Positions 1 through 44,357 of a stretch of DNA of 44,357 nt are shown one piece after another; within the stretch, counting starts at the first letter, position 1; the number at the start of each line of letters is the position of its first letter. The notes beneath the pieces are model-generated. The model saw nothing but the letters and a program-made list of their open reading frames with translations. It was not told the origin of the DNA and made no database searches. The stretch is from Candidatus Omnitrophota bacterium. GTDB lineage: Bacteria > Omnitrophota > Gorgyraeia > Gygaellales > Profunditerraquicolaceae. Made by a program: the position numbers and the translations under genes. The stretch spans positions 1 through 44,357 of the forward strand of contig JAQUME010000003.1 in the NCBI GenBank assembly GCA_028718245.1, read 5' to 3'.

Positions 1-1
1 G

Positions 2-229
2 CGGAATTCCGAGAAATTCATTAACTATTCCATCTACAATATCCAAACTGGAAATGTGTCCATCAAAGACGGTAAGGCAACGGGAGTAGTTGATTATGAT
101 TGGGGGGGTTCTCTTGTTGAGGGAGGGAAAAAGGAGGGCGGCCATCTTGCCCGTTCAGTCCATTTGGCAAAAGAGGAAGACACGTGGAAGATAACCTACA
201 TCGGCCCTTTGGTCCCCGAGACACAATAG
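2..229 (+). CDS. C-terminal fragment of a protein of unknown function (5' end outside window)
   Basis: Open frame from window edge: ...NSEKFINYSIYNIQTGNVSIKDGKATGVVDYDWGGSLVEGG...WKITYIGPLVPETQ*, stop at 227-229. Confidence 0.55.
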   Translation, partial: RNSEKFINYSIYNIQTGNVSIKDGKATGVVDYDWGGSLVEGGKKEGGHLARSVHLAKEEDTWKITYIGPLVPETQ

Positions 230-450
230 TAGCTTCAATTACGGCTTATCGCTGTTTTGCGTAAAAATAAGGCTCATCTTTTTGTCGTCCCCAAGATCGT
301 TTTAAGAGGATTAATTTTTATACGCCCCTATCTTAATAATACAGCTGCCTCCCTTTCAGGCCCACCCGGCGGCAGGGTTTATTTTTCCGCCGGAGCCGCG
401 GGGAATGCGGTCTGGTCAGCGGGAGCTGAAATCACGAAAGTAAATTTAAA

Positions 451-1446
451 ATGAAGGAGATTTCCGTATTAATAGTCTCTAACAGAAGGCCGGCCAAGCT
501 GAAGAGGCTGCTGGAGAGCATTGTAAAATTCGCTCAAGCCGAAAAAACGGAAACGCTGGTGTTGATAAACGGCGAGGACAAAGAGACCGAATCTTTGGTG
601 AATGATTTTTCCGCCCTTCGTCCCGACGTGCGTTACTTCAAAACCCCGGGGTTAAACAGGGGAGAGGCAAGGAATTTTCTGATAAAAAATTCAAACGGCA
701 GGATTCTGTATTTTCTGGATGATGACGTCCTAATAAAGAATGACGTATTTACTTTGATCGCCGATAAGTTCCGCTCATTCCGGGATATTTCCATTATCGG
801 GGGGCCCAATTTGAACATGCCCGGCAGTTCCTTGTTCCAGCAATGCCAGGGTTTCGCCCTGGCCTCTTTTTTTGGCACACTATGGATAAGCCGGAGGTAT
901 AAAAAGTCCGGCCAAGAGAGGCTGGTGGATGAGTCAGGATTGATATTGTGCAATCTCGCCGCGGAAAAAGATATATTCATTAAGACGGATATGCGTTTCC
1001 CGGACAACTTTAGTGCGGCGGAGGAGAATCTTTTGTTGGCAAGGTTAGCCAGGCTGGGTTATAAAGCCATGTATATACCGCGGCTTGAAGTTTTTCATGA
1101 AAGAAGGGCTACCTATGGCGAATTTTTCAAGCAGATATTTACTTATGGGAAAGGCCGCGTTCAGATATTCAAGTCCTTCCCGAGCTATATAAACCCGGTT
1201 CACTTCCTGCCTGTGATCCTTCTGCTTTGCCTGGCGGCCGCCCCCTTCATAAAGTCCCGGCTATATTGGAGCATTTTAATGATTTACCCGGTCATGGATA
1301 TATTTTTTTCTTCGCTAATATCCTTTAAAAAAAGAGATCTTCGCATATTCTTCATTTTACTGTTTATTTTTCCCACTATTCACCTGGCATACGCGCTGGC
1401 CTTTCTTCTCGAGATCTTAAGGAGAGAGCGCAGGATATCATTATGA
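451..1446 (+). CDS. Family 2 glycosyltransferase with C-terminal hydrophobic segments
   Basis: ISVLIVSNRRPAKLKRLLESI N-terminus, FLDDDV motif, AAEENLLLARLARLGYKAMYIP, C-terminal TM stretches. Confidence 0.85.
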   Translation: MKEISVLIVSNRRPAKLKRLLESIVKFAQAEKTETLVLINGEDKETESLVNDFSALRPDVRYFKTPGLNRGEARNFLIKNSNGRILYFLDDDVLIKNDVFTLIADKFRSFRDISIIGGPNLNMPGSSLFQQCQGFALASFFGTLWISRRYKKSGQERLVDESGLILCNLAAEKDIFIKTDMRFPDNFSAAEENLLLARLARLGYKAMYIPRLEVFHERRATYGEFFKQIFTYGKGRVQIFKSFPSYINPVHFLPVILLLCLAAAPFIKSRLYWSILMIYPVMDIFFSSLISFKKRDLRIFFILLFIFPTIHLAYALAFLLEILRRERRISL

Positions 1447-2654
1447 CGACGGTTTATCTTAAAGGCATATCGCAGGCCCTTAATTTGCTGAAAGCGCGCG
1501 CTAAGAAATATAAGCGGGCCTTAATAAAAATAACCTTTGACGATTTCGCGGAGGAGAACGTCCTCTTCATTGACGAGATCGCGGATGAGTTGGAAAAGGC
1601 CCTAAAGCTAAGGGATCTCTGCGAATTTGAAGTTTACCGGAAGGAATTCGAGGCTCAATCCTCGGATTATTTCGCCTGCCCCTACGCCTTGGCTACCTCT
1701 TCGGGAACGGCGGCACTTTCATTCTCCCTGACCGCGCTGGGAGTAGGCCCGGGGGACCAGGTGATAACCACTCCGCATACTTATATCGCCACCGCGCTTT
1801 CTATCTCGGACATAGGGGCTGTTCCCGTCTTCGCGGATATCGGAAAAGATTTCAATATAGACCCCGCTGAAATAGGAAAGAAAATATCGCCGCGAGTCAA
1901 GGCCATCCTCCCCGTGCATCTATACGGCCTGCCCTGCCGGATAAAGGAAATCTGTGTATTGGCGAAGAAACACGGGATCCGCGTGGTTGAAGATTGCTGC
2001 CAGGCTCAAGGGGCTTCTTTTGAGGGTAGACCCGTGGGCAGCTTTGGAGAGGCAGGCTGTTTTAGCTTTCATCCCACCAAAATCGTCAGCGGCCTGGGGG
2101 ACGGAGGGATGATTATCACTTCGGAAACGGCTGTGGTAAAGAAGGTGGAAAAGCTGCGCGAGGCTTTTTTTAACGACAAGGAAACGTTGAAGAGCCTGAA
2201 GACCCCCGCTTCTTTAGATGTCGTCCATATCCCGTTTTTAAAAGTGAAATTGCGCCATATAGATGAAATACTGGAAAAAAAGAGGAGCCTGGCGGGTGTT
2301 TATTCTTCTTTGCTCGCGGGTATTCCGGAAATAGTCTTGCCGCGGCCAGAAAGCAATGTTGCAAGCTCTTTTCGCAATTATACGATCATGGCCGAGAATA
2401 GGGGCGGCCTGTTGCGGCATCTGCTATCCAAGGGGATAGAAGCCAAGATCTTTTACGATATCCCGTTGCATTTAAGGCGGGAGTTTCTGCATCTTGGTTA
2501 CAGGAAAGGGGATTTTCCCGTTTGCGAGAGGATTTATGAAGAGATAATTTCTCTGCCGATATCCTACGCGCTCAAGCCTGAAAAAGCGGCGGAGATAGCC
2601 GAAGAAATAAGAAGGTTTTATGAGACTCTGCGTGCCCACAAATTGGCAAACTGA
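1443..2654 (+). CDS. DegT/DnrJ/EryC1/StrS-family PLP-dependent aminotransferase
   Basis: SSGTAALSFSLTALGVGPGDQVITTPHTYIATA, VVEDCCQAQGA, FSFHPTKIVSGLGDGGMI; ATGA overlap with upstream gene. Confidence 0.9.
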   Translation: MTTVYLKGISQALNLLKARAKKYKRALIKITFDDFAEENVLFIDEIADELEKALKLRDLCEFEVYRKEFEAQSSDYFACPYALATSSGTAALSFSLTALGVGPGDQVITTPHTYIATALSISDIGAVPVFADIGKDFNIDPAEIGKKISPRVKAILPVHLYGLPCRIKEICVLAKKHGIRVVEDCCQAQGASFEGRPVGSFGEAGCFSFHPTKIVSGLGDGGMIITSETAVVKKVEKLREAFFNDKETLKSLKTPASLDVVHIPFLKVKLRHIDEILEKKRSLAGVYSSLLAGIPEIVLPRPESNVASSFRNYTIMAENRGGLLRHLLSKGIEAKIFYDIPLHLRREFLHLGYRKGDFPVCERIYEEIISLPISYALKPEKAAEIAEEIRRFYETLRAHKLAN

Positions 2655-3825
2655 TTTATTGGGGAGCCTCAATAAATCCAAAGTTGTCGAGATCTACGGG
2701 AAATTGGATAGTGATCCCGTGGGGGGAGGCCGGCCCGCATTTATTATGCCCCACATTACCATGTCCGGGGCGAAGCGATATATCCGCACGGTTCACCGGT
2801 ATGGCCTGAAGTTCAACTATCTGTTAAACGCCACTTGCTTAGGCAATAGCGAATGGTCAATCGTCGGGCAGAAAAGAATAAGAAGGTTTCTTGATTGGTT
2901 GGCGGTCGCGGGGGCCGATACTGTTACCGTAAGCATACCGTACCTGTTGGAGTTGGTCAGGAAATGTTACCCGCATTTTAAAACCAAGGTGTCGGTATGC
3001 GCGCAGGTATCCAATGCCGCGCAGGCAAAATACTGGGAAGATCTGGGGGCTGATGAGATCGCGCTTTCCCCCTGGAGCGTTAACCGCGACTTCAACGCCC
3101 TGAGGAAGATCAGGCAGACGGTAAAATGCGGGTTGCAGCTTTACGCGAATACCAGGTGTTTGATCGGCTGCCCCTTTGCAGATTACCACTATTCCTCCCT
3201 AAGCCATTCTTCAAATTCAAACGGCATTAATGGGGAATTTTTCATCGATTACTGCATGTACTCTTGCGTTTATCTTGCGCTTCTTGAACCCTGGAGATTG
3301 ATCGCTTCATGTTGGATCCGCCCCGAGGACCTGCATTATTACGAAAGTGCGGGAATAAATTCGCTAAAATTGTCGGAAAGGGGCATGAACAGCGAAGATA
3401 TCCGGCGCATCGTCGGGGCTTATACCGCGGGAAAATATGACGGGAACCTTATGGATTTATTCCCCGGCCATTCAAAGAGCCTGATGAACCACGGGAGACA
3501 TGTTTGGAAAAAAATAAAATTCTTCTCCCATCCTTTTAAGCTGGACATTTTTAAATTACGCCGTTTCCTCGCTGTTATTCCGAGAGATGAACCTGTGCGC
3601 TTAGATAACAATAAGCTGGGGGGATTTCTTGATTTCTTCGCGGCAGGAAGGTGCCGTCAGGGCAATTGCGATGAATGCGGATATTGCCGCGGCATTGCGG
3701 AAAAAGCCTTAAATATTCCCGATGAATACAGGAACTGCATGCTGGGAATATACAAAGAACTTCTTGCGGAAATTACCGGGGGAGGCATTTTTAGAATCAA
3801 TCAGAGCGGGGAGATCTCCCGTTAG
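2620..3825 (+). CDS. Divergent U32-peptidase-like (UbiU/UbiV/TrhP-type fold) protein with extra C-terminal Cys cluster, paralog A
   Basis: IRPEDLHYYESAGINSLKLSERG resembles the U32 'SPKDL...AGVDSLKIEGRM' region; Cys-rich CLIGC and CRQGNCDECGYC; start supported by alignment with paralog at 7966 (MRLCVPTNW vs MKLSVPTNW). Confidence 0.65.
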   Translation: MRLCVPTNWQTDLLGSLNKSKVVEIYGKLDSDPVGGGRPAFIMPHITMSGAKRYIRTVHRYGLKFNYLLNATCLGNSEWSIVGQKRIRRFLDWLAVAGADTVTVSIPYLLELVRKCYPHFKTKVSVCAQVSNAAQAKYWEDLGADEIALSPWSVNRDFNALRKIRQTVKCGLQLYANTRCLIGCPFADYHYSSLSHSSNSNGINGEFFIDYCMYSCVYLALLEPWRLIASCWIRPEDLHYYESAGINSLKLSERGMNSEDIRRIVGAYTAGKYDGNLMDLFPGHSKSLMNHGRHVWKKIKFFSHPFKLDIFKLRRFLAVIPRDEPVRLDNNKLGGFLDFFAAGRCRQGNCDECGYCRGIAEKALNIPDEYRNCMLGIYKELLAEITGGGIFRINQSGEISR

Positions 3826-3827
3826 AT

Positions 3828-5393
3828 ATGAGAAGGGAAGAAGTGCGGTTGTTATTTAAGGGTAAATTGGCGGTTAATCTGGCCCTTTTGGCGATACTGG
3901 TCGTTGGTTTCGCCTTACGCCTGCACGATCTGGGCAAGCATGACCTCTGGTTCGATGAAATCATTACATATGATTATATTTCCAAGCCTTACTCCTGGGG
4001 CAGCCAGGATTTCATCAATAATTTCATTGAAAAAAACCCCCCTTTGTATTTCATTTTGTTGCGGCAATGGTCGGATCTCTTTGGGAAAAGTGAATTTTCG
4101 CTCAGGTTCCTTTCACTGTTCTTTGGGGTGTTGTCAATATTCCTGCTCTATAAATTGAGCAGGATCTTTTTTGATCACAAAACCTCCCTGCTCGGAGCGG
4201 TTTTTTTATCTTTGTCGCCTTTCCAGATATGGTATTGCCAGGAAGCCAGGGCTTTTACTCTTTCGCTGCTTCTCTCCCTGTCAAGCTCGTATTTTTTCCT
4301 AAGATCGTTTAAGAATAATGACACGAAAAGCTGGGTGTTGTATTCTTTTTCTTCGTTACTTTTGCTGTTTACTACTTATTATGCGGCGTTCATCCTTATC
4401 CCTCAAGGGCTCCTTCTGATTTTATATCAGCGTAAACTTTTCTTCAGATGGGCGGCTTTCCTCTTGCCCCCTGCGGCGTTATTTTTAATTTTTATTTTCC
4501 CCGTTTTTGCGCACCAGCTCGCTATAGTGCGCTACAAAAGCTGGCTTCCTCCTCCAGCTAATGCCGCCTCCATGCTTGAAACGCTGAAAAACTTTGTCGT
4601 GGGTTATAATGCCGGAGAAAGTGTTTATCTTTGCATTCTGCCTCTTATACTCGGACTCTGCCTATACGCCTCTTTTGGCATCCCAGCCGTTCCTTTGACG
4701 GCTTTGCTCCTGTTCGGCCTTGCGCCCGTAATCCTCATATTCACTTTTTCAAAGGCATTCTTCCCCGTTTATATTGACCGCCATCTAATAATTTTCTCCC
4801 CCTTCATTTATATTCTTTTATCCAAGGGCGTTGTTTCCATAAAACACGCCTGGCTCAAGCTGTTGGTGATCGTATTAGTCATCGGCTGCGTACTCTTCGG
4901 GGTTTTTAACTATTACAGGGATATCCTGCCGGACCGGCGCGCCAATACCATGGTCTTTTTGAAAAGACCCGTTAGGCCCATCGTTGAGATTTTTCTGAAA
5001 AATAGAAGAGAGGGGGATGCGATAGGGTTTTCTAATTATGGGTTCATGAACATTTTCCGCCATTACCTGGAAAATGAATCCAAAGAATATCCTGCGATAC
5101 CAAAGTTCTATTTTTTTATCCCCGGGGGGGATGAATTTTTCGAATTCCAAATAGGGGCCATGAAATCAAATGGATTCAAGAATGAATTTAAATTTATTAA
5201 CCTGGAAAAGTTCGCTCCTGAAGGTCTCGCTGGCAGAAGAATCTGGCTGTTTTCTTCATCCTGGAAGCGCAGCGGCAACCTGGAGCCCAACGGCCGCAAA
5301 GTAAAGTCATGGTTTGATGAGCATTATTCGAGGATCCGGGAATGGTATTATGACGGGGCCTGGATAGGGATTTATGAACCGCTGAAGAGATGA
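3828..5393 (+). CDS. GT39/GT83 (ArnT/PMT-like) polyprenyl-phosphate-dependent glycosyltransferase, multi-TM
   Basis: LRLHDLGKHDLWFDEIITY...KNPPLYFILLRQWSDLFGKSEFSLRFLSLFFGVLSIFLLYKLSRIFF; many TM segments. Confidence 0.8.
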   Translation: MRREEVRLLFKGKLAVNLALLAILVVGFALRLHDLGKHDLWFDEIITYDYISKPYSWGSQDFINNFIEKNPPLYFILLRQWSDLFGKSEFSLRFLSLFFGVLSIFLLYKLSRIFFDHKTSLLGAVFLSLSPFQIWYCQEARAFTLSLLLSLSSSYFFLRSFKNNDTKSWVLYSFSSLLLLFTTYYAAFILIPQGLLLILYQRKLFFRWAAFLLPPAALFLIFIFPVFAHQLAIVRYKSWLPPPANAASMLETLKNFVVGYNAGESVYLCILPLILGLCLYASFGIPAVPLTALLLFGLAPVILIFTFSKAFFPVYIDRHLIIFSPFIYILLSKGVVSIKHAWLKLLVIVLVIGCVLFGVFNYYRDILPDRRANTMVFLKRPVRPIVEIFLKNRREGDAIGFSNYGFMNIFRHYLENESKEYPAIPKFYFFIPGGDEFFEFQIGAMKSNGFKNEFKFINLEKFAPEGLAGRRIWLFSSSWKRSGNLEPNGRKVKSWFDEHYSRIREWYYDGAWIGIYEPLKR

Positions 5394-5469
5394 AGTCGTT
5401 GGAGTCTTTTTCTGCCTCGGGGTCAGTTATTTTTTTAATCTCCGTAACCAGGGCAGGCTTAATGATAAA

Positions 5470-6561
5470 ATGTTGAAATCCTTTTACCGATTTATATACA
5501 GGCATGTAGATTCGCACAGCCCGGTGCACAATGCCGCCAGGAAAATAATCTTTGCCGCAATGAATTTTAAATACCGGGCGCTGAAATTACATGTAAATAA
5601 CAGTTGTAACTTGAAATGCAAAACTTGTTACTGTCATTTTGAGGGGAAGGGAAACATTTTAACGAGGGAGGAGATATTCCGCCTTATTGACCAGCTAAAG
5701 ATTTTTGGCCATAATTTAGATCTGCATATCCTCGGCGGGGAACCTCTCTTAAGAGAAGACATATTTGAGATTATCGATTACGCCGGCAGGAAGCTAAAGA
5801 AGATTTTGCTATTTACTAACGCTATGTTAATAAACCGTGAAACCGCGATAAAGATAAAAAATTCGCGCATAGCGGCGGTTATCGCAACGCTTCATTCTTA
5901 CGACGGGCATATCCATGATAGCATAACCCGGGAGAGTTTTTCCTGGGATAGGGCTATAGCAGGTATGCAGAACTTGATTGAGGCAGGCGTACCCACCTAT
6001 AGCTTCACGGTGCTCTTGCCTCATAATGCCGGGCATTTAGCCGGTATCGAACGGTTCGTCAAGGGGATGGGAGCCAAGACAATGTATTTCCCGTACATAA
6101 AGCAATGCCCCCAAGACAGCCTATGCATGGTCAATAAGAAGGAATTCCAGGAGGCGATATCCTGGGCGTTCCACAAAAGCAGGGAATATCAGAACAAGCT
6201 ATTGTCGATATTGAATAAACGTCCTAAAGCCTGCTCGGCTTTTGTGAGCACGATCAGCATAAAATCCGACGGCAACGTTACCCCCTGTCCTTTCCTGGAT
6301 TTGAGCCTGGGGAACATAAAAAATGAGAAATTTTATTCTATCCTGAACAGGGCTAGCCGCAATAAAGATCTACTGGGTTTTTTATCCGTGCCTGCGGAAT
6401 GCGGAAAATGTTCTCTGGTTGAAATGTGCGGAGGCGGCTGCAAAGCATTCAGGTATAATCATTATCGCGATTTTGTCTCCAGGGATGAGAATTGCTCAGG
6501 CCCATTCGAGGAAAAAATACCTCTTGAAAGGATAGGTGATTTTTTGCCGTATGTATTCTAA
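5470..6561 (+). CDS. Radical SAM/SPASM domain protein
   Basis: CNLKCKTC (CxxxCxxC), GGEPLLREDI, C-terminal CPFLDLSLGN...CGKCSLVEMCGGGCKA SPASM-like cysteines. Confidence 0.9.
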   Translation: MLKSFYRFIYRHVDSHSPVHNAARKIIFAAMNFKYRALKLHVNNSCNLKCKTCYCHFEGKGNILTREEIFRLIDQLKIFGHNLDLHILGGEPLLREDIFEIIDYAGRKLKKILLFTNAMLINRETAIKIKNSRIAAVIATLHSYDGHIHDSITRESFSWDRAIAGMQNLIEAGVPTYSFTVLLPHNAGHLAGIERFVKGMGAKTMYFPYIKQCPQDSLCMVNKKEFQEAISWAFHKSREYQNKLLSILNKRPKACSAFVSTISIKSDGNVTPCPFLDLSLGNIKNEKFYSILNRASRNKDLLGFLSVPAECGKCSLVEMCGGGCKAFRYNHYRDFVSRDENCSGPFEEKIPLERIGDFLPYVF

Positions 6562-7969
6562 ACAGGAAGTAATGCTCATTCGCCCGCCAGGCGATCTTTC
6601 TAAACAGGGTTCGTTATTGCTCAGGGCATTGCAGGAAAGGGCCTGTCCGCCCCTGGGGCTTTTATATCTGGCTGCCGCGCTGGAGAAGGAGGGAATAAAC
6701 GCAGGCATAGTCGATTTAGCCCTTTTCAAAGGGGATATCCTCCGGGCGGCAGAGGCCATATGCCGAGCCAGCCCCCGTGTTATTGGGGTATATGTCACCT
6801 CTTTTGACCTCTCTTTTGTCAAAACAATGATAAGCCGGATAAAGAAGGATTCAAAAAACATAAAAGTCGTTATCGGGGGACCGCATGTAAACTATTGCCC
6901 GGATTCGGTAATTTATCTTGATGCCGATTTTGGGGTCGTTTCGGACGGCGAGCAAGCATTGCCGGAACTGGTTAAAGAGCTCTTGAATAACGGCGGTAAT
7001 TTCGAAGGCATCCCCAACCTTGTGATAAGGGAAGGGAATGGGATAAGAGCCAATGCCCTTAAAATGATCGAAGACCTGGACGCGCTGCCCTTCCCGGCGC
7101 GCCACCTTTGGAGGAGCAGGTTTTATTCCCCGTTGCTCGCGGGTAAAGCCGCCTCCACGGTGACTTCAAGAGGATGCGTTTTCAAATGCAGCTTCTGTGG
7201 GGTGCCCAATAAGGGATCTTTCAGGGCAAGAAGCGCGGAAAATGTCACAGAGGAGTTCGGCCTTATGCAAAGGCAGGGTTTCGACTATGTGGAGATTCTC
7301 GACGATACCTTTACTTACGATAGGAAAAGGGTAGAATTGATCTGCGAAAGGCTGATCAGGAGGAAAAACAGATTAAAGTGGACCTGTTTGACCCGGATAG
7401 ATTGCGTGGATAAAGCCCTCCTGCGCTTAATGAAAATGGCAAGATGCACGCACATCAAATTTGGCATCGAAACGGGCTCGGAGTTCATCCGCAATAAAAT
7501 TATGAAAAAACCCATAACCAACTCCCAGATCATAAAGGCGGTTAGAGAAACCAAGAGAAACGGTATTTTTGCCGAAGGATGTTTTATGCTGGCCGAACGC
7601 GAAGAGTCTTTGGCCGACATCAAGTTCACCGAGAAATTCATAAAAGAGGCAGGGTTGGATTATATCGATTTCCACCTGACCTGGTTTGTGCCCGGTTCAG
7701 AGATCCTGGAGAAAGCGATTAAAGAGGGGAGGGTTCCCTTTAACATATGGGAAAAGGTCGCCGGAGGGATGCCGATGCCATTTTCCACCCCCGAGACATT
7801 ATCCCTGGCTGGGGTCATTGATTTGAGAAAGAAGATCATGCGTAATTTTTATCTTCATCCCGCCTTCTTATTCAGGGAGGCTTTTTGCAGGACAAAGGAC
7901 TTAGCCTCTTTTTTTAATAAAATGAAAATTTTATTAGCCGGTTTAACTTCAGGATCGAGGCGGCAATGA
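6536..7969 (+). CDS. B12-binding-type radical SAM protein (start may be ATG at 6551)
   Basis: N-terminal VMLIRPPGD...CPPLGLLYLAAALE cobalamin-binding-like region, VTSRGCVFKCSFCGVP (CxxxCxxC), IKFGIETGSE. Confidence 0.85.
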   Translation: MIFCRMYSKQEVMLIRPPGDLSKQGSLLLRALQERACPPLGLLYLAAALEKEGINAGIVDLALFKGDILRAAEAICRASPRVIGVYVTSFDLSFVKTMISRIKKDSKNIKVVIGGPHVNYCPDSVIYLDADFGVVSDGEQALPELVKELLNNGGNFEGIPNLVIREGNGIRANALKMIEDLDALPFPARHLWRSRFYSPLLAGKAASTVTSRGCVFKCSFCGVPNKGSFRARSAENVTEEFGLMQRQGFDYVEILDDTFTYDRKRVELICERLIRRKNRLKWTCLTRIDCVDKALLRLMKMARCTHIKFGIETGSEFIRNKIMKKPITNSQIIKAVRETKRNGIFAEGCFMLAEREESLADIKFTEKFIKEAGLDYIDFHLTWFVPGSEILEKAIKEGRVPFNIWEKVAGGMPMPFSTPETLSLAGVIDLRKKIMRNFYLHPAFLFREAFCRTKDLASFFNKMKILLAGLTSGSRRQ

Positions 7970-9174
7970 AATTATCCGTCCCCACAAACTGGCGAAATGA
8001 TTTCCTTCCCGGATTGAACAAAAAGAATATAGCCGTAATATACGGGGCGCTGAACAGGGATTTCGTAGGTTCCGGAAGGCCGAGCTCTATCCTGACAAAG
8101 ATAAGCAAAAGGGAAGCCGCGTTAAAAATAGCCGAAATCCGGCGGTACGGCATAAAGTTCGAATATTTGCTGAATGCTCAATGTTTGAGCAACCGGGAAT
8201 GGACCCGTCGCGGGCAGAGAGAGATCAGGAGGCTCCTGGATTGGCTGGTAGGCGTAAAAGTAGACGGCGTGACGGTGAGCATGCCCTATCTGCTCCAAAT
8301 GATAAAGAAATGCTACCCCCGCCTTGAGGTCAATATCTCGGTGGCAGCAGGGATCTCCTCTCTGGCCAAGGCAAGATACTGGGAGGATATGGGCGCAGAC
8401 CAGCTTACGCTTCTCTCCACCGAAGCGAACAGGGATTTTGAACTTCTGAGGAACTTGCGCCGGGCCTTGAATTGCCGCCTGCAATTAATAGCCAATCTGC
8501 CATGTTTGCATGAATGCCCGTTTTATGCTTACCATATTTCTTCTGTCAGCCATGCCTCGCAGACCGGCGATGTGAACAAGGGTTTTGTTATTGATTATTA
8601 TCCTTTATTGTGCAAATATAATAAATTATCCTCGCCCTGGAGGATGCTCGCCGCATCCTGGATCAGGCCGGAGGATCTGCATTATTATAAAGAAGCGGGC
8701 ATCGACAGGATAAAACTTATTGACCGGGGCTGGAAGAGCGAATATATCCAGCGCGCGGTAGAGGCCTATACCGATGAAAGATACCCAGGCAACCTGCTGG
8801 ATTTATTTTCCGATACGACAAAATACCAGGCATTCTCGGAAAGGTATTCCTGGAGAAGGTTAAAGTATGTATTTCACCCCATGAAATACAACCTCTTTCT
8901 TTTCCGCCGGCGCCTGAAGCCCCTGATTTTCAATGATCCGTCATTCCTGGATAACTCAAAACTGGAAGGATTCATCAAGTTTTTTATCGATGGAAAATGC
9001 AGATCCGGGAATTGCGATAAATGCGATTATTGCCGAGATTTTGCCGCAAGAGCATTCAGCGTTCCGGAAGCTTACCGGCAAGAAATGCTGAGCGCATGCC
9101 AGAAATTGCTGAACGATATCATCGGGGGGGCTCTATTTTATTACAAGAGTAAGCAAGGTTTCTCATCACGATAG
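7966..9174 (+). CDS. Divergent U32-peptidase-like protein, paralog B
   Basis: Closely parallels 2620..3825 along its length; IRPEDLHYYKEAGIDRIKLIDRG; CRSGNCDKCDYC. Confidence 0.65.
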   Translation: MKLSVPTNWRNDFLPGLNKKNIAVIYGALNRDFVGSGRPSSILTKISKREAALKIAEIRRYGIKFEYLLNAQCLSNREWTRRGQREIRRLLDWLVGVKVDGVTVSMPYLLQMIKKCYPRLEVNISVAAGISSLAKARYWEDMGADQLTLLSTEANRDFELLRNLRRALNCRLQLIANLPCLHECPFYAYHISSVSHASQTGDVNKGFVIDYYPLLCKYNKLSSPWRMLAASWIRPEDLHYYKEAGIDRIKLIDRGWKSEYIQRAVEAYTDERYPGNLLDLFSDTTKYQAFSERYSWRRLKYVFHPMKYNLFLFRRRLKPLIFNDPSFLDNSKLEGFIKFFIDGKCRSGNCDKCDYCRDFAARAFSVPEAYRQEMLSACQKLLNDIIGGALFYYKSKQGFSSR

Positions 9175-9177
9175 AAG

Positions 9178-10575
9178 ATGAATAGGCGCGCAAAGAAGAT
9201 TTTTATTACCATTATTCTTTTGGCCGGATTTTGCCTAATATATTTTTCCGTTAGGCGGCCCCATGAGAAGCTTCTCAAAGTTAATATCATTCTTATCACC
9301 AGCGATTCTTTAAGGGCGGACCACCTGGGTTGTTACGGTTACAGGAAGAATACCAGTCCCTGTCTCGATAAGATCTCCGATAAGCTGACTTTATACGAAA
9401 ATTGTTTTTCGCCGGCCAGCTGGACTATCCCCGCGAATTACTCGATGCTGACTTCTTTATATCCGCCGCAGCATAATGTGATCAGCTGGGGGGCAAAGCT
9501 CGACGTCAACACCCCAAACATACTTTCTTTCTTGTACGATAACGGGTATTCTATCGGCATGTTCGGAAATCACGTGCTCTTCCTGCGGATAATCAAGGGA
9601 GAGTTCCCGCTTTTTCTGGATGGCTACAAAGAGGCCGGCGACGCCGCCGCGACGACCTCGGACGCCTTAAGCTGGATCAGCTCTCAGAAGGAAAAACCAT
9701 TCTTAGCGTGGGTTTATTATTTAAATCCTCACCGCCCTTACTCGCCACCTCCGCCCTATAGCACCTTGTTCGTGCGTAAGACAAATAATAAATTACCCAT
9801 CAAAAAGGCCGAAGAAGAACCTTATGGAGGGTGGGATTCCATTCCTTCCTTGATAGCGCAAAACGGCATAGATAATCCGGATTACTATAGGGCGCAATAT
9901 GACGGGGACATATGTTATCTTGACGCAGAGGTAGGAAGGCTCCTGGAGGGCCTGAAGAAAATGGGGCTCTTCGATAAAAGCCTGATAATTTTTACCTCCG
10001 ATCACGGGGAGAGCCTGGGAGAACACCACCTTTACTTCAACCATACCTTTACGCTTTTTAACGAGGTGATCAGGGTACCCCTGCTGATCAAATACCCTTT
10101 TCAGAAAAAAGGAAGGAAGGTAAAAGAAAATGTAAGCCTCATAGATATCTTCCCCACGATATTGCATCAGCTGGGTTCGGATATTTTTAAGCACCTTGAG
10201 GGAAAATCTTTGACCCGCCCTACCGGCCCCCTGCGGGCAGTGCTTTCTTGTTACGAGACGGGTAACATATCCGCCTTGATTTGCGGCAGGTGGAAAGTCA
10301 TTCAATATCCTTTTGAGAAGAACCTGCGCAATGGCTATATTAAATTATTTTTCCCGGGATATCCCGGCTCCAGGCTGCAATTGTTCGATATCCGCGCCGA
10401 TCCTAATGAGGAGAATGACGTAAAGGACAAGGAAAAACAGCTGCACCTGTGGATGACGCGCAAGCTAAAGGACCTCGAAGCTGCTTTAAAACGCCTTAAT
10501 TATAAAAGCGAAGATAAAATCGAGTTAAACGGGGAGATGATGAAGAAGCTGAAATCACTTGGCTATACCCAATGA
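9178..10575 (+). CDS. Alkaline-phosphatase-superfamily/sulfatase-fold membrane-anchored hydrolase or phosphotransferase
   Basis: N-terminal TM; NIILITSDSLRADHLGCYGY, SPASWTIPANYSMLTSLYPP, IIFTSDHGESLGEH. Confidence 0.85.
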   Translation: MNRRAKKIFITIILLAGFCLIYFSVRRPHEKLLKVNIILITSDSLRADHLGCYGYRKNTSPCLDKISDKLTLYENCFSPASWTIPANYSMLTSLYPPQHNVISWGAKLDVNTPNILSFLYDNGYSIGMFGNHVLFLRIIKGEFPLFLDGYKEAGDAAATTSDALSWISSQKEKPFLAWVYYLNPHRPYSPPPPYSTLFVRKTNNKLPIKKAEEEPYGGWDSIPSLIAQNGIDNPDYYRAQYDGDICYLDAEVGRLLEGLKKMGLFDKSLIIFTSDHGESLGEHHLYFNHTFTLFNEVIRVPLLIKYPFQKKGRKVKENVSLIDIFPTILHQLGSDIFKHLEGKSLTRPTGPLRAVLSCYETGNISALICGRWKVIQYPFEKNLRNGYIKLFFPGYPGSRLQLFDIRADPNEENDVKDKEKQLHLWMTRKLKDLEAALKRLNYKSEDKIELNGEMMKKLKSLGYTQ

Positions 10576-12137
10576 AAAAGAAAAAATTTATTTTAGTCAG
10601 GCCCCCCCGGTACCTGTGGCCGTTTATCAATGAATCCGATAATTTCCTTCTGCCTTTGGGCCTGCCTTGCATAGCCGCCGCGGTCAGGAGAGAACTCCTT
10701 CATATTGAGGTAAAGATAATAGATTGCCCGCCGCTTAAGATAGGGTGGCAGAGCCTGAAGGATATCCTGCGCAAGGAGAACCCGGATTTCATCGGGGCGG
10801 GAGAAGAGGCGCTTTATCATCATGAGGCTTTAAAATTATTCCGCCTGGCCAAAGAGATAAACCCGCGGGTAGTTACGATAGCCGGAGGGCATTTTTTTTC
10901 CTGGATGATAGATTACAGCCTGAACGATTCCCCTATAGATATTATCGTGAGGTTCGAGGGGGAAGAAACCATAGTTGACCTGATCAGGACCCTGGAAAAT
11001 AAAGGGGACCTTTCCGCGGTTAAGGGCATAGCCTATAAAGAGAACGGCAAGATAATTAAAAATCCGCTCAGGCCGCTGGCCGAAGACTTGAATGCTTTTG
11101 CCCTGCCGGCCTTTGACCTGATGCCTATGGGCAAGTATTCACCTTTCGGCTATCTTTGGCCGCGGAGCGTGACCCTTGAGCATTCCCGGGGGTGCGTTGA
11201 CCGCTGCAATTTCTGTTCACTTTGGACCTTTTGGGGTAAACAGTCAAAGACAGACGTGGAAAAAGGAGAACTGGAGATAATGCCCCGGTACAGGACCAAG
11301 AGCGTGGAGAGGACGCTGGAAGAGGTGGATATAATTTATAATAAATACGGCCGGCGTTACATCATCTGGGCCGATCCTACTTTTAACCTTGAACCAAAAT
11401 GGACTGATGAATTCTGCTCCGGACTTTTAAAGAGAAATTACAAGGATTTATACTGGTGGGCTTTCTTAAGGGCGGACTGCCTTTTAAAGGATGAACGTTT
11501 GGGGATACTGGAAAAGATGGTGCGCGCCGGCATGATCCATCCTTTGATCGGCGTGGAAAGAGGATGTACCGAAGATTTAAGGAAACTGCAGAAATCCGTT
11601 TACACCCAGGAATTAATAAAAGAGGTGTTTCAGCTTTTTAAAAGGAAATACCCGCAGGTGTTCAGACAGGGCACCTTTGTTACTTGCACCCCCTTTGACA
11701 CAAGAGAGTCAATGCTGAAACTGGTAGAATATGCCAAAGAGATTGATATGGATTATCCCGCTTTTCATCCGGTAGCACCTGTCCCCGGGACTTATCTTTA
11801 TCAGGAGGCCAAGAAGAACGATCTTCTTGAAGAGGATGATTTCAGCAAATACGACTGGGCTACTCCCTTGATGCGCTCATATACCGGTTTGTCCAGGAAT
11901 GATTTTGCCAAATTGAACATGGAAATAAACAAGCGCTATGTTTTGTACCGCCCCCACTGGCTCATCAGAGGACTCCTTTCCAGATATAAACATAAGCGCG
12001 GCCTGTATTGGTGGTTTTTTATCAACACCTTAAAAGTAATGGGAATGGAGCTTGCCGATACTCTCATCGGCAGGAAAAAGGTTAAGTATCTGACGGGTTT
12101 CAGGCGCCTGCGTAAACCCAGATGGTATGATTCTTAA
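10572..12137 (+). CDS. B12-binding-type radical SAM protein
   Basis: N-terminal KFILVRPPRYLWPF...LPLGLPCIAAAVRRE; LEHSRGCVDRCNFCSLW; IGVERGCTEDLRKLQKS; ATGA overlap with previous gene. Confidence 0.85.
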   Translation: MKKKKFILVRPPRYLWPFINESDNFLLPLGLPCIAAAVRRELLHIEVKIIDCPPLKIGWQSLKDILRKENPDFIGAGEEALYHHEALKLFRLAKEINPRVVTIAGGHFFSWMIDYSLNDSPIDIIVRFEGEETIVDLIRTLENKGDLSAVKGIAYKENGKIIKNPLRPLAEDLNAFALPAFDLMPMGKYSPFGYLWPRSVTLEHSRGCVDRCNFCSLWTFWGKQSKTDVEKGELEIMPRYRTKSVERTLEEVDIIYNKYGRRYIIWADPTFNLEPKWTDEFCSGLLKRNYKDLYWWAFLRADCLLKDERLGILEKMVRAGMIHPLIGVERGCTEDLRKLQKSVYTQELIKEVFQLFKRKYPQVFRQGTFVTCTPFDTRESMLKLVEYAKEIDMDYPAFHPVAPVPGTYLYQEAKKNDLLEEDDFSKYDWATPLMRSYTGLSRNDFAKLNMEINKRYVLYRPHWLIRGLLSRYKHKRGLYWWFFINTLKVMGMELADTLIGRKKVKYLTGFRRLRKPRWYDS

Positions 12138-12152
12138 TTAAAGGTAAAACAA

Positions 12153-12803
12153 ATGTCCGCGGATAATAAAGAGATGAGGGGGATTTACCTGGGGCAGCCT
12201 GGTGATTATTATGTTAAGCAGGCAGATAACAATGGCATAAGGCCGTGGCTGCTTAAAAAGAGGCGGGATATCGTTTACAGGCTTGTGAAAAAATATTATT
12301 CCAGTGGCGCGGTCTTGGACATAGGATGCGGGAATTCACTCTGGAACAAAGATAGTGTCACTACGGTCGGGTTGGATATATGTGAAGCCATGCTTAGATA
12401 TAATAGCAATAGGGCCGCCGGGTCATTTTTCATAGAATCTGATATTTCCGCGGGCCTGCCGATAAAGAGCGACAGCGTAAACACGGTGGTTATTACGGAA
12501 GTCCTGGAGCACATTCAACCGCATGTTTTCTTAATCGAAGAAATAAGGAGAGTCTTAAAAAAAGGCGGGATAGTTATCGCTTCTGTGCCATACGATAAGT
12601 TGCCCGGTGTATGGGGATTAATTTTCCCTATTTGGTGCAGATATAAGGGTTGGAGGGATAATGATCCGTATTATTCTAACGGTTGCGGCCATACGGTAAA
12701 TTTTAATATTAAAAAACTTAAACAGGCATTTAACGAGTTTGCCCTGCTTGAATTAATAAATTTCAATTTCCTTACTATATTTTACGTGGCAAGAAAAGAA
12801 TAA
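12153..12803 (+). CDS. Class I SAM-dependent methyltransferase
   Basis: VLDIGCGNSLW, VVITEVLEHIQPHVFLIEEIRRVLKKGGIVIASVP. Confidence 0.9.
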   Translation: MSADNKEMRGIYLGQPGDYYVKQADNNGIRPWLLKKRRDIVYRLVKKYYSSGAVLDIGCGNSLWNKDSVTTVGLDICEAMLRYNSNRAAGSFFIESDISAGLPIKSDSVNTVVITEVLEHIQPHVFLIEEIRRVLKKGGIVIASVPYDKLPGVWGLIFPIWCRYKGWRDNDPYYSNGCGHTVNFNIKKLKQAFNEFALLELINFNFLTIFYVARKE

Positions 12804-12811
12804 CAGGTTTA

Positions 12812-13501
12812 TTATCGGTGGTCAAACCGCAACAGCGGGATTTTAAAAAAAGCCTCCGATATGATCTTTATCGTCTTCTTTGTTTTTCCAAACCTTCTCC
12901 TGCAAAAAATAATCGGGACCTCTTTTATGCTCAAGCCCTTTTTGCGCGCTTTGTAAGTAAATTCAGCCTGAAAGACAAACCCGCTTGAAATAAACTTATC
13001 AAGATCTATTGTCTCGAGAATTTCGCTGCGGAAGCATTTAAAGCCCCCCAAACAATCCGTTATTTTCAGGTTCAAGATAAATCGCGTATAAAGGTTGGCC
13101 AGAATGCTTAGAACCGAAACGTTAGGGAGTTTGCGCGAGGCAAGAAAACGCGAACCGATGACCAGGTCGCAGGTTTTGATCCCTTCCAAAAATCCGGGAA
13201 TATATTTAGGGTCATGCGAAAAATCCGCGTCCATCTGGATGATATAGTCCGCGCCCATTTTTAGCGCTTCTTTGAAGCCCGCGATATAAGCCCTGCCTAA
13301 CCCTTCCTTCTTTTCCCTATGCAGTACAGTAACCTGAGGATTTTGTTTTGCCAGCGCATCCGCAGCAACTCCCGTGCCGTCGGGTGAATTATCATCCACC
13401 AGCAGGATCATTGCTTGCGGCACAATTCTCAGGAGCTCTTCCGTCAAAAGCAGGATATTCTCCTTTTCGTTATACGTGGGGATCACAATGACAAGGTTCA
13501 T
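12812..13501 (-). CDS. Polyprenol-phosphate mannosyltransferase-like GT2 (Dpm1-like)
   Basis: LVIVIPTYNEKENI, LLVDDNSPDGTG, QMDADFSHDPKYIP, VIGSRF. Confidence 0.9.
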   Translation of the reverse strand: MNLVIVIPTYNEKENILLLTEELLRIVPQAMILLVDDNSPDGTGVAADALAKQNPQVTVLHREKKEGLGRAYIAGFKEALKMGADYIIQMDADFSHDPKYIPGFLEGIKTCDLVIGSRFLASRKLPNVSVLSILANLYTRFILNLKITDCLGGFKCFRSEILETIDLDKFISSGFVFQAEFTYKARKKGLSIKEVPIIFCRRRFGKTKKTIKIISEAFFKIPLLRFDHR

Positions 13502-13502
13502 T

Positions 13503-14612
13503 TTAAGCGATAATTAGGCCCAGCATTATCCACCAGGTCGCCGCAACCTCCGGCAGAAAGAACGTAAAGTCAACAAAGTTATGCGTAAGGAAAATAGCAA
13601 TTGCACTTATCAGGGCAATGGCATAATTTTCTTTATCGCCGGATTTCAATTTATTGAACGCCGATCTCAAGGACCTGAATACAAGCCAAAGATAAGCCGA
13701 TATTCCCAAAATGCCCATTTCCGCCCATATCTGAAGATAGGAATTATGAGCATAGCGGCTCAGGGCCAGATTAAAATTTCCTATACCCACGCCGGTCAAG
13801 GGCCTGTCGCCTATTATTTTTAATGTTTCCCGCCAATAATCCAGCCTCATCAGGGCCGAAAATCCGGGAGCGGTGTGCGTTTTCAGGGTTATCGACCTGG
13901 TAACAAAAATCAGCCCGATTATAATTAATAGCCCAAAGATGGGAATGGCTCTTTTTATTTTTAAACCGCCCTTAAGATTCATATAAATGATCAAGCCCAG
14001 GAAGAGGCCCAAGATCGCGCCTAAAGATCCTGTAAAGATAAGGGCAAGGCCAATCGGCACAATGAACCAAAGCCTGTTTTTATTTATCAACGCAAGGGGA
14101 AAGATCATAGCCAGATATCCTCCCAAAGCGTTCGGGGTAATAAAAGGAGAGAAGATCCTTCTGCGGCTAATGTAATCCAGGACAAAAGGATCGGTTATCT
14201 TGTTTTTCACTATATAGTTTGAAAGATGGGTGAACCCAAAGAAATATTGATAGAGAGCCAGTAAGCTGATAACAAGTCCGGCTATTGAGATGGTTTGAAC
14301 AATGCGCCTTGCGTCATTCGGGTTTAAAGAGGCGCCGGCTATGAATAGCAGCAGGTAAGCTATGTAATTATAGAGGCATATCAGGCTGTTGATTTTGTTT
14401 ACGGAAAAGATCAATGAAACAGCCAGGGCCAGGCAAAACGCGATTAAAGGCAGGCCCGGGTATTGAATATTTTTATATGGTTTGTTTAAGGCCAGCCCCC
14501 ATATAATTAGAAATAATATAAGGAAAGCGGAATAGAGGGAATTCAAATAAGGAAAGGCCGCAGAGGAGATAAAGGGCCGGAGAAAAACTAAAAACTGCAG
14601 TATAATGAGCAT
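13503..14612 (-). CDS. O-antigen ligase/polymerase (Wzy_C/WaaL-like) membrane protein
   Basis: Multi-TM; TPNALGGYLAMIFPL; RPLTGVGIGNF...HNSYLQIWAEMGILG. Confidence 0.85.
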   Translation of the reverse strand: MLIILQFLVFLRPFISSAAFPYLNSLYSAFLILFLIIWGLALNKPYKNIQYPGLPLIAFCLALAVSLIFSVNKINSLICLYNYIAYLLLFIAGASLNPNDARRIVQTISIAGLVISLLALYQYFFGFTHLSNYIVKNKITDPFVLDYISRRRIFSPFITPNALGGYLAMIFPLALINKNRLWFIVPIGLALIFTGSLGAILGLFLGLIIYMNLKGGLKIKRAIPIFGLLIIIGLIFVTRSITLKTHTAPGFSALMRLDYWRETLKIIGDRPLTGVGIGNFNLALSRYAHNSYLQIWAEMGILGISAYLWLVFRSLRSAFNKLKSGDKENYAIALISAIAIFLTHNFVDFTFFLPEVAATWWIMLGLIIA

Positions 14613-14614
14613 TC

Positions 14615-15550
14615 TTAAGGCTTGCTTTGCCGCTTATCTTTGACGTAATTGCTTTTCTCAACGCTCTTGGCAGCCTTCTTCAGCTCCGCGCCGATCTCGC
14701 CGATCTGGGCTACATGGGTGATATCGCGCGTTTCATTGGAAACCACGCCGATAGAGACCGATAATAGGGGGATCTTCTGGATCTCTCCCCTGCGGTCGCT
14801 TCCGACGATAAAGCCGCTTTTTCTATCTTCTTCATTATAGAAGGAAGGGGAGATCTTGTCAAAATCGCGGATTATTTTTTCGCAGATCTTATCCGACAGG
14901 TCCGGGGTGGTCACTACCACGAAATCATCTCCTCCGATATGCCCGACAAAATCCTGTACGCTGCCGTATTCTTTGGATGCCCCAAGCAATATGCGGGCGG
15001 TCTCCCGGATCACGGTATCCCCGTGTTCAAAGCCGTATTTGTCATTATAGGCCTTGAATTTATCCAGATCCACATAACAAACCGCAAAACTCTTTTTTTC
15101 TTCTATGCGGCTGGAAAGTTCGTTGAGGATAGCCACATTTCCCGGAAGCCGGGTCAGCGGGTTTGCCTCCAGGTCCCTTTTTGTGCGTCTCAAGACCATG
15201 CGTATCCTGGCCAATAGCTCCTTTGGCTCAAAGGGCTTGACGATATAATCATCCGCCCCGGAATCAATGCCTTCGATCTTATCGCTTACCTCGCCTTTCC
15301 CTGTTACCATGATCACCGGCAGGTGCTGCAGCAGCAGGTCTTTCTTGATCAGGTTGCACAACTGCCGGCCGTCCATCTTGGGCATCTTGTAATCCAGAAG
15401 GACCAGGTCCAGGGGTTTGGCCCGGATGATCTTGAGCGCCTCCTCCCCGTCTCCTGCTTCAATGGTTTCGTAATTTTCCTCGGAGAGGGTGAGCTTCAGT
15501 ATATCCCGGATATCCGGGTCGTCATCGGCAATGAGTATTTTTATTCCCAT
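14615..15550 (-). CDS. Response regulator with C-terminal GGDEF-like domain (GGDDF)
   Basis: REC: ILIADDDPDIRDIL, LVLLDYKMPKMDG, MVTGKGE, VKPFEPKELLARI; GGDEF: LTRLPGN, DLDKFKAYNDKYGFEHGD, HIGGDDFVVV. Confidence 0.9.
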   Translation of the reverse strand: MGIKILIADDDPDIRDILKLTLSEENYETIEAGDGEEALKIIRAKPLDLVLLDYKMPKMDGRQLCNLIKKDLLLQHLPVIMVTGKGEVSDKIEGIDSGADDYIVKPFEPKELLARIRMVLRRTKRDLEANPLTRLPGNVAILNELSSRIEEKKSFAVCYVDLDKFKAYNDKYGFEHGDTVIRETARILLGASKEYGSVQDFVGHIGGDDFVVVTTPDLSDKICEKIIRDFDKISPSFYNEEDRKSGFIVGSDRRGEIQKIPLLSVSIGVVSNETRDITHVAQIGEIGAELKKAAKSVEKSNYVKDKRQSKP

Positions 15551-15558
15551 AGTTTTAT

Positions 15559-17034
15559 TTAAGCACAGTTAAGCGTAAAGCTGAAGGTTGAGCCTTCCCC
15601 TATCTTGCTTCTTACCCATATCTTTCCGCCGTGAGCCTCGATGATATGTTTAACCAGCGTCAGCCCCAGGCCTGTGCCTTTTACCTCCTGGTTGATGGTA
15701 TTATCCACGCGATAGAATTCTTCAAATATCTTGTCCTGGGCTTCCTCGGGTATGCCGAACCCAGTATCGGTAATATCAATCTGGATCATTTTGTTCGTAC
15801 AGCGCGCATTTACGCTGATCGCGCCCTTTTCAGGGGTGAATTTCAGGGCATTACCGAGCAGGTTGATAAAGACCCTTTCGATCTGGCCGCGGTCAGCCAT
15901 TATTTTCTTGCAGTCTGCCGGTATATTGATACTGAAAGTGATACTCTTGGTTTTAAACTGTTCGGCAAGCATGTCCCCGACTTTCTCGGGTATTGGGGCA
16001 AGCTCCAATGCCTCTATGTTCATGTTTACTTTACCGGATTCAATGCGCGCGATATCCAGGAGGTCATTTACCATATGCACCAACTCGTCAGAGTGGCGGT
16101 TGATCTTGCCGAGCCGCTCTTTGATCTCATCCGGGACCGCCCCTAATTTACCGGCCAGCAATATCGCAGCATACCCTTTGATGGAGGTAAGCGGGGTCCT
16201 TAGCTCGTGGGAAACACTTGAAATGAAATCACTTTTGCGCTTGCTTATTATATTGACTTTCTCCAGGGCTTCGGTAAGCTGGCGGGTCCTCTCCTCGACC
16301 TTCATCTCCAGTTCCTGCTGGGACCTCCAGGTTTTTTCAAAGAGCCTGGCATTGTCCAGGGCCTGGCCGATCTGGTTGGCCAGTATGGTAATTATTTCTC
16401 GCTCACCTTCGGTTATGCGGGTTTCAATGTTTTGCGTGCCCACGAAGATAAACCCCTGATTCCCTTCCTGGGGGATGATCGGGCAGATAATGAATTCATT
16501 TACCTGGAACAGGCGGCATACTTTATCCTTCGGCAGAAAACCATCGGGGATGAATACGGAAGAGGCGGTCTTTCCGCCGTGCATCAGATCCAGGTAATGA
16601 TCTTTATCCGAGTTAACCGCGTTTTTTATTTTCAACGATTCCTCTTCGCTGTAACCTATGTTCAGGTACTGATGAAATTCCCTGGCCAGGGTGTCCCAGA
16701 GAAAAGCCGATGATTTCTCAAAGCCCAGTTCCTCCAGGTATTCGTTGCCTATCTTTTTAAAGATCTGTCTTTCTTCCAGGGTTGTGCTCATCTCCCGGGA
16801 CAGTTTCTGCAGAGTGGAAAGGCCGGCGATCTTTTTATCCAGCTCCTCCTGGGTTTTATTCAATTCTATATCCGTGCGGATGATCAGCTTGGCCTGCTCA
16901 TCCATCTCCTCAAGGGAAGCATTTAATCCTGCTGTGCTTTTTTCCAGCTCTTTTAACCTTTGCATTTTAAGAAGCAGGGCTATTCCCATGCCGGCGATAA
17001 CCAAACAAATAATGAAGAAAATGAGGTTTAACAT
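15559..17034 (-). CDS. GAF-domain sensor histidine kinase
   Basis: N-terminal TM and coiled coil, GAF-like region, FISSVSHELRTPLTSIKGY H-box, NLLGNALKFTPE, DTGFGIPEE, GTGLGLTLVKHIIEAHGG. Confidence 0.92.
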   Translation of the reverse strand: MLNLIFFIICLVIAGMGIALLLKMQRLKELEKSTAGLNASLEEMDEQAKLIIRTDIELNKTQEELDKKIAGLSTLQKLSREMSTTLEERQIFKKIGNEYLEELGFEKSSAFLWDTLAREFHQYLNIGYSEEESLKIKNAVNSDKDHYLDLMHGGKTASSVFIPDGFLPKDKVCRLFQVNEFIICPIIPQEGNQGFIFVGTQNIETRITEGEREIITILANQIGQALDNARLFEKTWRSQQELEMKVEERTRQLTEALEKVNIISKRKSDFISSVSHELRTPLTSIKGYAAILLAGKLGAVPDEIKERLGKINRHSDELVHMVNDLLDIARIESGKVNMNIEALELAPIPEKVGDMLAEQFKTKSITFSINIPADCKKIMADRGQIERVFINLLGNALKFTPEKGAISVNARCTNKMIQIDITDTGFGIPEEAQDKIFEEFYRVDNTINQEVKGTGLGLTLVKHIIEAHGGKIWVRSKIGEGSTFSFTLNCA

Positions 17035-17035
17035 A

Positions 17036-18259
17036 TTATTGGCCTCCTACAGCCAGGACATTTATGCTCTGGTTATGGCAGTAACTGCGCCCAAGATAGT
17101 TCAGAGATTTAAGCGGGGCCTGTTCCCCGTAAGTATAGATGCCTATCAGGGGAAGCTCTTCCCCGAAGGCCTCCTTGATTATTTCAAGCTCTCTTACGCA
17201 TTGCCTGCCTAACAGGGAGAATCTTGAGGCGGAATCAAAGACCATCACGAATCTTGCCTTCTGGCCCATAAGATTCTTTTTCGCGTCCGCGCAGGATTCG
17301 GCTGCGGCTTGGAGGCAGGAATCCTTGGTGCCGATCATCAGCCTGATCTTAGAGTCCTGCGCAATATCCCCCTGGGTCACCAGGGAACCGTCCTCTTTTA
17401 TGGAGATAACGTTACGCAGGAGATATTCCCTTTCTCCGGGAAGATAGATGCCTATCGGGTAAAAGATAGATATGCGCCGCAGCTCCCTGGCCAGCTCCGA
17501 GGCATCCTTGGCCAGGTAATCTTCGTAGAGTTTTACAGCCGGCCGTCCGTCGATCTCTCTGATCACGTTACCGTGGGAATTAGTGACACTGCGTATTTTT
17601 CCCAGGGGTTTCCATCCATGCTTGATGCCGTGCCCGAAATTCAGCCCCCCGCCGAAAAGAGCCCCGCAGCAGGAGGCGCTAAGCAGCTCTTTGTTGAAAT
17701 ACTGAAAGGTTTTCTGGAAGGTGAAATTATCCGAAGCCCCTGCCCCGACCAGGGGAAAACTCCTGCCCAGATTTTCCTGCAGGCCGTTGATCAGGTTCGT
17801 GGCGTCGGCTATCAACCCGTCTGAAAAGATTATGCTTAAGTTCCTGCGCACATTCTTGCAGCCGTAAAGCAGCTTTTCCCCCAACTCCTTTCCCGCAATG
17901 AGGCCGGTCTTTTTGTTTACATCTTTAACCGAGGCAACATTAAGGAACATCTGCCGGCTTAAAGCGATAAGCAGTATGGCAAACCCGTGTTTAAATATCC
18001 CTTTAGCCGTCATGATCCCCAGGGTACTGCAGCCTAATATAGGTATTTCCCCCAGCAGGTTATTGGCGGTCTTTAATACAAGCGGATGCGTAAATTCTAT
18101 GGTAGTGAAAATAATTGCCAGGTCGGCGGGAATATTACCCAGTCCGATCATCGCCTGGCCGACCGCTTCATTGGCGGCCCGGATATGGTCTTTGGTCTGG
18201 CTAAAACCAAAACTGACATTCATGCCAGACAGTATATAATGTAAATATACGAGGGTCAA
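17036..18259 (-). CDS. FIST N/C domain sensory protein
   Basis: AIIFTTIEFTHPLVLKTANNLLGEIPILGCSTLGIM; IFSDGLIADATNLINGLQENLG..FPLVGAGASDN; LIGIYTYGEQAPL. Confidence 0.85.
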   Translation of the reverse strand: MTLVYLHYILSGMNVSFGFSQTKDHIRAANEAVGQAMIGLGNIPADLAIIFTTIEFTHPLVLKTANNLLGEIPILGCSTLGIMTAKGIFKHGFAILLIALSRQMFLNVASVKDVNKKTGLIAGKELGEKLLYGCKNVRRNLSIIFSDGLIADATNLINGLQENLGRSFPLVGAGASDNFTFQKTFQYFNKELLSASCCGALFGGGLNFGHGIKHGWKPLGKIRSVTNSHGNVIREIDGRPAVKLYEDYLAKDASELARELRRISIFYPIGIYLPGEREYLLRNVISIKEDGSLVTQGDIAQDSKIRLMIGTKDSCLQAAAESCADAKKNLMGQKARFVMVFDSASRFSLLGRQCVRELEIIKEAFGEELPLIGIYTYGEQAPLKSLNYLGRSYCHNQSINVLAVGGQ

Positions 18260-18267
18260 TAAAATTG

Positions 18268-18295
18268 TTGACTAAAGGCGCTTGTATAGTAAAAT
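18268..18295 (+). promoter_or_regulatory. Candidate sigma70 promoter of tRNA-Glu
   Basis: TTGACT, 16-bp spacer, TAAAAT, upstream of tRNA start at 18314. Confidence 0.5.
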
Positions 18296-18313
18296 AACTC
18301 TACGTAATTTTTT

Positions 18314-18388
18314 GGCCCCATCGTCTAGCCTGGTCTAGGACGCTTGGTTCTCAGCCAATAAACACGAGTTCAAATCTCGTTGGGGCTA
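18314..18388 (+). tRNA. tRNA-Glu (anticodon CTC)
   Basis: GGCCCCA...TGGGGCT acceptor stem, anticodon loop TTCTCAG, T-arm ACGAGTTCAAATCTCGT; 3' CCA not encoded. Confidence 0.88.
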
Positions 18389-18398
18389 TTACATCATA

Positions 18399-18426
18399 CA
18401 ACGAGCCCTCCGCAGGAGGGCCGTTG
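18399..18426 (+). terminator. Strong hairpin downstream of tRNA (possible terminator/processing structure; no adjacent T-run)
   Basis: CAACG-a-GCCCTCC GCA GGAGGGC-CGTTG. Confidence 0.45.
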
Positions 18427-18511
18427 GGGCGGCAAAGGGGCTATTAAAAAATATTTCTCTTGCTTTTTTTATTGCTTTATGATAAAAGTAAAACAATAAG
18501 AAGGAGGGTTG

Positions 18512-18763
18512 ATGCGAGAACATTTAGGTTTTTTGCGGACATCCAGCACAGCGGTGAAAGTTGCTGCCTGGATTTTTTTATGCCTAGGCATCCTCGGAGG
18601 ATCCTCTTTGCTGCTGGGTTTGGTACCGGGCAATCCCCGCTGGATGGGCCTGGTAGTTTTGGCGATATACGCGTTCCTCTTCTTCTTCCTGTACCTTATT
18701 GCCAAGATCGCCGACCTTTTGACCAGGATAATCAACGAGGTTCATGAAATAAAAAATAAATAG
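18512..18763 (+). CDS. Small two-TM membrane protein of unknown function
   Basis: AAGGAGGG RBS 5' of ATG at 18512; hydrophobic segments AAWIFLCLGILGGSSLLLGLV and LVVLAIYAFLFFFLYLI. Confidence 0.65.
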   Translation: MREHLGFLRTSSTAVKVAAWIFLCLGILGGSSLLLGLVPGNPRWMGLVVLAIYAFLFFFLYLIAKIADLLTRIINEVHEIKNK

Positions 18764-18782
18764 TATTGGAAAGGGAGGATAA

Positions 18783-19706
18783 ATGCGTAAATTCACAAAT
18801 TTCCTGATAACTCTATTCGTCGCGCTCTCGTTTTCCGCTTGCGACAAATTGCCCTTTATAGGCCAGGCAGGGTCTGCCAAGCAGGCAGCAGTTAAACCTC
18901 CCGCGGGGGAAACGGTTGTCGCCATGGTGGGAAATTTTTATATCACCGGTTCTGACCTGAACAAAGAGGTAGATAATTTTAATTCCCTGGCCTCGGCGCA
19001 AAAGCTGGACAAGAATAAGATCGATACCAGGGATAAAAAGGTCAAGTATCTAAGGGATGAGCTTGTGCGTAAATACATCCTCTATCAGGAGGCGCTGGAC
19101 AGGGGTTTGGATAAGAAGCCCGAGATCGTAAAGGAGCTCGACGCCGTCAAAATGAACCTGTTGATCGCCGAGTTATTGCGTAAGGAGATCGAGAAGATAG
19201 ACGTGAGCAGCAAGGAGATCGAGGATTTTTATAACCAGAATAAAGAGCTGCTTAAGGAGCCGGAACAGAGGAAGATTTTGGAGATCATGACTCCTACCGA
19301 GGATGAAGCCAAGCAGGTTTATATAGAACTGCTCAGAGGAGGGGATTTTGCATCTCTGGCCAGACAGTATTCAAAAGCCAAGACCGCTTCAGCCGGCGGG
19401 GAGGTAGGGCTTATGGCTTACGAGGCAAATCCCGCGAACCGGATGAGGCCCGAGAAATTCTACGAAACGGCTTTCTCCCCGTCGCTGGAGGCAGGCGGCA
19501 CCAGCAGCATATTCAAGACCCCGGATGGGTTTTATATCATAAAAGTCGACAGCATAAAGAAATCCGAGCCTAAATCCCTCACCGAGCTGTGGGATAATAT
19601 AAAATCCTGGCTGTTATTTGAAAAGCAGCAGAAGGCCATTGTTGAACTGGCCAATAAATTGTCAGGGGAGACCAAGATAGCGATCTACGAAGAAAAGGTG
19701 CAATAA
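18783..19706 (+). CDS. Parvulin-type peptidyl-prolyl isomerase (SurA/PrsA-like), predicted lipoprotein
   Basis: Lipobox-like LSFSAC; SurA_N-like region; EPEQRKILEIMTPTEDEAKQVYIELLRGGDFASLARQYS. Confidence 0.85.
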   Translation: MRKFTNFLITLFVALSFSACDKLPFIGQAGSAKQAAVKPPAGETVVAMVGNFYITGSDLNKEVDNFNSLASAQKLDKNKIDTRDKKVKYLRDELVRKYILYQEALDRGLDKKPEIVKELDAVKMNLLIAELLRKEIEKIDVSSKEIEDFYNQNKELLKEPEQRKILEIMTPTEDEAKQVYIELLRGGDFASLARQYSKAKTASAGGEVGLMAYEANPANRMRPEKFYETAFSPSLEAGGTSSIFKTPDGFYIIKVDSIKKSEPKSLTELWDNIKSWLLFEKQQKAIVELANKLSGETKIAIYEEKVQ

Positions 19707-19709
19707 GTT

Positions 19710-20585
19710 ATGCAAATACAGGCGATTAAGAAATATTTACCGCTGATCATCGGCGGGATCTGCGGATTGATCGCGGTTGTCCTGATCAATAATTATGTCA
19801 AGCAGCAGACCGAAGAGGCCAAGAAGATAGTCGCGCAGAGCCAGAAAAATCTGGTCACTGTGGTAGTGGCTAAGCAGGATATCCCTGCCGGCGCCGCCAT
19901 AAAAGGGACCATGGTTGGCGAGATAACCCTTAACAGAAATATGGTGCAGCCGCGCGCGGCAGTATCCATAGACAGGGTGATGGGTAAGATCGCCATTGCC
20001 CCCATAGCCAAAGGTGAGCAGGTGCTTTTGAATAAGGTTACCGTTTCCGAAGAGACCGGTTCTTTAGCGATGAAAGTTCCCGCCGGCAAAAGGGCGGTAA
20101 CGGTTTCCGTGGACAATATCTCTTCGGTCGGAGGGATGCTCAGGCCCGGGGATCATGTTGATATCGTGGGAATGGTGCCGATACCGGTAACGAATGCCGA
20201 AGGCAAACAGGTAAATCAGCTGACCACCATGCCTTTATTCCAGGATGTCCTGGTTCTGGCAGTCGGCCAGGAATTTATGAGCGTTCCAAGCGTAAAGAAA
20301 GAGGAAAAATCCGCGGCATCATCTCCGGTTATAACCTTTGCCTTGTCTCCCCAGGAGGCAAACCTGATCGTTTTCGTGCAGGAGCAGGGCAAGATCCGGC
20401 TGGTATTGCGCTCTCCCGGGGACACCCAGGTGCAGCAGGTAGCCCCGGCGAGCTGGGACACATTGTTCAGGACCGTGATGCCGCAGGCTTTCCCGCAGGA
20501 AAAGGCAGTAGCAGCCCCGGCTAAGCCTAAAAAGACCGTCGAGATTTTCCGCGGGTTAAATAAGGAAGTAAAAACCCTTGAATAA
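19710..20585 (+). CDS. cpaB: Flp pilus assembly protein CpaB/RcpC (SAF domain)
   Basis: VVVAKQDIPAGAAIKGTMVGEITL, PAGKRAVTVSVDNISSVGGMLRPGDHVDIVG. Confidence 0.9.
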   Translation: MQIQAIKKYLPLIIGGICGLIAVVLINNYVKQQTEEAKKIVAQSQKNLVTVVVAKQDIPAGAAIKGTMVGEITLNRNMVQPRAAVSIDRVMGKIAIAPIAKGEQVLLNKVTVSEETGSLAMKVPAGKRAVTVSVDNISSVGGMLRPGDHVDIVGMVPIPVTNAEGKQVNQLTTMPLFQDVLVLAVGQEFMSVPSVKKEEKSAASSPVITFALSPQEANLIVFVQEQGKIRLVLRSPGDTQVQQVAPASWDTLFRTVMPQAFPQEKAVAAPAKPKKTVEIFRGLNKEVKTLE

Positions 20586-20593
20586 ACTTAAGG

Positions 20594-22201
20594 ATGATCA
20601 TGCATAAGAAAATAAAAGTTTTTATCGGCGCAGGTTTGTTTTTAGCCACCGCATTGGCGGGGACCGGTTCCATATCGGCGCAGGATCTGGGGCAGGAAAC
20701 ATTAAAATTAATTGTGGGTGAAACAAAGATAATCCCCGTGCAAGGCCCCACCCGGGTAATTATCGGCAATCCCCAGGTAGCTGATATTGCCGGCGTCACC
20801 GAATCGGAGATCACCCTTTCGGCAAAGGGCGCGGGCCGGACCTCGCTGGTATATTGGGATGTTTTTGGAGAGCAGTCCGAAAACATAAAGGTTATAAAAG
20901 AAGACATGACTCTGCTTAAACAGAGGGTAGATAACTTATTAAGCCAGCTGGATCTAGGAGAGGTTTATACCAAGGCAGAGGAGGATGAAGGGAAGGTTGT
21001 TATTTGGGGCAGGGTAAAAACCGCCAAAGATAAAGAAAGGATCGCCCTGACCTTGGCTGATTTTAAGGATAAAATATCCGATCTCGTAGAGGTCAAGGAG
21101 GATGAAACAATAATCGAGATCGATGTGCAGATACTGGAGCTTAATAAGGATGCCACAAAGACCCTGGGTTTTAGCTGGCCGGGTTCGATGAATTTGACCG
21201 AGGTGGGCTCTGCCGCTCTGGCAGCCGGAGGGACAACCTGGGGGAAATTATTCAATGTCGCCAATATAAGCCGCGCGGCTTTTACTTTAAAGCTGGATGC
21301 TTTAATACAGGAAGGCAAGGCGCGCGTCCTCTCCCGGCCGCGGCTCTCCTGCCAAAGCAATAAAGAGGCGGAGCTGCTTGTGGGAGGGGAAAAGCCCGTT
21401 TTTACCACATCCGTGTCAACGGGAGGAACTTCTTCCACAAATGTGGAGTATAAAGAATTCGGCATTAAATTAAAGATAAAACCGACTGTAACCGAAGATG
21501 ACCGCATAAAGCTGAATTTGTATGTTGAGGTCAGTGATGTTGGTGAAGCGGAAATCCTCGGTTCGGTAACCAATACCACTGCCAGGGCGTATCCTTTGAC
21601 TAAACGTTCTGTCTCCAGCGAGCTCTATCTGAATAACAGCCAAACCATGGCGATAGGCGGCTTGATCAAACAAAAAACAGAGGAGGATCTGCGTAAGTTC
21701 CCCTGGCTGGCGGATATACCGGTCTTAGGCATGTTCTTCAGGCAAAGAATCATTAAAGAAGGTAAGGGCACAGGATCAAGGGATGATACGGAATTATTCG
21801 TTACCCTTACTCCTACCATAGTTGCCCGGGAGATGCCTAAACTCAGAAAATCTTCTTCCTCCGCAGCCCCTGTAGAAGCAGAGGTTTCTTTTATTGAACC
21901 GGAATTACCGGAGAGCCTGGAAAATTATGTCCGGGTGGTCCAGGCAAAGATACTCAAAGCGGCTTATTATCCCCAGCAAGCCAAGAACGCCGGTTGGGAA
22001 GGCAACGTGAGGCTTAACCTCAACATTACCGCAAATGGGGGTTTAAAAGGCATAAAATTAGTGCAATCTTCGGGCTATAAGGTTCTGGATGACGCGGCTT
22101 ACGCAATAGCCGAGAAGCAGGCGCCCTATCCTCCTTTTCCTCCCCAGGTAGATTCCCAGGAGCTTTGGGTTGACGTTCCGATATCCTATAAAAGCAATTA
22201 A
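20594..22201 (+). CDS. cpaC: CpaC/RcpA-type secretin with C-terminal TonB-like domain
   Basis: LKLIVGETKIIPVQGPTRVIIGNPQVADIAGV; secretin core ARVLSRPRLSCQSNKEAELLVGGEKPV...FPWLADIPVLGMFF; C-term LKAAYYPQQAKNAGWEGNVRLNLNITANGGLKGIKLVQSSGYKVLDDAAYAIAEKQAPYPPFP. Confidence 0.88.
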   Translation: MIMHKKIKVFIGAGLFLATALAGTGSISAQDLGQETLKLIVGETKIIPVQGPTRVIIGNPQVADIAGVTESEITLSAKGAGRTSLVYWDVFGEQSENIKVIKEDMTLLKQRVDNLLSQLDLGEVYTKAEEDEGKVVIWGRVKTAKDKERIALTLADFKDKISDLVEVKEDETIIEIDVQILELNKDATKTLGFSWPGSMNLTEVGSAALAAGGTTWGKLFNVANISRAAFTLKLDALIQEGKARVLSRPRLSCQSNKEAELLVGGEKPVFTTSVSTGGTSSTNVEYKEFGIKLKIKPTVTEDDRIKLNLYVEVSDVGEAEILGSVTNTTARAYPLTKRSVSSELYLNNSQTMAIGGLIKQKTEEDLRKFPWLADIPVLGMFFRQRIIKEGKGTGSRDDTELFVTLTPTIVAREMPKLRKSSSSAAPVEAEVSFIEPELPESLENYVRVVQAKILKAAYYPQQAKNAGWEGNVRLNLNITANGGLKGIKLVQSSGYKVLDDAAYAIAEKQAPYPPFPPQVDSQELWVDVPISYKSN

Positions 22202-22210
22202 CCGTTTCCC

Positions 22211-24373
22211 ATGTCGAAAACAATAGTCATCTTCAGCACAAAGGGCGGCGTAGGCAAGACCTTGGTGGCGACGAACCTGGCCGTCAGCCTTGGGTTTTAC
22301 CTGCGTAAAAAAGTCGCGCTTATTGACCTGGATCTGCAGGGCGCAGGAGACATGCCCCGCTGGCTTGATATCAAAGCGGATAAGTCGATGCTGGATCTGG
22401 CGGAAGCCCTGAAAAAAAATCCCGCCAAATCTTCTGTGACAGAAGACCTTTTGCATGTAGAAAAATACAGTATTGATTTCCTTCCCGCGGTCTTAAAACC
22501 CAACCAGATATTCCGCGTTGACTCTGAAAAGATCAAAACCGTCCTGGATGCCCTGGAAAAAGAATACGATTATGTAATTATAGACGCCGGGCGGGCCTTT
22601 ACCGAGAGCCTGTTCTCCGTGTTTAACCATGCCAACTTGATACTACTTGTGGTGACCCCGGATATATTATCTGTTTACCAGACAAAGTGGTCCCTGGATG
22701 TCCTGCAGTCCCTGTATATTCCTTTAGGGATGATCAAGATAGTTTTAAACCGCGCCCAGAGCTTAGGGGGAGTTAGCTGGCAGGAGGTGCGCGCGGCTAT
22801 ACCCTGCGACATAATCAGCCGCATTCCGTCGGAGGGCAAGGCAGCCGGATTAGCGTTGAACAGAAGGGTCCCGCTTGTCGTAGACTGCCTTAATTGCAAG
22901 GCCAGCCAGACGATCAGGAAGCTTTCCACTGACCTCACCGAGGATGAAAGCCTTTTTCTCAAGCATCATGAGATCGCCTTGCCTACCGCAGCCGGAGAGG
23001 GTTTCTTCGCCAAGGAGGGGGATTTCTGGAAGAAATTTAAATTAGGCCGCGATGCCTTTACCCCGGAGGGTGAGGATAAAGAGCCGGATGAGATAATTGA
23101 GCTAAAAAAGCGCATACATCAAAGGCTGATCGAGAAATTAGACCTTAAGCATTTAGAGATAGATATGAATGACCCGGCCAAAGCCCAGGCAATTCGGGAA
23201 AAGACCGAGAGGGTCATTACCAACGCGCTGGCCGAGGAAACCGGGGTATTTCTTTCTTCTCCCGACGTAAGAAAAAGATTGGTTAAAGAGATAACCGATG
23301 AGGCGTTGGGCCTGGGTCCGCTGGAGGATCTGGTCAATGATCCGGATATCTCCGATATAATGGTCAATAACAAGAACCAGATATATATCGAGCGCCACGG
23401 TAAACTGGAGCTGTCGCCCAAGAGGTTCCTTTCCAACGACCAGGTGCGCCAGGTTATCGAGCGCATAATCGCGCCCCTGGGAAGGCGTATCGATGAAAGC
23501 GCGCCAATGGTAGATGCCCGGCTTTCCGACGGCTCACGCGTCAATGCGATCATCCCCCCGCTTTCTTTGACCGGGCCTACGCTGACCATAAGAAAATTCG
23601 GGCGGGAACGGCTGGTCATGGATGACTTATTGCGTTTAAATACCTTAACCAAGCCAATGGCTGATTTCATGCAGGCCTGCATATTATCCAGGAAGAATAT
23701 CATTGTTTCCGGAGGTACGGGTTCAGGAAAAACAACCGTATTGAATGTCCTCTCCATATTCATCCCGGCTTCTGAGCGTATCGTCACTATTGAAGATGCC
23801 GCGGAAATAAAATTGAAGCAGGAGCATTGGGTGCGCCTTGAGTCGCGGCCGCCTAACGTTGAGGGGAAAGGTGCCATCACCTCAAGGGACCTATTCCGCA
23901 ATAGCTTGAGGATGCGTCCGGACAGGATCATAATCGGCGAGTGCCGCGGGGCTGAAACCCTGGATATGCTCCAGGCGATGAATACCGGGCACGACGGTTC
24001 AATGACCACGATTCATGCCAATTCCACCCGCGACGTCATCTCCAGGATGGATTCCATGATCCTTATGTCGGGGGCGGAGCTGCCGGTGCGCGCGATCAGG
24101 GAAATGATCGCCTCGGCGATCAACATCATTATACATACCGCCAGGTTGTCCGACGGCTCAAGAAAGGTAACCCAGATCTCAGAGATGATCGGTATGATTG
24201 ATGAGGAGCATATCGGGTTAAAGGATATTTTTATGTTCAAGCAGTCCGGAATTGACAAGGATGGCAAAGTCCTCGGTGAATTTAAGCCTACCGGTTATAT
24301 CCCCTCTTTCATGGAGATACTTAAGGTTCAGGGCATTTTGATCTCCAACGATATTTTTAACCCCGCTTTATGA
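22211..24373 (+). CDS. Fusion of CpaE/MinD-like ParA ATPase and CpaF/TadA secretion ATPase
   Basis: IVIFSTKGGVGKTLVATNLA, DLDLQGAGD; then ITDEALGLGPLEDLVNDPDISDIMVN, GGTGSGKTTVLNVLS, RMRPDRIIIGECRGAETLDMLQAMNTGHDGSMTTIHANS, one uninterrupted 720-aa ORF. Confidence 0.92.
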   Translation: MSKTIVIFSTKGGVGKTLVATNLAVSLGFYLRKKVALIDLDLQGAGDMPRWLDIKADKSMLDLAEALKKNPAKSSVTEDLLHVEKYSIDFLPAVLKPNQIFRVDSEKIKTVLDALEKEYDYVIIDAGRAFTESLFSVFNHANLILLVVTPDILSVYQTKWSLDVLQSLYIPLGMIKIVLNRAQSLGGVSWQEVRAAIPCDIISRIPSEGKAAGLALNRRVPLVVDCLNCKASQTIRKLSTDLTEDESLFLKHHEIALPTAAGEGFFAKEGDFWKKFKLGRDAFTPEGEDKEPDEIIELKKRIHQRLIEKLDLKHLEIDMNDPAKAQAIREKTERVITNALAEETGVFLSSPDVRKRLVKEITDEALGLGPLEDLVNDPDISDIMVNNKNQIYIERHGKLELSPKRFLSNDQVRQVIERIIAPLGRRIDESAPMVDARLSDGSRVNAIIPPLSLTGPTLTIRKFGRERLVMDDLLRLNTLTKPMADFMQACILSRKNIIVSGGTGSGKTTVLNVLSIFIPASERIVTIEDAAEIKLKQEHWVRLESRPPNVEGKGAITSRDLFRNSLRMRPDRIIIGECRGAETLDMLQAMNTGHDGSMTTIHANSTRDVISRMDSMILMSGAELPVRAIREMIASAINIIIHTARLSDGSRKVTQISEMIGMIDEEHIGLKDIFMFKQSGIDKDGKVLGEFKPTGYIPSFMEILKVQGILISNDIFNPAL

Positions 24374-24738
24374 AGGTAGTCAACAAAACCCGCCAGACAA
24401 TCCTGGCTGAAAATGCGGCTATTGCCAAAACTCCCTTAAAAAGGATGATCGGCCTGTTAAACCGTAAGACTTTTGAGCCGGGTGAAGCCTTGATAATCAG
24501 GCCCTGTAATTCTATCCACACCTGTTTTATGCGCTTCCCCATAGACGTGGCCTTTGTTGATCCCAATAACCGGGTTACAAAAATGATCCACAATATGCGG
24601 CCGTTTAGAATAAGCGGCATCTATCTGAACGCGCTATTTTGCATCGAACTACCCGCAGGAACCCTGGAAAAAACCTCCACCCATTCAGGCGATCTAATAG
24701 AAGGGACGTCCTTGAATCCAAAGCAGGGACGTTTCTGA
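24370..24738 (+). CDS. DUF192-family protein whose C-terminus is supplied by the adjacent repeat element
   Basis: LIIRPCNSIHTCFMRFPIDVAFVD...ISGIYLNALFCIELPAGTLEKTSTHSGDLIE; final GTSLNPKQGRF is encoded in the inverted repeat. Confidence 0.8.
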   Translation: MKVVNKTRQTILAENAAIAKTPLKRMIGLLNRKTFEPGEALIIRPCNSIHTCFMRFPIDVAFVDPNNRVTKMIHNMRPFRISGIYLNALFCIELPAGTLEKTSTHSGDLIEGTSLNPKQGRF

Positions 24739-24768
24739 AGCTAATCGGAAGGGTGTCCCCCTTAGCTT
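24690..24768 (+). repeat. Left inverted repeat of RAYT element
   Basis: atctaatagaagggacgtccttgaatccaaagcagggacgtttctgaagctaatcggaagggtgtccccctta. Confidence 0.85.
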
Positions 24769-25244
24769 AAATCGGGGATATCTAATAAACTGTTTTCAAT
24801 ATAACCCATTCTTTCCTTCCAGCTATTCCAGGGATAATCAAAAGGAGATTTATTCATTTTCGCTCTTATTGGATTCATCTCTACATATTCTATGCAATCC
24901 AGCAGGTATTTATTTTTCTGTATGAGCATACTTTTATATCTTCCCTGCCAAAGATGACCAACTTTGTTGTATTTTTTATTGAACCACATTGTATAAGTTT
25001 GGTTTAAGCCCTGCATAATCTTCCCCAACTTAACTGGTCTCCCAAGAGTTACTATTAAATGGACATGGTTGGGCATTAGGCAATACCCGTAAAGCTTAAA
25101 GCCGTATTTTCTTTTATAATGCTTTATTAATTTAAAATATTTAACAAAATCCTCATTTTCGATAAATGTGGTTTGTTTTTGGTTCCCCCGTGTCATTATA
25201 TGGTAGCACGCATTTTCTAGAGTTAGTCTTGCTGCTCTTGCCAT
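24762..25244 (-). CDS. REP-associated tyrosine transposase-like protein (Y1_Tnp, IS200-like)
   Basis: RLTLENACYHIMTRGNQKQTTF, YCLMPNHVHLIV HUH motif, HLWQGRYKS, YVEMNPIRAKM. Confidence 0.92.
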   Translation of the reverse strand: MARAARLTLENACYHIMTRGNQKQTTFIENEDFVKYFKLIKHYKRKYGFKLYGYCLMPNHVHLIVTLGRPVKLGKIMQGLNQTYTMWFNKKYNKVGHLWQGRYKSMLIQKNKYLLDCIEYVEMNPIRAKMNKSPFDYPWNSWKERMGYIENSLLDIPDLS

Positions 25245-25433
25245 ATCTTATCACCCCCAATCTAAGAGCAATAGACGCAAGAGGAGTTTAAATCTAACAA
25301 GGTCTATTCAACAGGCGTATCTTGAGCATAATTACTAAGCTACCTGTGATATTTAAAAACTGCTTGTTTTTATCAGATTGGACAATAAATAAAGATTATT
25401 CCTTGAGATAACAAAGTAAACGTAGTAAAACAT

Positions 25434-25513
25434 TAAGGGGGGGGACATCCTTCCGATTAGCTTCAGAAACGTCCCTGCTTTGGATTCGAGAACGTCCCTA
25501 TTTATTAGATAAC
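25434..25513 (-). repeat. Right inverted repeat of RAYT element
   Basis: Reverse complement reads atctaataaatagggacgttctcgaatccaaagcagggacgtttctgaagctaatcggaaggatgtcccccc. Confidence 0.85.
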
Positions 25514-25531
25514 TGTCCAAACTGATTGATA

Positions 25532-25560
25532 TTGACATTGGTTTAATCTTGTAGTATACT
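25532..25560 (+). promoter_or_regulatory. Consensus sigma70-type promoter upstream of transposase-like gene
   Basis: TTGACA - 17 bp - TATACT; flanked by TGTCCAAACTG (25514) and TGTCCAATCTG (25577). Confidence 0.7.
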
Positions 25561-25595
25561 TTAATTGGCCCAAGAATGTCCAATCTGGAGGAAGC

Positions 25596-27257
25596 ATGGG
25601 AGTAATACATAAGTTAAGACCGGAAATAAAACAATCTATAATAGATGAAAAAAAAGCCAATCCTGCGATCAGTTGCCGGAGCTTGAGCTATTTGATCCTG
25701 CAAAGATTTAATATAGAGGTCTCCAAATCAAGTATTAATTCAGTATTCAAAGAAGCTGGCTTGAGCATGGCCGCGGCCAGGGTCCCTAAGAAAGAGATTA
25801 TAAAACCAGAGCCGGTTAAACCGGAAATCCCCATACCGGAGGCAGTCAAAGCGCCTGAGCCTTTGCCGTCGGAGAAGGCGCCTGAAAAACCGCCGGTGGA
25901 ATCGCCAAAGCTCCAGCCAGGGCCCCGCACCGACGAGCTCCCGCTACCGCCGGAGATGCCCTGTACAGGGGCAATTTTTCTGAAAGCTGCCGATTTTCTG
26001 CTCGGAGGAAGCCGGCGTGTCGCCGAATTGATCAAGAACAGCCTTAATATTGATAATGAGCAAATATGGTCCAAAACCGAGGCTCTGATCTATCTCCCGC
26101 TTTTTCAAGCACCCCAAGAAAGCCGGATAGGCGCATTACAAGCATTGGTCGGCAGAGGCATTCCTTCCGAAGATATAATCTCCTATCATAATGAATTACA
26201 ATCGGTTACGACATTAGGCAACGGTATTTCCCAGATCATCGGGGATGTATCTAAAGAGGCCCGCTGCATAAAAGTTGATTTCTCAACTAAAGACAGCTTG
26301 TATATTGATGGCCAGATGTATAGTGTCTGGTCTACCCCCCATACGCCGTATGATTTCTCCACAACTATATATAACGCAAATAGTTACATAAACAGGTACT
26401 TCAATAATGATTCGCCTTTGATCTTATTTACTGCGCCTGGTTATAACGCGCCCACCAAGGAGTTTTTCGGCTTTATCTCGGGGTTAGAATCACAAACCAA
26501 GAATATCACCGGCCTGAAGATCTACGGGAACAAATATGAGGAACTGGATTCGATCACCTTAGAGGGGGTCAAAAAGCGTTTTTTTGTTTTCGCGATGTGG
26601 CCCTGGCAGTTTGTAAATTATCGCAAGGTAGTAAAAATCGGGGAATTCAAACCGTTCTATTTCGAACCGTTGGAATTAAATCTCTATCTGGCGGATATAG
26701 AGATTGAATTAATGCAACCTGATGCTAAACAAAGACTTACGCTGAAAGGCTGCGCTTTGAAAACCCTGCTTTCGGAGAAGACCCGGGTGGTTATCTTAAG
26801 TAATCTTAGCCTTGAAGCGGCCCAGCCTGAGAACCTGGCAAATATTTACCTGAACCGCTGGCCCAATTTAGGGGAAACATTCCAGGATTACAGCCGCAAG
26901 ATCGAGCTCTTCACTTACATGGGCTCATCCCAGCGCTTTTTCTCATTGGAGAACCTAAAAACCGACCAAGCTCCCCTCGGAACCAAAACTATATTAACCG
27001 ATTACTTAAGGGTTTTGGACCTCTATGTGCGCTGGCATTTCCTGCCTGAAGGTTTTAAAGAAAAAGATTTCCCGACGATAAAAGAGCAGTTTTACGGCCT
27101 TAATGCCGTTGTCAAGAGGGGGAATGGCCGCACTATGGTGAAGTTCAGCCCTCCCCAGGGATATCTATTCCAGAAGGAACTGGAATATGCCTGCCGCAGG
27201 ATAAACGAGCAGGAAATCATGTTCGCGGACAACACCCGCCTTTGGTGCCTGCCTTAG
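25596..27257 (+). CDS. Transposase-like protein: N-terminal HTH, Pro-rich linker, putative DDE/RNase-H-like C-terminal region
   Basis: HTH-like ISCRSLSYLILQRFNIEVSKSSINSVFKEAG; linker PEPVKPEIPIPEAVKAPEPLPSEKAPEKPP; IYLNRWPNLGETFQDYSRKIEL resembles IS4/IS1634-type C-terminal motif. Confidence 0.5.
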   Translation: MGVIHKLRPEIKQSIIDEKKANPAISCRSLSYLILQRFNIEVSKSSINSVFKEAGLSMAAARVPKKEIIKPEPVKPEIPIPEAVKAPEPLPSEKAPEKPPVESPKLQPGPRTDELPLPPEMPCTGAIFLKAADFLLGGSRRVAELIKNSLNIDNEQIWSKTEALIYLPLFQAPQESRIGALQALVGRGIPSEDIISYHNELQSVTTLGNGISQIIGDVSKEARCIKVDFSTKDSLYIDGQMYSVWSTPHTPYDFSTTIYNANSYINRYFNNDSPLILFTAPGYNAPTKEFFGFISGLESQTKNITGLKIYGNKYEELDSITLEGVKKRFFVFAMWPWQFVNYRKVVKIGEFKPFYFEPLELNLYLADIEIELMQPDAKQRLTLKGCALKTLLSEKTRVVILSNLSLEAAQPENLANIYLNRWPNLGETFQDYSRKIELFTYMGSSQRFFSLENLKTDQAPLGTKTILTDYLRVLDLYVRWHFLPEGFKEKDFPTIKEQFYGLNAVVKRGNGRTMVKFSPPQGYLFQKELEYACRRINEQEIMFADNTRLWCLP

Positions 27258-27288
27258 AAAACGCTTTCCCGAAGGCGCTTAAGTATTA

Positions 27289-27317
27289 TTGACATATCTA
27301 ATAATAGGTGTTATATT
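27289..27317 (+). promoter_or_regulatory. Consensus promoter of pilin array leader
   Basis: TTGACA - 17 bp - TATATT. Confidence 0.7.
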
Positions 27318-27332
27318 TAAGATGCGTTTAAA

Positions 27333-27463
27333 GGCGGCAGCGAAAAGCAATTCCGCTATGGAGGTAGCCGGATGCGCAAAGCCACGGGACGATGTTCGCC
27401 ACAATTTATGTTTCTTAATTTTCACGCTCAGGGTCAGGCGGGAACATTATCCGGGTTAGCTAA
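27333..27463 (+). ncRNA. GEMM/c-di-GMP-I-like riboswitch candidate (divergent)
   Basis: GCGAAAAGCAA..., hairpin TCCGCTA/TAGCcGGA, then gCGCAAAGCCACGGGaC, the hallmark GEMM segment; lies between promoter and terminator upstream of pilins. Confidence 0.55.
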
Positions 27464-27464
27464 A

Positions 27465-27507
27465 GCCGAAGAGTCTTTTAATGGACGTTAAGACTTCGGT
27501 TTTTTTG
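27465..27507 (+). terminator. Intrinsic terminator at the end of the leader (expression platform candidate)
   Basis: CCGAAGagTCTT...AAGACTTCGG followed by TTTTTTT. Confidence 0.8.
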
Positions 27508-27610
27508 TTTTTAGGCCGTTAAATAGTTTTAGAAAGTATTTATCAACTAGGCACACCGCGCTTATCGGATTTGCGCGGGTGTTGTCCTTACGGACAAGGA
27601 GGTGAGAAAA

Positions 27611-27784
27611 ATGTTAAGGAGCAGGAAAGCGCAGAGTACTCTTGAATACATCATCATCTTCACGGCGGTAGTAGGAGCGATACTCTTGGCAGCCAATACC
27701 ATCATTAAGCCAAAGATGAACAGTATGCTTGAGCACGTAGCCGGTGAAGCGGAGACCGCGGTCAAACACGTCAGTTTCCAATAA
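27611..27784 (+). CDS. Flp/TadE-like pilin (pilin 1)
   Basis: AAGGAGG RBS; MLRSRKAQSTLEYIIIFTAVVGAILLAANTIIKPKMNSML class III pilin-like N-terminus. Confidence 0.8.
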   Translation: MLRSRKAQSTLEYIIIFTAVVGAILLAANTIIKPKMNSMLEHVAGEAETAVKHVSFQ

Positions 27785-27811
27785 AGCGATCTTTTTAAGG
27801 AGGTGAGAAAA

Positions 27812-28150
27812 ATGTTAAGGCGCACAAAAGCACAAAGCACGGCAGAGTATGTGATCGTGCTGGGCCTGATAGTAGCGGCAGTTATAGCTATGCAGACCTA
27901 TGTTAAAAGGGGCTTTCAGGGCAGGATCAAGGACGCGGTAGATTATACCGGCCAGAGCGGACAAAGCGGAGAAGCCGTTTCTTTCACAACCAAGCAATAT
28001 GAACCCTATTATCTGGAATCCCAGTTTGCCAGCGAACGCAGCTCCACTGATACCGAAGAATTGGCAGAAGGCGGCTCGGTATCCAGGGCATCCGAAGAGA
28101 CAAGCACCAGGAGCGGCTCTCAGACGATATTGGAGCCGAAGACAGAATAA
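27812..28150 (+). CDS. Flp-like pilin with Ser/Thr-rich tail (pilin 2)
   Basis: AAGGAGG RBS; KAQSTAEYVIVLGLIVAAVIAMQTYVKRGFQGRIKDAVD. Confidence 0.8.
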   Translation: MLRRTKAQSTAEYVIVLGLIVAAVIAMQTYVKRGFQGRIKDAVDYTGQSGQSGEAVSFTTKQYEPYYLESQFASERSSTDTEELAEGGSVSRASEETSTRSGSQTILEPKTE

Positions 28151-28176
28151 AATATAATGAGGAGGAGGTGAGTTGA

Positions 28177-28497
28177 ATGTTTAATAAATTTAACCGGAAT
28201 AAGGCGCAGACAACCTTGGAGTACGCCATCTTGATCGGGGTGATCGTTGCCGGGCTTATCGCGATGCAGGTTTACCTGAAAAGAGGTTACCAGGGCAAAT
28301 TAAAGGAGAGCGCCGACAGCATGGGCCAGCAGTTCTCTCCGGGATATACCACAAGTAAATACACGATCACCAATACTTCTACGTCTACCGAGGAGCTTAA
28401 AGATAAGGTAACCGTATCTACGATCGGAAGCCAGGAGAGCCAAAAAACAGGCACGGAAGATGTCGCTGCTTCCGATAAAGAGTTCTGGTGGAAGTAA
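28177..28497 (+). CDS. Flp-like pilin with Ser/Thr-rich tail (pilin 3)
   Basis: GGAGGAGG RBS; KAQTTLEYAILIGVIVAGLIAMQVYLKRGYQGKLKESAD. Confidence 0.8.
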   Translation: MFNKFNRNKAQTTLEYAILIGVIVAGLIAMQVYLKRGYQGKLKESADSMGQQFSPGYTTSKYTITNTSTSTEELKDKVTVSTIGSQESQKTGTEDVAASDKEFWWK

Positions 28498-28529
28498 GAG
28501 CCGAGAGGGTAAATTTGGAGGTTTTGTAA

Positions 28530-29381
28530 ATGCCGATAAAAATATTCTTATTTTTAGTGGTTTTCGCCGGGGTCTTTTATCTTGCCAGCCTGGCATATCC
28601 TTTTTTTGAGGCGCTGATGGACCGCTGGCAGAGAAAGAGGATGGATAAAATTACCCCGAAACTGGACCGGATGTTCCTGGATATTCCTTTAGAGAAGCTG
28701 CTGCTGATCGATGTGCTTTCCCCCCTGGCCAGCGGGTTGCTGGTTTTTTTCATCAGCCGCAATATCTGGGCTGCTACGGCAGGGGCAGTTGTGGGGTTGG
28801 CTTTCCCTATCCTGATCATCAAACGGCTTGAGGCCATGCGCAGGCAAAAATTCGCCGCACAGCTTGTTGACGGGCTGATGATCTTATCCAGCTCTCTTAA
28901 GGCGGGATTAAGCCTCTTGCAGTCATTTGAGGAGTTGGTGCAGGAGATGCCCAATCCCATCAGCCAGGAGTTCGGCCTTGTCATCCGCCAGATGCAGATG
29001 GGCGTCTCTCTCGAGGAGGCGATAACCAAGCTGAAAGTGCGCATGCGGCTGGATGAGCTGGATATGGTCGTAACCGCGATGCTGGTGGCCAGGGAGACCG
29101 GCGGAGACCTTACGCAGACATTCTCCCGGGTAATCTACACTATCCAGGAGCGGAACAAGCTTATCGGCAGGGTCAAGGCGCTTTGCGTGCAGGCGAACAT
29201 GCAGGGGGTAATTATGTCGCTATTGCCCATTTTATTCGGGATATTCGTATATAAGGTTAATCCCGGTTTCTTCGATGTGTTCCTTAAGGATAATTTTGGA
29301 AGAGGGCTTATGCTTTACGCTATCATCTCAGAGATACTCGGCATTATTTTTATACGTAAATTGAGTAAGGTTGATATATAA
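28530..29381 (+). CDS. tadB: TadB-like pilus assembly membrane protein (T2SSF)
   Basis: LVDGLMILSSSLKAGLSLLQSFEELVQEMPNPISQEFGLVIRQMQMGVSLEEAI; multi-TM. Confidence 0.9.
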   Translation: MPIKIFLFLVVFAGVFYLASLAYPFFEALMDRWQRKRMDKITPKLDRMFLDIPLEKLLLIDVLSPLASGLLVFFISRNIWAATAGAVVGLAFPILIIKRLEAMRRQKFAAQLVDGLMILSSSLKAGLSLLQSFEELVQEMPNPISQEFGLVIRQMQMGVSLEEAITKLKVRMRLDELDMVVTAMLVARETGGDLTQTFSRVIYTIQERNKLIGRVKALCVQANMQGVIMSLLPILFGIFVYKVNPGFFDVFLKDNFGRGLMLYAIISEILGIIFIRKLSKVDI

Positions 29382-29394
29382 AAGGAGTATATAA

Positions 29395-30303
29395 ATGGAA
29401 TTAATCGTGGTGGTTTTACTTTTAGCGGTCAGCGTTTACCTCCTTATCCTGCAGTTCGGCTCCAAGGCATTCGGCTTGGAGAAGATGCGGCTGCCTGCCC
29501 AGGTATTTGACAGTAAAAAGGTAGAGATGGAGTTGAGCCAGGATAAGTATACGGTAAAGCCGGATAATACCTGGCTTCCCATTACTGCCAGGTTCAAAGA
29601 TTTTGAGAAGCGGATCCCCTTCTCCACCGAGGGGATAAGAAGGAGATTGATCAAGGCCGGCTTGCCGATGGGGGTATTGGAATTCCTGGCTTTTAAGGTA
29701 TTGGCGATTATTTTTGTCCCGGCTGTGGCTTTAATATTCCTTAGCGGTAATTTACCTAAGAATATGGTTTTTGCCGTTTCTCTGCTGGTGGGTTTCTTTA
29801 TCCCGGAGATGTGGCTGAATCAAAAGATAGGCAAGAGGCTGCACAGTATACGGCGCGACCTGCCCAACATAATTGACCTGTTGAACCTTTGCGTAAGCGG
29901 AGGCATGGACTTTATGCTGGCGGTAAACCGCGTGGTCAAGGATTTAAAACCCTGTGACCTGACCCGGGAACTGGGAGAGGTTTATCGTGAGACGCAGGTC
30001 GGTAAATCCAGGCGCGAGGCATTGAAGAATTTCGGCTGGCGGGTGGATATGCCTGAAGTGCATTCTTTCGTGCGCACGCTGATACAGGCCGACCGCATGG
30101 GCACGCCCATGTCGGAGGCATTGAATGTGCAGGCCGAGGAGATGAGAGTAAGGAGATTCCAGATGGGCGAGTCAATGGCATTGAAGGCGCCGATCAAGCT
30201 GCTCTTTCCCTTGTTTGCCTTCATTCTGCCGGTAGTTATGATCATTGTAGGAGGCCCGATAATCCTGCAGTTCTCGCGCGGGGGGATCAATTTCGGGTTC
30301 TAA
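29395..30303 (+). CDS. tadC: TadC-like pilus assembly membrane protein (T2SSF)
   Basis: IRRDLPNIIDLLNLCVSGGMDFMLAVNRVV...EVHSFVRTLIQADRMGTPMSEALNVQAEEMRVRRFQMGESMALKAPIKLLFPLFAFILPVVMIIV. Confidence 0.9.
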   Translation: MELIVVVLLLAVSVYLLILQFGSKAFGLEKMRLPAQVFDSKKVEMELSQDKYTVKPDNTWLPITARFKDFEKRIPFSTEGIRRRLIKAGLPMGVLEFLAFKVLAIIFVPAVALIFLSGNLPKNMVFAVSLLVGFFIPEMWLNQKIGKRLHSIRRDLPNIIDLLNLCVSGGMDFMLAVNRVVKDLKPCDLTRELGEVYRETQVGKSRREALKNFGWRVDMPEVHSFVRTLIQADRMGTPMSEALNVQAEEMRVRRFQMGESMALKAPIKLLFPLFAFILPVVMIIVGGPIILQFSRGGINFGF

Positions 30304-30307
30304 AGAG

Positions 30308-30457
30308 ATGAAAAGGCATATATCCGGACAAAGCGTCATAGAATATTTCGTGATCCTTACCTTGCTTATGGTATTGGTGGCCTCCTCCGGGTTTATAGAT
30401 ACAGTGCGCAACGCATTTTATGATTATTTCAACAGGGGTGTGGCGTATTTGAAATAA
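30308..30457 (+). CDS. Small pilin-like protein, 49 aa (pilin 4; absent from ORF track)
   Basis: ATG at 30308: MKRHISGQSVIEYFVILTLLMVLVASSGFIDTVRNAFYDYFNRGVAYLK*. Confidence 0.7.
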   Translation: MKRHISGQSVIEYFVILTLLMVLVASSGFIDTVRNAFYDYFNRGVAYLK

Positions 30458-30474
30458 AGAAGGGGGATAGGGGA

Positions 30475-30639
30475 ATGTTAAAGGTCCTTTATAACAGGCG
30501 GGCGCAGAATTTCCTGGAATATACTATGCTGGTAATAGTTATTGTTACGGCCTTATTGGCGATGCGCCAGTATATCCAGCGCTCCATGAACGCGCGCTTA
30601 AAGCAGATCCAGACGGAACTGAATGAATCAAAGAGGTAA
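30475..30639 (+). CDS. Small pilin-like protein, 54 aa (pilin 5; absent from ORF track)
   Basis: RBS-like agggggataggg; MLKVLYNRRAQNFLEYTMLVIVIVTALLAMRQYIQRSMNARLKQIQTELNESKR*. Confidence 0.7.
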   Translation: MLKVLYNRRAQNFLEYTMLVIVIVTALLAMRQYIQRSMNARLKQIQTELNESKR

Positions 30640-30649
30640 AGGGGTAAAG

Positions 30650-30988
30650 ATGAAGAATACCGCCCAGTCCTTAATAGAGTATGTGGTTCTTTTCAGCCTG
30701 ATAGTGGCTGCACTTTTCGGAATGCAGGTTTATCTTAAGCGGGGGGTCGCCGGCAAGATGAAGAGTTCAGCCGATGAACTAAGCGGCGGTTTTTTCTATT
30801 CTCCCGGGGCAACGCAAGCCACGACTACTATAGATACGACAACCGCGATAACAAGCAAATCATATGTTACAGATGTCGCTGGTTCCACCGATTACAAGGA
30901 AAGCATCATGGAAACCACATTAAAAAGCGACCGTACGACTGCCCGCGAAGAAAAGACCTTGCCTTTCAGCGCGGAGCCGCAGAGGTGA
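30650..30988 (+). CDS. Flp-like pilin (pilin 6)
   Basis: MKNTAQSLIEYVVLFSLIVAALFGMQVYLKRGVAGKMKSSADELSGG; RBS aggggtaaag. Confidence 0.78.
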   Translation: MKNTAQSLIEYVVLFSLIVAALFGMQVYLKRGVAGKMKSSADELSGGFFYSPGATQATTTIDTTTAITSKSYVTDVAGSTDYKESIMETTLKSDRTTAREEKTLPFSAEPQR

Positions 30989-30992
30989 TAAG

Positions 30993-31385
30993 ATGAAACG
31001 GGGAAGCTCGTTGATGGAGTATATGATAGTTCTGGGGATAATTTCCGCGGTCCTCTGGGGAATGAATGTTTATGTTAAGCGAGGGGTGCAGGGAAAGCTC
31101 AAAGACCTTACGGATTCATTTATAGGTAAGGAGCAGGAGACGGATATTTCGCCTACTGCCGAAACTGCCAGCAGCGCCAAGAGTGGATTTAGTTCAACCG
31201 CGGAGACCCAGGCATCCCTGGGCGGCGGCTGGAGTGTTTCAAGTTCGGACAAGATGGAGTATGAGGCGGAAAGCAAAATAACCGATACTGACGTGCCTTA
31301 TACATCAAGTGATCCTGTGCCTGCTGAAGAAGGGTATAGCGTTCCCGAACCGGCTAAGCCGCCGAAAGAAGGATCAGGCGGCTAA
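30993..31385 (+). CDS. Flp-like pilin with low-complexity acidic tail (pilin 7)
   Basis: MKRGSSLMEYMIVLGIISAVLWGMNVYVKRGVQGKLKDLTDSF. Confidence 0.78.
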   Translation: MKRGSSLMEYMIVLGIISAVLWGMNVYVKRGVQGKLKDLTDSFIGKEQETDISPTAETASSAKSGFSSTAETQASLGGGWSVSSSDKMEYEAESKITDTDVPYTSSDPVPAEEGYSVPEPAKPPKEGSGG

Positions 31386-31396
31386 AGAGGCAGGAG

Positions 31397-32170
31397 ATGA
31401 TTAAAATGATCTACACAAATAAGAAAGGACAGGCAGTAGCGGAGATGGCGATATTCGGCACCTTGATATTGCTTATCTTCGGAGTGCTGATCTCTTTCAT
31501 ACAACAGCTCAATGACCGGCAATATACGCAGATGGAGGCATTTCGCCGGGCATTGGAAAAGGCCAACTCCTACACTTCAGATGCTGATGACGGATCAGGG
31601 GCCTCTGTGCAGTACACCCTGGTGCAAAACAGACACCAGCTAAACCTCGGCGGCGGTTACCGGCAGGGCAGTAATGTTACTCAAACAGGTTCTGCCAATG
31701 TTTACTGGGCGATCCCTAAATCCCAAAAGGGCTCTTCGGCAGAGAGTTTGCTTGTATTCAAGATAAATGAAGATGAAGGGCAATTTGAATACAATGATTT
31801 TATTCCCGAAGCGCACAGAAGGATAGATGCCGATGGCGAGGAGAGGCCTACCTATTGGGTGCTGCAAACAGAAAATATGGCCACCGAATCGGATACGCTT
31901 TTCAGTGAAACGAATGTGAAAAGCGAAGATACTTTTGCGATCACCAATAAAAGGACTTCTAGGCTAAAGGATGATATTGTTACCGCTGTGCCGTACAAAA
32001 TAGTGGAAAAGAAAACCGGGGATAAGGACTACGAGAACACGGTAGAAGAGGGGATCCTGTATCAAGTGCGTCAGGGTGTCTATCTTGATCCGGAGGGCCA
32101 GTATAAATACAGCCAGGGTGCGGTAGGGAATGAAGTAACCAGGGAGAAGACATGGGTAACTCCATTTTAA
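31397..32170 (+). CDS. TadE-like minor pilin/pseudopilin with larger C-terminal domain
   Basis: KKGQAVAEMAIFGTLILLIFGVLISFIQQLNDRQYTQMEAFRRALEKA. Confidence 0.7.
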   Translation: MIKMIYTNKKGQAVAEMAIFGTLILLIFGVLISFIQQLNDRQYTQMEAFRRALEKANSYTSDADDGSGASVQYTLVQNRHQLNLGGGYRQGSNVTQTGSANVYWAIPKSQKGSSAESLLVFKINEDEGQFEYNDFIPEAHRRIDADGEERPTYWVLQTENMATESDTLFSETNVKSEDTFAITNKRTSRLKDDIVTAVPYKIVEKKTGDKDYENTVEEGILYQVRQGVYLDPEGQYKYSQGAVGNEVTREKTWVTPF

Positions 32171-32400
32171 AACGCGGCCAAAGCACGACCGAAATAGCAT
32201 TTGTTTTTGCGGGGATAGTGCTTTTGTTTGTGGCGATAATGCAGATATGGTTCTGGGGCAATAAGCAGATCGTGCAGCGCCAGAAAGCTTATAATGCCGG
32301 CAGGGTAACCGCCGGGACATCTTCGGATAGTTATACCCTGCAGTGGCCGGTTTACAAGCCGGAAGAACTTAAAGAGGAATCGGTTTTGAAAGGGCAGTAG
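32152..32400 (+). CDS. Small TadE/pilin-like protein
   Basis: LKRGQSTTEIAFVFAGIVLLFVAIMQIWFWGNKQIVQRQKAYNAGR; overlaps upstream gene. Confidence 0.7.
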   Translation: MGNSILKRGQSTTEIAFVFAGIVLLFVAIMQIWFWGNKQIVQRQKAYNAGRVTAGTSSDSYTLQWPVYKPEELKEESVLKGQ

Positions 32401-32425
32401 GGACTGTCCTTAAGGAAGGCGACAA

Positions 32426-33796
32426 ATGTTTACATACTTTCACGATCACAAAAATAAATACAACAAGGGCCAGCTTGCCCCCATCTATATCCTTATCCTG
32501 GTGATCGTGATCATTATGGCTATGGTCACGGTTAATTTATCCAAGGTAGCGATGGTCAAGACCGATACCTCAAACTCTGCCGATGCCGGGGCCATTGCTA
32601 CGGGCGCGATCATGGCAAATGCTTTTAACAGCGCGGCTGTGCAAAACAGCCAGATGATAACCACGTATTGGTCAGCCTATGCTTCGATAGCCGTTATGTT
32701 TTCATATGCTTTTGTTAAGCTGACTATGGCTTATACCTCTGCATCTTTTGCATTGGCTCGGGCAACATTTGCGTTGGGGTTGCAACCACCTTGTCAAACC
32801 TCCTGCGGAGCTTACGCGATTATGGAGGCAACCTACCTTCCTTTGACTTCAGCACTCTTAAATATAGCTTCGGTTATTACAACTATTTATGCTATCGGAA
32901 TCGCCATTCTTAGCGCCAGTGTGGTCCAGCATTATTATTATGCTTCTATCAGGAAGATGGCGATAAAAGGCAGAAGCTCTTCTATAAGGAATGGCCACGG
33001 GTTTGTTTTCTCCAACAGCGGCACAGGCCAAAAACTTAAGGCAGGAAGCCCTCCTGCCGATGCGGGGGATTCTTTGAAGAGGAACGGCTACAGGGACTCT
33101 TATGTTAATTTCCTGGATGGTATAGGAGATGACGAATATTATAATTATTCCTGGAAGGATGGGGAAGACAGGTCGCATTCCGTGGATTCAAGGGTACATA
33201 CTAATAAGGTAGAGGATTTTGAATTAACAGTGGCGGTTTTGCCCTCTTTTGCAGAGACAGCAGCTCTGGCTGCTGCCAAATATCTTCTTGGAACAGTCGT
33301 GACCAATTTAACTTTAGTGAAGGCTGACTATATAGCCGCGGAAGGTGAGTTTGCTTTGGCATGCGAGAATTTTCTATGTTGTAACCCCACTCCTGCAGGA
33401 GCTGCTTGTTGTATTGCCTGCGACGCTCTCGCATTAAAGGGGAAGGGGTGGTTAATCCCCGCCATAGCGAATAATTCTGCCGACCTTATGATAATGACGG
33501 GAGTCTTCGCTTTGCTAGTCGGCGCATTGGCAGGTTTATTGCCCGGCCCGACAATTACCGCCAGCGGGGAATGGGATGATGCCATGTTTTTTGACTGCTG
33601 GGTAAATGATATCAAGCATGACCACCTGGTGCGGGTTGATACAAAGCAAACTCATGCGGGAGGGGACCTCGGGCTTTGGAAGAGCAGTTACCCCGATACT
33701 GCCAGCTACGCGGTGGTTGATTTTTCGGGAAGAGGAACTATATTCCCTCCTAACCCAAGATATGGTTCAGACATAGTTGAGGTAGACAGTAACTAA
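32426..33796 (+). CDS. TadG-like protein
   Basis: NKGQLAPIYILILVIVIIMAMVTVNLSKVAMVKTDTSNSADAGAIATGAIMANAFN. Confidence 0.7.
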   Translation: MFTYFHDHKNKYNKGQLAPIYILILVIVIIMAMVTVNLSKVAMVKTDTSNSADAGAIATGAIMANAFNSAAVQNSQMITTYWSAYASIAVMFSYAFVKLTMAYTSASFALARATFALGLQPPCQTSCGAYAIMEATYLPLTSALLNIASVITTIYAIGIAILSASVVQHYYYASIRKMAIKGRSSSIRNGHGFVFSNSGTGQKLKAGSPPADAGDSLKRNGYRDSYVNFLDGIGDDEYYNYSWKDGEDRSHSVDSRVHTNKVEDFELTVAVLPSFAETAALAAAKYLLGTVVTNLTLVKADYIAAEGEFALACENFLCCNPTPAGAACCIACDALALKGKGWLIPAIANNSADLMIMTGVFALLVGALAGLLPGPTITASGEWDDAMFFDCWVNDIKHDHLVRVDTKQTHAGGDLGLWKSSYPDTASYAVVDFSGRGTIFPPNPRYGSDIVEVDSN

Positions 33797-33807
33797 GGAG
33801 GAGCAAA

Positions 33808-34710
33808 ATGTTTTTCAGGCTTAAAGTTGCGCAATTATTCGGCCTCATTCTTTTAGTGATGACCATAACCGCGCATCCTCTTTATTCTGCCTGGTGGGAT
33901 AGGAATACCATACCGCTTCCTTCGGGAACAGAGGAGGTATTCCAGGAGACAAGAAATATTTCGGGCACAGAGTTTGTGCTTAAGTATTATACCAATTCCC
34001 AGGATGCCAAAGTCATAAGTGATTTCTTCCGTTCAAAGCTTACTGCTTTGGATTGGAAGGAAAAAGAATTGTTAAAGGAAATGGCCCAGATACCCGGCTT
34101 AAAGGTTCCCGCCTCTGTAGAGGATATGCTGGCTTCGAATTCTATCTTTGAAAAAGGGGAGGAGACAGTTATGATAAACTTCCTTCCCCGGGGAGCGGTC
34201 CAGGACGGAAAGACCAGGTTTACTGTTGCACGGGGGAACACAGAGGCCCAAAAAAAGCCTGAGGAGGATGATTTTATACCCAGATTATCGGGCAAGCCCA
34301 AGCTTGATATTGCCCCGGTTTATCCTGGGGCAGCTTTGATCTCCCTGTCGGAGAATACCGGTTTTATGCGGGCAACCTATTTTTCAAAAGATGATATTGA
34401 TAAAGTAGGCGAGTTTTATAAGAGCAAAATGCTTAATTACGGCTGGTCCCTTGCAGAAGAGAAACCGCTTCAGAAGCTGGATTCAGGGGAGGTTGACCTC
34501 TCCAGCTTGTGCCCCGATTGCCCTAAGGATAAGAATATCCAGCAGGCAATCAAGCCTGTGGATATGGAGGTGCAAGAGCTTAATTTCTCCAACGAAGCGG
34601 GGGATGTATGTATTGTAGCCCTTGGAGTTACCGGCCCGAAAGAGGGGGTTGGAGACAAATTAAAGAATACAACCACTATTATGGTGCAATATGAAAAAGC
34701 CGGGAAATAG
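33808..34710 (+). CDS. Secreted protein of unknown function with two related domains
   Basis: Signal peptide LFGLILLVMTITAHPLYSA; repeated pattern VISDFFRSKLTALDWKEKE and KVGEFYKSKMLNYGWSLAEE. Confidence 0.65.
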   Translation: MFFRLKVAQLFGLILLVMTITAHPLYSAWWDRNTIPLPSGTEEVFQETRNISGTEFVLKYYTNSQDAKVISDFFRSKLTALDWKEKELLKEMAQIPGLKVPASVEDMLASNSIFEKGEETVMINFLPRGAVQDGKTRFTVARGNTEAQKKPEEDDFIPRLSGKPKLDIAPVYPGAALISLSENTGFMRATYFSKDDIDKVGEFYKSKMLNYGWSLAEEKPLQKLDSGEVDLSSLCPDCPKDKNIQQAIKPVDMEVQELNFSNEAGDVCIVALGVTGPKEGVGDKLKNTTTIMVQYEKAGK

Positions 34711-35590
34711 AGCGCAAACTTTTACTGAATACGCTATCCTTATAGCCGTAGTGGCGGCTGTCCTCTTTGGAATGAGGATATACATGGAGAGGGCTGTTCA
34801 GCAAAAATTCCGGGAGAGCGCGGATGTATTCGGCGAAGGGGAGCAATACGCCAAAGGGATTACCCAGGCTGCCTATAAAGATGATCCGGGCGCTCAACCG
34901 GTAACCCCTCCTTCCGGTAAGGATATCTGTCCTGGGGTTTTAAGTAAGGCAGAGGCCTTAGAGAATGAGATAGCGGATTTAAATGACCGCATAGCCTCAT
35001 TTGAGCAATCCAAGCGTGATTTAAATAAGTCGGCAGAGGATTTGAATACGCAGATCCCGGTATTAAGAGAACAGGCACGGCAGCTAAGGATACTTGCAGA
35101 CGGTTATGAGGCCCAGGCCGACGCAAAGGACGCCCAGGCTTTGGCTAAAAGGAACGAGGCAAAAGCTAAGAACGCCCAGGCGGATGGTAAGCAGAAAGAG
35201 GTTGATAACTACAAAAAGGATTTCCCGTTGTGTTTTACCTTTGGGTGCGGCACAAGCTGTGAAGAGGGGGACAATTGTTGCTGCGTGCTTAATGCCGTAG
35301 CAGCGTTAGAGGCTGAGATAGCCAGTTTGCGCAACGAAGCTGCTTTATTGAACGCCCAGGCAGCGGTATTGGAGGATGAAGCAAGAGCCCTGCATGCGAA
35401 AGCAGCCTCTTTGTACAAAGCAGCGGATGATGCCGACAGCGCAGCTAATGACCTGGTAGAAACACAGATCCCCAGCTTAGAAGACCAGGTTAAATCATTT
35501 GAAGAAGATATTGAAAAAGCCAAGAATGAGATTAAGCCAAAAGAGGAGCAAATAGAAAACTTTAAGAAGAATTATCCCAGTTGCTTCTAA
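34691..35590 (+). CDS. Pilin-like N-terminus fused to duplicated Cys-capped coiled coil
   Basis: NRAQTFTEYAILIAVVAAVLFGMRIYMERAVQQKFRESAD then long Ala/Glu/Lys/Asp heptad-like region; DNYKKDFPLCF and ENFKKNYPSCF repeats. Confidence 0.75.
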   Translation: MKKPGNRAQTFTEYAILIAVVAAVLFGMRIYMERAVQQKFRESADVFGEGEQYAKGITQAAYKDDPGAQPVTPPSGKDICPGVLSKAEALENEIADLNDRIASFEQSKRDLNKSAEDLNTQIPVLREQARQLRILADGYEAQADAKDAQALAKRNEAKAKNAQADGKQKEVDNYKKDFPLCFTFGCGTSCEEGDNCCCVLNAVAALEAEIASLRNEAALLNAQAAVLEDEARALHAKAASLYKAADDADSAANDLVETQIPSLEDQVKSFEEDIEKAKNEIKPKEEQIENFKKNYPSCF

Positions 35591-35601
35591 GGAGAAGAAA
35601 G

Positions 35602-36675
35602 ATGTTAAGTAAACCAAGAGGATTGACATTCAGGCTTATTTCAGCTTCCTTGATATTTTTCTTCGCGGTTTCTTTTACCTTTCCTAAAGAATCACTGGCT
35701 TATAGAAGCAGAGATGGCGGAGGGGAAATCGCGGAATTTGATTTCGGCAAATGGGCGTTAGGTACCGCGGCAGGCGTGGTCTCTTCTACTTTAGGCAGTG
35801 CTATTATTTCAGGGGTAGGAGGTTCTTTGGGTTGGACACCAGGCGGTAGTTTTATGGAGTCTCTCTCCAGCTTAAAAGGAGCTGATACCTGGGCAAGCAA
35901 TTTTGTAAACAGCACGGCGGTAGGCCAGGTGCAGAACGCGATAGGAATGATGGGTAACTATTATGGGTGGGACCCGGGTTCTACCATTTTTCTAAGCTCG
36001 GTAGCAGGAGGGGTTGTAGGAGGAGGGTTAGCTCCAGGACATTTTGGCAGCTCGCTTGGCAGCGGTGTAGGTGTTTCCCAGAGTTTCAACGGCTCGTTAA
36101 ACTGGCTTAAAGGTGTGGGCATAGGCCTTGTTGAGGGAAGTGTTGAAGGCGCCATACTTATGAGCGCGGCGGATAAAAAAGGTCGTATTGATCCCATAAT
36201 AGGTAATGTAGCGAATTTAACCGGAAGCCTTGTTACAGGCGGCCTGGTAGGGGGCCTCACGGGTCCTACAGGAGAATTCAGTTTTGGGAACATGGGAGAT
36301 TTTAATCTTGCTAAGGCAGGCCAGGAAGCCATGCGCGTCACATTAAGAAGTATCCCCTCAGCCGGGCTTAGCATGGGGGTCCAGTCCATTACCAGAAGCA
36401 TGGATAAACAGGATGCTTATATCATCAAAAATGCCTTTTCAGGGGCTTATTATATGATAAATGTCCCCACAGGCTATTTAGTGGATAGTAAGATTGTGCC
36501 CTCTGTGTTTGGGGAGAGGTCGCGGGTTCGTATTAAAAACACAGAATTACCATCACCGCTATTAAAAGAAACTTTAAATCCAAGTTCCAAGATTCCTTCA
36601 GTGTCAAATTATAGCCAGTCAAATCCACCAGGATTTTCTCTTGAGAAAAGAATTGAAGATATAAGCACTAGATAA
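35602..36675 (+). CDS. Secreted Gly-rich protein of unknown function
   Basis: AAGGAGAAG RBS before ATG 35602; signal-like LISASLIFFFAVSFTFPKESLA; GVVGGGLAPGHFGSSLGSGVGV and related Gly-rich stretches. Confidence 0.65.
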   Translation: MLSKPRGLTFRLISASLIFFFAVSFTFPKESLAYRSRDGGGEIAEFDFGKWALGTAAGVVSSTLGSAIISGVGGSLGWTPGGSFMESLSSLKGADTWASNFVNSTAVGQVQNAIGMMGNYYGWDPGSTIFLSSVAGGVVGGGLAPGHFGSSLGSGVGVSQSFNGSLNWLKGVGIGLVEGSVEGAILMSAADKKGRIDPIIGNVANLTGSLVTGGLVGGLTGPTGEFSFGNMGDFNLAKAGQEAMRVTLRSIPSAGLSMGVQSITRSMDKQDAYIIKNAFSGAYYMINVPTGYLVDSKIVPSVFGERSRVRIKNTELPSPLLKETLNPSSKIPSVSNYSQSNPPGFSLEKRIEDISTR

Positions 36676-36716
36676 TGTCCAATCTGTATTTTGTTGTTTA
36701 CAAAGTGTCCAATCTG
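36676..36716 (+). repeat. Two direct copies of TGTCCAATCTG, 30-bp period
   Basis: TGTCCAATCTG at 36676 and 36706; same motif at 25577 and (inverted) 25374. Confidence 0.7.
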
Positions 36717-36792
36717 ACACAAAACAGCAAGGGAGTTGGCTAAAATCGTCCCGAATCAATGAATCCTCCATTCAGCCAGCTCCCTTTAATTT

Positions 36793-36852
36793 TAGGGACG
36801 TTTCCCAATCCAAAGCAGGACCGGGTCCGGATCCAATCGGGAAAGTGTACCC
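36793..36852 (-). repeat. Degenerate solo copy of the RAYT-element repeat
   Basis: tttagggacgtttcccaatccaaagcaggaccgggtccggatccaatcgggaaagtgtaccc aligns with both RAYT-element repeats. Confidence 0.65.
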
Positions 36853-36978
36853 AAGAGAAGAGGGCTTTTTGAAGTCCCTCTTTTAAGCTGTTTTTTGCTT
36901 CAATTCAAGGCCTATTCAGGCCTATTATATAATAAATATTATAATAAGAAAACGCTACCTTTTCAGACGGAAATTTCC

Positions 36979-37008
36979 TTGACAAGCACAAAAATTATGT
37001 GTTATACT
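36979..37008 (+). promoter_or_regulatory. Consensus promoter of riboswitch 2
   Basis: TTGACA - 18 bp - TATACT. Confidence 0.7.
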
Positions 37009-37024
37009 TTGAGCGTAATACAGA

Positions 37025-37125
37025 TAAGTAGCGAAAGGGTAAACCCCGAGTAATCGGGGGGCACAAAGCCACGGATCCGAAGATCAACTCAAAGTAACAA
37101 GATAAGGACAGCCGGGCTGCCGAAT
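37025..37125 (+). ncRNA. Cyclic-di-GMP-I (GEMM) riboswitch
   Basis: AGCGAAAGGGTAAACC, P2 CCCCGA-GTAA-TCGGGG (GNRA loop), GGGCACAAAGCCACGGATCC, GGACAGCCGGGCTGCCG. Confidence 0.88.
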
Positions 37126-37167
37126 ATCGGAAGGAAGCAGGATATTTGACAACTCGGTTTTTATTTA
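37121..37167 (+). terminator. Candidate expression platform/terminator of riboswitch 2
   Basis: CGAATATC/GATATTTG stem followed by actcggtttttattt. Confidence 0.45.
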
Positions 37168-37299
37168 ATATCTTATTAAGTAGTTTTAGAAACGTTTTAT
37201 TAAATTAAAACCACATGTCCTTAAACAACAGAACAAAGATCATCAAAGCAGCTGCTGGGGTAAGGGGAAAACTGTTTTTCGCCTTTTATACATTAGGTA

Positions 37300-40200
37300 A
37301 TGACAATGCATAAAAACCCTGAACCAAAAAACCAGGCAGAATCAAAACCAGGCCCGCAGGAGAAAACACGTTTTCAATCCAGCTTCAAGGCCTGGATCAG
37401 AATCGTAGCTTTCATAGTAGTTGCGGTCTTTCTTCCGGAGCAGGCAGCTCAAGCCGTAGAATATGATTGGCGCGTGCTTTGGAGCAAACCCGGAACACTC
37501 ACCTCATACTCCCCGAACTTAATAAAAGACCCGCGCCAGTTAGACATAGCAGTAGCAGTCAGGAACATCCTCAAAGACATTTCAGGCAAACCCGTAACCG
37601 CAATAAAGATCTCCCCCACTTTAACCATCAATTTAGAAAAGCCGCTAAACATCTCCAAGCAAAGGATAGAAGAGATCTACAATTGGCTGGCGGGAAGGCC
37701 CTGCGGCGCAAAGGCGCTTTATGATTTCTTAGCTTATAAAGGCGTTGCCGCGCAGGAGCAGGATATCGCGGTTATGGCCTTGACCACCGACATTTTAAGC
37801 GGGGTCCTTAAGCCGGAAGGCAACCCGAAGATCATCAAAAGCTCCCTTTATGCCTTATCCCGCGCCTCTGAATTCTTCGGCGCCAAGCTTTACCCGGTAA
37901 AATTTGATTTAAAGCAGGGCCTGACACCGAAAGGTGCTGTCCCCGCGTTACCCTTCATCGCTCATTTCAAAGCCGAACACTACATCCTGGTAACCCGCAT
38001 AACCGATGACAGGGTTTATTACGCGGATGAGCACAAAGAGGAGTTTCTGCCCAAGGATAAATTCTTAGATAAATTCAGCGGATACGCGCTGGTTTCCTCG
38101 GTCCCGGAGCAGGCGCAACTGCTCTCTGATAAAGAAGCGCAAGGAATAAAGGGCGCTAATGAATATGGCTATCAGGAAGATACGCCTGAATGGAATGGCG
38201 ATTGGGGTAATTATGACTATGGTTTTGATGACGGTTCTTATGAAGCAGCAATCGCGCAGGATCCTTATTATAACAGTGCAGCTTTCACGAATTACAACAT
38301 ACCGGATACCTATGGTTATAACTCTAACTTCAATCCTCCCTCTATTTCAAATTACTCCAATTACAATGTAAATTACAACGACGCGATAGCAATAGCCCAA
38401 AACGGAGGGACGATTTCGATTCCCACCCCAGTAGGCTCTACCGTCTTCTATAATGACTCAGGTATGGTTAAGATGGAGGTTTACAATGATGACCTGCGTA
38501 CAGTCAACGTAAGCCAGGTGACCGACAATTTAACGATCCCGCTGGCACAAGGAACCTGGGATAACAACAATAATTTTAGTATGCATGATATCGGGGCAGC
38601 AGGCGGGAATACTTTTGCCGCGTCAAATTTTCAAAATCCGCTTATGAACAATACCGTTAACTCAAATATAGCGTTTGATCCCAACGGCCCCACGATCGCA
38701 AGGGTTAAAAACGGGGAGACCATCGGCCTTTCCACTCCTACGGGATCTTTAGTGCTTTATCAGGATAATGGGATCACCAAGATGGAGAATTATAATGATG
38801 ACCTACACACAGTCAGTGTAAGCGCCGTGACCGACAACTTGACGATCCCGCAGGCCGGGAATATGGGAAATATTATTGAAGACGGAAGCAATAAGTGGGC
38901 ATGGAAAGTGGTTAATAAGGACATATATGTAGCCCAATTGGATGGAGGGGGCAACATCGGTGAGTTTAATCCTATGGGTAGAAGGACATTGTGGGGGCTT
39001 TTTTCGGGAGGGTTCTATCAGGATGTTTCCGGACCATTTAATCCGTCAATAGGCGATGAAGCTGCGCAAAAAATATTATCTACCGTATATGGTCCGAATG
39101 TTTCAAGCCGGCTTGATGATGTTGATTTCTCCGTAGGTATTTCAGGCCGTGAAGGGCAGGTTTATTTACACACATCCGGCGCGCCAAATCCCCATTATAC
39201 CGTTGTTTCCTCAAGTGATAAATTTGACGCGTTAAGTTTTGCCGTTAATAATCCTAATGGAGTCAGCGGAAGAGAATATTTCAATCCCGCAAGCGGCCAT
39301 ATTTTAGCAGAAACTATCGGAAGGGGTTTGTTTGATTCTCCAAATAGCACTTTAAGCGGTATTGCCCCCATGGGAGAGGCCATAGGGCAGTCGATGTATG
39401 GCCAGTTTACCACAACAATTGATTGGAATAACGGATATGTATCTTTTGCCGGCACAAAACCTGACGCGCTGTTGCAGGTAGTAAACGGCGCTCCGCAAAT
39501 GACTGCCGCGATAAATTCGGCGTGGAGCAGAGACAACAATGGGAAACTTTTAGAAATAGCCGGTCCTAATGGGACAAGCTTAAATAATGTCTTCTTAACT
39601 CCGGCAAAGGCATTCTTTGTTTCAGGTGGAGGCGGACCCGCAAAATCTTCTAAAGAGTTATTTGATGGGGTCTATAGTTTTGATGCCCAGAGTTTTAGGG
39701 GCCAGGGTCTGGATGCGATAGGCATTGATCCGTCGAGAGGTGGATCTTTTAATTTTATGGGCACCCGGCCGCACGCTACTTTAGGGGACTATGTGGAAAA
39801 TATCACAGGCTCTCCTACTCTTTACATGGTGCAAACAGATAGGGGGCTGAAAGAGCGCGTGCTTGATAACGCCCAATGGATGAAAATCAACAGAGGAGAC
39901 GGAAATTTAGTTATTGGCGCAGGAGCCAATCAGCCGGCATCACTTAGATTTGACGGTGTGGCGCAGGGAGAAACAATTAGCTTTAGAGAATCAGCGTCTT
40001 TTCTCGGAGGATATAAAGAAATTCTCCATAAAAATGTTTCACCCGTTCAAGAGTTAGTAGCTGACTATGGGCTGGGCAGAAGCTCAGCAAAGTTTACAGA
40101 CGGTTCGCATGACTTGATTGGAAGTGATGGAACGGTAAAGAGTTTTTCTTCCTACGGGGAATTAATAAACTTTTTAGATAACGGCCAGGTAGCGGCCCGT

Positions 40201-43200
40201 TCATTCTTTACAGAGAAGCCGGAAAGGGATGGCCCTAAAGATTCCGGTAAACAATCAGAACGGATATTAAACCCTGTTTTTGCAAACGCGCATATCAAGG
40301 TTGCAAACGCGAGAGGAGAAAAAGGAATATATTTTACTGCTACAGGCCTGGAATGGGGGTCTTTATTGAAATATGGCAGTACAGAATTTGAGCCGGAAAT
40401 AGGCCAAGGCACCCGTTTTTCCAGTATTAATCCAGATGAGAAAGTGAGGATAGGCAATAGTGATTGGCAGAATCTTTCCCAAAACCAGATCCGGGGAGGA
40501 GGTATTAGCCATGTCGATAATACTGGTTTTATTATTAACGAATCCGGTAAATCTCTGCCCATTATAAGAAACTACGAGGTAAACAATAAAATAGTGACTC
40601 TGGGAATTACAGATGGCGGCTCGAATTCTACAAGCAGCGCGCAAATCAACGGCATCTTAAATGGAAAAGTTGTTTCATTTGTTAGTGCCGCGGATCCCAA
40701 AAAAATTCAGTTAAGCGCTGATAAGTTAATATATGACGAAACAGGGGTGGTGATAGGGCGTCAACTTATAGATCCTCTGGTCCGCGAAAAAAGCAATATT
40801 AAGATTACAACCGGGACTCAAGCCCTGGATAAACTGTATTACAACGGCAATGCCTTGATGATCAGCGGAACCAACGGTTATATAGATGCTGTTGGGTTTA
40901 AGCCAGTAGAACGCAATCCAAATTCTCCTGCTTTGACGGAAAAAGAAGGCCCTGTAGAGTCAAATTTAAAGGTGACAAATATCCCGGATGGCTTGAGATT
41001 CAGTTCCATAGGACAAGACCCGACAGGGGCTCCTCTTGTTGCAGAATTTGAATTGGATTGGGCAAGAAGCTCATTACGCTCTACCTGGCAAGAAGCAGGG
41101 GCGCAGAACTGGATAACTGAACAAACCGCTATATTTGGAGAAACCTGGCAGCCGCACCCAGGCATAGAAACCGGACTTGTTTATTTTCAGGAATATCCGG
41201 GCAAAGATGATAAGGTTTCTGTTTTACCCGCGGGCGGCGCAGCCGAATTCACTACAGATCAATATCTAGAGGGGTATAGAATCAAGGGGACATATTCCGG
41301 AGCAAAGACATTAGACAGGACTGCTTTGGCCGAGAGATTAACAGGGGCGATTCAAACACAATTAGGGATATTTCAAAAAGAAGCAGCTAAGGCAAGCGCT
41401 AACGGCCAAGACCCGTTAGCTTCTTTAGAAAAGCTCCAGGCAGATAAATCAAGAGGCATCGTATTCCAAAAAGAGGAATTACAAGATCTTATAAAAGGCG
41501 ATAAAACCATAGCCAGTATCGCTGCCGCGGCTTTTGAAAGAGAGAATGCGGGAAGATTAGAGCAAGGTATCAGCCAGAATTTTAAAATGTCAGCCACAAT
41601 GAGTTTGGCAGCCGGTTTCTACCCGTGGGTAAGCAGGGATGGAAGCATATACGGTGACAGCGTTGACATAAGAAGCGGCGTGAGCCTTGAGGGAGTCAGC
41701 TCTGCCGATTCTACCGTGATCGTTACCACTCATGATGGACGTAAAATAGATCTATCCCAGTCCGGCATGCCGGTCAGCTACAGCAGCGGACAATTCAGGG
41801 TTAATCCTGCGGATGGGCTTAACTGGTTTTCTTTCCCGCTTAATACCGGCGGCGGCGAGGCGCCAAAACGCGAAGGAAATGTAACCGTAAAAGCCACTGA
41901 GTCCCGGTTAGTAGATAATTATTCTTCCTCCAACGGCATACCTGTAAATGCCAGCCTGCCGCGGTATATAGGCAATCCTTTGCTTTATGGCCAGGACAAG
42001 GTGATCAACCTAAATCTGGGAGCAGCGCAGCCGAATGTGATGAGTTTTAAGGGATATGATTTTGAAGGAAAGGTTCCTTTTTATGTCGGCGGGGAATTGG
42101 TAGGAGTTGAGGGCAGATTAACATTTTATGAGGATGGCGAGAAGAAAGGCCAGCCCAATTTAAGCCAAATCAAGAGCGTAGAATATCAATATAATCAGCC
42201 GGGATTTTTAATTGAAAGAAGAGAAGGCGCCAGCCCTGTTTTTATTCCTGCTGTGCATCTGGCAGGAAGCACTTATACAAACATGAAATTGGGGGATGAA
42301 AACCCCAGGTTTGTCCCTGCCGGAGCAAATCCCGATATAAACAACTATCTTAAGGTAAGCGAACAGGCCTTTTTCTTCAAAAACGGCTTACAAATAGCGG
42401 ATGTCATTAATAAAAATGTTTATGATGCAAATTCAGGCCTATTTAAAATAAGCATTGATACCAAAGGTGCCCCGATCGACTTTTTCAGCCGAAATGAAGT
42501 TCCGCCTACCCAGCGCCAGGAGCCTAACTTTGATCAGTTTATGAAAGAATCCATTATGACAGCACTGGGCGCACAAATGTTATCCTTCGAAGGCAGCAGG
42601 TTACAATTAGCGGATTTAGTGACTCCTTCGCTGTTAGCGAGCCGGGTAGATGAACAGTACCATACATCTATGAATATACCAAACGCCTCGCAATACCGTG
42701 TAAGCGGATATGATAAAGACGGCAGGGTTTTGGGCTTTGCTTATACCGGCAGCGGTAAACTTGGTTTTGGCGCCGGATTCGGCAACGACCTTATTCCTTT
42801 AGCAGGCACACCCGGTTCGCATTTTAAAGTTGACAGCGGAGAGTTCCAGGTATACAGGGATAAGCCATTTATTTATGCCGGGAAAGAAATTTCAGGAGGA
42901 CTGGAAGAGAATTTTATCGGCCAGCGTTCTTTAACTTATTCCGGCAGCCAGCCGTACAATGTATATATAGATCCTGAATATGGGACCTTTGCCAGCGCCG
43001 GAACGCGTTACAGGGAAGAGCGCACCTTCAATGGAGAAGACATTGGTAATAATAAAATTTTTACCGGGATAAGCGTGGTAGAAGGCAAGCATAAGACATA
43101 CTTCGAGAGAGAGAATACAAACTGGTTGAAGCATGGAATACGAAATGAAACAGGCCTTGATTCAAGGACCTCTGAACTGGTAAACAACGGGAAACCTACC

Positions 43201-44357
43201 CTTACGCCCTTTAGCCGTAAAGAATATATAAGCTTAGAAAGGGAGGGGAATAAGATATCTTCAGATAGTTTTCTTGAAGGGATTGTCCGTTTAATGCCCG
43301 AGAAAGGAAGAGTGGATTTCGTAAATTATGCCGTTGATCATCTGTATTTGTTCCAGAATAAATATCTGGTAGGCAAAGGCAATTACTGGATGCCTCATTC
43401 GACATTTGAGTCATATGGCGGCGGAAGCGGGAGTGAGGTTAAGGCAGGCCCCAGCGATGCGTTTCAACGTCCGAATCAAGCAGGAGGGGTTACCTATACC
43501 GGAGACCGGTTAGCTTTTAATATAGATTGGCAGGGCACATCATTATCGCTGCCAACAGCCTATTTTTGGGCGCCTGGTTCAACTATAAGGTTAATGGCCG
43601 GAGACAGATTTGTCAGCAACATTGAGATTAACGACGCCAAGGGTTTGATCACATTCCAAAAAGAATCAAGCATAGTTGATGTAAGAGGAGATTCAACCAT
43701 ATTTTATGCGCAGCAAACATCTCCGGACGGCAAAACAGTAACAGTGCCTTTTTATGAATCCGGGCACTGGTCGAATGGGACCTCAACAGATGGCGTTTAC
43801 TCCCAAAGTCCCGCCCCTAAAGGTAATCCCCAAGCCGACCTCATTAAATATATTTACCAGGGAGAAATGAGCGGCCCGCTTGCGGTTAAGTTTACTCAAG
43901 ATGCCGTGGCTTACGGGATGATACCTCAAGAGGAAAGTTTCCGCTATCAGGGCTATCAGAAGCTTGTGAATAAGACAACCTTTGTTCCCGACGCGGAGAA
44001 AGGGTTTATTACCGGAAAAAGCAGAATTGTGCCTGATCTTGAGCAAAATCCGAACTCTTTAACTTTAGAAGCCAAGATACGCGGCGGCGGTTTTCGCCAA
44101 GGATGGAATTATATATATGGTAAAGAAAATAGCATTGTGGGTTGGGGTCCCATTATCACAGACGGAAAGATTGGCAATGTGGGTCCCAAATCTCCGCTGG
44201 GCCTGGCTTTATTAACCCGAGGGCTGGAAATCTCAGGGGTTAGAAAAGGAAGCAGTGGAGAAGCCGATACCTATAAAGTAGACGCGCAGACATTAGCTTA
44301 TAATTTTGGGAATAAAGCTATAAATTTTGACAACCATCTTTTGCAGTTTAACGGGGT
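37300..44357 (+). CDS. Giant secreted/surface protein with N-terminal C39-peptidase-like domain; 3' end outside window (start 37300 or 37306)
   Basis: Frame 1 spot-checked open in many lines up to the window end; N-terminal TM/signal AWIRIVAFIVVAVFLPEQAAQA; RPCGAKALYDFLAYKG...EHYILVTRITDDRVYYADEH C39-like; no + strand ORF of track covers it because it lacks an in-window stop. Confidence 0.88.
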   Translation, partial: MTMHKNPEPKNQAESKPGPQEKTRFQSSFKAWIRIVAFIVVAVFLPEQAAQAVEYDWRVLWSKPGTLTSYSPNLIKDPRQLDIAVAVRNILKDISGKPVTAIKISPTLTINLEKPLNISKQRIEEIYNWLAGRPCGAKALYDFLAYKGVAAQEQDIAVMALTTDILSGVLKPEGNPKIIKSSLYALSRASEFFGAKLYPVKFDLKQGLTPKGAVPALPFIAHFKAEHYILVTRITDDRVYYADEHKEEFLPKDKFLDKFSGYALVSSVPEQAQLLSDKEAQGIKGANEYGYQEDTPEWNGDWGNYDYGFDDGSYEAAIAQDPYYNSAAFTNYNIPDTYGYNSNFNPPSISNYSNYNVNYNDAIAIAQNGGTISIPTPVGSTVFYNDSGMVKMEVYNDDLRTVNVSQVTDNLTIPLAQGTWDNNNNFSMHDIGAAGGNTFAASNFQNPLMNNTVNSNIAFDPNGPTIARVKNGETIGLSTPTGSLVLYQDNGITKMENYNDDLHTVSVSAVTDNLTIPQAGNMGNIIEDGSNKWAWKVVNKDIYVAQLDGGGNIGEFNPMGRRTLWGLFSGGFYQDVSGPFNPSIGDEAAQKILSTVYGPNVSSRLDDVDFSVGISGREGQVYLHTSGAPNPHYTVVSSSDKFDALSFAVNNPNGVSGREYFNPASGHILAETIGRGLFDSPNSTLSGIAPMGEAIGQSMYGQFTTTIDWNNGYVSFAGTKPDALLQVVNGAPQMTAAINSAWSRDNNGKLLEIAGPNGTSLNNVFLTPAKAFFVSGGGGPAKSSKELFDGVYSFDAQSFRGQGLDAIGIDPSRGGSFNFMGTRPHATLGDYVENITGSPTLYMVQTDRGLKERVLDNAQWMKINRGDGNLVIGAGANQPASLRFDGVAQGETISFRESASFLGGYKEILHKNVSPVQELVADYGLGRSSAKFTDGSHDLIGSDGTVKSFSSYGELINFLDNGQVAARSFFTEKPERDGPKDSGKQSERILNPVFANAHIKVANARGEKGIYFTATGLEWGSLLKYGSTEFEPEIGQGTRFSSINPDEKVRIGNSDWQNLSQNQIRGGGISHVDNTGFIINESGKSLPIIRNYEVNNKIVTLGITDGGSNSTSSAQINGILNGKVVSFVSAADPKKIQLSADKLIYDETGVVIGRQLIDPLVREKSNIKITTGTQALDKLYYNGNALMISGTNGYIDAVGFKPVERNPNSPALTEKEGPVESNLKVTNIPDGLRFSSIGQDPTGAPLVAEFELDWARSSLRSTWQEAGAQNWITEQTAIFGETWQPHPGIETGLVYFQEYPGKDDKVSVLPAGGAAEFTTDQYLEGYRIKGTYSGAKTLDRTALAERLTGAIQTQLGIFQKEAAKASANGQDPLASLEKLQADKSRGIVFQKEELQDLIKGDKTIASIAAAAFERENAGRLEQGISQNFKMSATMSLAAGFYPWVSRDGSIYGDSVDIRSGVSLEGVSSADSTVIVTTHDGRKIDLSQSGMPVSYSSGQFRVNPADGLNWFSFPLNTGGGEAPKREGNVTVKATESRLVDNYSSSNGIPVNASLPRYIGNPLLYGQDKVINLNLGAAQPNVMSFKGYDFEGKVPFYVGGELVGVEGRLTFYEDGEKKGQPNLSQIKSVEYQYNQPGFLIERREGASPVFIPAVHLAGSTYTNMKLGDENPRFVPAGANPDINNYLKVSEQAFFFKNGLQIADVINKNVYDANSGLFKISIDTKGAPIDFFSRNEVPPTQRQEPNFDQFMKESIMTALGAQMLSFEGSRLQLADLVTPSLLASRVDEQYHTSMNIPNASQYRVSGYDKDGRVLGFAYTGSGKLGFGAGFGNDLIPLAGTPGSHFKVDSGEFQVYRDKPFIYAGKEISGGLEENFIGQRSLTYSGSQPYNVYIDPEYGTFASAGTRYREERTFNGEDIGNNKIFTGISVVEGKHKTYFERENTNWLKHGIRNETGLDSRTSELVNNGKPTLTPFSRKEYISLEREGNKISSDSFLEGIVRLMPEKGRVDFVNYAVDHLYLFQNKYLVGKGNYWMPHSTFESYGGGSGSEVKAGPSDAFQRPNQAGGVTYTGDRLAFNIDWQGTSLSLPTAYFWAPGSTIRLMAGDRFVSNIEINDAKGLITFQKESSIVDVRGDSTIFYAQQTSPDGKTVTVPFYESGHWSNGTSTDGVYSQSPAPKGNPQADLIKYIYQGEMSGPLAVKFTQDAVAYGMIPQEESFRYQGYQKLVNKTTFVPDAEKGFITGKSRIVPDLEQNPNSLTLEAKIRGGGFRQGWNYIYGKENSIVGWGPIITDGKIGNVGPKSPLGLALLTRGLEISGVRKGSSGEADTYKVDAQTLAYNFGNKAINFDNHLLQFNG

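Follow-up and report, generated by a model that had tools for sequence, protein, structure and literature searches.

A predicted cysteine-bracketed helical hairpin on a minor Tad pilin from one family of Omnitrophota

Introduction

CpaL from Caulobacter crescentus, which combines a minor pilin-like part with a vWA module, is predicted to be located at the tip of the Tad pilus (PMC12607857, PMC13170226). In the Omnitrophota, Tad systems have been linked to predation or parasitism, and they are thought to attach to prey or hosts (PMC10066038).

The protein studied here is encoded at positions 34691-35590 of the window, that is, the whole stretch of 44,357 nucleotides analysed, which comes from a Candidatus Omnitrophota bacterium with a genome of 1.2 Mb. 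It resembles CpaL in that a minor pilin-like N-terminus is followed by a large C-terminal module, encoded within a Tad system, and this module is plausibly borne at the tip. However, the head is a short Flp-like helix with no predicted β-sheet, and the module, known from sequence and prediction, is a predicted Cys-bracketed helical hairpin instead of a vWA or β-rich domain. The listed Pfam matches of the protein include no vWA domain and its model is all-helical, so that it lacks the vWA/MIDAS signature of CpaL-type proteins. With the Flp/Tad pilins it shares the leader, the context of the cleavage site (A/QxxxEY, the slash marking the cut), the hydrophobic helix, and the location in a Tad operon, but Flp pilins end soon after the helix, whereas this protein adds about 220 residues.

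No published description of such a module was found in the literature and profile libraries searched. It is a real and conserved C-terminal module on Tad pilus proteins from one Omnitrophota family, apparently undescribed, which agrees with the initial annotation on both points that could have overturned it, as a coiled coil is predicted and the searches returned no known case of the architecture. Our leading explanation, held with modest confidence, is that the protein is a minor Flp-type pilin with a rigid, antiparallel, Cys-bracketed hairpin, placed at or near the tip of the Tad pilus, where it would act as a contact arm or spacer.

The Tad locus

The proposal that the protein belongs to a Tad operon is supported by its surroundings, where the Tad core, a TadG-like protein, and several pilins are encoded:

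19710-30303, plus strand: Tad core, with CpaB/RcpC, secretin, TadZ-TadA fusion, two pilins, TadB, and TadC (assigned by Pfam)
30993-31385, plus strand: pilin, with a Cys-poor helical tail in the orthologues of five TadG-tailed genomes
32426-33796, plus strand: TadG-like protein (match to Pfam Tad, PF13400, above cut-off), lacking the hairpin tail in this genome
33808-34710, plus strand: exported-like protein of unassigned family, conserved between TadG and the pilin, with a 20-nt overlap with the start of the pilin gene
34691-35590, plus strand: Flp-type minor pilin with a predicted Cys-bracketed helical hairpin
35602-36675, plus strand: Gly-rich, signal-peptide-like protein downstream of the pilin, syntenic in relatives

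The order of the last four genes is kept among their orthologues in relatives. The contig also codes for several class III pilins and TadE-like proteins near the Tad core, and a single Peptidase_A24 gene, for the prepilin peptidase, is found elsewhere in the same genome. PF13400, which would mark the 34691-35590 protein itself as TadG-like, is not among its listed matches.

Several other features of this region were recorded. The TadZ/CpaE-like ParA domain and the TadA/CpaF T2SSE ATPase are fused in a single 720-aa ORF (22211-24373), and the secretin (20594-22201) ends in a TonB_C domain, a fusion that is unusual for a Tad secretin. The segment 27803-31385 holds, on both sides of TadBC, no fewer than four distinct genes for class III pilins besides the one at 34691-35590, and an IS200-like Y1 transposase gene (24762-25244, minus strand) is inserted between the TadA fusion and the pilins. 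Further downstream, an ORF of more than 2350 aa (37300-44355) runs past the contig end and resembles a C39 peptidase in a region close to its N-terminus. The TadE2-like pilin is matched by a 584-aa ORF with 53 Cys in another Omnitrophota Tad locus (L053, 5288-7039, genome G086).

The pilin and its parts

The gene and the parts of its product, delimited from the sequence and its homologues, are as follows:

34691-35590, plus strand: whole gene, 299 aa
34691-34714, plus strand: class III leader MKKPGNRA, with a predicted cut before Q9 (A/QTFTEY; E at +5 and Y at +6)
34715-34831, plus strand: pilin head helix, residues 9-47 (AlphaFold helix 7-47)
34811-34864, plus strand: head signature, residues 41-58, RESADVFGEGEQYAKGIT, with invariant columns across 14 homologues
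34928-35233, plus strand: arm 1, C80 to C181, span 101, cap FPLCF (predicted helix 81-177; C80 invariant in 14 of 14)
35231-35284, plus strand: tip loop C181-C198 with six Cys (predicted loop 185-194 between the long helices)
35282-35584, plus strand: arm 2, C198 to C298, span 100, C-terminal cap YPSCF (predicted helix 195-294)

The initial annotation is right about the ORF and its coordinates, and also about the pilin-like head and the two helical stretches, each headed by Cys and closed by a cap (NYKKDFPLCF and NFKKNYPSCF). On the contrary, the middle segment that it named the hinge, CFTFGCGTSCEEGDNCCC, holds six Cys in 18 residues (181, 186, 190, 196, 197, and 198) and not seven; the remaining two of the eight Cys of the protein are C80 and C298.

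The assignment to the class III/Flp pilins is upheld by the leader RA/QTFTEY (of the G/A-x4-E-Y type), the hydrophobic stretch that follows it, and the invariance of Y14, as well as by the presence of a Tad locus (secretin, CpaB, TadA, TadB, and TadC) and a genomic prepilin peptidase. The Flp profile PF04021 is not among the best 25 of the 32 Pfam matches of the protein, and the sister pilin 28177 matches it weakly (E 0.0017, below cut-off). Comparison with the orthologues of G010 and G017 yielded pN values of 0.17-0.26 and pS values of 0.40-0.80, and pN being below pS indicates that the gene is under purifying selection.

Distribution of the module

The same head followed by a Cys-bracketed helical part occurs in 14 genomes of one family, including the genome studied here. 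Ten columns of the head and module start are invariant among these homologues, among them R41, D45, G48, G50, Q52, Y53, T58, and C80, while E13 is present in most; all of them share a near-terminal (Y/F/N)PxCF-like cap. In 384 genomes sampled across the phylum, the matches listed from outside the family all stop within about the first 110 profile positions. The family profile also matches named loci, and each of these belongs to an Omnitrophota MAG, Candidatus Kappaea among them. The terminal motif [FYN][PA]xC[FYWVMS], at most eight residues from the C-terminus, was found in 16 of 435 ORFs of more than 80 aa from 20 related loci (in this pilin 12 times and in the TadG-like protein four times), and in none of 402 ORFs from 20 further Tad loci of the same family.

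The statement that the coiled coil occurs twice holds for the 34691-35590 pilin, as well as for the homologues of G007 and G084, but relatives carry one (for instance, G063, G065, G036, G051, G059, and G052), two, or four (G010 and G017) Cys-bracketed segments, and the module is also present on TadG. In further genomes with the same type of locus (G035, G148, and G037), the pilin consists of a bare head of 63-68 aa.

These bare pilins bear on the idea that the protein is a periplasmic primer or scaffold for assembly of the pilus machine that is never displayed, a role that we regard as somewhat unlikely. Minor pilins have been proposed to prime the assembly of Tad and T4P systems (PMC13170226), and the gene overlaps that of an exported partner, itself downstream of TadG. 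Nevertheless, the bare pilins do without any arm, and a rod of 15 nm, with variable length and a Cys-rich tip, would be an unusual need for a primer.

Matched arms and predicted structure

When the two halves are aligned with their ends, they score 90, compared to 5.5 +/- 10.0 for shuffles (maximum 40.5 of 1000). The helical cores alone score 47.5, which is weakly above plain shuffles (21.2 +/- 9.5) and within the range of heptad-preserving shuffles (33.3 +/- 10.7). A simple internal duplication read from the core sequence was consequently rejected, as the similarity of the halves does not go beyond those shuffles, and the claim of duplication rests on the Cys and cap brackets together with the homologues, given that the cores alone do not prove it.

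The Cys-to-Cys spans of paired arms differ by no more than one residue in all multi-unit homologues (101/100, 98/98, 87/87, and a nested 101/44/45/100). No similarity is detectable between the two arms of G084 (Z -1.0), and yet their spans are 98/98. In addition, units match by position across species (unit 2 of the 34691-35590 pilin against unit 2 of G007, Z 10.2; against unit 1, Z 5.9), which suggests that the arm lengths changed together after an old duplication. A hairpin of antiparallel arms, with Cys at its base and at its tip, requires paired spans to be equal in this way.

Two AlphaFold models were obtained (7 and 4 rows, with pTM 0.58 and 0.55). For the 34691-35590 pilin, a short loop separates the predicted helices 81-177 and 195-294, for which pLDDT is mostly 95-99, while the linker 42-71 is poorly defined; the structure prediction suggested in the initial annotation thus returned a long helical coiled coil. 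The other model, of a one-segment homologue, shows a short hairpin (helices 78-131 and 145-186). The hydrophobic-register test of arm 1 against reversed arm 2 gave no signal and is uninformative. A Foldseek search of the PDB gave no significant match for the 34691-35590 model (best E 4.9e-3), but the best target TM-scores corresponded to long antiparallel coiled coils, namely the Bacillus subtilis Smc arm (5nnv_A, TMt 0.58) and the RipA N-domain (6ewy, TMt 0.53). The one-segment model resembles PspA (4whe), with a TMt of 0.73 and an rmsd of 1.7 over 109 columns, as well as the colicin E2 receptor-binding domain (TMt 0.68). The likeness to these four structures is confined to the shape of the antiparallel helical hairpin, the E-values being non-significant, and we know of no such Cys clamps in any of them.

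Named coiled-coil families (Filament, tropomyosin, SMC, Rad50, etc.) were rejected, as their listed Pfam/NCBIfam matches fall below cut-offs and look compositional, and the PDB sequence matches look compositional likewise. A viral origin was also discarded, as the BFVD matches are generic coiled coils.

The two repeats are best explained in these models as the outward and returning arms of a single antiparallel hairpin. Hence, of the duplicated coiled coil first proposed, the two Cys-bracketed helical repeats stand, but they would be the two arms of one structure; with antiparallel arms, the Cys-rich hinge becomes a distal tip loop from which the chain returns to the base.

An unlikely alternative arrangement is that of two hairpins side by side, in which units 80-181 and 198-298 would each fold back at an inner IPxL, with their own Cys pair, to form a four-helix bundle with a Cys-rich linker. 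Each unit could indeed be its own hairpin, as the units of two-segment proteins resemble one-segment modules in sequence (G007_2 against G065, Z 10.1) and one of those modules, of similar length (span 113) and with the same cap, is folded on itself by AlphaFold; moreover, a Pro is found in a hydrophobic-P-x-L motif inside the units. However, the predicted helices are continuous through this Pro (pLDDT about 95-97), and separate hairpins would leave unexplained both the joint length change (87/87, 98/98, 101/100) and the inner 44/45 pair.

Cysteines at the base and the tip

The tip loop of the 34691-35590 pilin reads C-x4-C-x3-C-x5-CCC, of which G010 and G017 conserve C-x3-C-x(5-7)-CCC, while G007 (C-x8-C) and G084 (C-x10-C) have two tip Cys, 9 or 11 residues apart. 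The number of Cys in the mature protein is even in 14 of 14 homologues, which suggests disulfide pairing. Exported proteins at large have no such bias in a crude set of 47 exported-like ORFs from the same genome, false positives included (18 of 35 even), and the exported-like proteins of this set contain less Cys than the cytosolic-like ones.

The disulfide bracing suggested at first is putative. Even counts and matched spans fit pairing, but known disulfide-forming enzymes were not found: the profiles for VKOR, Thioredoxin_4, DsbB, and DsbA (PF07884, PF13462, PF02600, and PF01323) gave no match above cut-off in 16 genomes, of which seven have a completeness of 90% or more, while the same profiles were positive in control genomes. 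Dsb-dependent disulfides were rejected on these grounds. The disulfides of the 34691-35590 pilin are candidate bonds, and the Cys chemistry may involve spontaneous extracellular oxidation, another oxidase, or metal binding.

The last option, taken further, would be a Cys-rich tip that binds Zn or Fe-S, joins two molecules in the manner of the Rad50 zinc hook, and forms no disulfides, which we judge improbable. The predicted antiparallel coiled coil carries Cys at its tip, as that of Rad50 does, with six of them in the loop, and the lack of matches to disulfide-forming enzymes in the 16 genomes fits this idea. Contrary to Rad50, the pilin has neither a CXXC tip hook nor an ATPase, and holds Cys also at the base. 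In addition, G007 and G084 have two tip Cys only, and single-segment forms without tip Cys keep the base pair, which a metal site at the tip does not explain.

The module on TadG

In five genomes, the neighbouring TadG-like protein ends in the same module, and a Cys-less helical version is found in a sixth (G074). The TadG tails of G063, G083, G036, and G065 are bracketed by exactly two Cys, while that of G037 has three. The pilin modules and the TadG tails align end to end by hhalign with a score of 85.5, whereas shuffles score 8-10 and a control with the coiled-coil tails of another pilin, which lack Cys, scores 45.0. Several deep branches of the TadG tree are left open, so that it gives no order of gain or loss for the tail.

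The 30993-type pilin has a helical tail in five of the six genomes with a TadG tail and in none of the eight without it, figures that are uncorrected for relatedness. Its tailed, Cys-poor orthologues are located at 3864-4583 in L041, 8602-9459 in L043, 3749-4534 in L044, 15860-16648 in L040, and 6267-7025 in L047. These helical tails are consistent with an intermolecular parallel coiled coil, a dimer or trimer of the pilin with itself or with TadG and the 30993 pilin in a composite stalk, but such a stalk is very unlikely given that matched arm lengths and Cys at both ends fit intramolecular pairing and that the TadG of this locus (32426-33796) has no tail.

Discussion

In the contact-arm explanation, the prepilin peptidase would cut the head, which would then be incorporated into the Tad filament, most likely alongside the TadE-like and TadG-like proteins at the tip or close to it. 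Arm 1 (80-181) would run outward from the pilus head to the Cys-rich loop 181-198, the far tip about 15 nm off (100 residues x 0.15 nm). The chain would return through arm 2 (198-298), so that C298 would end beside C80. Both ends of the arms would thus hold Cys (the base pair C80/C298 and the tip pair C181/C198, with four more in the tip loop), and the hairpin could hold its tip loop out to prey or to a partner cell in an adhesive role. In relatives, the rod would be shorter (one segment), the tip loop would hold a second hairpin (44/45), or TadG would carry the module as well.

The tip-arm role is proposed by analogy with CpaL, and on this comparison the hairpin would most likely serve as a rigid spacer or contact arm, placed at the pilus tip or close to it; of the possibilities raised originally, a tip, stalk or spacer is likewise the most plausible. 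The module is distinct from that of CpaL, and it probably functions in the way of an accessory domain that a minor pilin bears at the tip.

A broader proposal, which we put forward only tentatively, is that of a family-specific module, a Cys-clamped hairpin that would be exchanged between a minor pilin and TadG, lengthened by insertion of a hairpin in the tip loop, and bonded through its Cys without known Dsb/VKOR enzymes, and that would set the reach of the contact arm in predatory or symbiotic Omnitrophota. The host of the 34691-35590 pilin is probably one of these, a tiny predatory or symbiotic bacterium.

To our knowledge, it is not known what touches the other cell in the Tad pili of Omnitrophota. 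The 34691-35590 pilin provides a concrete candidate for a contact arm, with its equal arms, its Cys pairs, a second carrier in TadG, and a length that varies from species to species, and it raises the question of how extracellular Cys would be paired without recognised disulfide-forming enzymes. In relatives the rod is lengthened or joined to another pilus protein, which points to a contact arm of modular build with which these bacteria would grip other cells.

What the first reader, a model, noticed from the sequence alone, without database searches (positions are those of the whole stretch)
37025..37170. c-di-GMP-I riboswitch controlling the giant protein gene
A textbook GEMM core (GNRA-capped P2, GCACAAAGCCACGG, GGACAGCCGGGCTGCC) sits between a consensus promoter and the giant ORF. 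This predicts that synthesis of a very costly surface protein is gated by c-di-GMP.
Basis: partly seen in the sequence, partly recalled or inferred. Interest (0 to 1): 0.85.

Follow-up and report, generated by a model that had tools for sequence, protein, structure and literature searches.

The report
c-di-GMP switch before a giant gene
An uncultured Omnitrophota bacterium carries an RNA sensor for the signal molecule c-di-GMP directly in front of a gene from a family of enormous proteins (up to tens of thousands of amino acids), and most relatives carry the same arrangement, which offers the first testable idea of how these giant genes are switched on.

Summary
RF01051 (c-di-GMP-I) matches window 37028-37124 (+) with 61.8 bits against a cut-off of 35, and the ligand-contacting letters are the canonical G20/A47/C92. 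A TTGACA-18-TATACT promoter lies upstream and a 2,352-aa frame, cut by the contig end, lies downstream.

The linkage is conserved. Of 67 homologues of the giant gene's N-terminus in the order, 51 have an RF01051 hit within 700 bp upstream on the same strand. The closest homologue (83% identity) heads a 14,792-aa frame; others reach 30,185 and 35,009 aa inside their contigs.

The aptamer's own 3' strand (37112-37119) is also the 5' arm of a covarying intrinsic terminator (37150-37162), and ligand-free folds of 24 of 25 leaders form it. This predicts an ON switch, as in Geobacter pilM. A conserved, translationally coupled leader peptide (37215-37313) follows.

The same window holds a second, divergent GEMM relative (27337-27463), missed by Rfam, before the Tad pilin operon.

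"Surface protein" is not established: sampled giant frames carry sigma-70, kinase and GGDEF domains beside transmembrane segments. Ligand and direction of switching are inferred, not measured. The riboswitch class is known; its target is new in the library searched.

The parts
36948..36959 (+). GAAAACGCTACC, degenerate copy of the palindrome GAAARCGSTTTC found upstream of the pilin promoter; possible shared regulator site
   Evidence: direct sequence; exact palindrome in the window only at 27257-27268; weak, comparison by eye
36979..37008 (+). sigma-70-type promoter TTGACA-18-TATACT, extended -10
   Evidence: matched at 10-12 of 12 in 24 of 25 homologous leaders
37028..37124 (+). c-di-GMP-I (GEMM-I) riboswitch aptamer
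   Evidence: RF01051, 61.8 bits, cut-off 35, E 7.8e-10
37112..37119 (+). switching strand CCGGGCUG: 3' strand of aptamer helix P3 and also the 5' arm of the terminator
   Evidence: covariation over 24 leaders, 95.3% of cells paired, 3 pairs with changes on both sides, 0/500 shuffles reach the covariation score
37123..37146 (+). inner terminator stem AAUAUC/GAUAUU with loop
   Evidence: MFE; inner stem also visible in relatives
37150..37162 (+). terminator 3' arm CAACUCGG and U run
37215..37313 (+). leader peptide ORF MSLNNRTKIIKAAAGVRGKLFFAFYTLGNDNA, stop overlapping the second ATG (37306) of the giant ORF
   Evidence: conserved in L033 and L034 and across genera in two reading phases with matching spacing
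37256..37267 (+). TGGGGTAAGGGG leader motif inside the leader peptide ORF
   Evidence: once in the 1.2-Mb genome; motif or near variant in most of 25 leaders
37300..44357 (+). 5' part of the giant gene: membrane/signal-like segment, C39-like domain, open to the contig end
   Evidence: homologues open for up to 57,756 codons
27257..27268 (+). palindrome GAAAACGCTTTC upstream of the pilin-operon promoter
   Evidence: one of 4 exact sites in the genome
27337..27463 (+). divergent GEMM-I relative (P2 loop UGGAGG, long P3) before the Tad pilin genes
   Evidence: R1 model built from 12 relatives without the window: 95.4 bits, E 8.3e-29; Rfam does not see it
27466..27512 (+). intrinsic terminator after the pilin-operon aptamer
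   Evidence: direct sequence
18783..36675 (+). Tad/Flp pilus locus (CpaB, secretin CpaC, CpaE/F fusion, Flp-like pilins, TadB, TadC, TadG-like) directly upstream of the switch
   Evidence: Pfam hits; synteny in relatives

Best explanation
This is a transcription-terminating c-di-GMP-I riboswitch that turns the giant gene ON when c-di-GMP is high. RNA polymerase starts a few bases after the -10 box and makes the aptamer. Without ligand, the aptamer's own 3' strand (CCGGGCUG, 37112-37119) pairs with CAACUCGG (37150-37157), a terminator forms and transcription stops before the gene (inferred). With c-di-GMP bound, that strand is held in helix P3, the terminator cannot form, and transcription runs on through a coupled 32-codon leader peptide into the giant ORF (inferred). 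Shown by computation: the aptamer, the overlapping covarying terminator, the conserved promoter, and the conserved position before giant genes. Inferred: ligand identity, direction, termination efficiency, role of the leader peptide. The likely logic is that attachment-stage c-di-GMP licenses a very expensive gene, possibly together with the neighbouring Tad pilus, which carries a GEMM relative of its own.
For: Aptamer: RF01051 61.8 bits. Linkage: 51 of 67 homologues of the N-terminus (48 of 61 genomes) have an RF01051 hit <=700 bp upstream on the same strand, most of them 195-259 bp from the protein match (from; one of the 51, G113, is a sub-threshold hit of 30.9 bits). The closest homologue (G010, 83%) heads a 14,792-codon frame that ends inside its contig; G125 (35,009) and G126 (30,185) likewise. 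Terminator: 8-bp helix between aptamer 3' strand and downstream arm, 95.3% paired over 24 leaders, 3 pairs with compensatory changes, covariation score reached by 0/500 shuffles and lost on sliding. Ligand-free minimum-energy folds of 24 of 25 leaders use this helix, 7 of 8 pairs in the window; blocking the 3' arm costs 7.4 kcal/mol in the window. The same topology is described for the ON switch pilM of G. metallireducens, where aptamer and terminator are mutually exclusive (PMC9262584). Signal supply: six GGDEF matches in this genome, those read having GGEEF motifs.
Against: No binding or expression data exist. In the window one terminator pair (C-A) is broken. Ten homologues lack a hit upstream: for some the contig ends too soon, others are divergent (29-38% identity), and two genomes (G019, G020) have no RF01051 hit at all. 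In six more the hit is 1.1-12 kb away. The gene is truncated by the contig end, so its size here is not known. MFE comparisons ignore co-transcriptional kinetics.
Confidence: 0.8

Rival explanations
1. It is an OFF switch: c-di-GMP binding favours termination and silences the giant gene.
For: OFF c-di-GMP-I switches such as Cd1 exist (PMC9262584).
Against: In Cd1 aptamer and terminator can coexist. Here the terminator's 5' arm is the aptamer's own P3 3' strand, so the two exclude each other. No separate antiterminator arm was seen.
Confidence: 0.1
2. The aptamer senses another dinucleotide, such as 3',3'-cGAMP.
For: GEMM-Ib aptamers with A20 prefer cGAMP (PMC6456294); one GGDEF protein of this genome has GHLVGN in place of GHxxGD.
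Against: The window aptamer has G20, A47 and C92, the c-di-GMP set (alignment). Other GGDEF proteins of the genome have the canonical D.
Confidence: 0.06
3. The riboswitch mainly serves the short leader ORF or a small RNA; the giant gene is expressed from elsewhere.
For: A conserved 32-codon ORF sits between switch and giant gene; short transcripts ending at the terminator could have a role of their own.
Against: In several genomes (L036, L041, L047, L048, L053, L058) the leader ORF is fused in frame to the giant ORF. The one other promoter-like site in between (37146-37174, 10 of 12) overlaps the terminator.
Confidence: 0.06

Closest known systems
c-di-GMP-I (GEMM-I) riboswitch, Rfam RF01051
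   Same: Fold, core letters, size, GNRA-capped P2; transcription control before genes for pili and surface attachment
   Different: Controls a gene of the giant class; variable long P3; followed by a coupled leader peptide
pilM riboswitch of Geobacter metallireducens (cGAMP, ON switch; PMC9262584)
   Same: Terminator and aptamer use the same strand, so ligand gives read-through
   Different: pilM binds cGAMP; the window aptamer has G20
c-di-GMP riboswitches before adhesin/pilus genes in C. difficile (PMC6200980) and cbpA of B. thuringiensis (PMC7423583)
   Same: c-di-GMP gates surface or attachment genes by riboswitch
   Different: Targets there are ordinary-sized proteins; another phylum. These papers were seen as search results, not read in full
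Giant ORFs of Omnitrophota (Seymour et al. 2023, PMC10066038; West-Roberts et al. 2023 preprint, cited in PMC12057145)
   Same: Same phylum; frames of tens of thousands of codons, with Tad complexes in the same genomes; peptides of one giant ORF rose 3-fold in attached cells
   Different: No riboswitch or c-di-GMP control was found in the library
c-di-GMP-I-GGC variant, Rfam RF03167
   Same: Overlapping model, 58.9 bits
   Different: The window has A at position 47 where the GGC consensus has G

Membership tests
c-di-GMP-I riboswitch (RF01051) | Covariance-model score above the curated cut-off | tested here: met
   61.8 bits against 35
c-di-GMP-I riboswitch (RF01051) | Ligand-contacting letters G20, A47, C92 | tested here: met
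   Read from the alignments: G, A, C
c-di-GMP-I riboswitch (RF01051) | GNRA tetraloop on P2 and a receptor in P3 | tested here: inconclusive
   GUAA loop present; the P3 receptor region is divergent
c-di-GMP-I riboswitch (RF01051) | Binds c-di-GMP and changes expression | not testable with these tools
   Needs in-line probing, ITC or a reporter
Transcriptional ON switch (pilM-like platform) | Intrinsic terminator whose 5' arm is an aptamer strand | tested here: met
   Covariation and folds of 24 of 25 leaders
Transcriptional ON switch (pilM-like platform) | Ligand-dependent read-through | not testable with these tools
   Needs in-vitro transcription
c-di-GMP-I-GGC (RF03167) | Score above cut-off and G at position 47 | tested here: not met
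   58.9 against 59; A at position 47
Omnitrophota giant gene | Single frame of many thousands of codons | tested here: inconclusive
   Window copy is cut by the contig end at 2,352 codons; closest homologue (83%) 14,792 codons, others to 57,756
Peptidase C39-like N-terminal domain | Pfam match and conserved Cys/His | tested here: met
   PF03412 30.7 bits over its cut-off of 22; PC and H near-invariant in 25 homologues. Activity not tested

The most novel reading that the evidence does not exclude
In this Omnitrophota group one regulatory module deploys contact machinery. A structurally altered GEMM class (P2 loop UGGAGG in place of GNRA, long P3, position 20 being G, A or C) controls the Tad pilus, and a canonical c-di-GMP ON switch with a coupled leader peptide controls the adjacent giant gene. 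Pilus and giant protein would thus respond to different thresholds or even different dinucleotides, in sequence.
Probability: 0.25. Interest if true: 0.82.

Novelty: new member of a known kind. Interest (0 to 1): 0.62.

Why it matters
Giant genes of Omnitrophota are among the longest known, and when and why a cell pays for them is an open question. A conserved c-di-GMP ON switch before them, next to Tad pilus genes with a GEMM relative of their own, ties the giant protein to the attachment programme. It can be tested with RNA made in vitro, although the organisms are not in culture. The second, divergent aptamer is a candidate structural variant of GEMM-I that Rfam's model mostly misses or scores just at its cut-off.

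Tried and rejected
(1) GGC variant of the aptamer: rejected by A47 and the score. (2) TGGGGTAAGGGG as an ops-like loading site for a specialised NusG/RfaH that helps polymerase through a giant gene: every one of 13 genomes has a single NusG gene, so no paralogue supports it. (3) TGGGGTAAGGGG as a purely nucleotide-level element: it occurs in two reading phases, but spacing to the downstream (H/Y)IG codons changes with the phase so that the frame with the start codon carries both in most leaders; translation of a leader peptide fits better, though a combined RNA role is not excluded. (4) A GEMM in the window before the pilin operon by Rfam alone: nothing; found with a model of my own. (5) GAAAVCGSTTTC with one mismatch is not enriched over its control (28 and 25 against 49 and 51), so the shared-operator idea rests only on the exact sites. 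(6) No PDB relative of the C39-like domain by sequence. (8) No structure prediction was run; it would not bear on the riboswitch.

Full report
Check of the observation. Rfam's c-di-GMP-I model matches 37028-37124 on the + strand over its full length with 61.8 bits, cut-off 35, E 7.8e-10 for the window. The three letters that contact the ligand in the Vc2 structure (G20, A47, C92; numbering from my own knowledge, mapped through the alignments) are G, A and C. The related GGC model scores 58.9, just below its cut-off, and its marker position differs. The promoter at 36979-37008 matches 11 of 12 consensus positions. The window is the complete contig C3 of a 1.2-Mb, 92%-complete genome. Named relatives of the giant gene come from Omnitrophota MAGs. 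The only other RF01051 hit in this genome lies on a 3.7-kb contig upstream of a 482-codon frame; its terminator does not reuse the aptamer strand (sequence).

Linkage to giant genes. The first 280-300 residues of the ORF have homologues in 30 of 60 genomes drawn from the family and in 63 of 129 of the order. Of 67 homologues listed, 51 (48 of 61 genomes) have an RF01051 hit at most 700 bp upstream on the same strand, with distances clustered at 195-259 bp (places; one of them, in G113, is sub-threshold at 30.9 bits). Six more have one 1.1-12 kb upstream. In G059 and G087 an orthologue of window ORF 35581 lies between switch and giant gene. Ten have none; some of these contigs end too early and others are distant homologues. 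The frames behind these N-termini are giant: 14,792 codons in the closest homologue (G010, 83% identity), 35,009 in G125 and 30,185 in G126, all ending inside the contig by coordinate arithmetic, and 39,957 and 57,756 up to contig ends in G100 and G059. All ten 20-kb stretches sampled from such contigs were free of stops.

Platform. After the aptamer, the leaders have ...CCGGGUUG...CAAUCCGG-UUUUU or a variant of it. The 8-bp helix joins the aptamer's P3 3' strand (window 37112-37119) to 37150-37157. Over 24 aligned leaders (the 25th, L036, was left out for its long loop) 95.3% of cells pair, three pairs change on both sides, 0/500 shuffles reach the covariation score, and slid controls lose it. 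Ligand-free folds of 24 of 25 leaders form it. The aptamer and the terminator therefore exclude each other, which is the topology described for the ON switch pilM (PMC9262584). Hence the prediction that c-di-GMP turns the gene on. The genome has six GGDEF matches, those read being canonical except one GHLVGN, so a source of c-di-GMP probably exists.

Leader peptide. Between terminator and gene lies an ORF, 37215-37313, whose stop overlaps the second ATG of the giant ORF (ATGCATAA, 37306-37313). It carries TGGGGTAAGGGG, which occurs once in the genome; the motif or a near variant is in most of the 25 leaders. In relatives the motif is read in one of two phases, GVRG or (W/G)GKG, and the spacing to the downstream (H/Y)IG codons differs so that in most leaders the frame with a start codon holds both. 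In L036, L041, L047, L048, L053 and L058 the peptide is fused in frame to the giant protein. I infer a translated, coupled leader peptide; its function is unknown.

Neighbourhood. A Tad/Flp pilus locus fills 18783-36675, and the order Tad locus, GEMM, giant gene recurs in most fetched relatives; in a few (L105, L107, L108) the fetched stretch held no Tad match. Before the pilin genes, six of these and six further loci hold a 108-135-nt element with a GEMM core but with UGGAGG in place of the GNRA loop and a long P3. Its P2 shows compensatory changes. A covariance model from these 12, without the window, finds window 27337-27463 at 95.4 bits, E 8.3e-29, and scores above 70 bits in 23 of 60 genomes of the family. 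Position 20 is G in nine of the twelve, A in two, C in one, and in the window one G is missing there so that A takes its place. Its ligand is therefore open.

What the giant protein is. The N-terminus has a hydrophobic segment and a C39-like domain with near-invariant Cys and His. Sampled stretches of large homologues contain M50 peptidase, alpha/beta hydrolase, methyltransferase, sigma-70 regions 2 and 4, PAS and kinase domains, with many transmembrane-like segments. A 57,099-codon frame in G077, probably the continuation of its giant gene on another contig, holds a GGDEF domain. 'Surface protein' is thus one possibility among several. Published work reports adhesion domains in some giant ORFs of the phylum and a 3-fold rise of peptides of one giant ORF in attached cells (PMC10066038).

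Known or new. The switch is a member of a known class and, by its anatomy, should work like known ON switches. No paper in the library joins Omnitrophota or Omnitrophica with riboswitch, and the phylum survey does not mention c-di-GMP. The library lacks most subscription journals and all bioRxiv preprints. New here are the target class, its conservation, the coupled leader peptide and the divergent pilin-operon aptamer.

Noticed in passing
window 27337-27463 (+): Divergent GEMM-I relative before the Tad pilin operon, invisible to Rfam; P2 loop UGGAGG, long P3 with conserved GGGUC, missing G at position 20. Same class in about 23 of 60 genomes of the family.
   Followed up: yes
window 37215-37313: Conserved leader peptide (GVRGKLFF...IGN type) coupled to or fused with the giant ORF, in two reading phases.
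   Followed up: partly
window 27257-27268 and 36948-36959: Palindrome GAAAACGCTTTC before the pilin promoter and a degenerate copy before the giant-gene promoter; similar boxes at the same place in relatives. Possible shared regulator.
   Followed up: partly
window 25596-27257: 553-aa ORF conserved between DUF192 and the pilin aptamer in most relatives fetched; only a weak HTH match. Candidate regulator.
   Followed up: no
G077:C6 (L169, L170): Open frame of 57,099 codons with a GGDEF domain (GGEEF), TPR repeats and a LuxR-type HTH; probably the rest of G077's giant gene.
   Followed up: partly
L036, L038, L041, L044, L047, L049, L053, L058 upstream of the aptamer: A second copy of (A)AGCCACGG lies just before the aptamer; it could pair with the switching strand as a decoy.
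   Followed up: no
L113, L117, L123, L124, L127: RF01051 hits with long inserted P2 or P3 stems before genes whose N-termini look like GH1 glycosidases (FPxxFxWGxATSxxQVEG, by eye).
   Followed up: no
G000:C80:1872-1951 (L003): Second RF01051 hit of this genome, before a 482-aa frame with BNR-like repeats (by eye); its terminator arm is separate from the aptamer.
   Followed up: partly
window 14615-15550 (-): Response regulator fused to a degenerate GGDEF domain (58.5 bits), in a row with a histidine kinase and a FIST protein.
   Followed up: no

Follow-up and report, generated by a model that had tools for sequence, protein, structure and literature searches.

Introduction

Peptidases of the C39 family usually act in the cytosol on ABC transporters. 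The leader consensus is L(-12)xxxE(-8)L(-7)xxxxG(-2)G(-1), with a helix spanning positions -10 to -4 (PMC6959990), and GG, GA and GS are all accepted as C39 cleavage sites (PMC6363468). Giant open reading frames (ORFs) have been found in 77 of 116 Velamenicoccia genomes, where they are described as poorly conserved and containing few domains, and adhesion is the function usually proposed for them (PMC10066038). The published giant protein of V. archaeovorus has 39,678 aa and has been linked to predation, and its gene stands beside a Tad locus at 12382-29832 (Seymour 2023, PMC10066038). Here we describe a gene of this kind from a Candidatus Omnitrophota genome. The window, meaning the whole stretch of 44,357 nt that was analysed, is an entire contig (C3) of a metagenome-assembled genome (MAG) of 1.20 Mb in 99 contigs. 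Its features are collected in Table 1.

Table 1. Features of the window, in order of position (nt); res, residues of the giant protein
Feature	Position	Strand	Basis
REC-GGDEF response regulator (GGDDF), candidate c-di-GMP source	14615..15550	-	domain search, relatives
HisKA-HATPase sensor kinase adjoining the REC-GGDEF gene	15559..17034	-	domain search
FIST-domain sensory protein	17036..18259	-	domain search
Tad/Flp pilus locus: RcpC, secretin, TadA, TadB/C, Flp-like pilins, TadE/G	19710..34710	+	Pfam; pilin-like translations
364-aa secreted-type protein, encoded after the Tad genes and before the riboswitch	35581..36675	+	no Pfam match; kept in several relatives
Sigma-70-like promoter, TTGACA-18-TATACT, TG before -10	36979..37008	+	consensus scan, 11/12 matches; consensus only
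c-di-GMP-I riboswitch aptamer; G20, A47 and J1/3 C kept	about 37028..37125	+	Rfam RF01051
Predicted intrinsic terminator sharing CCGGGCTG with the aptamer 3' side: CCGGGCTGCCGAATATC ... GATATTTGACAACTCGG + TTTTTATTT	37112..37166	+	MFE fold, covariation
AT-rich conserved leader stretch CTTAnTAA..agTTTtA.AAA...TTTA	37173..37205	+	alignment of 47 leaders
Conserved leader motif TGGGGTAAGGGG, ~33 nt before ATG	37256..37267	+	alignment of 47 leaders
Giant gene, 5' part, 2352 codons	37300..44355	+	stop-free frame ending at contig edge
Signal/anchor segment, res 29-52, conserved FLPEQ.A.A motif	37384..37455	+	AF2 helix, hydropathy
C39 cysteine-peptidase domain, res ~120-265	37657..38094	+	Pfam, AF2 + Foldseek, catalytic columns
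C39 catalytic residues C135; H227; D243	37702-37704; 37978-37980; 38026-38028	+	aligned catalytic columns
Double-glycine-leader-like site LSDKEAQGIKGA, res 275-286	38122..38157	+	pattern in 58/63 loci; consensus PMC6959990
~56-aa repeat, two copies, also in G017	38383-38550 and ~38692-38859	+	homology search

A Giant Gene Truncated by the Contig End

A sequence-only reading of this DNA had claimed a giant frame, open to the last base and missing from the ORF list. Full translation of the frame bears this out, as no stop occurs between its start and the last complete codon; the chance of an open frame of this length, computed from the base composition of the window, is about 10^-57. Because the window is a whole MAG contig, the gene is truncated and runs off the contig end, and its absence from the ORF list is accounted for by the list containing no frames with open ends. 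The visible part measures 7056 nt, the length criterion of the family being >20 kb. The possibility of a misassembly, raised in the same reading, is unlikely, since the giant start follows the Tad genes in numerous independently assembled genomes, as well as in the complete chromosome of V. archaeovorus. The 3' remainder was not found elsewhere in the gene's own MAG; the search returned a 657-codon frame aligning to the lytic transglycosylase (SLT) region and a short weak match. The third-position GC content of the giant gene is 0.445, compared with 0.57 in 13 neighbouring genes.

The gene is a member of the known Omnitrophota giant-ORF family of the V. archaeovorus type. In a scan of one genome per species, the first ~290 residues of its product matched 73 loci, giving a comparison set of 74 genes (the window and 73 N-terminal relatives). 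These loci come from MAGs named Omnitrophota, Omnitrophica, Velamenicoccus, Gygaella or Aceula, and the few that carry another phylum name or none are probably mislabelled or unlabelled MAGs. Of 58 relatives searched, 28 genomes had matches; nearly all of these were confined to residues 1-470, and many stand at the start of open frames of thousands of codons, the longest having 42,913. Pairwise comparisons showed the same division: the first ~280 residues are conserved, and the bodies have little in common.

The match in V. archaeovorus LiM (NZ_CP019384) lies at 29832-30614, within a 39,687-codon frame that corresponds to the published giant. The earlier claim of giant ORFs known from Omnitrophota and tied to predation (PMC10066038) is supported by this homology at the N-terminus. 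The two genes have in common the N-terminal module, a place right after the Tad genes, few known domains and, probably, enormous length. In contrast to the window gene, no riboswitch was found next to the V. archaeovorus gene, and the adjacent riboswitch is a trait of a subset of the family. The nearest relative on a long contig is G010 (isolate STD1_209). Its giant extends for 14,735 codons from 181553 to a scaffold gap of 100 N, beyond which a 37,731-codon stop-free frame continues on the same strand (G010:C3:24193-181553). With only the scaffold gap between them, we infer that the two frames form a single gene of at least ~52,000 codons. One relative (G026:C48:46588-72000) has its giant split into frames of 3935, 1830 and 2710+ codons; the first break falls within a tandem repeat (AIGVSEK) and is either a frameshift error or a real phase change.

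The c-di-GMP-I Riboswitch and Leader

A c-di-GMP-I riboswitch aptamer precedes the giant gene, in agreement with the earlier claim that the gene has its own riboswitch. It scores 61.8 bits with RF01051 (gathering cut-off 35), 58.9 with RF03167 and 92.8 with our own model (R1), which was built from 16 such aptamers; a promoter match ends 20 nt ahead of it. Searched over 955 kb, the model gave 48 matches, all on the coding strand, corresponding to the window and 47 of the 73 relatives. All but one of the relatives' aptamers (46 of 47) are no more than ~550 nt away from the matched start, nearly all ending 125-550 nt before it, and the exception (L077) lies 7.3 kb upstream. No riboswitch adjoins the gene in the other 26 relatives, some of which are truncated upstream.

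The aptamer has the fold and ligand-contact letters of the c-di-GMP-I (GEMM-I) riboswitches RF01051/RF03167. It differs from typical members of the class in its conserved use before giant genes and in the long conserved leader, with further motifs past the terminator. G20 and A47 are conserved wherever the aptamer motif is readable, and because both are kept, c-di-GMP rather than 3',3'-cGAMP is the expected ligand. GG occupies positions 20-21 in the window aptamer and in at least 43 of the 48 aptamers; in the few others a simple pattern matched elsewhere or gave CG. An A20 aptamer specific for 3',3'-cGAMP was suspected from an A one base 5' in many relatives and was rejected, as the published numbering gave G20. 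The 'GGC' variant label of RF03167 was taken as sequence likeness only, since A47 is kept in the window.

The predicted intrinsic terminator overlapping the aptamer is well supported. Its fold (MFE -47.5 kcal/mol, z -2.9) forms at the expense of the aptamer, whose 3' side, CCGGG[CT]TG, can pair with a segment that ends in CGG and precedes a T-run. Seven or eight of the eight terminator pairs are retained in 39 of 47 leaders. In an alignment of 38 leaders, 88.7% of cells are paired, compared with 21-48% when the alignment is slid by 1-3 columns, and the same leaders contain 27 double changes versus 13.2 in shuffles. Since the aptamer and the terminator have bases in common, a bound ligand should block termination, which would make this an ON switch in which c-di-GMP turns on transcription of the giant gene.

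Past the terminator, phased TTA/TAA-type elements occupy the AT-rich stretch before the ATG (37173-37205), and the leader motif TGGGGTAAGGGG occurs in exact form nowhere else in the genome. The possibility that the 5' UTR encodes a conserved leader peptide (GVRG...) was considered and rejected, as indels and near-invariant third positions point to a nucleic-acid motif. Two loci (G005:C90 and G014:C14) retain the riboswitch, the terminator and the GGGGTAAGGGG leader without a giant start after them; their sequence after the break is identical, which we read as the giant gene having been naturally lost or replaced.

The N-terminal Module: Anchor and C39 Peptidase

The signal or transmembrane (TM) segment and the C39-like domain of the sequence-only reading were both recovered. 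The former is seen at residues ~29-52, where W32, A37, F44 and A52 are invariant in 66 aligned modules; its predicted orientation is N-in/C-out. The giant N-terminus contains a C39 domain, matched by Pfam PF03412 over residues 182-266 (E 9.6e-7, 29.1 bits vs a cut-off of 22). The C39 part of the AlphaFold model mostly has a pLDDT of 85-97, and its top Foldseek matches are the C39 domains of LahT, PCAT1 and ComA (TM(target) ~0.7, prob 1.00); a search of the viral fold library matched nothing. C135 is present in 66 of 66 aligned modules, H227 in 65 of 65 and D243 in 50 of 66, the Cys and His being invariant across divergence down to ~25% identity.

The domain thus has the fold, the Cys/His and mostly the Asp of the PCAT/AMS transporter peptidases, and the spacing from His to Asp is 16 both in PCAT1 (H99-D115) and here (H227-D243). 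It differs from them in being predicted to lie outside the cytosol and in having no ABC transporter attached: the TMD/NBD fusion typical of PCAT/AMS transporters is absent from the window protein in Pfam and NCBIfam searches. A third difference concerns the oxyanion Gln, which in PCAT1 is Q15, six residues before the catalytic Cys (PMC6959990). All 66 modules have Trp129 at this position instead, and because of this invariant replacement the activity of the domain is uncertain.

A Leader-Like Site in Cis

At a fixed spacing after the C39 domain, the protein contains the double-glycine-leader-like site LSDKEAQGIKGA, which fits the leader consensus at every position except -7, where Ala replaces Leu. 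The pattern hydrophobic(-12)...[VI](-4)xG(-2)[AGST](-1) is present in 58 of the 63 loci with enough sequence, 43 of the 58 having E(-8) and 53 having A/S(-7); the remaining five loci have GQ, GN or GK in place of GA/GG/GS. Information reaches 3.4 bits at -1 and amounts to ~1.3 bits or less from +1 on. Nearly all giants, up to 42,912 residues long, have one such site, while shuffling expects 0-1.3. Positions -10 to -6 are predicted to be helical (AF2), as in PCAT1/LahT substrates. The arrangement L-12 E-8 ... G-2 [G/A/S]-1 is that of PCAT/AMS substrates; the differences are Ala/Ser rather than the published Leu at -7, and a location on the same chain as the protease, after it. These features suggest that the C39 peptidase cuts its own chain after A286 and frees the giant body, although a domain boundary, in place of a cut, could also account for the end of conservation after the site.

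A related arrangement is known from polymorphic toxins that carry a ZU5 or PrsW autopeptidase at the N-terminus, where it is likewise thought to free a very large surface filament (PMC3482391). The peptidase family is a different one, and, unlike in those toxins, no C-terminal toxin or immunity gene was identified in the window.

The invariant Trp129 would also fit a C39 domain that does not cut but binds the leader-like helix as a pseudo-substrate, serving as a folding or export dock like the C39-like domain (CLD) of HlyB-type transporters, and proteolytically dead C39-like domains that tether unfolded substrates are known in type I secretion (PMC6363468). We consider such a dock rather unlikely. 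CLDs are defined by lost proteolysis, yet the Cys of the giants is absolutely kept and, together with the His, invariant even at ~25% identity; G(-2) and a small residue at -1 are also retained, as cutting would require.

It is distinctly improbable that the domain is a weapon, an outer-side peptidase acting on peptides or peptidoglycan cross-links of other cells, with the GA motif merely part of the fold. Its surface setting, the SLT domain of a relative and the C39-like toxin domains (Tox-PL-C39) of polymorphic toxins (PMC3482391) speak for this reading, but the toxin versions are C-terminal (PMC3482391), whereas the C39 of the giants is N-terminal beside a membrane anchor, and the leader-like site in cis would be left unexplained. 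In a further reading, the protein is simply a giant adhesin, its riboswitch is there by chance, its C39 domain is vestigial and the giant itself is free of c-di-GMP control. This would suit the usual proposal for giant ORFs (PMC10066038) and a body mostly Gly/Asn-rich without known domains, but it is very improbable given where the riboswitch lies and how the terminator covaries across dozens of genomes, and given the invariant catalytic residues of the C39 domain.

The Body of the Giant Protein

In the 2352-aa window protein, Pfam and NCBIfam found C39 as the sole domain, and hydropathy indicated no TM segment past the anchor. The body had been described from the sequence as Gly/Asn/Tyr-rich. 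This holds for Gly, which accounts for 10-14% of most 200-aa blocks from 401 on, and for Asn (up to 14% at 401-600), but not for Tyr, which reaches 10% at 201-400 only. Searched against 129 genomes of the order, residues 461-2352 gave just the ~56-aa repeat and one weak match, and a single-sequence AlphaFold model of residues 541-1040 (pLDDT 32) was uninformative on the beta-rich character suggested by the earlier reading.

The bodies of the relatives contain recognisable domains. TPR, SLT and peptidoglycan-binding domains were found, the latter two in the giant of the closest relative, which is in line with cell-wall attack. Relatives' bodies also have Gly-zipper, REC and GNAT, as well as URO-D, SLOG and HEAT domains, and the distal part of the G010 giant includes starch synthase, histidine-kinase ATPase, REC, methyltransferases, radical SAM with B12-binding, and others. 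Enzyme and signalling domains of this cytosolic type, of which there are many, are not what one would expect in a plain adhesin. Clusters of TM segments are present far along the relatives' chains.

Tad Pilus and a Candidate c-di-GMP-Making Neighbour

The pilus locus noticed earlier in the neighbourhood is of the Tad type (RcpC, secretin, TadA, two T2SSF, TadE/G); of the 56 relatives with enough sequence, 41 have TadB/C upstream of the giant and on its strand. The order in which the giant gene comes after the Tad locus and the kinase/REC-GGDEF module is conserved. The earlier picture of a giant surface-type gene with its own riboswitch by a pilus locus is supported by both the aptamer and the Tad synteny; the regulated weapon or adhesin that it suggested stays hypothetical, and it included neither a C39 domain probably acting on its own chain nor a putative transcriptional ON switch. 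The N-terminus of the 364-aa protein, FPKESLA, resembles the FLPEQAAQA of the giant. The REC-GGDEF protein is 84-95% identical in relatives of the same genus and 70% identical in another family, and its gene and the giant start are 20-29 kb apart in the seven genomes, among those searched, with both on one contig.

Tad pilin genes, instead of the giant, are preceded by a riboswitch of this class in two genomes (G040 and G042). As judged from these putative switches, the pilus-giant locus appears to be under c-di-GMP control in more than one place. The one other such riboswitch of the window's genome (G000:C80:1873-1952) stands upstream of a secreted BNR/Sortilin-repeat protein. Relatives hold up to 11 riboswitches of this kind (c-di-GMP regulon).

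Proposed Mechanism

We propose a c-di-GMP-switched, self-cutting Omnitrophota giant surface protein deployed beside a Tad pilus, and regard this proposal as a whole as reasonably likely. Judging from synteny, the FIST/histidine kinase/REC-GGDEF module probably senses a signal and raises c-di-GMP. The bound aptamer would take the terminator strand, allowing read-through into the giant gene. The protein would be exported by its N-terminal signal/anchor which, following the positive-inside rule, should place the C39 domain at the outer face of the inner membrane. There, the peptidase may recognise the leader-like helix 275-286 and cut after Gly285-Ala286, either in cis or between neighbouring chains. 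The cut would free the giant body from the anchor-protease module, and internal TM helices further on may keep the body in the envelope. Once released, the highly divergent ectodomain of thousands of residues would act at cell contact beside the Tad pilus, with some versions bearing putative peptidoglycan-lytic domains; these features suggest a role in cell contact or predation. Against the proposal, a wholly outer-side protein would not need the distal cytosolic enzyme domains, C39 peptidases usually act in the cytosol, the oxyanion Gln and the Leu at -7 are replaced, five loci deviate from GA/GG/GS, and 26 of the 73 relatives have no riboswitch beside the gene.

Conclusions

Giant ORFs, C39 domains and c-di-GMP-I riboswitches are each known, and it is their combination at the front end of one gene that appears to be new. 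In the literature searched on Omnitrophota giants, a C39 peptidase, an adjacent leader-like site and a c-di-GMP riboswitch are not described, and no paper was found pairing Omnitrophota with c-di-GMP riboswitches or peptidase C39; preprints and subscription papers were thinly covered, and the novelty is provisional.

More broadly, and only tentatively, an uncultured clade may possess c-di-GMP-switched single genes of up to ~50,000 codons, each encoding a self-cleaving 'C39 plus own leader' fusion whose mega-protein is deployed with a Tad pilus against other cells. If this is true, a peptidase of peptide-export processing would have been relocated onto its own substrate, outside the cytosol, and the freed mega-protein would join surface, cell-wall-lytic, signalling and metabolic-enzyme domains. 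The poor conservation and few annotated domains of Omnitrophota giant ORFs had left their function open; a conserved front module, a predicted cut site, a named riboswitch ligand and a conserved, putatively c-di-GMP-making neighbour would provide a testable handle on these giants.
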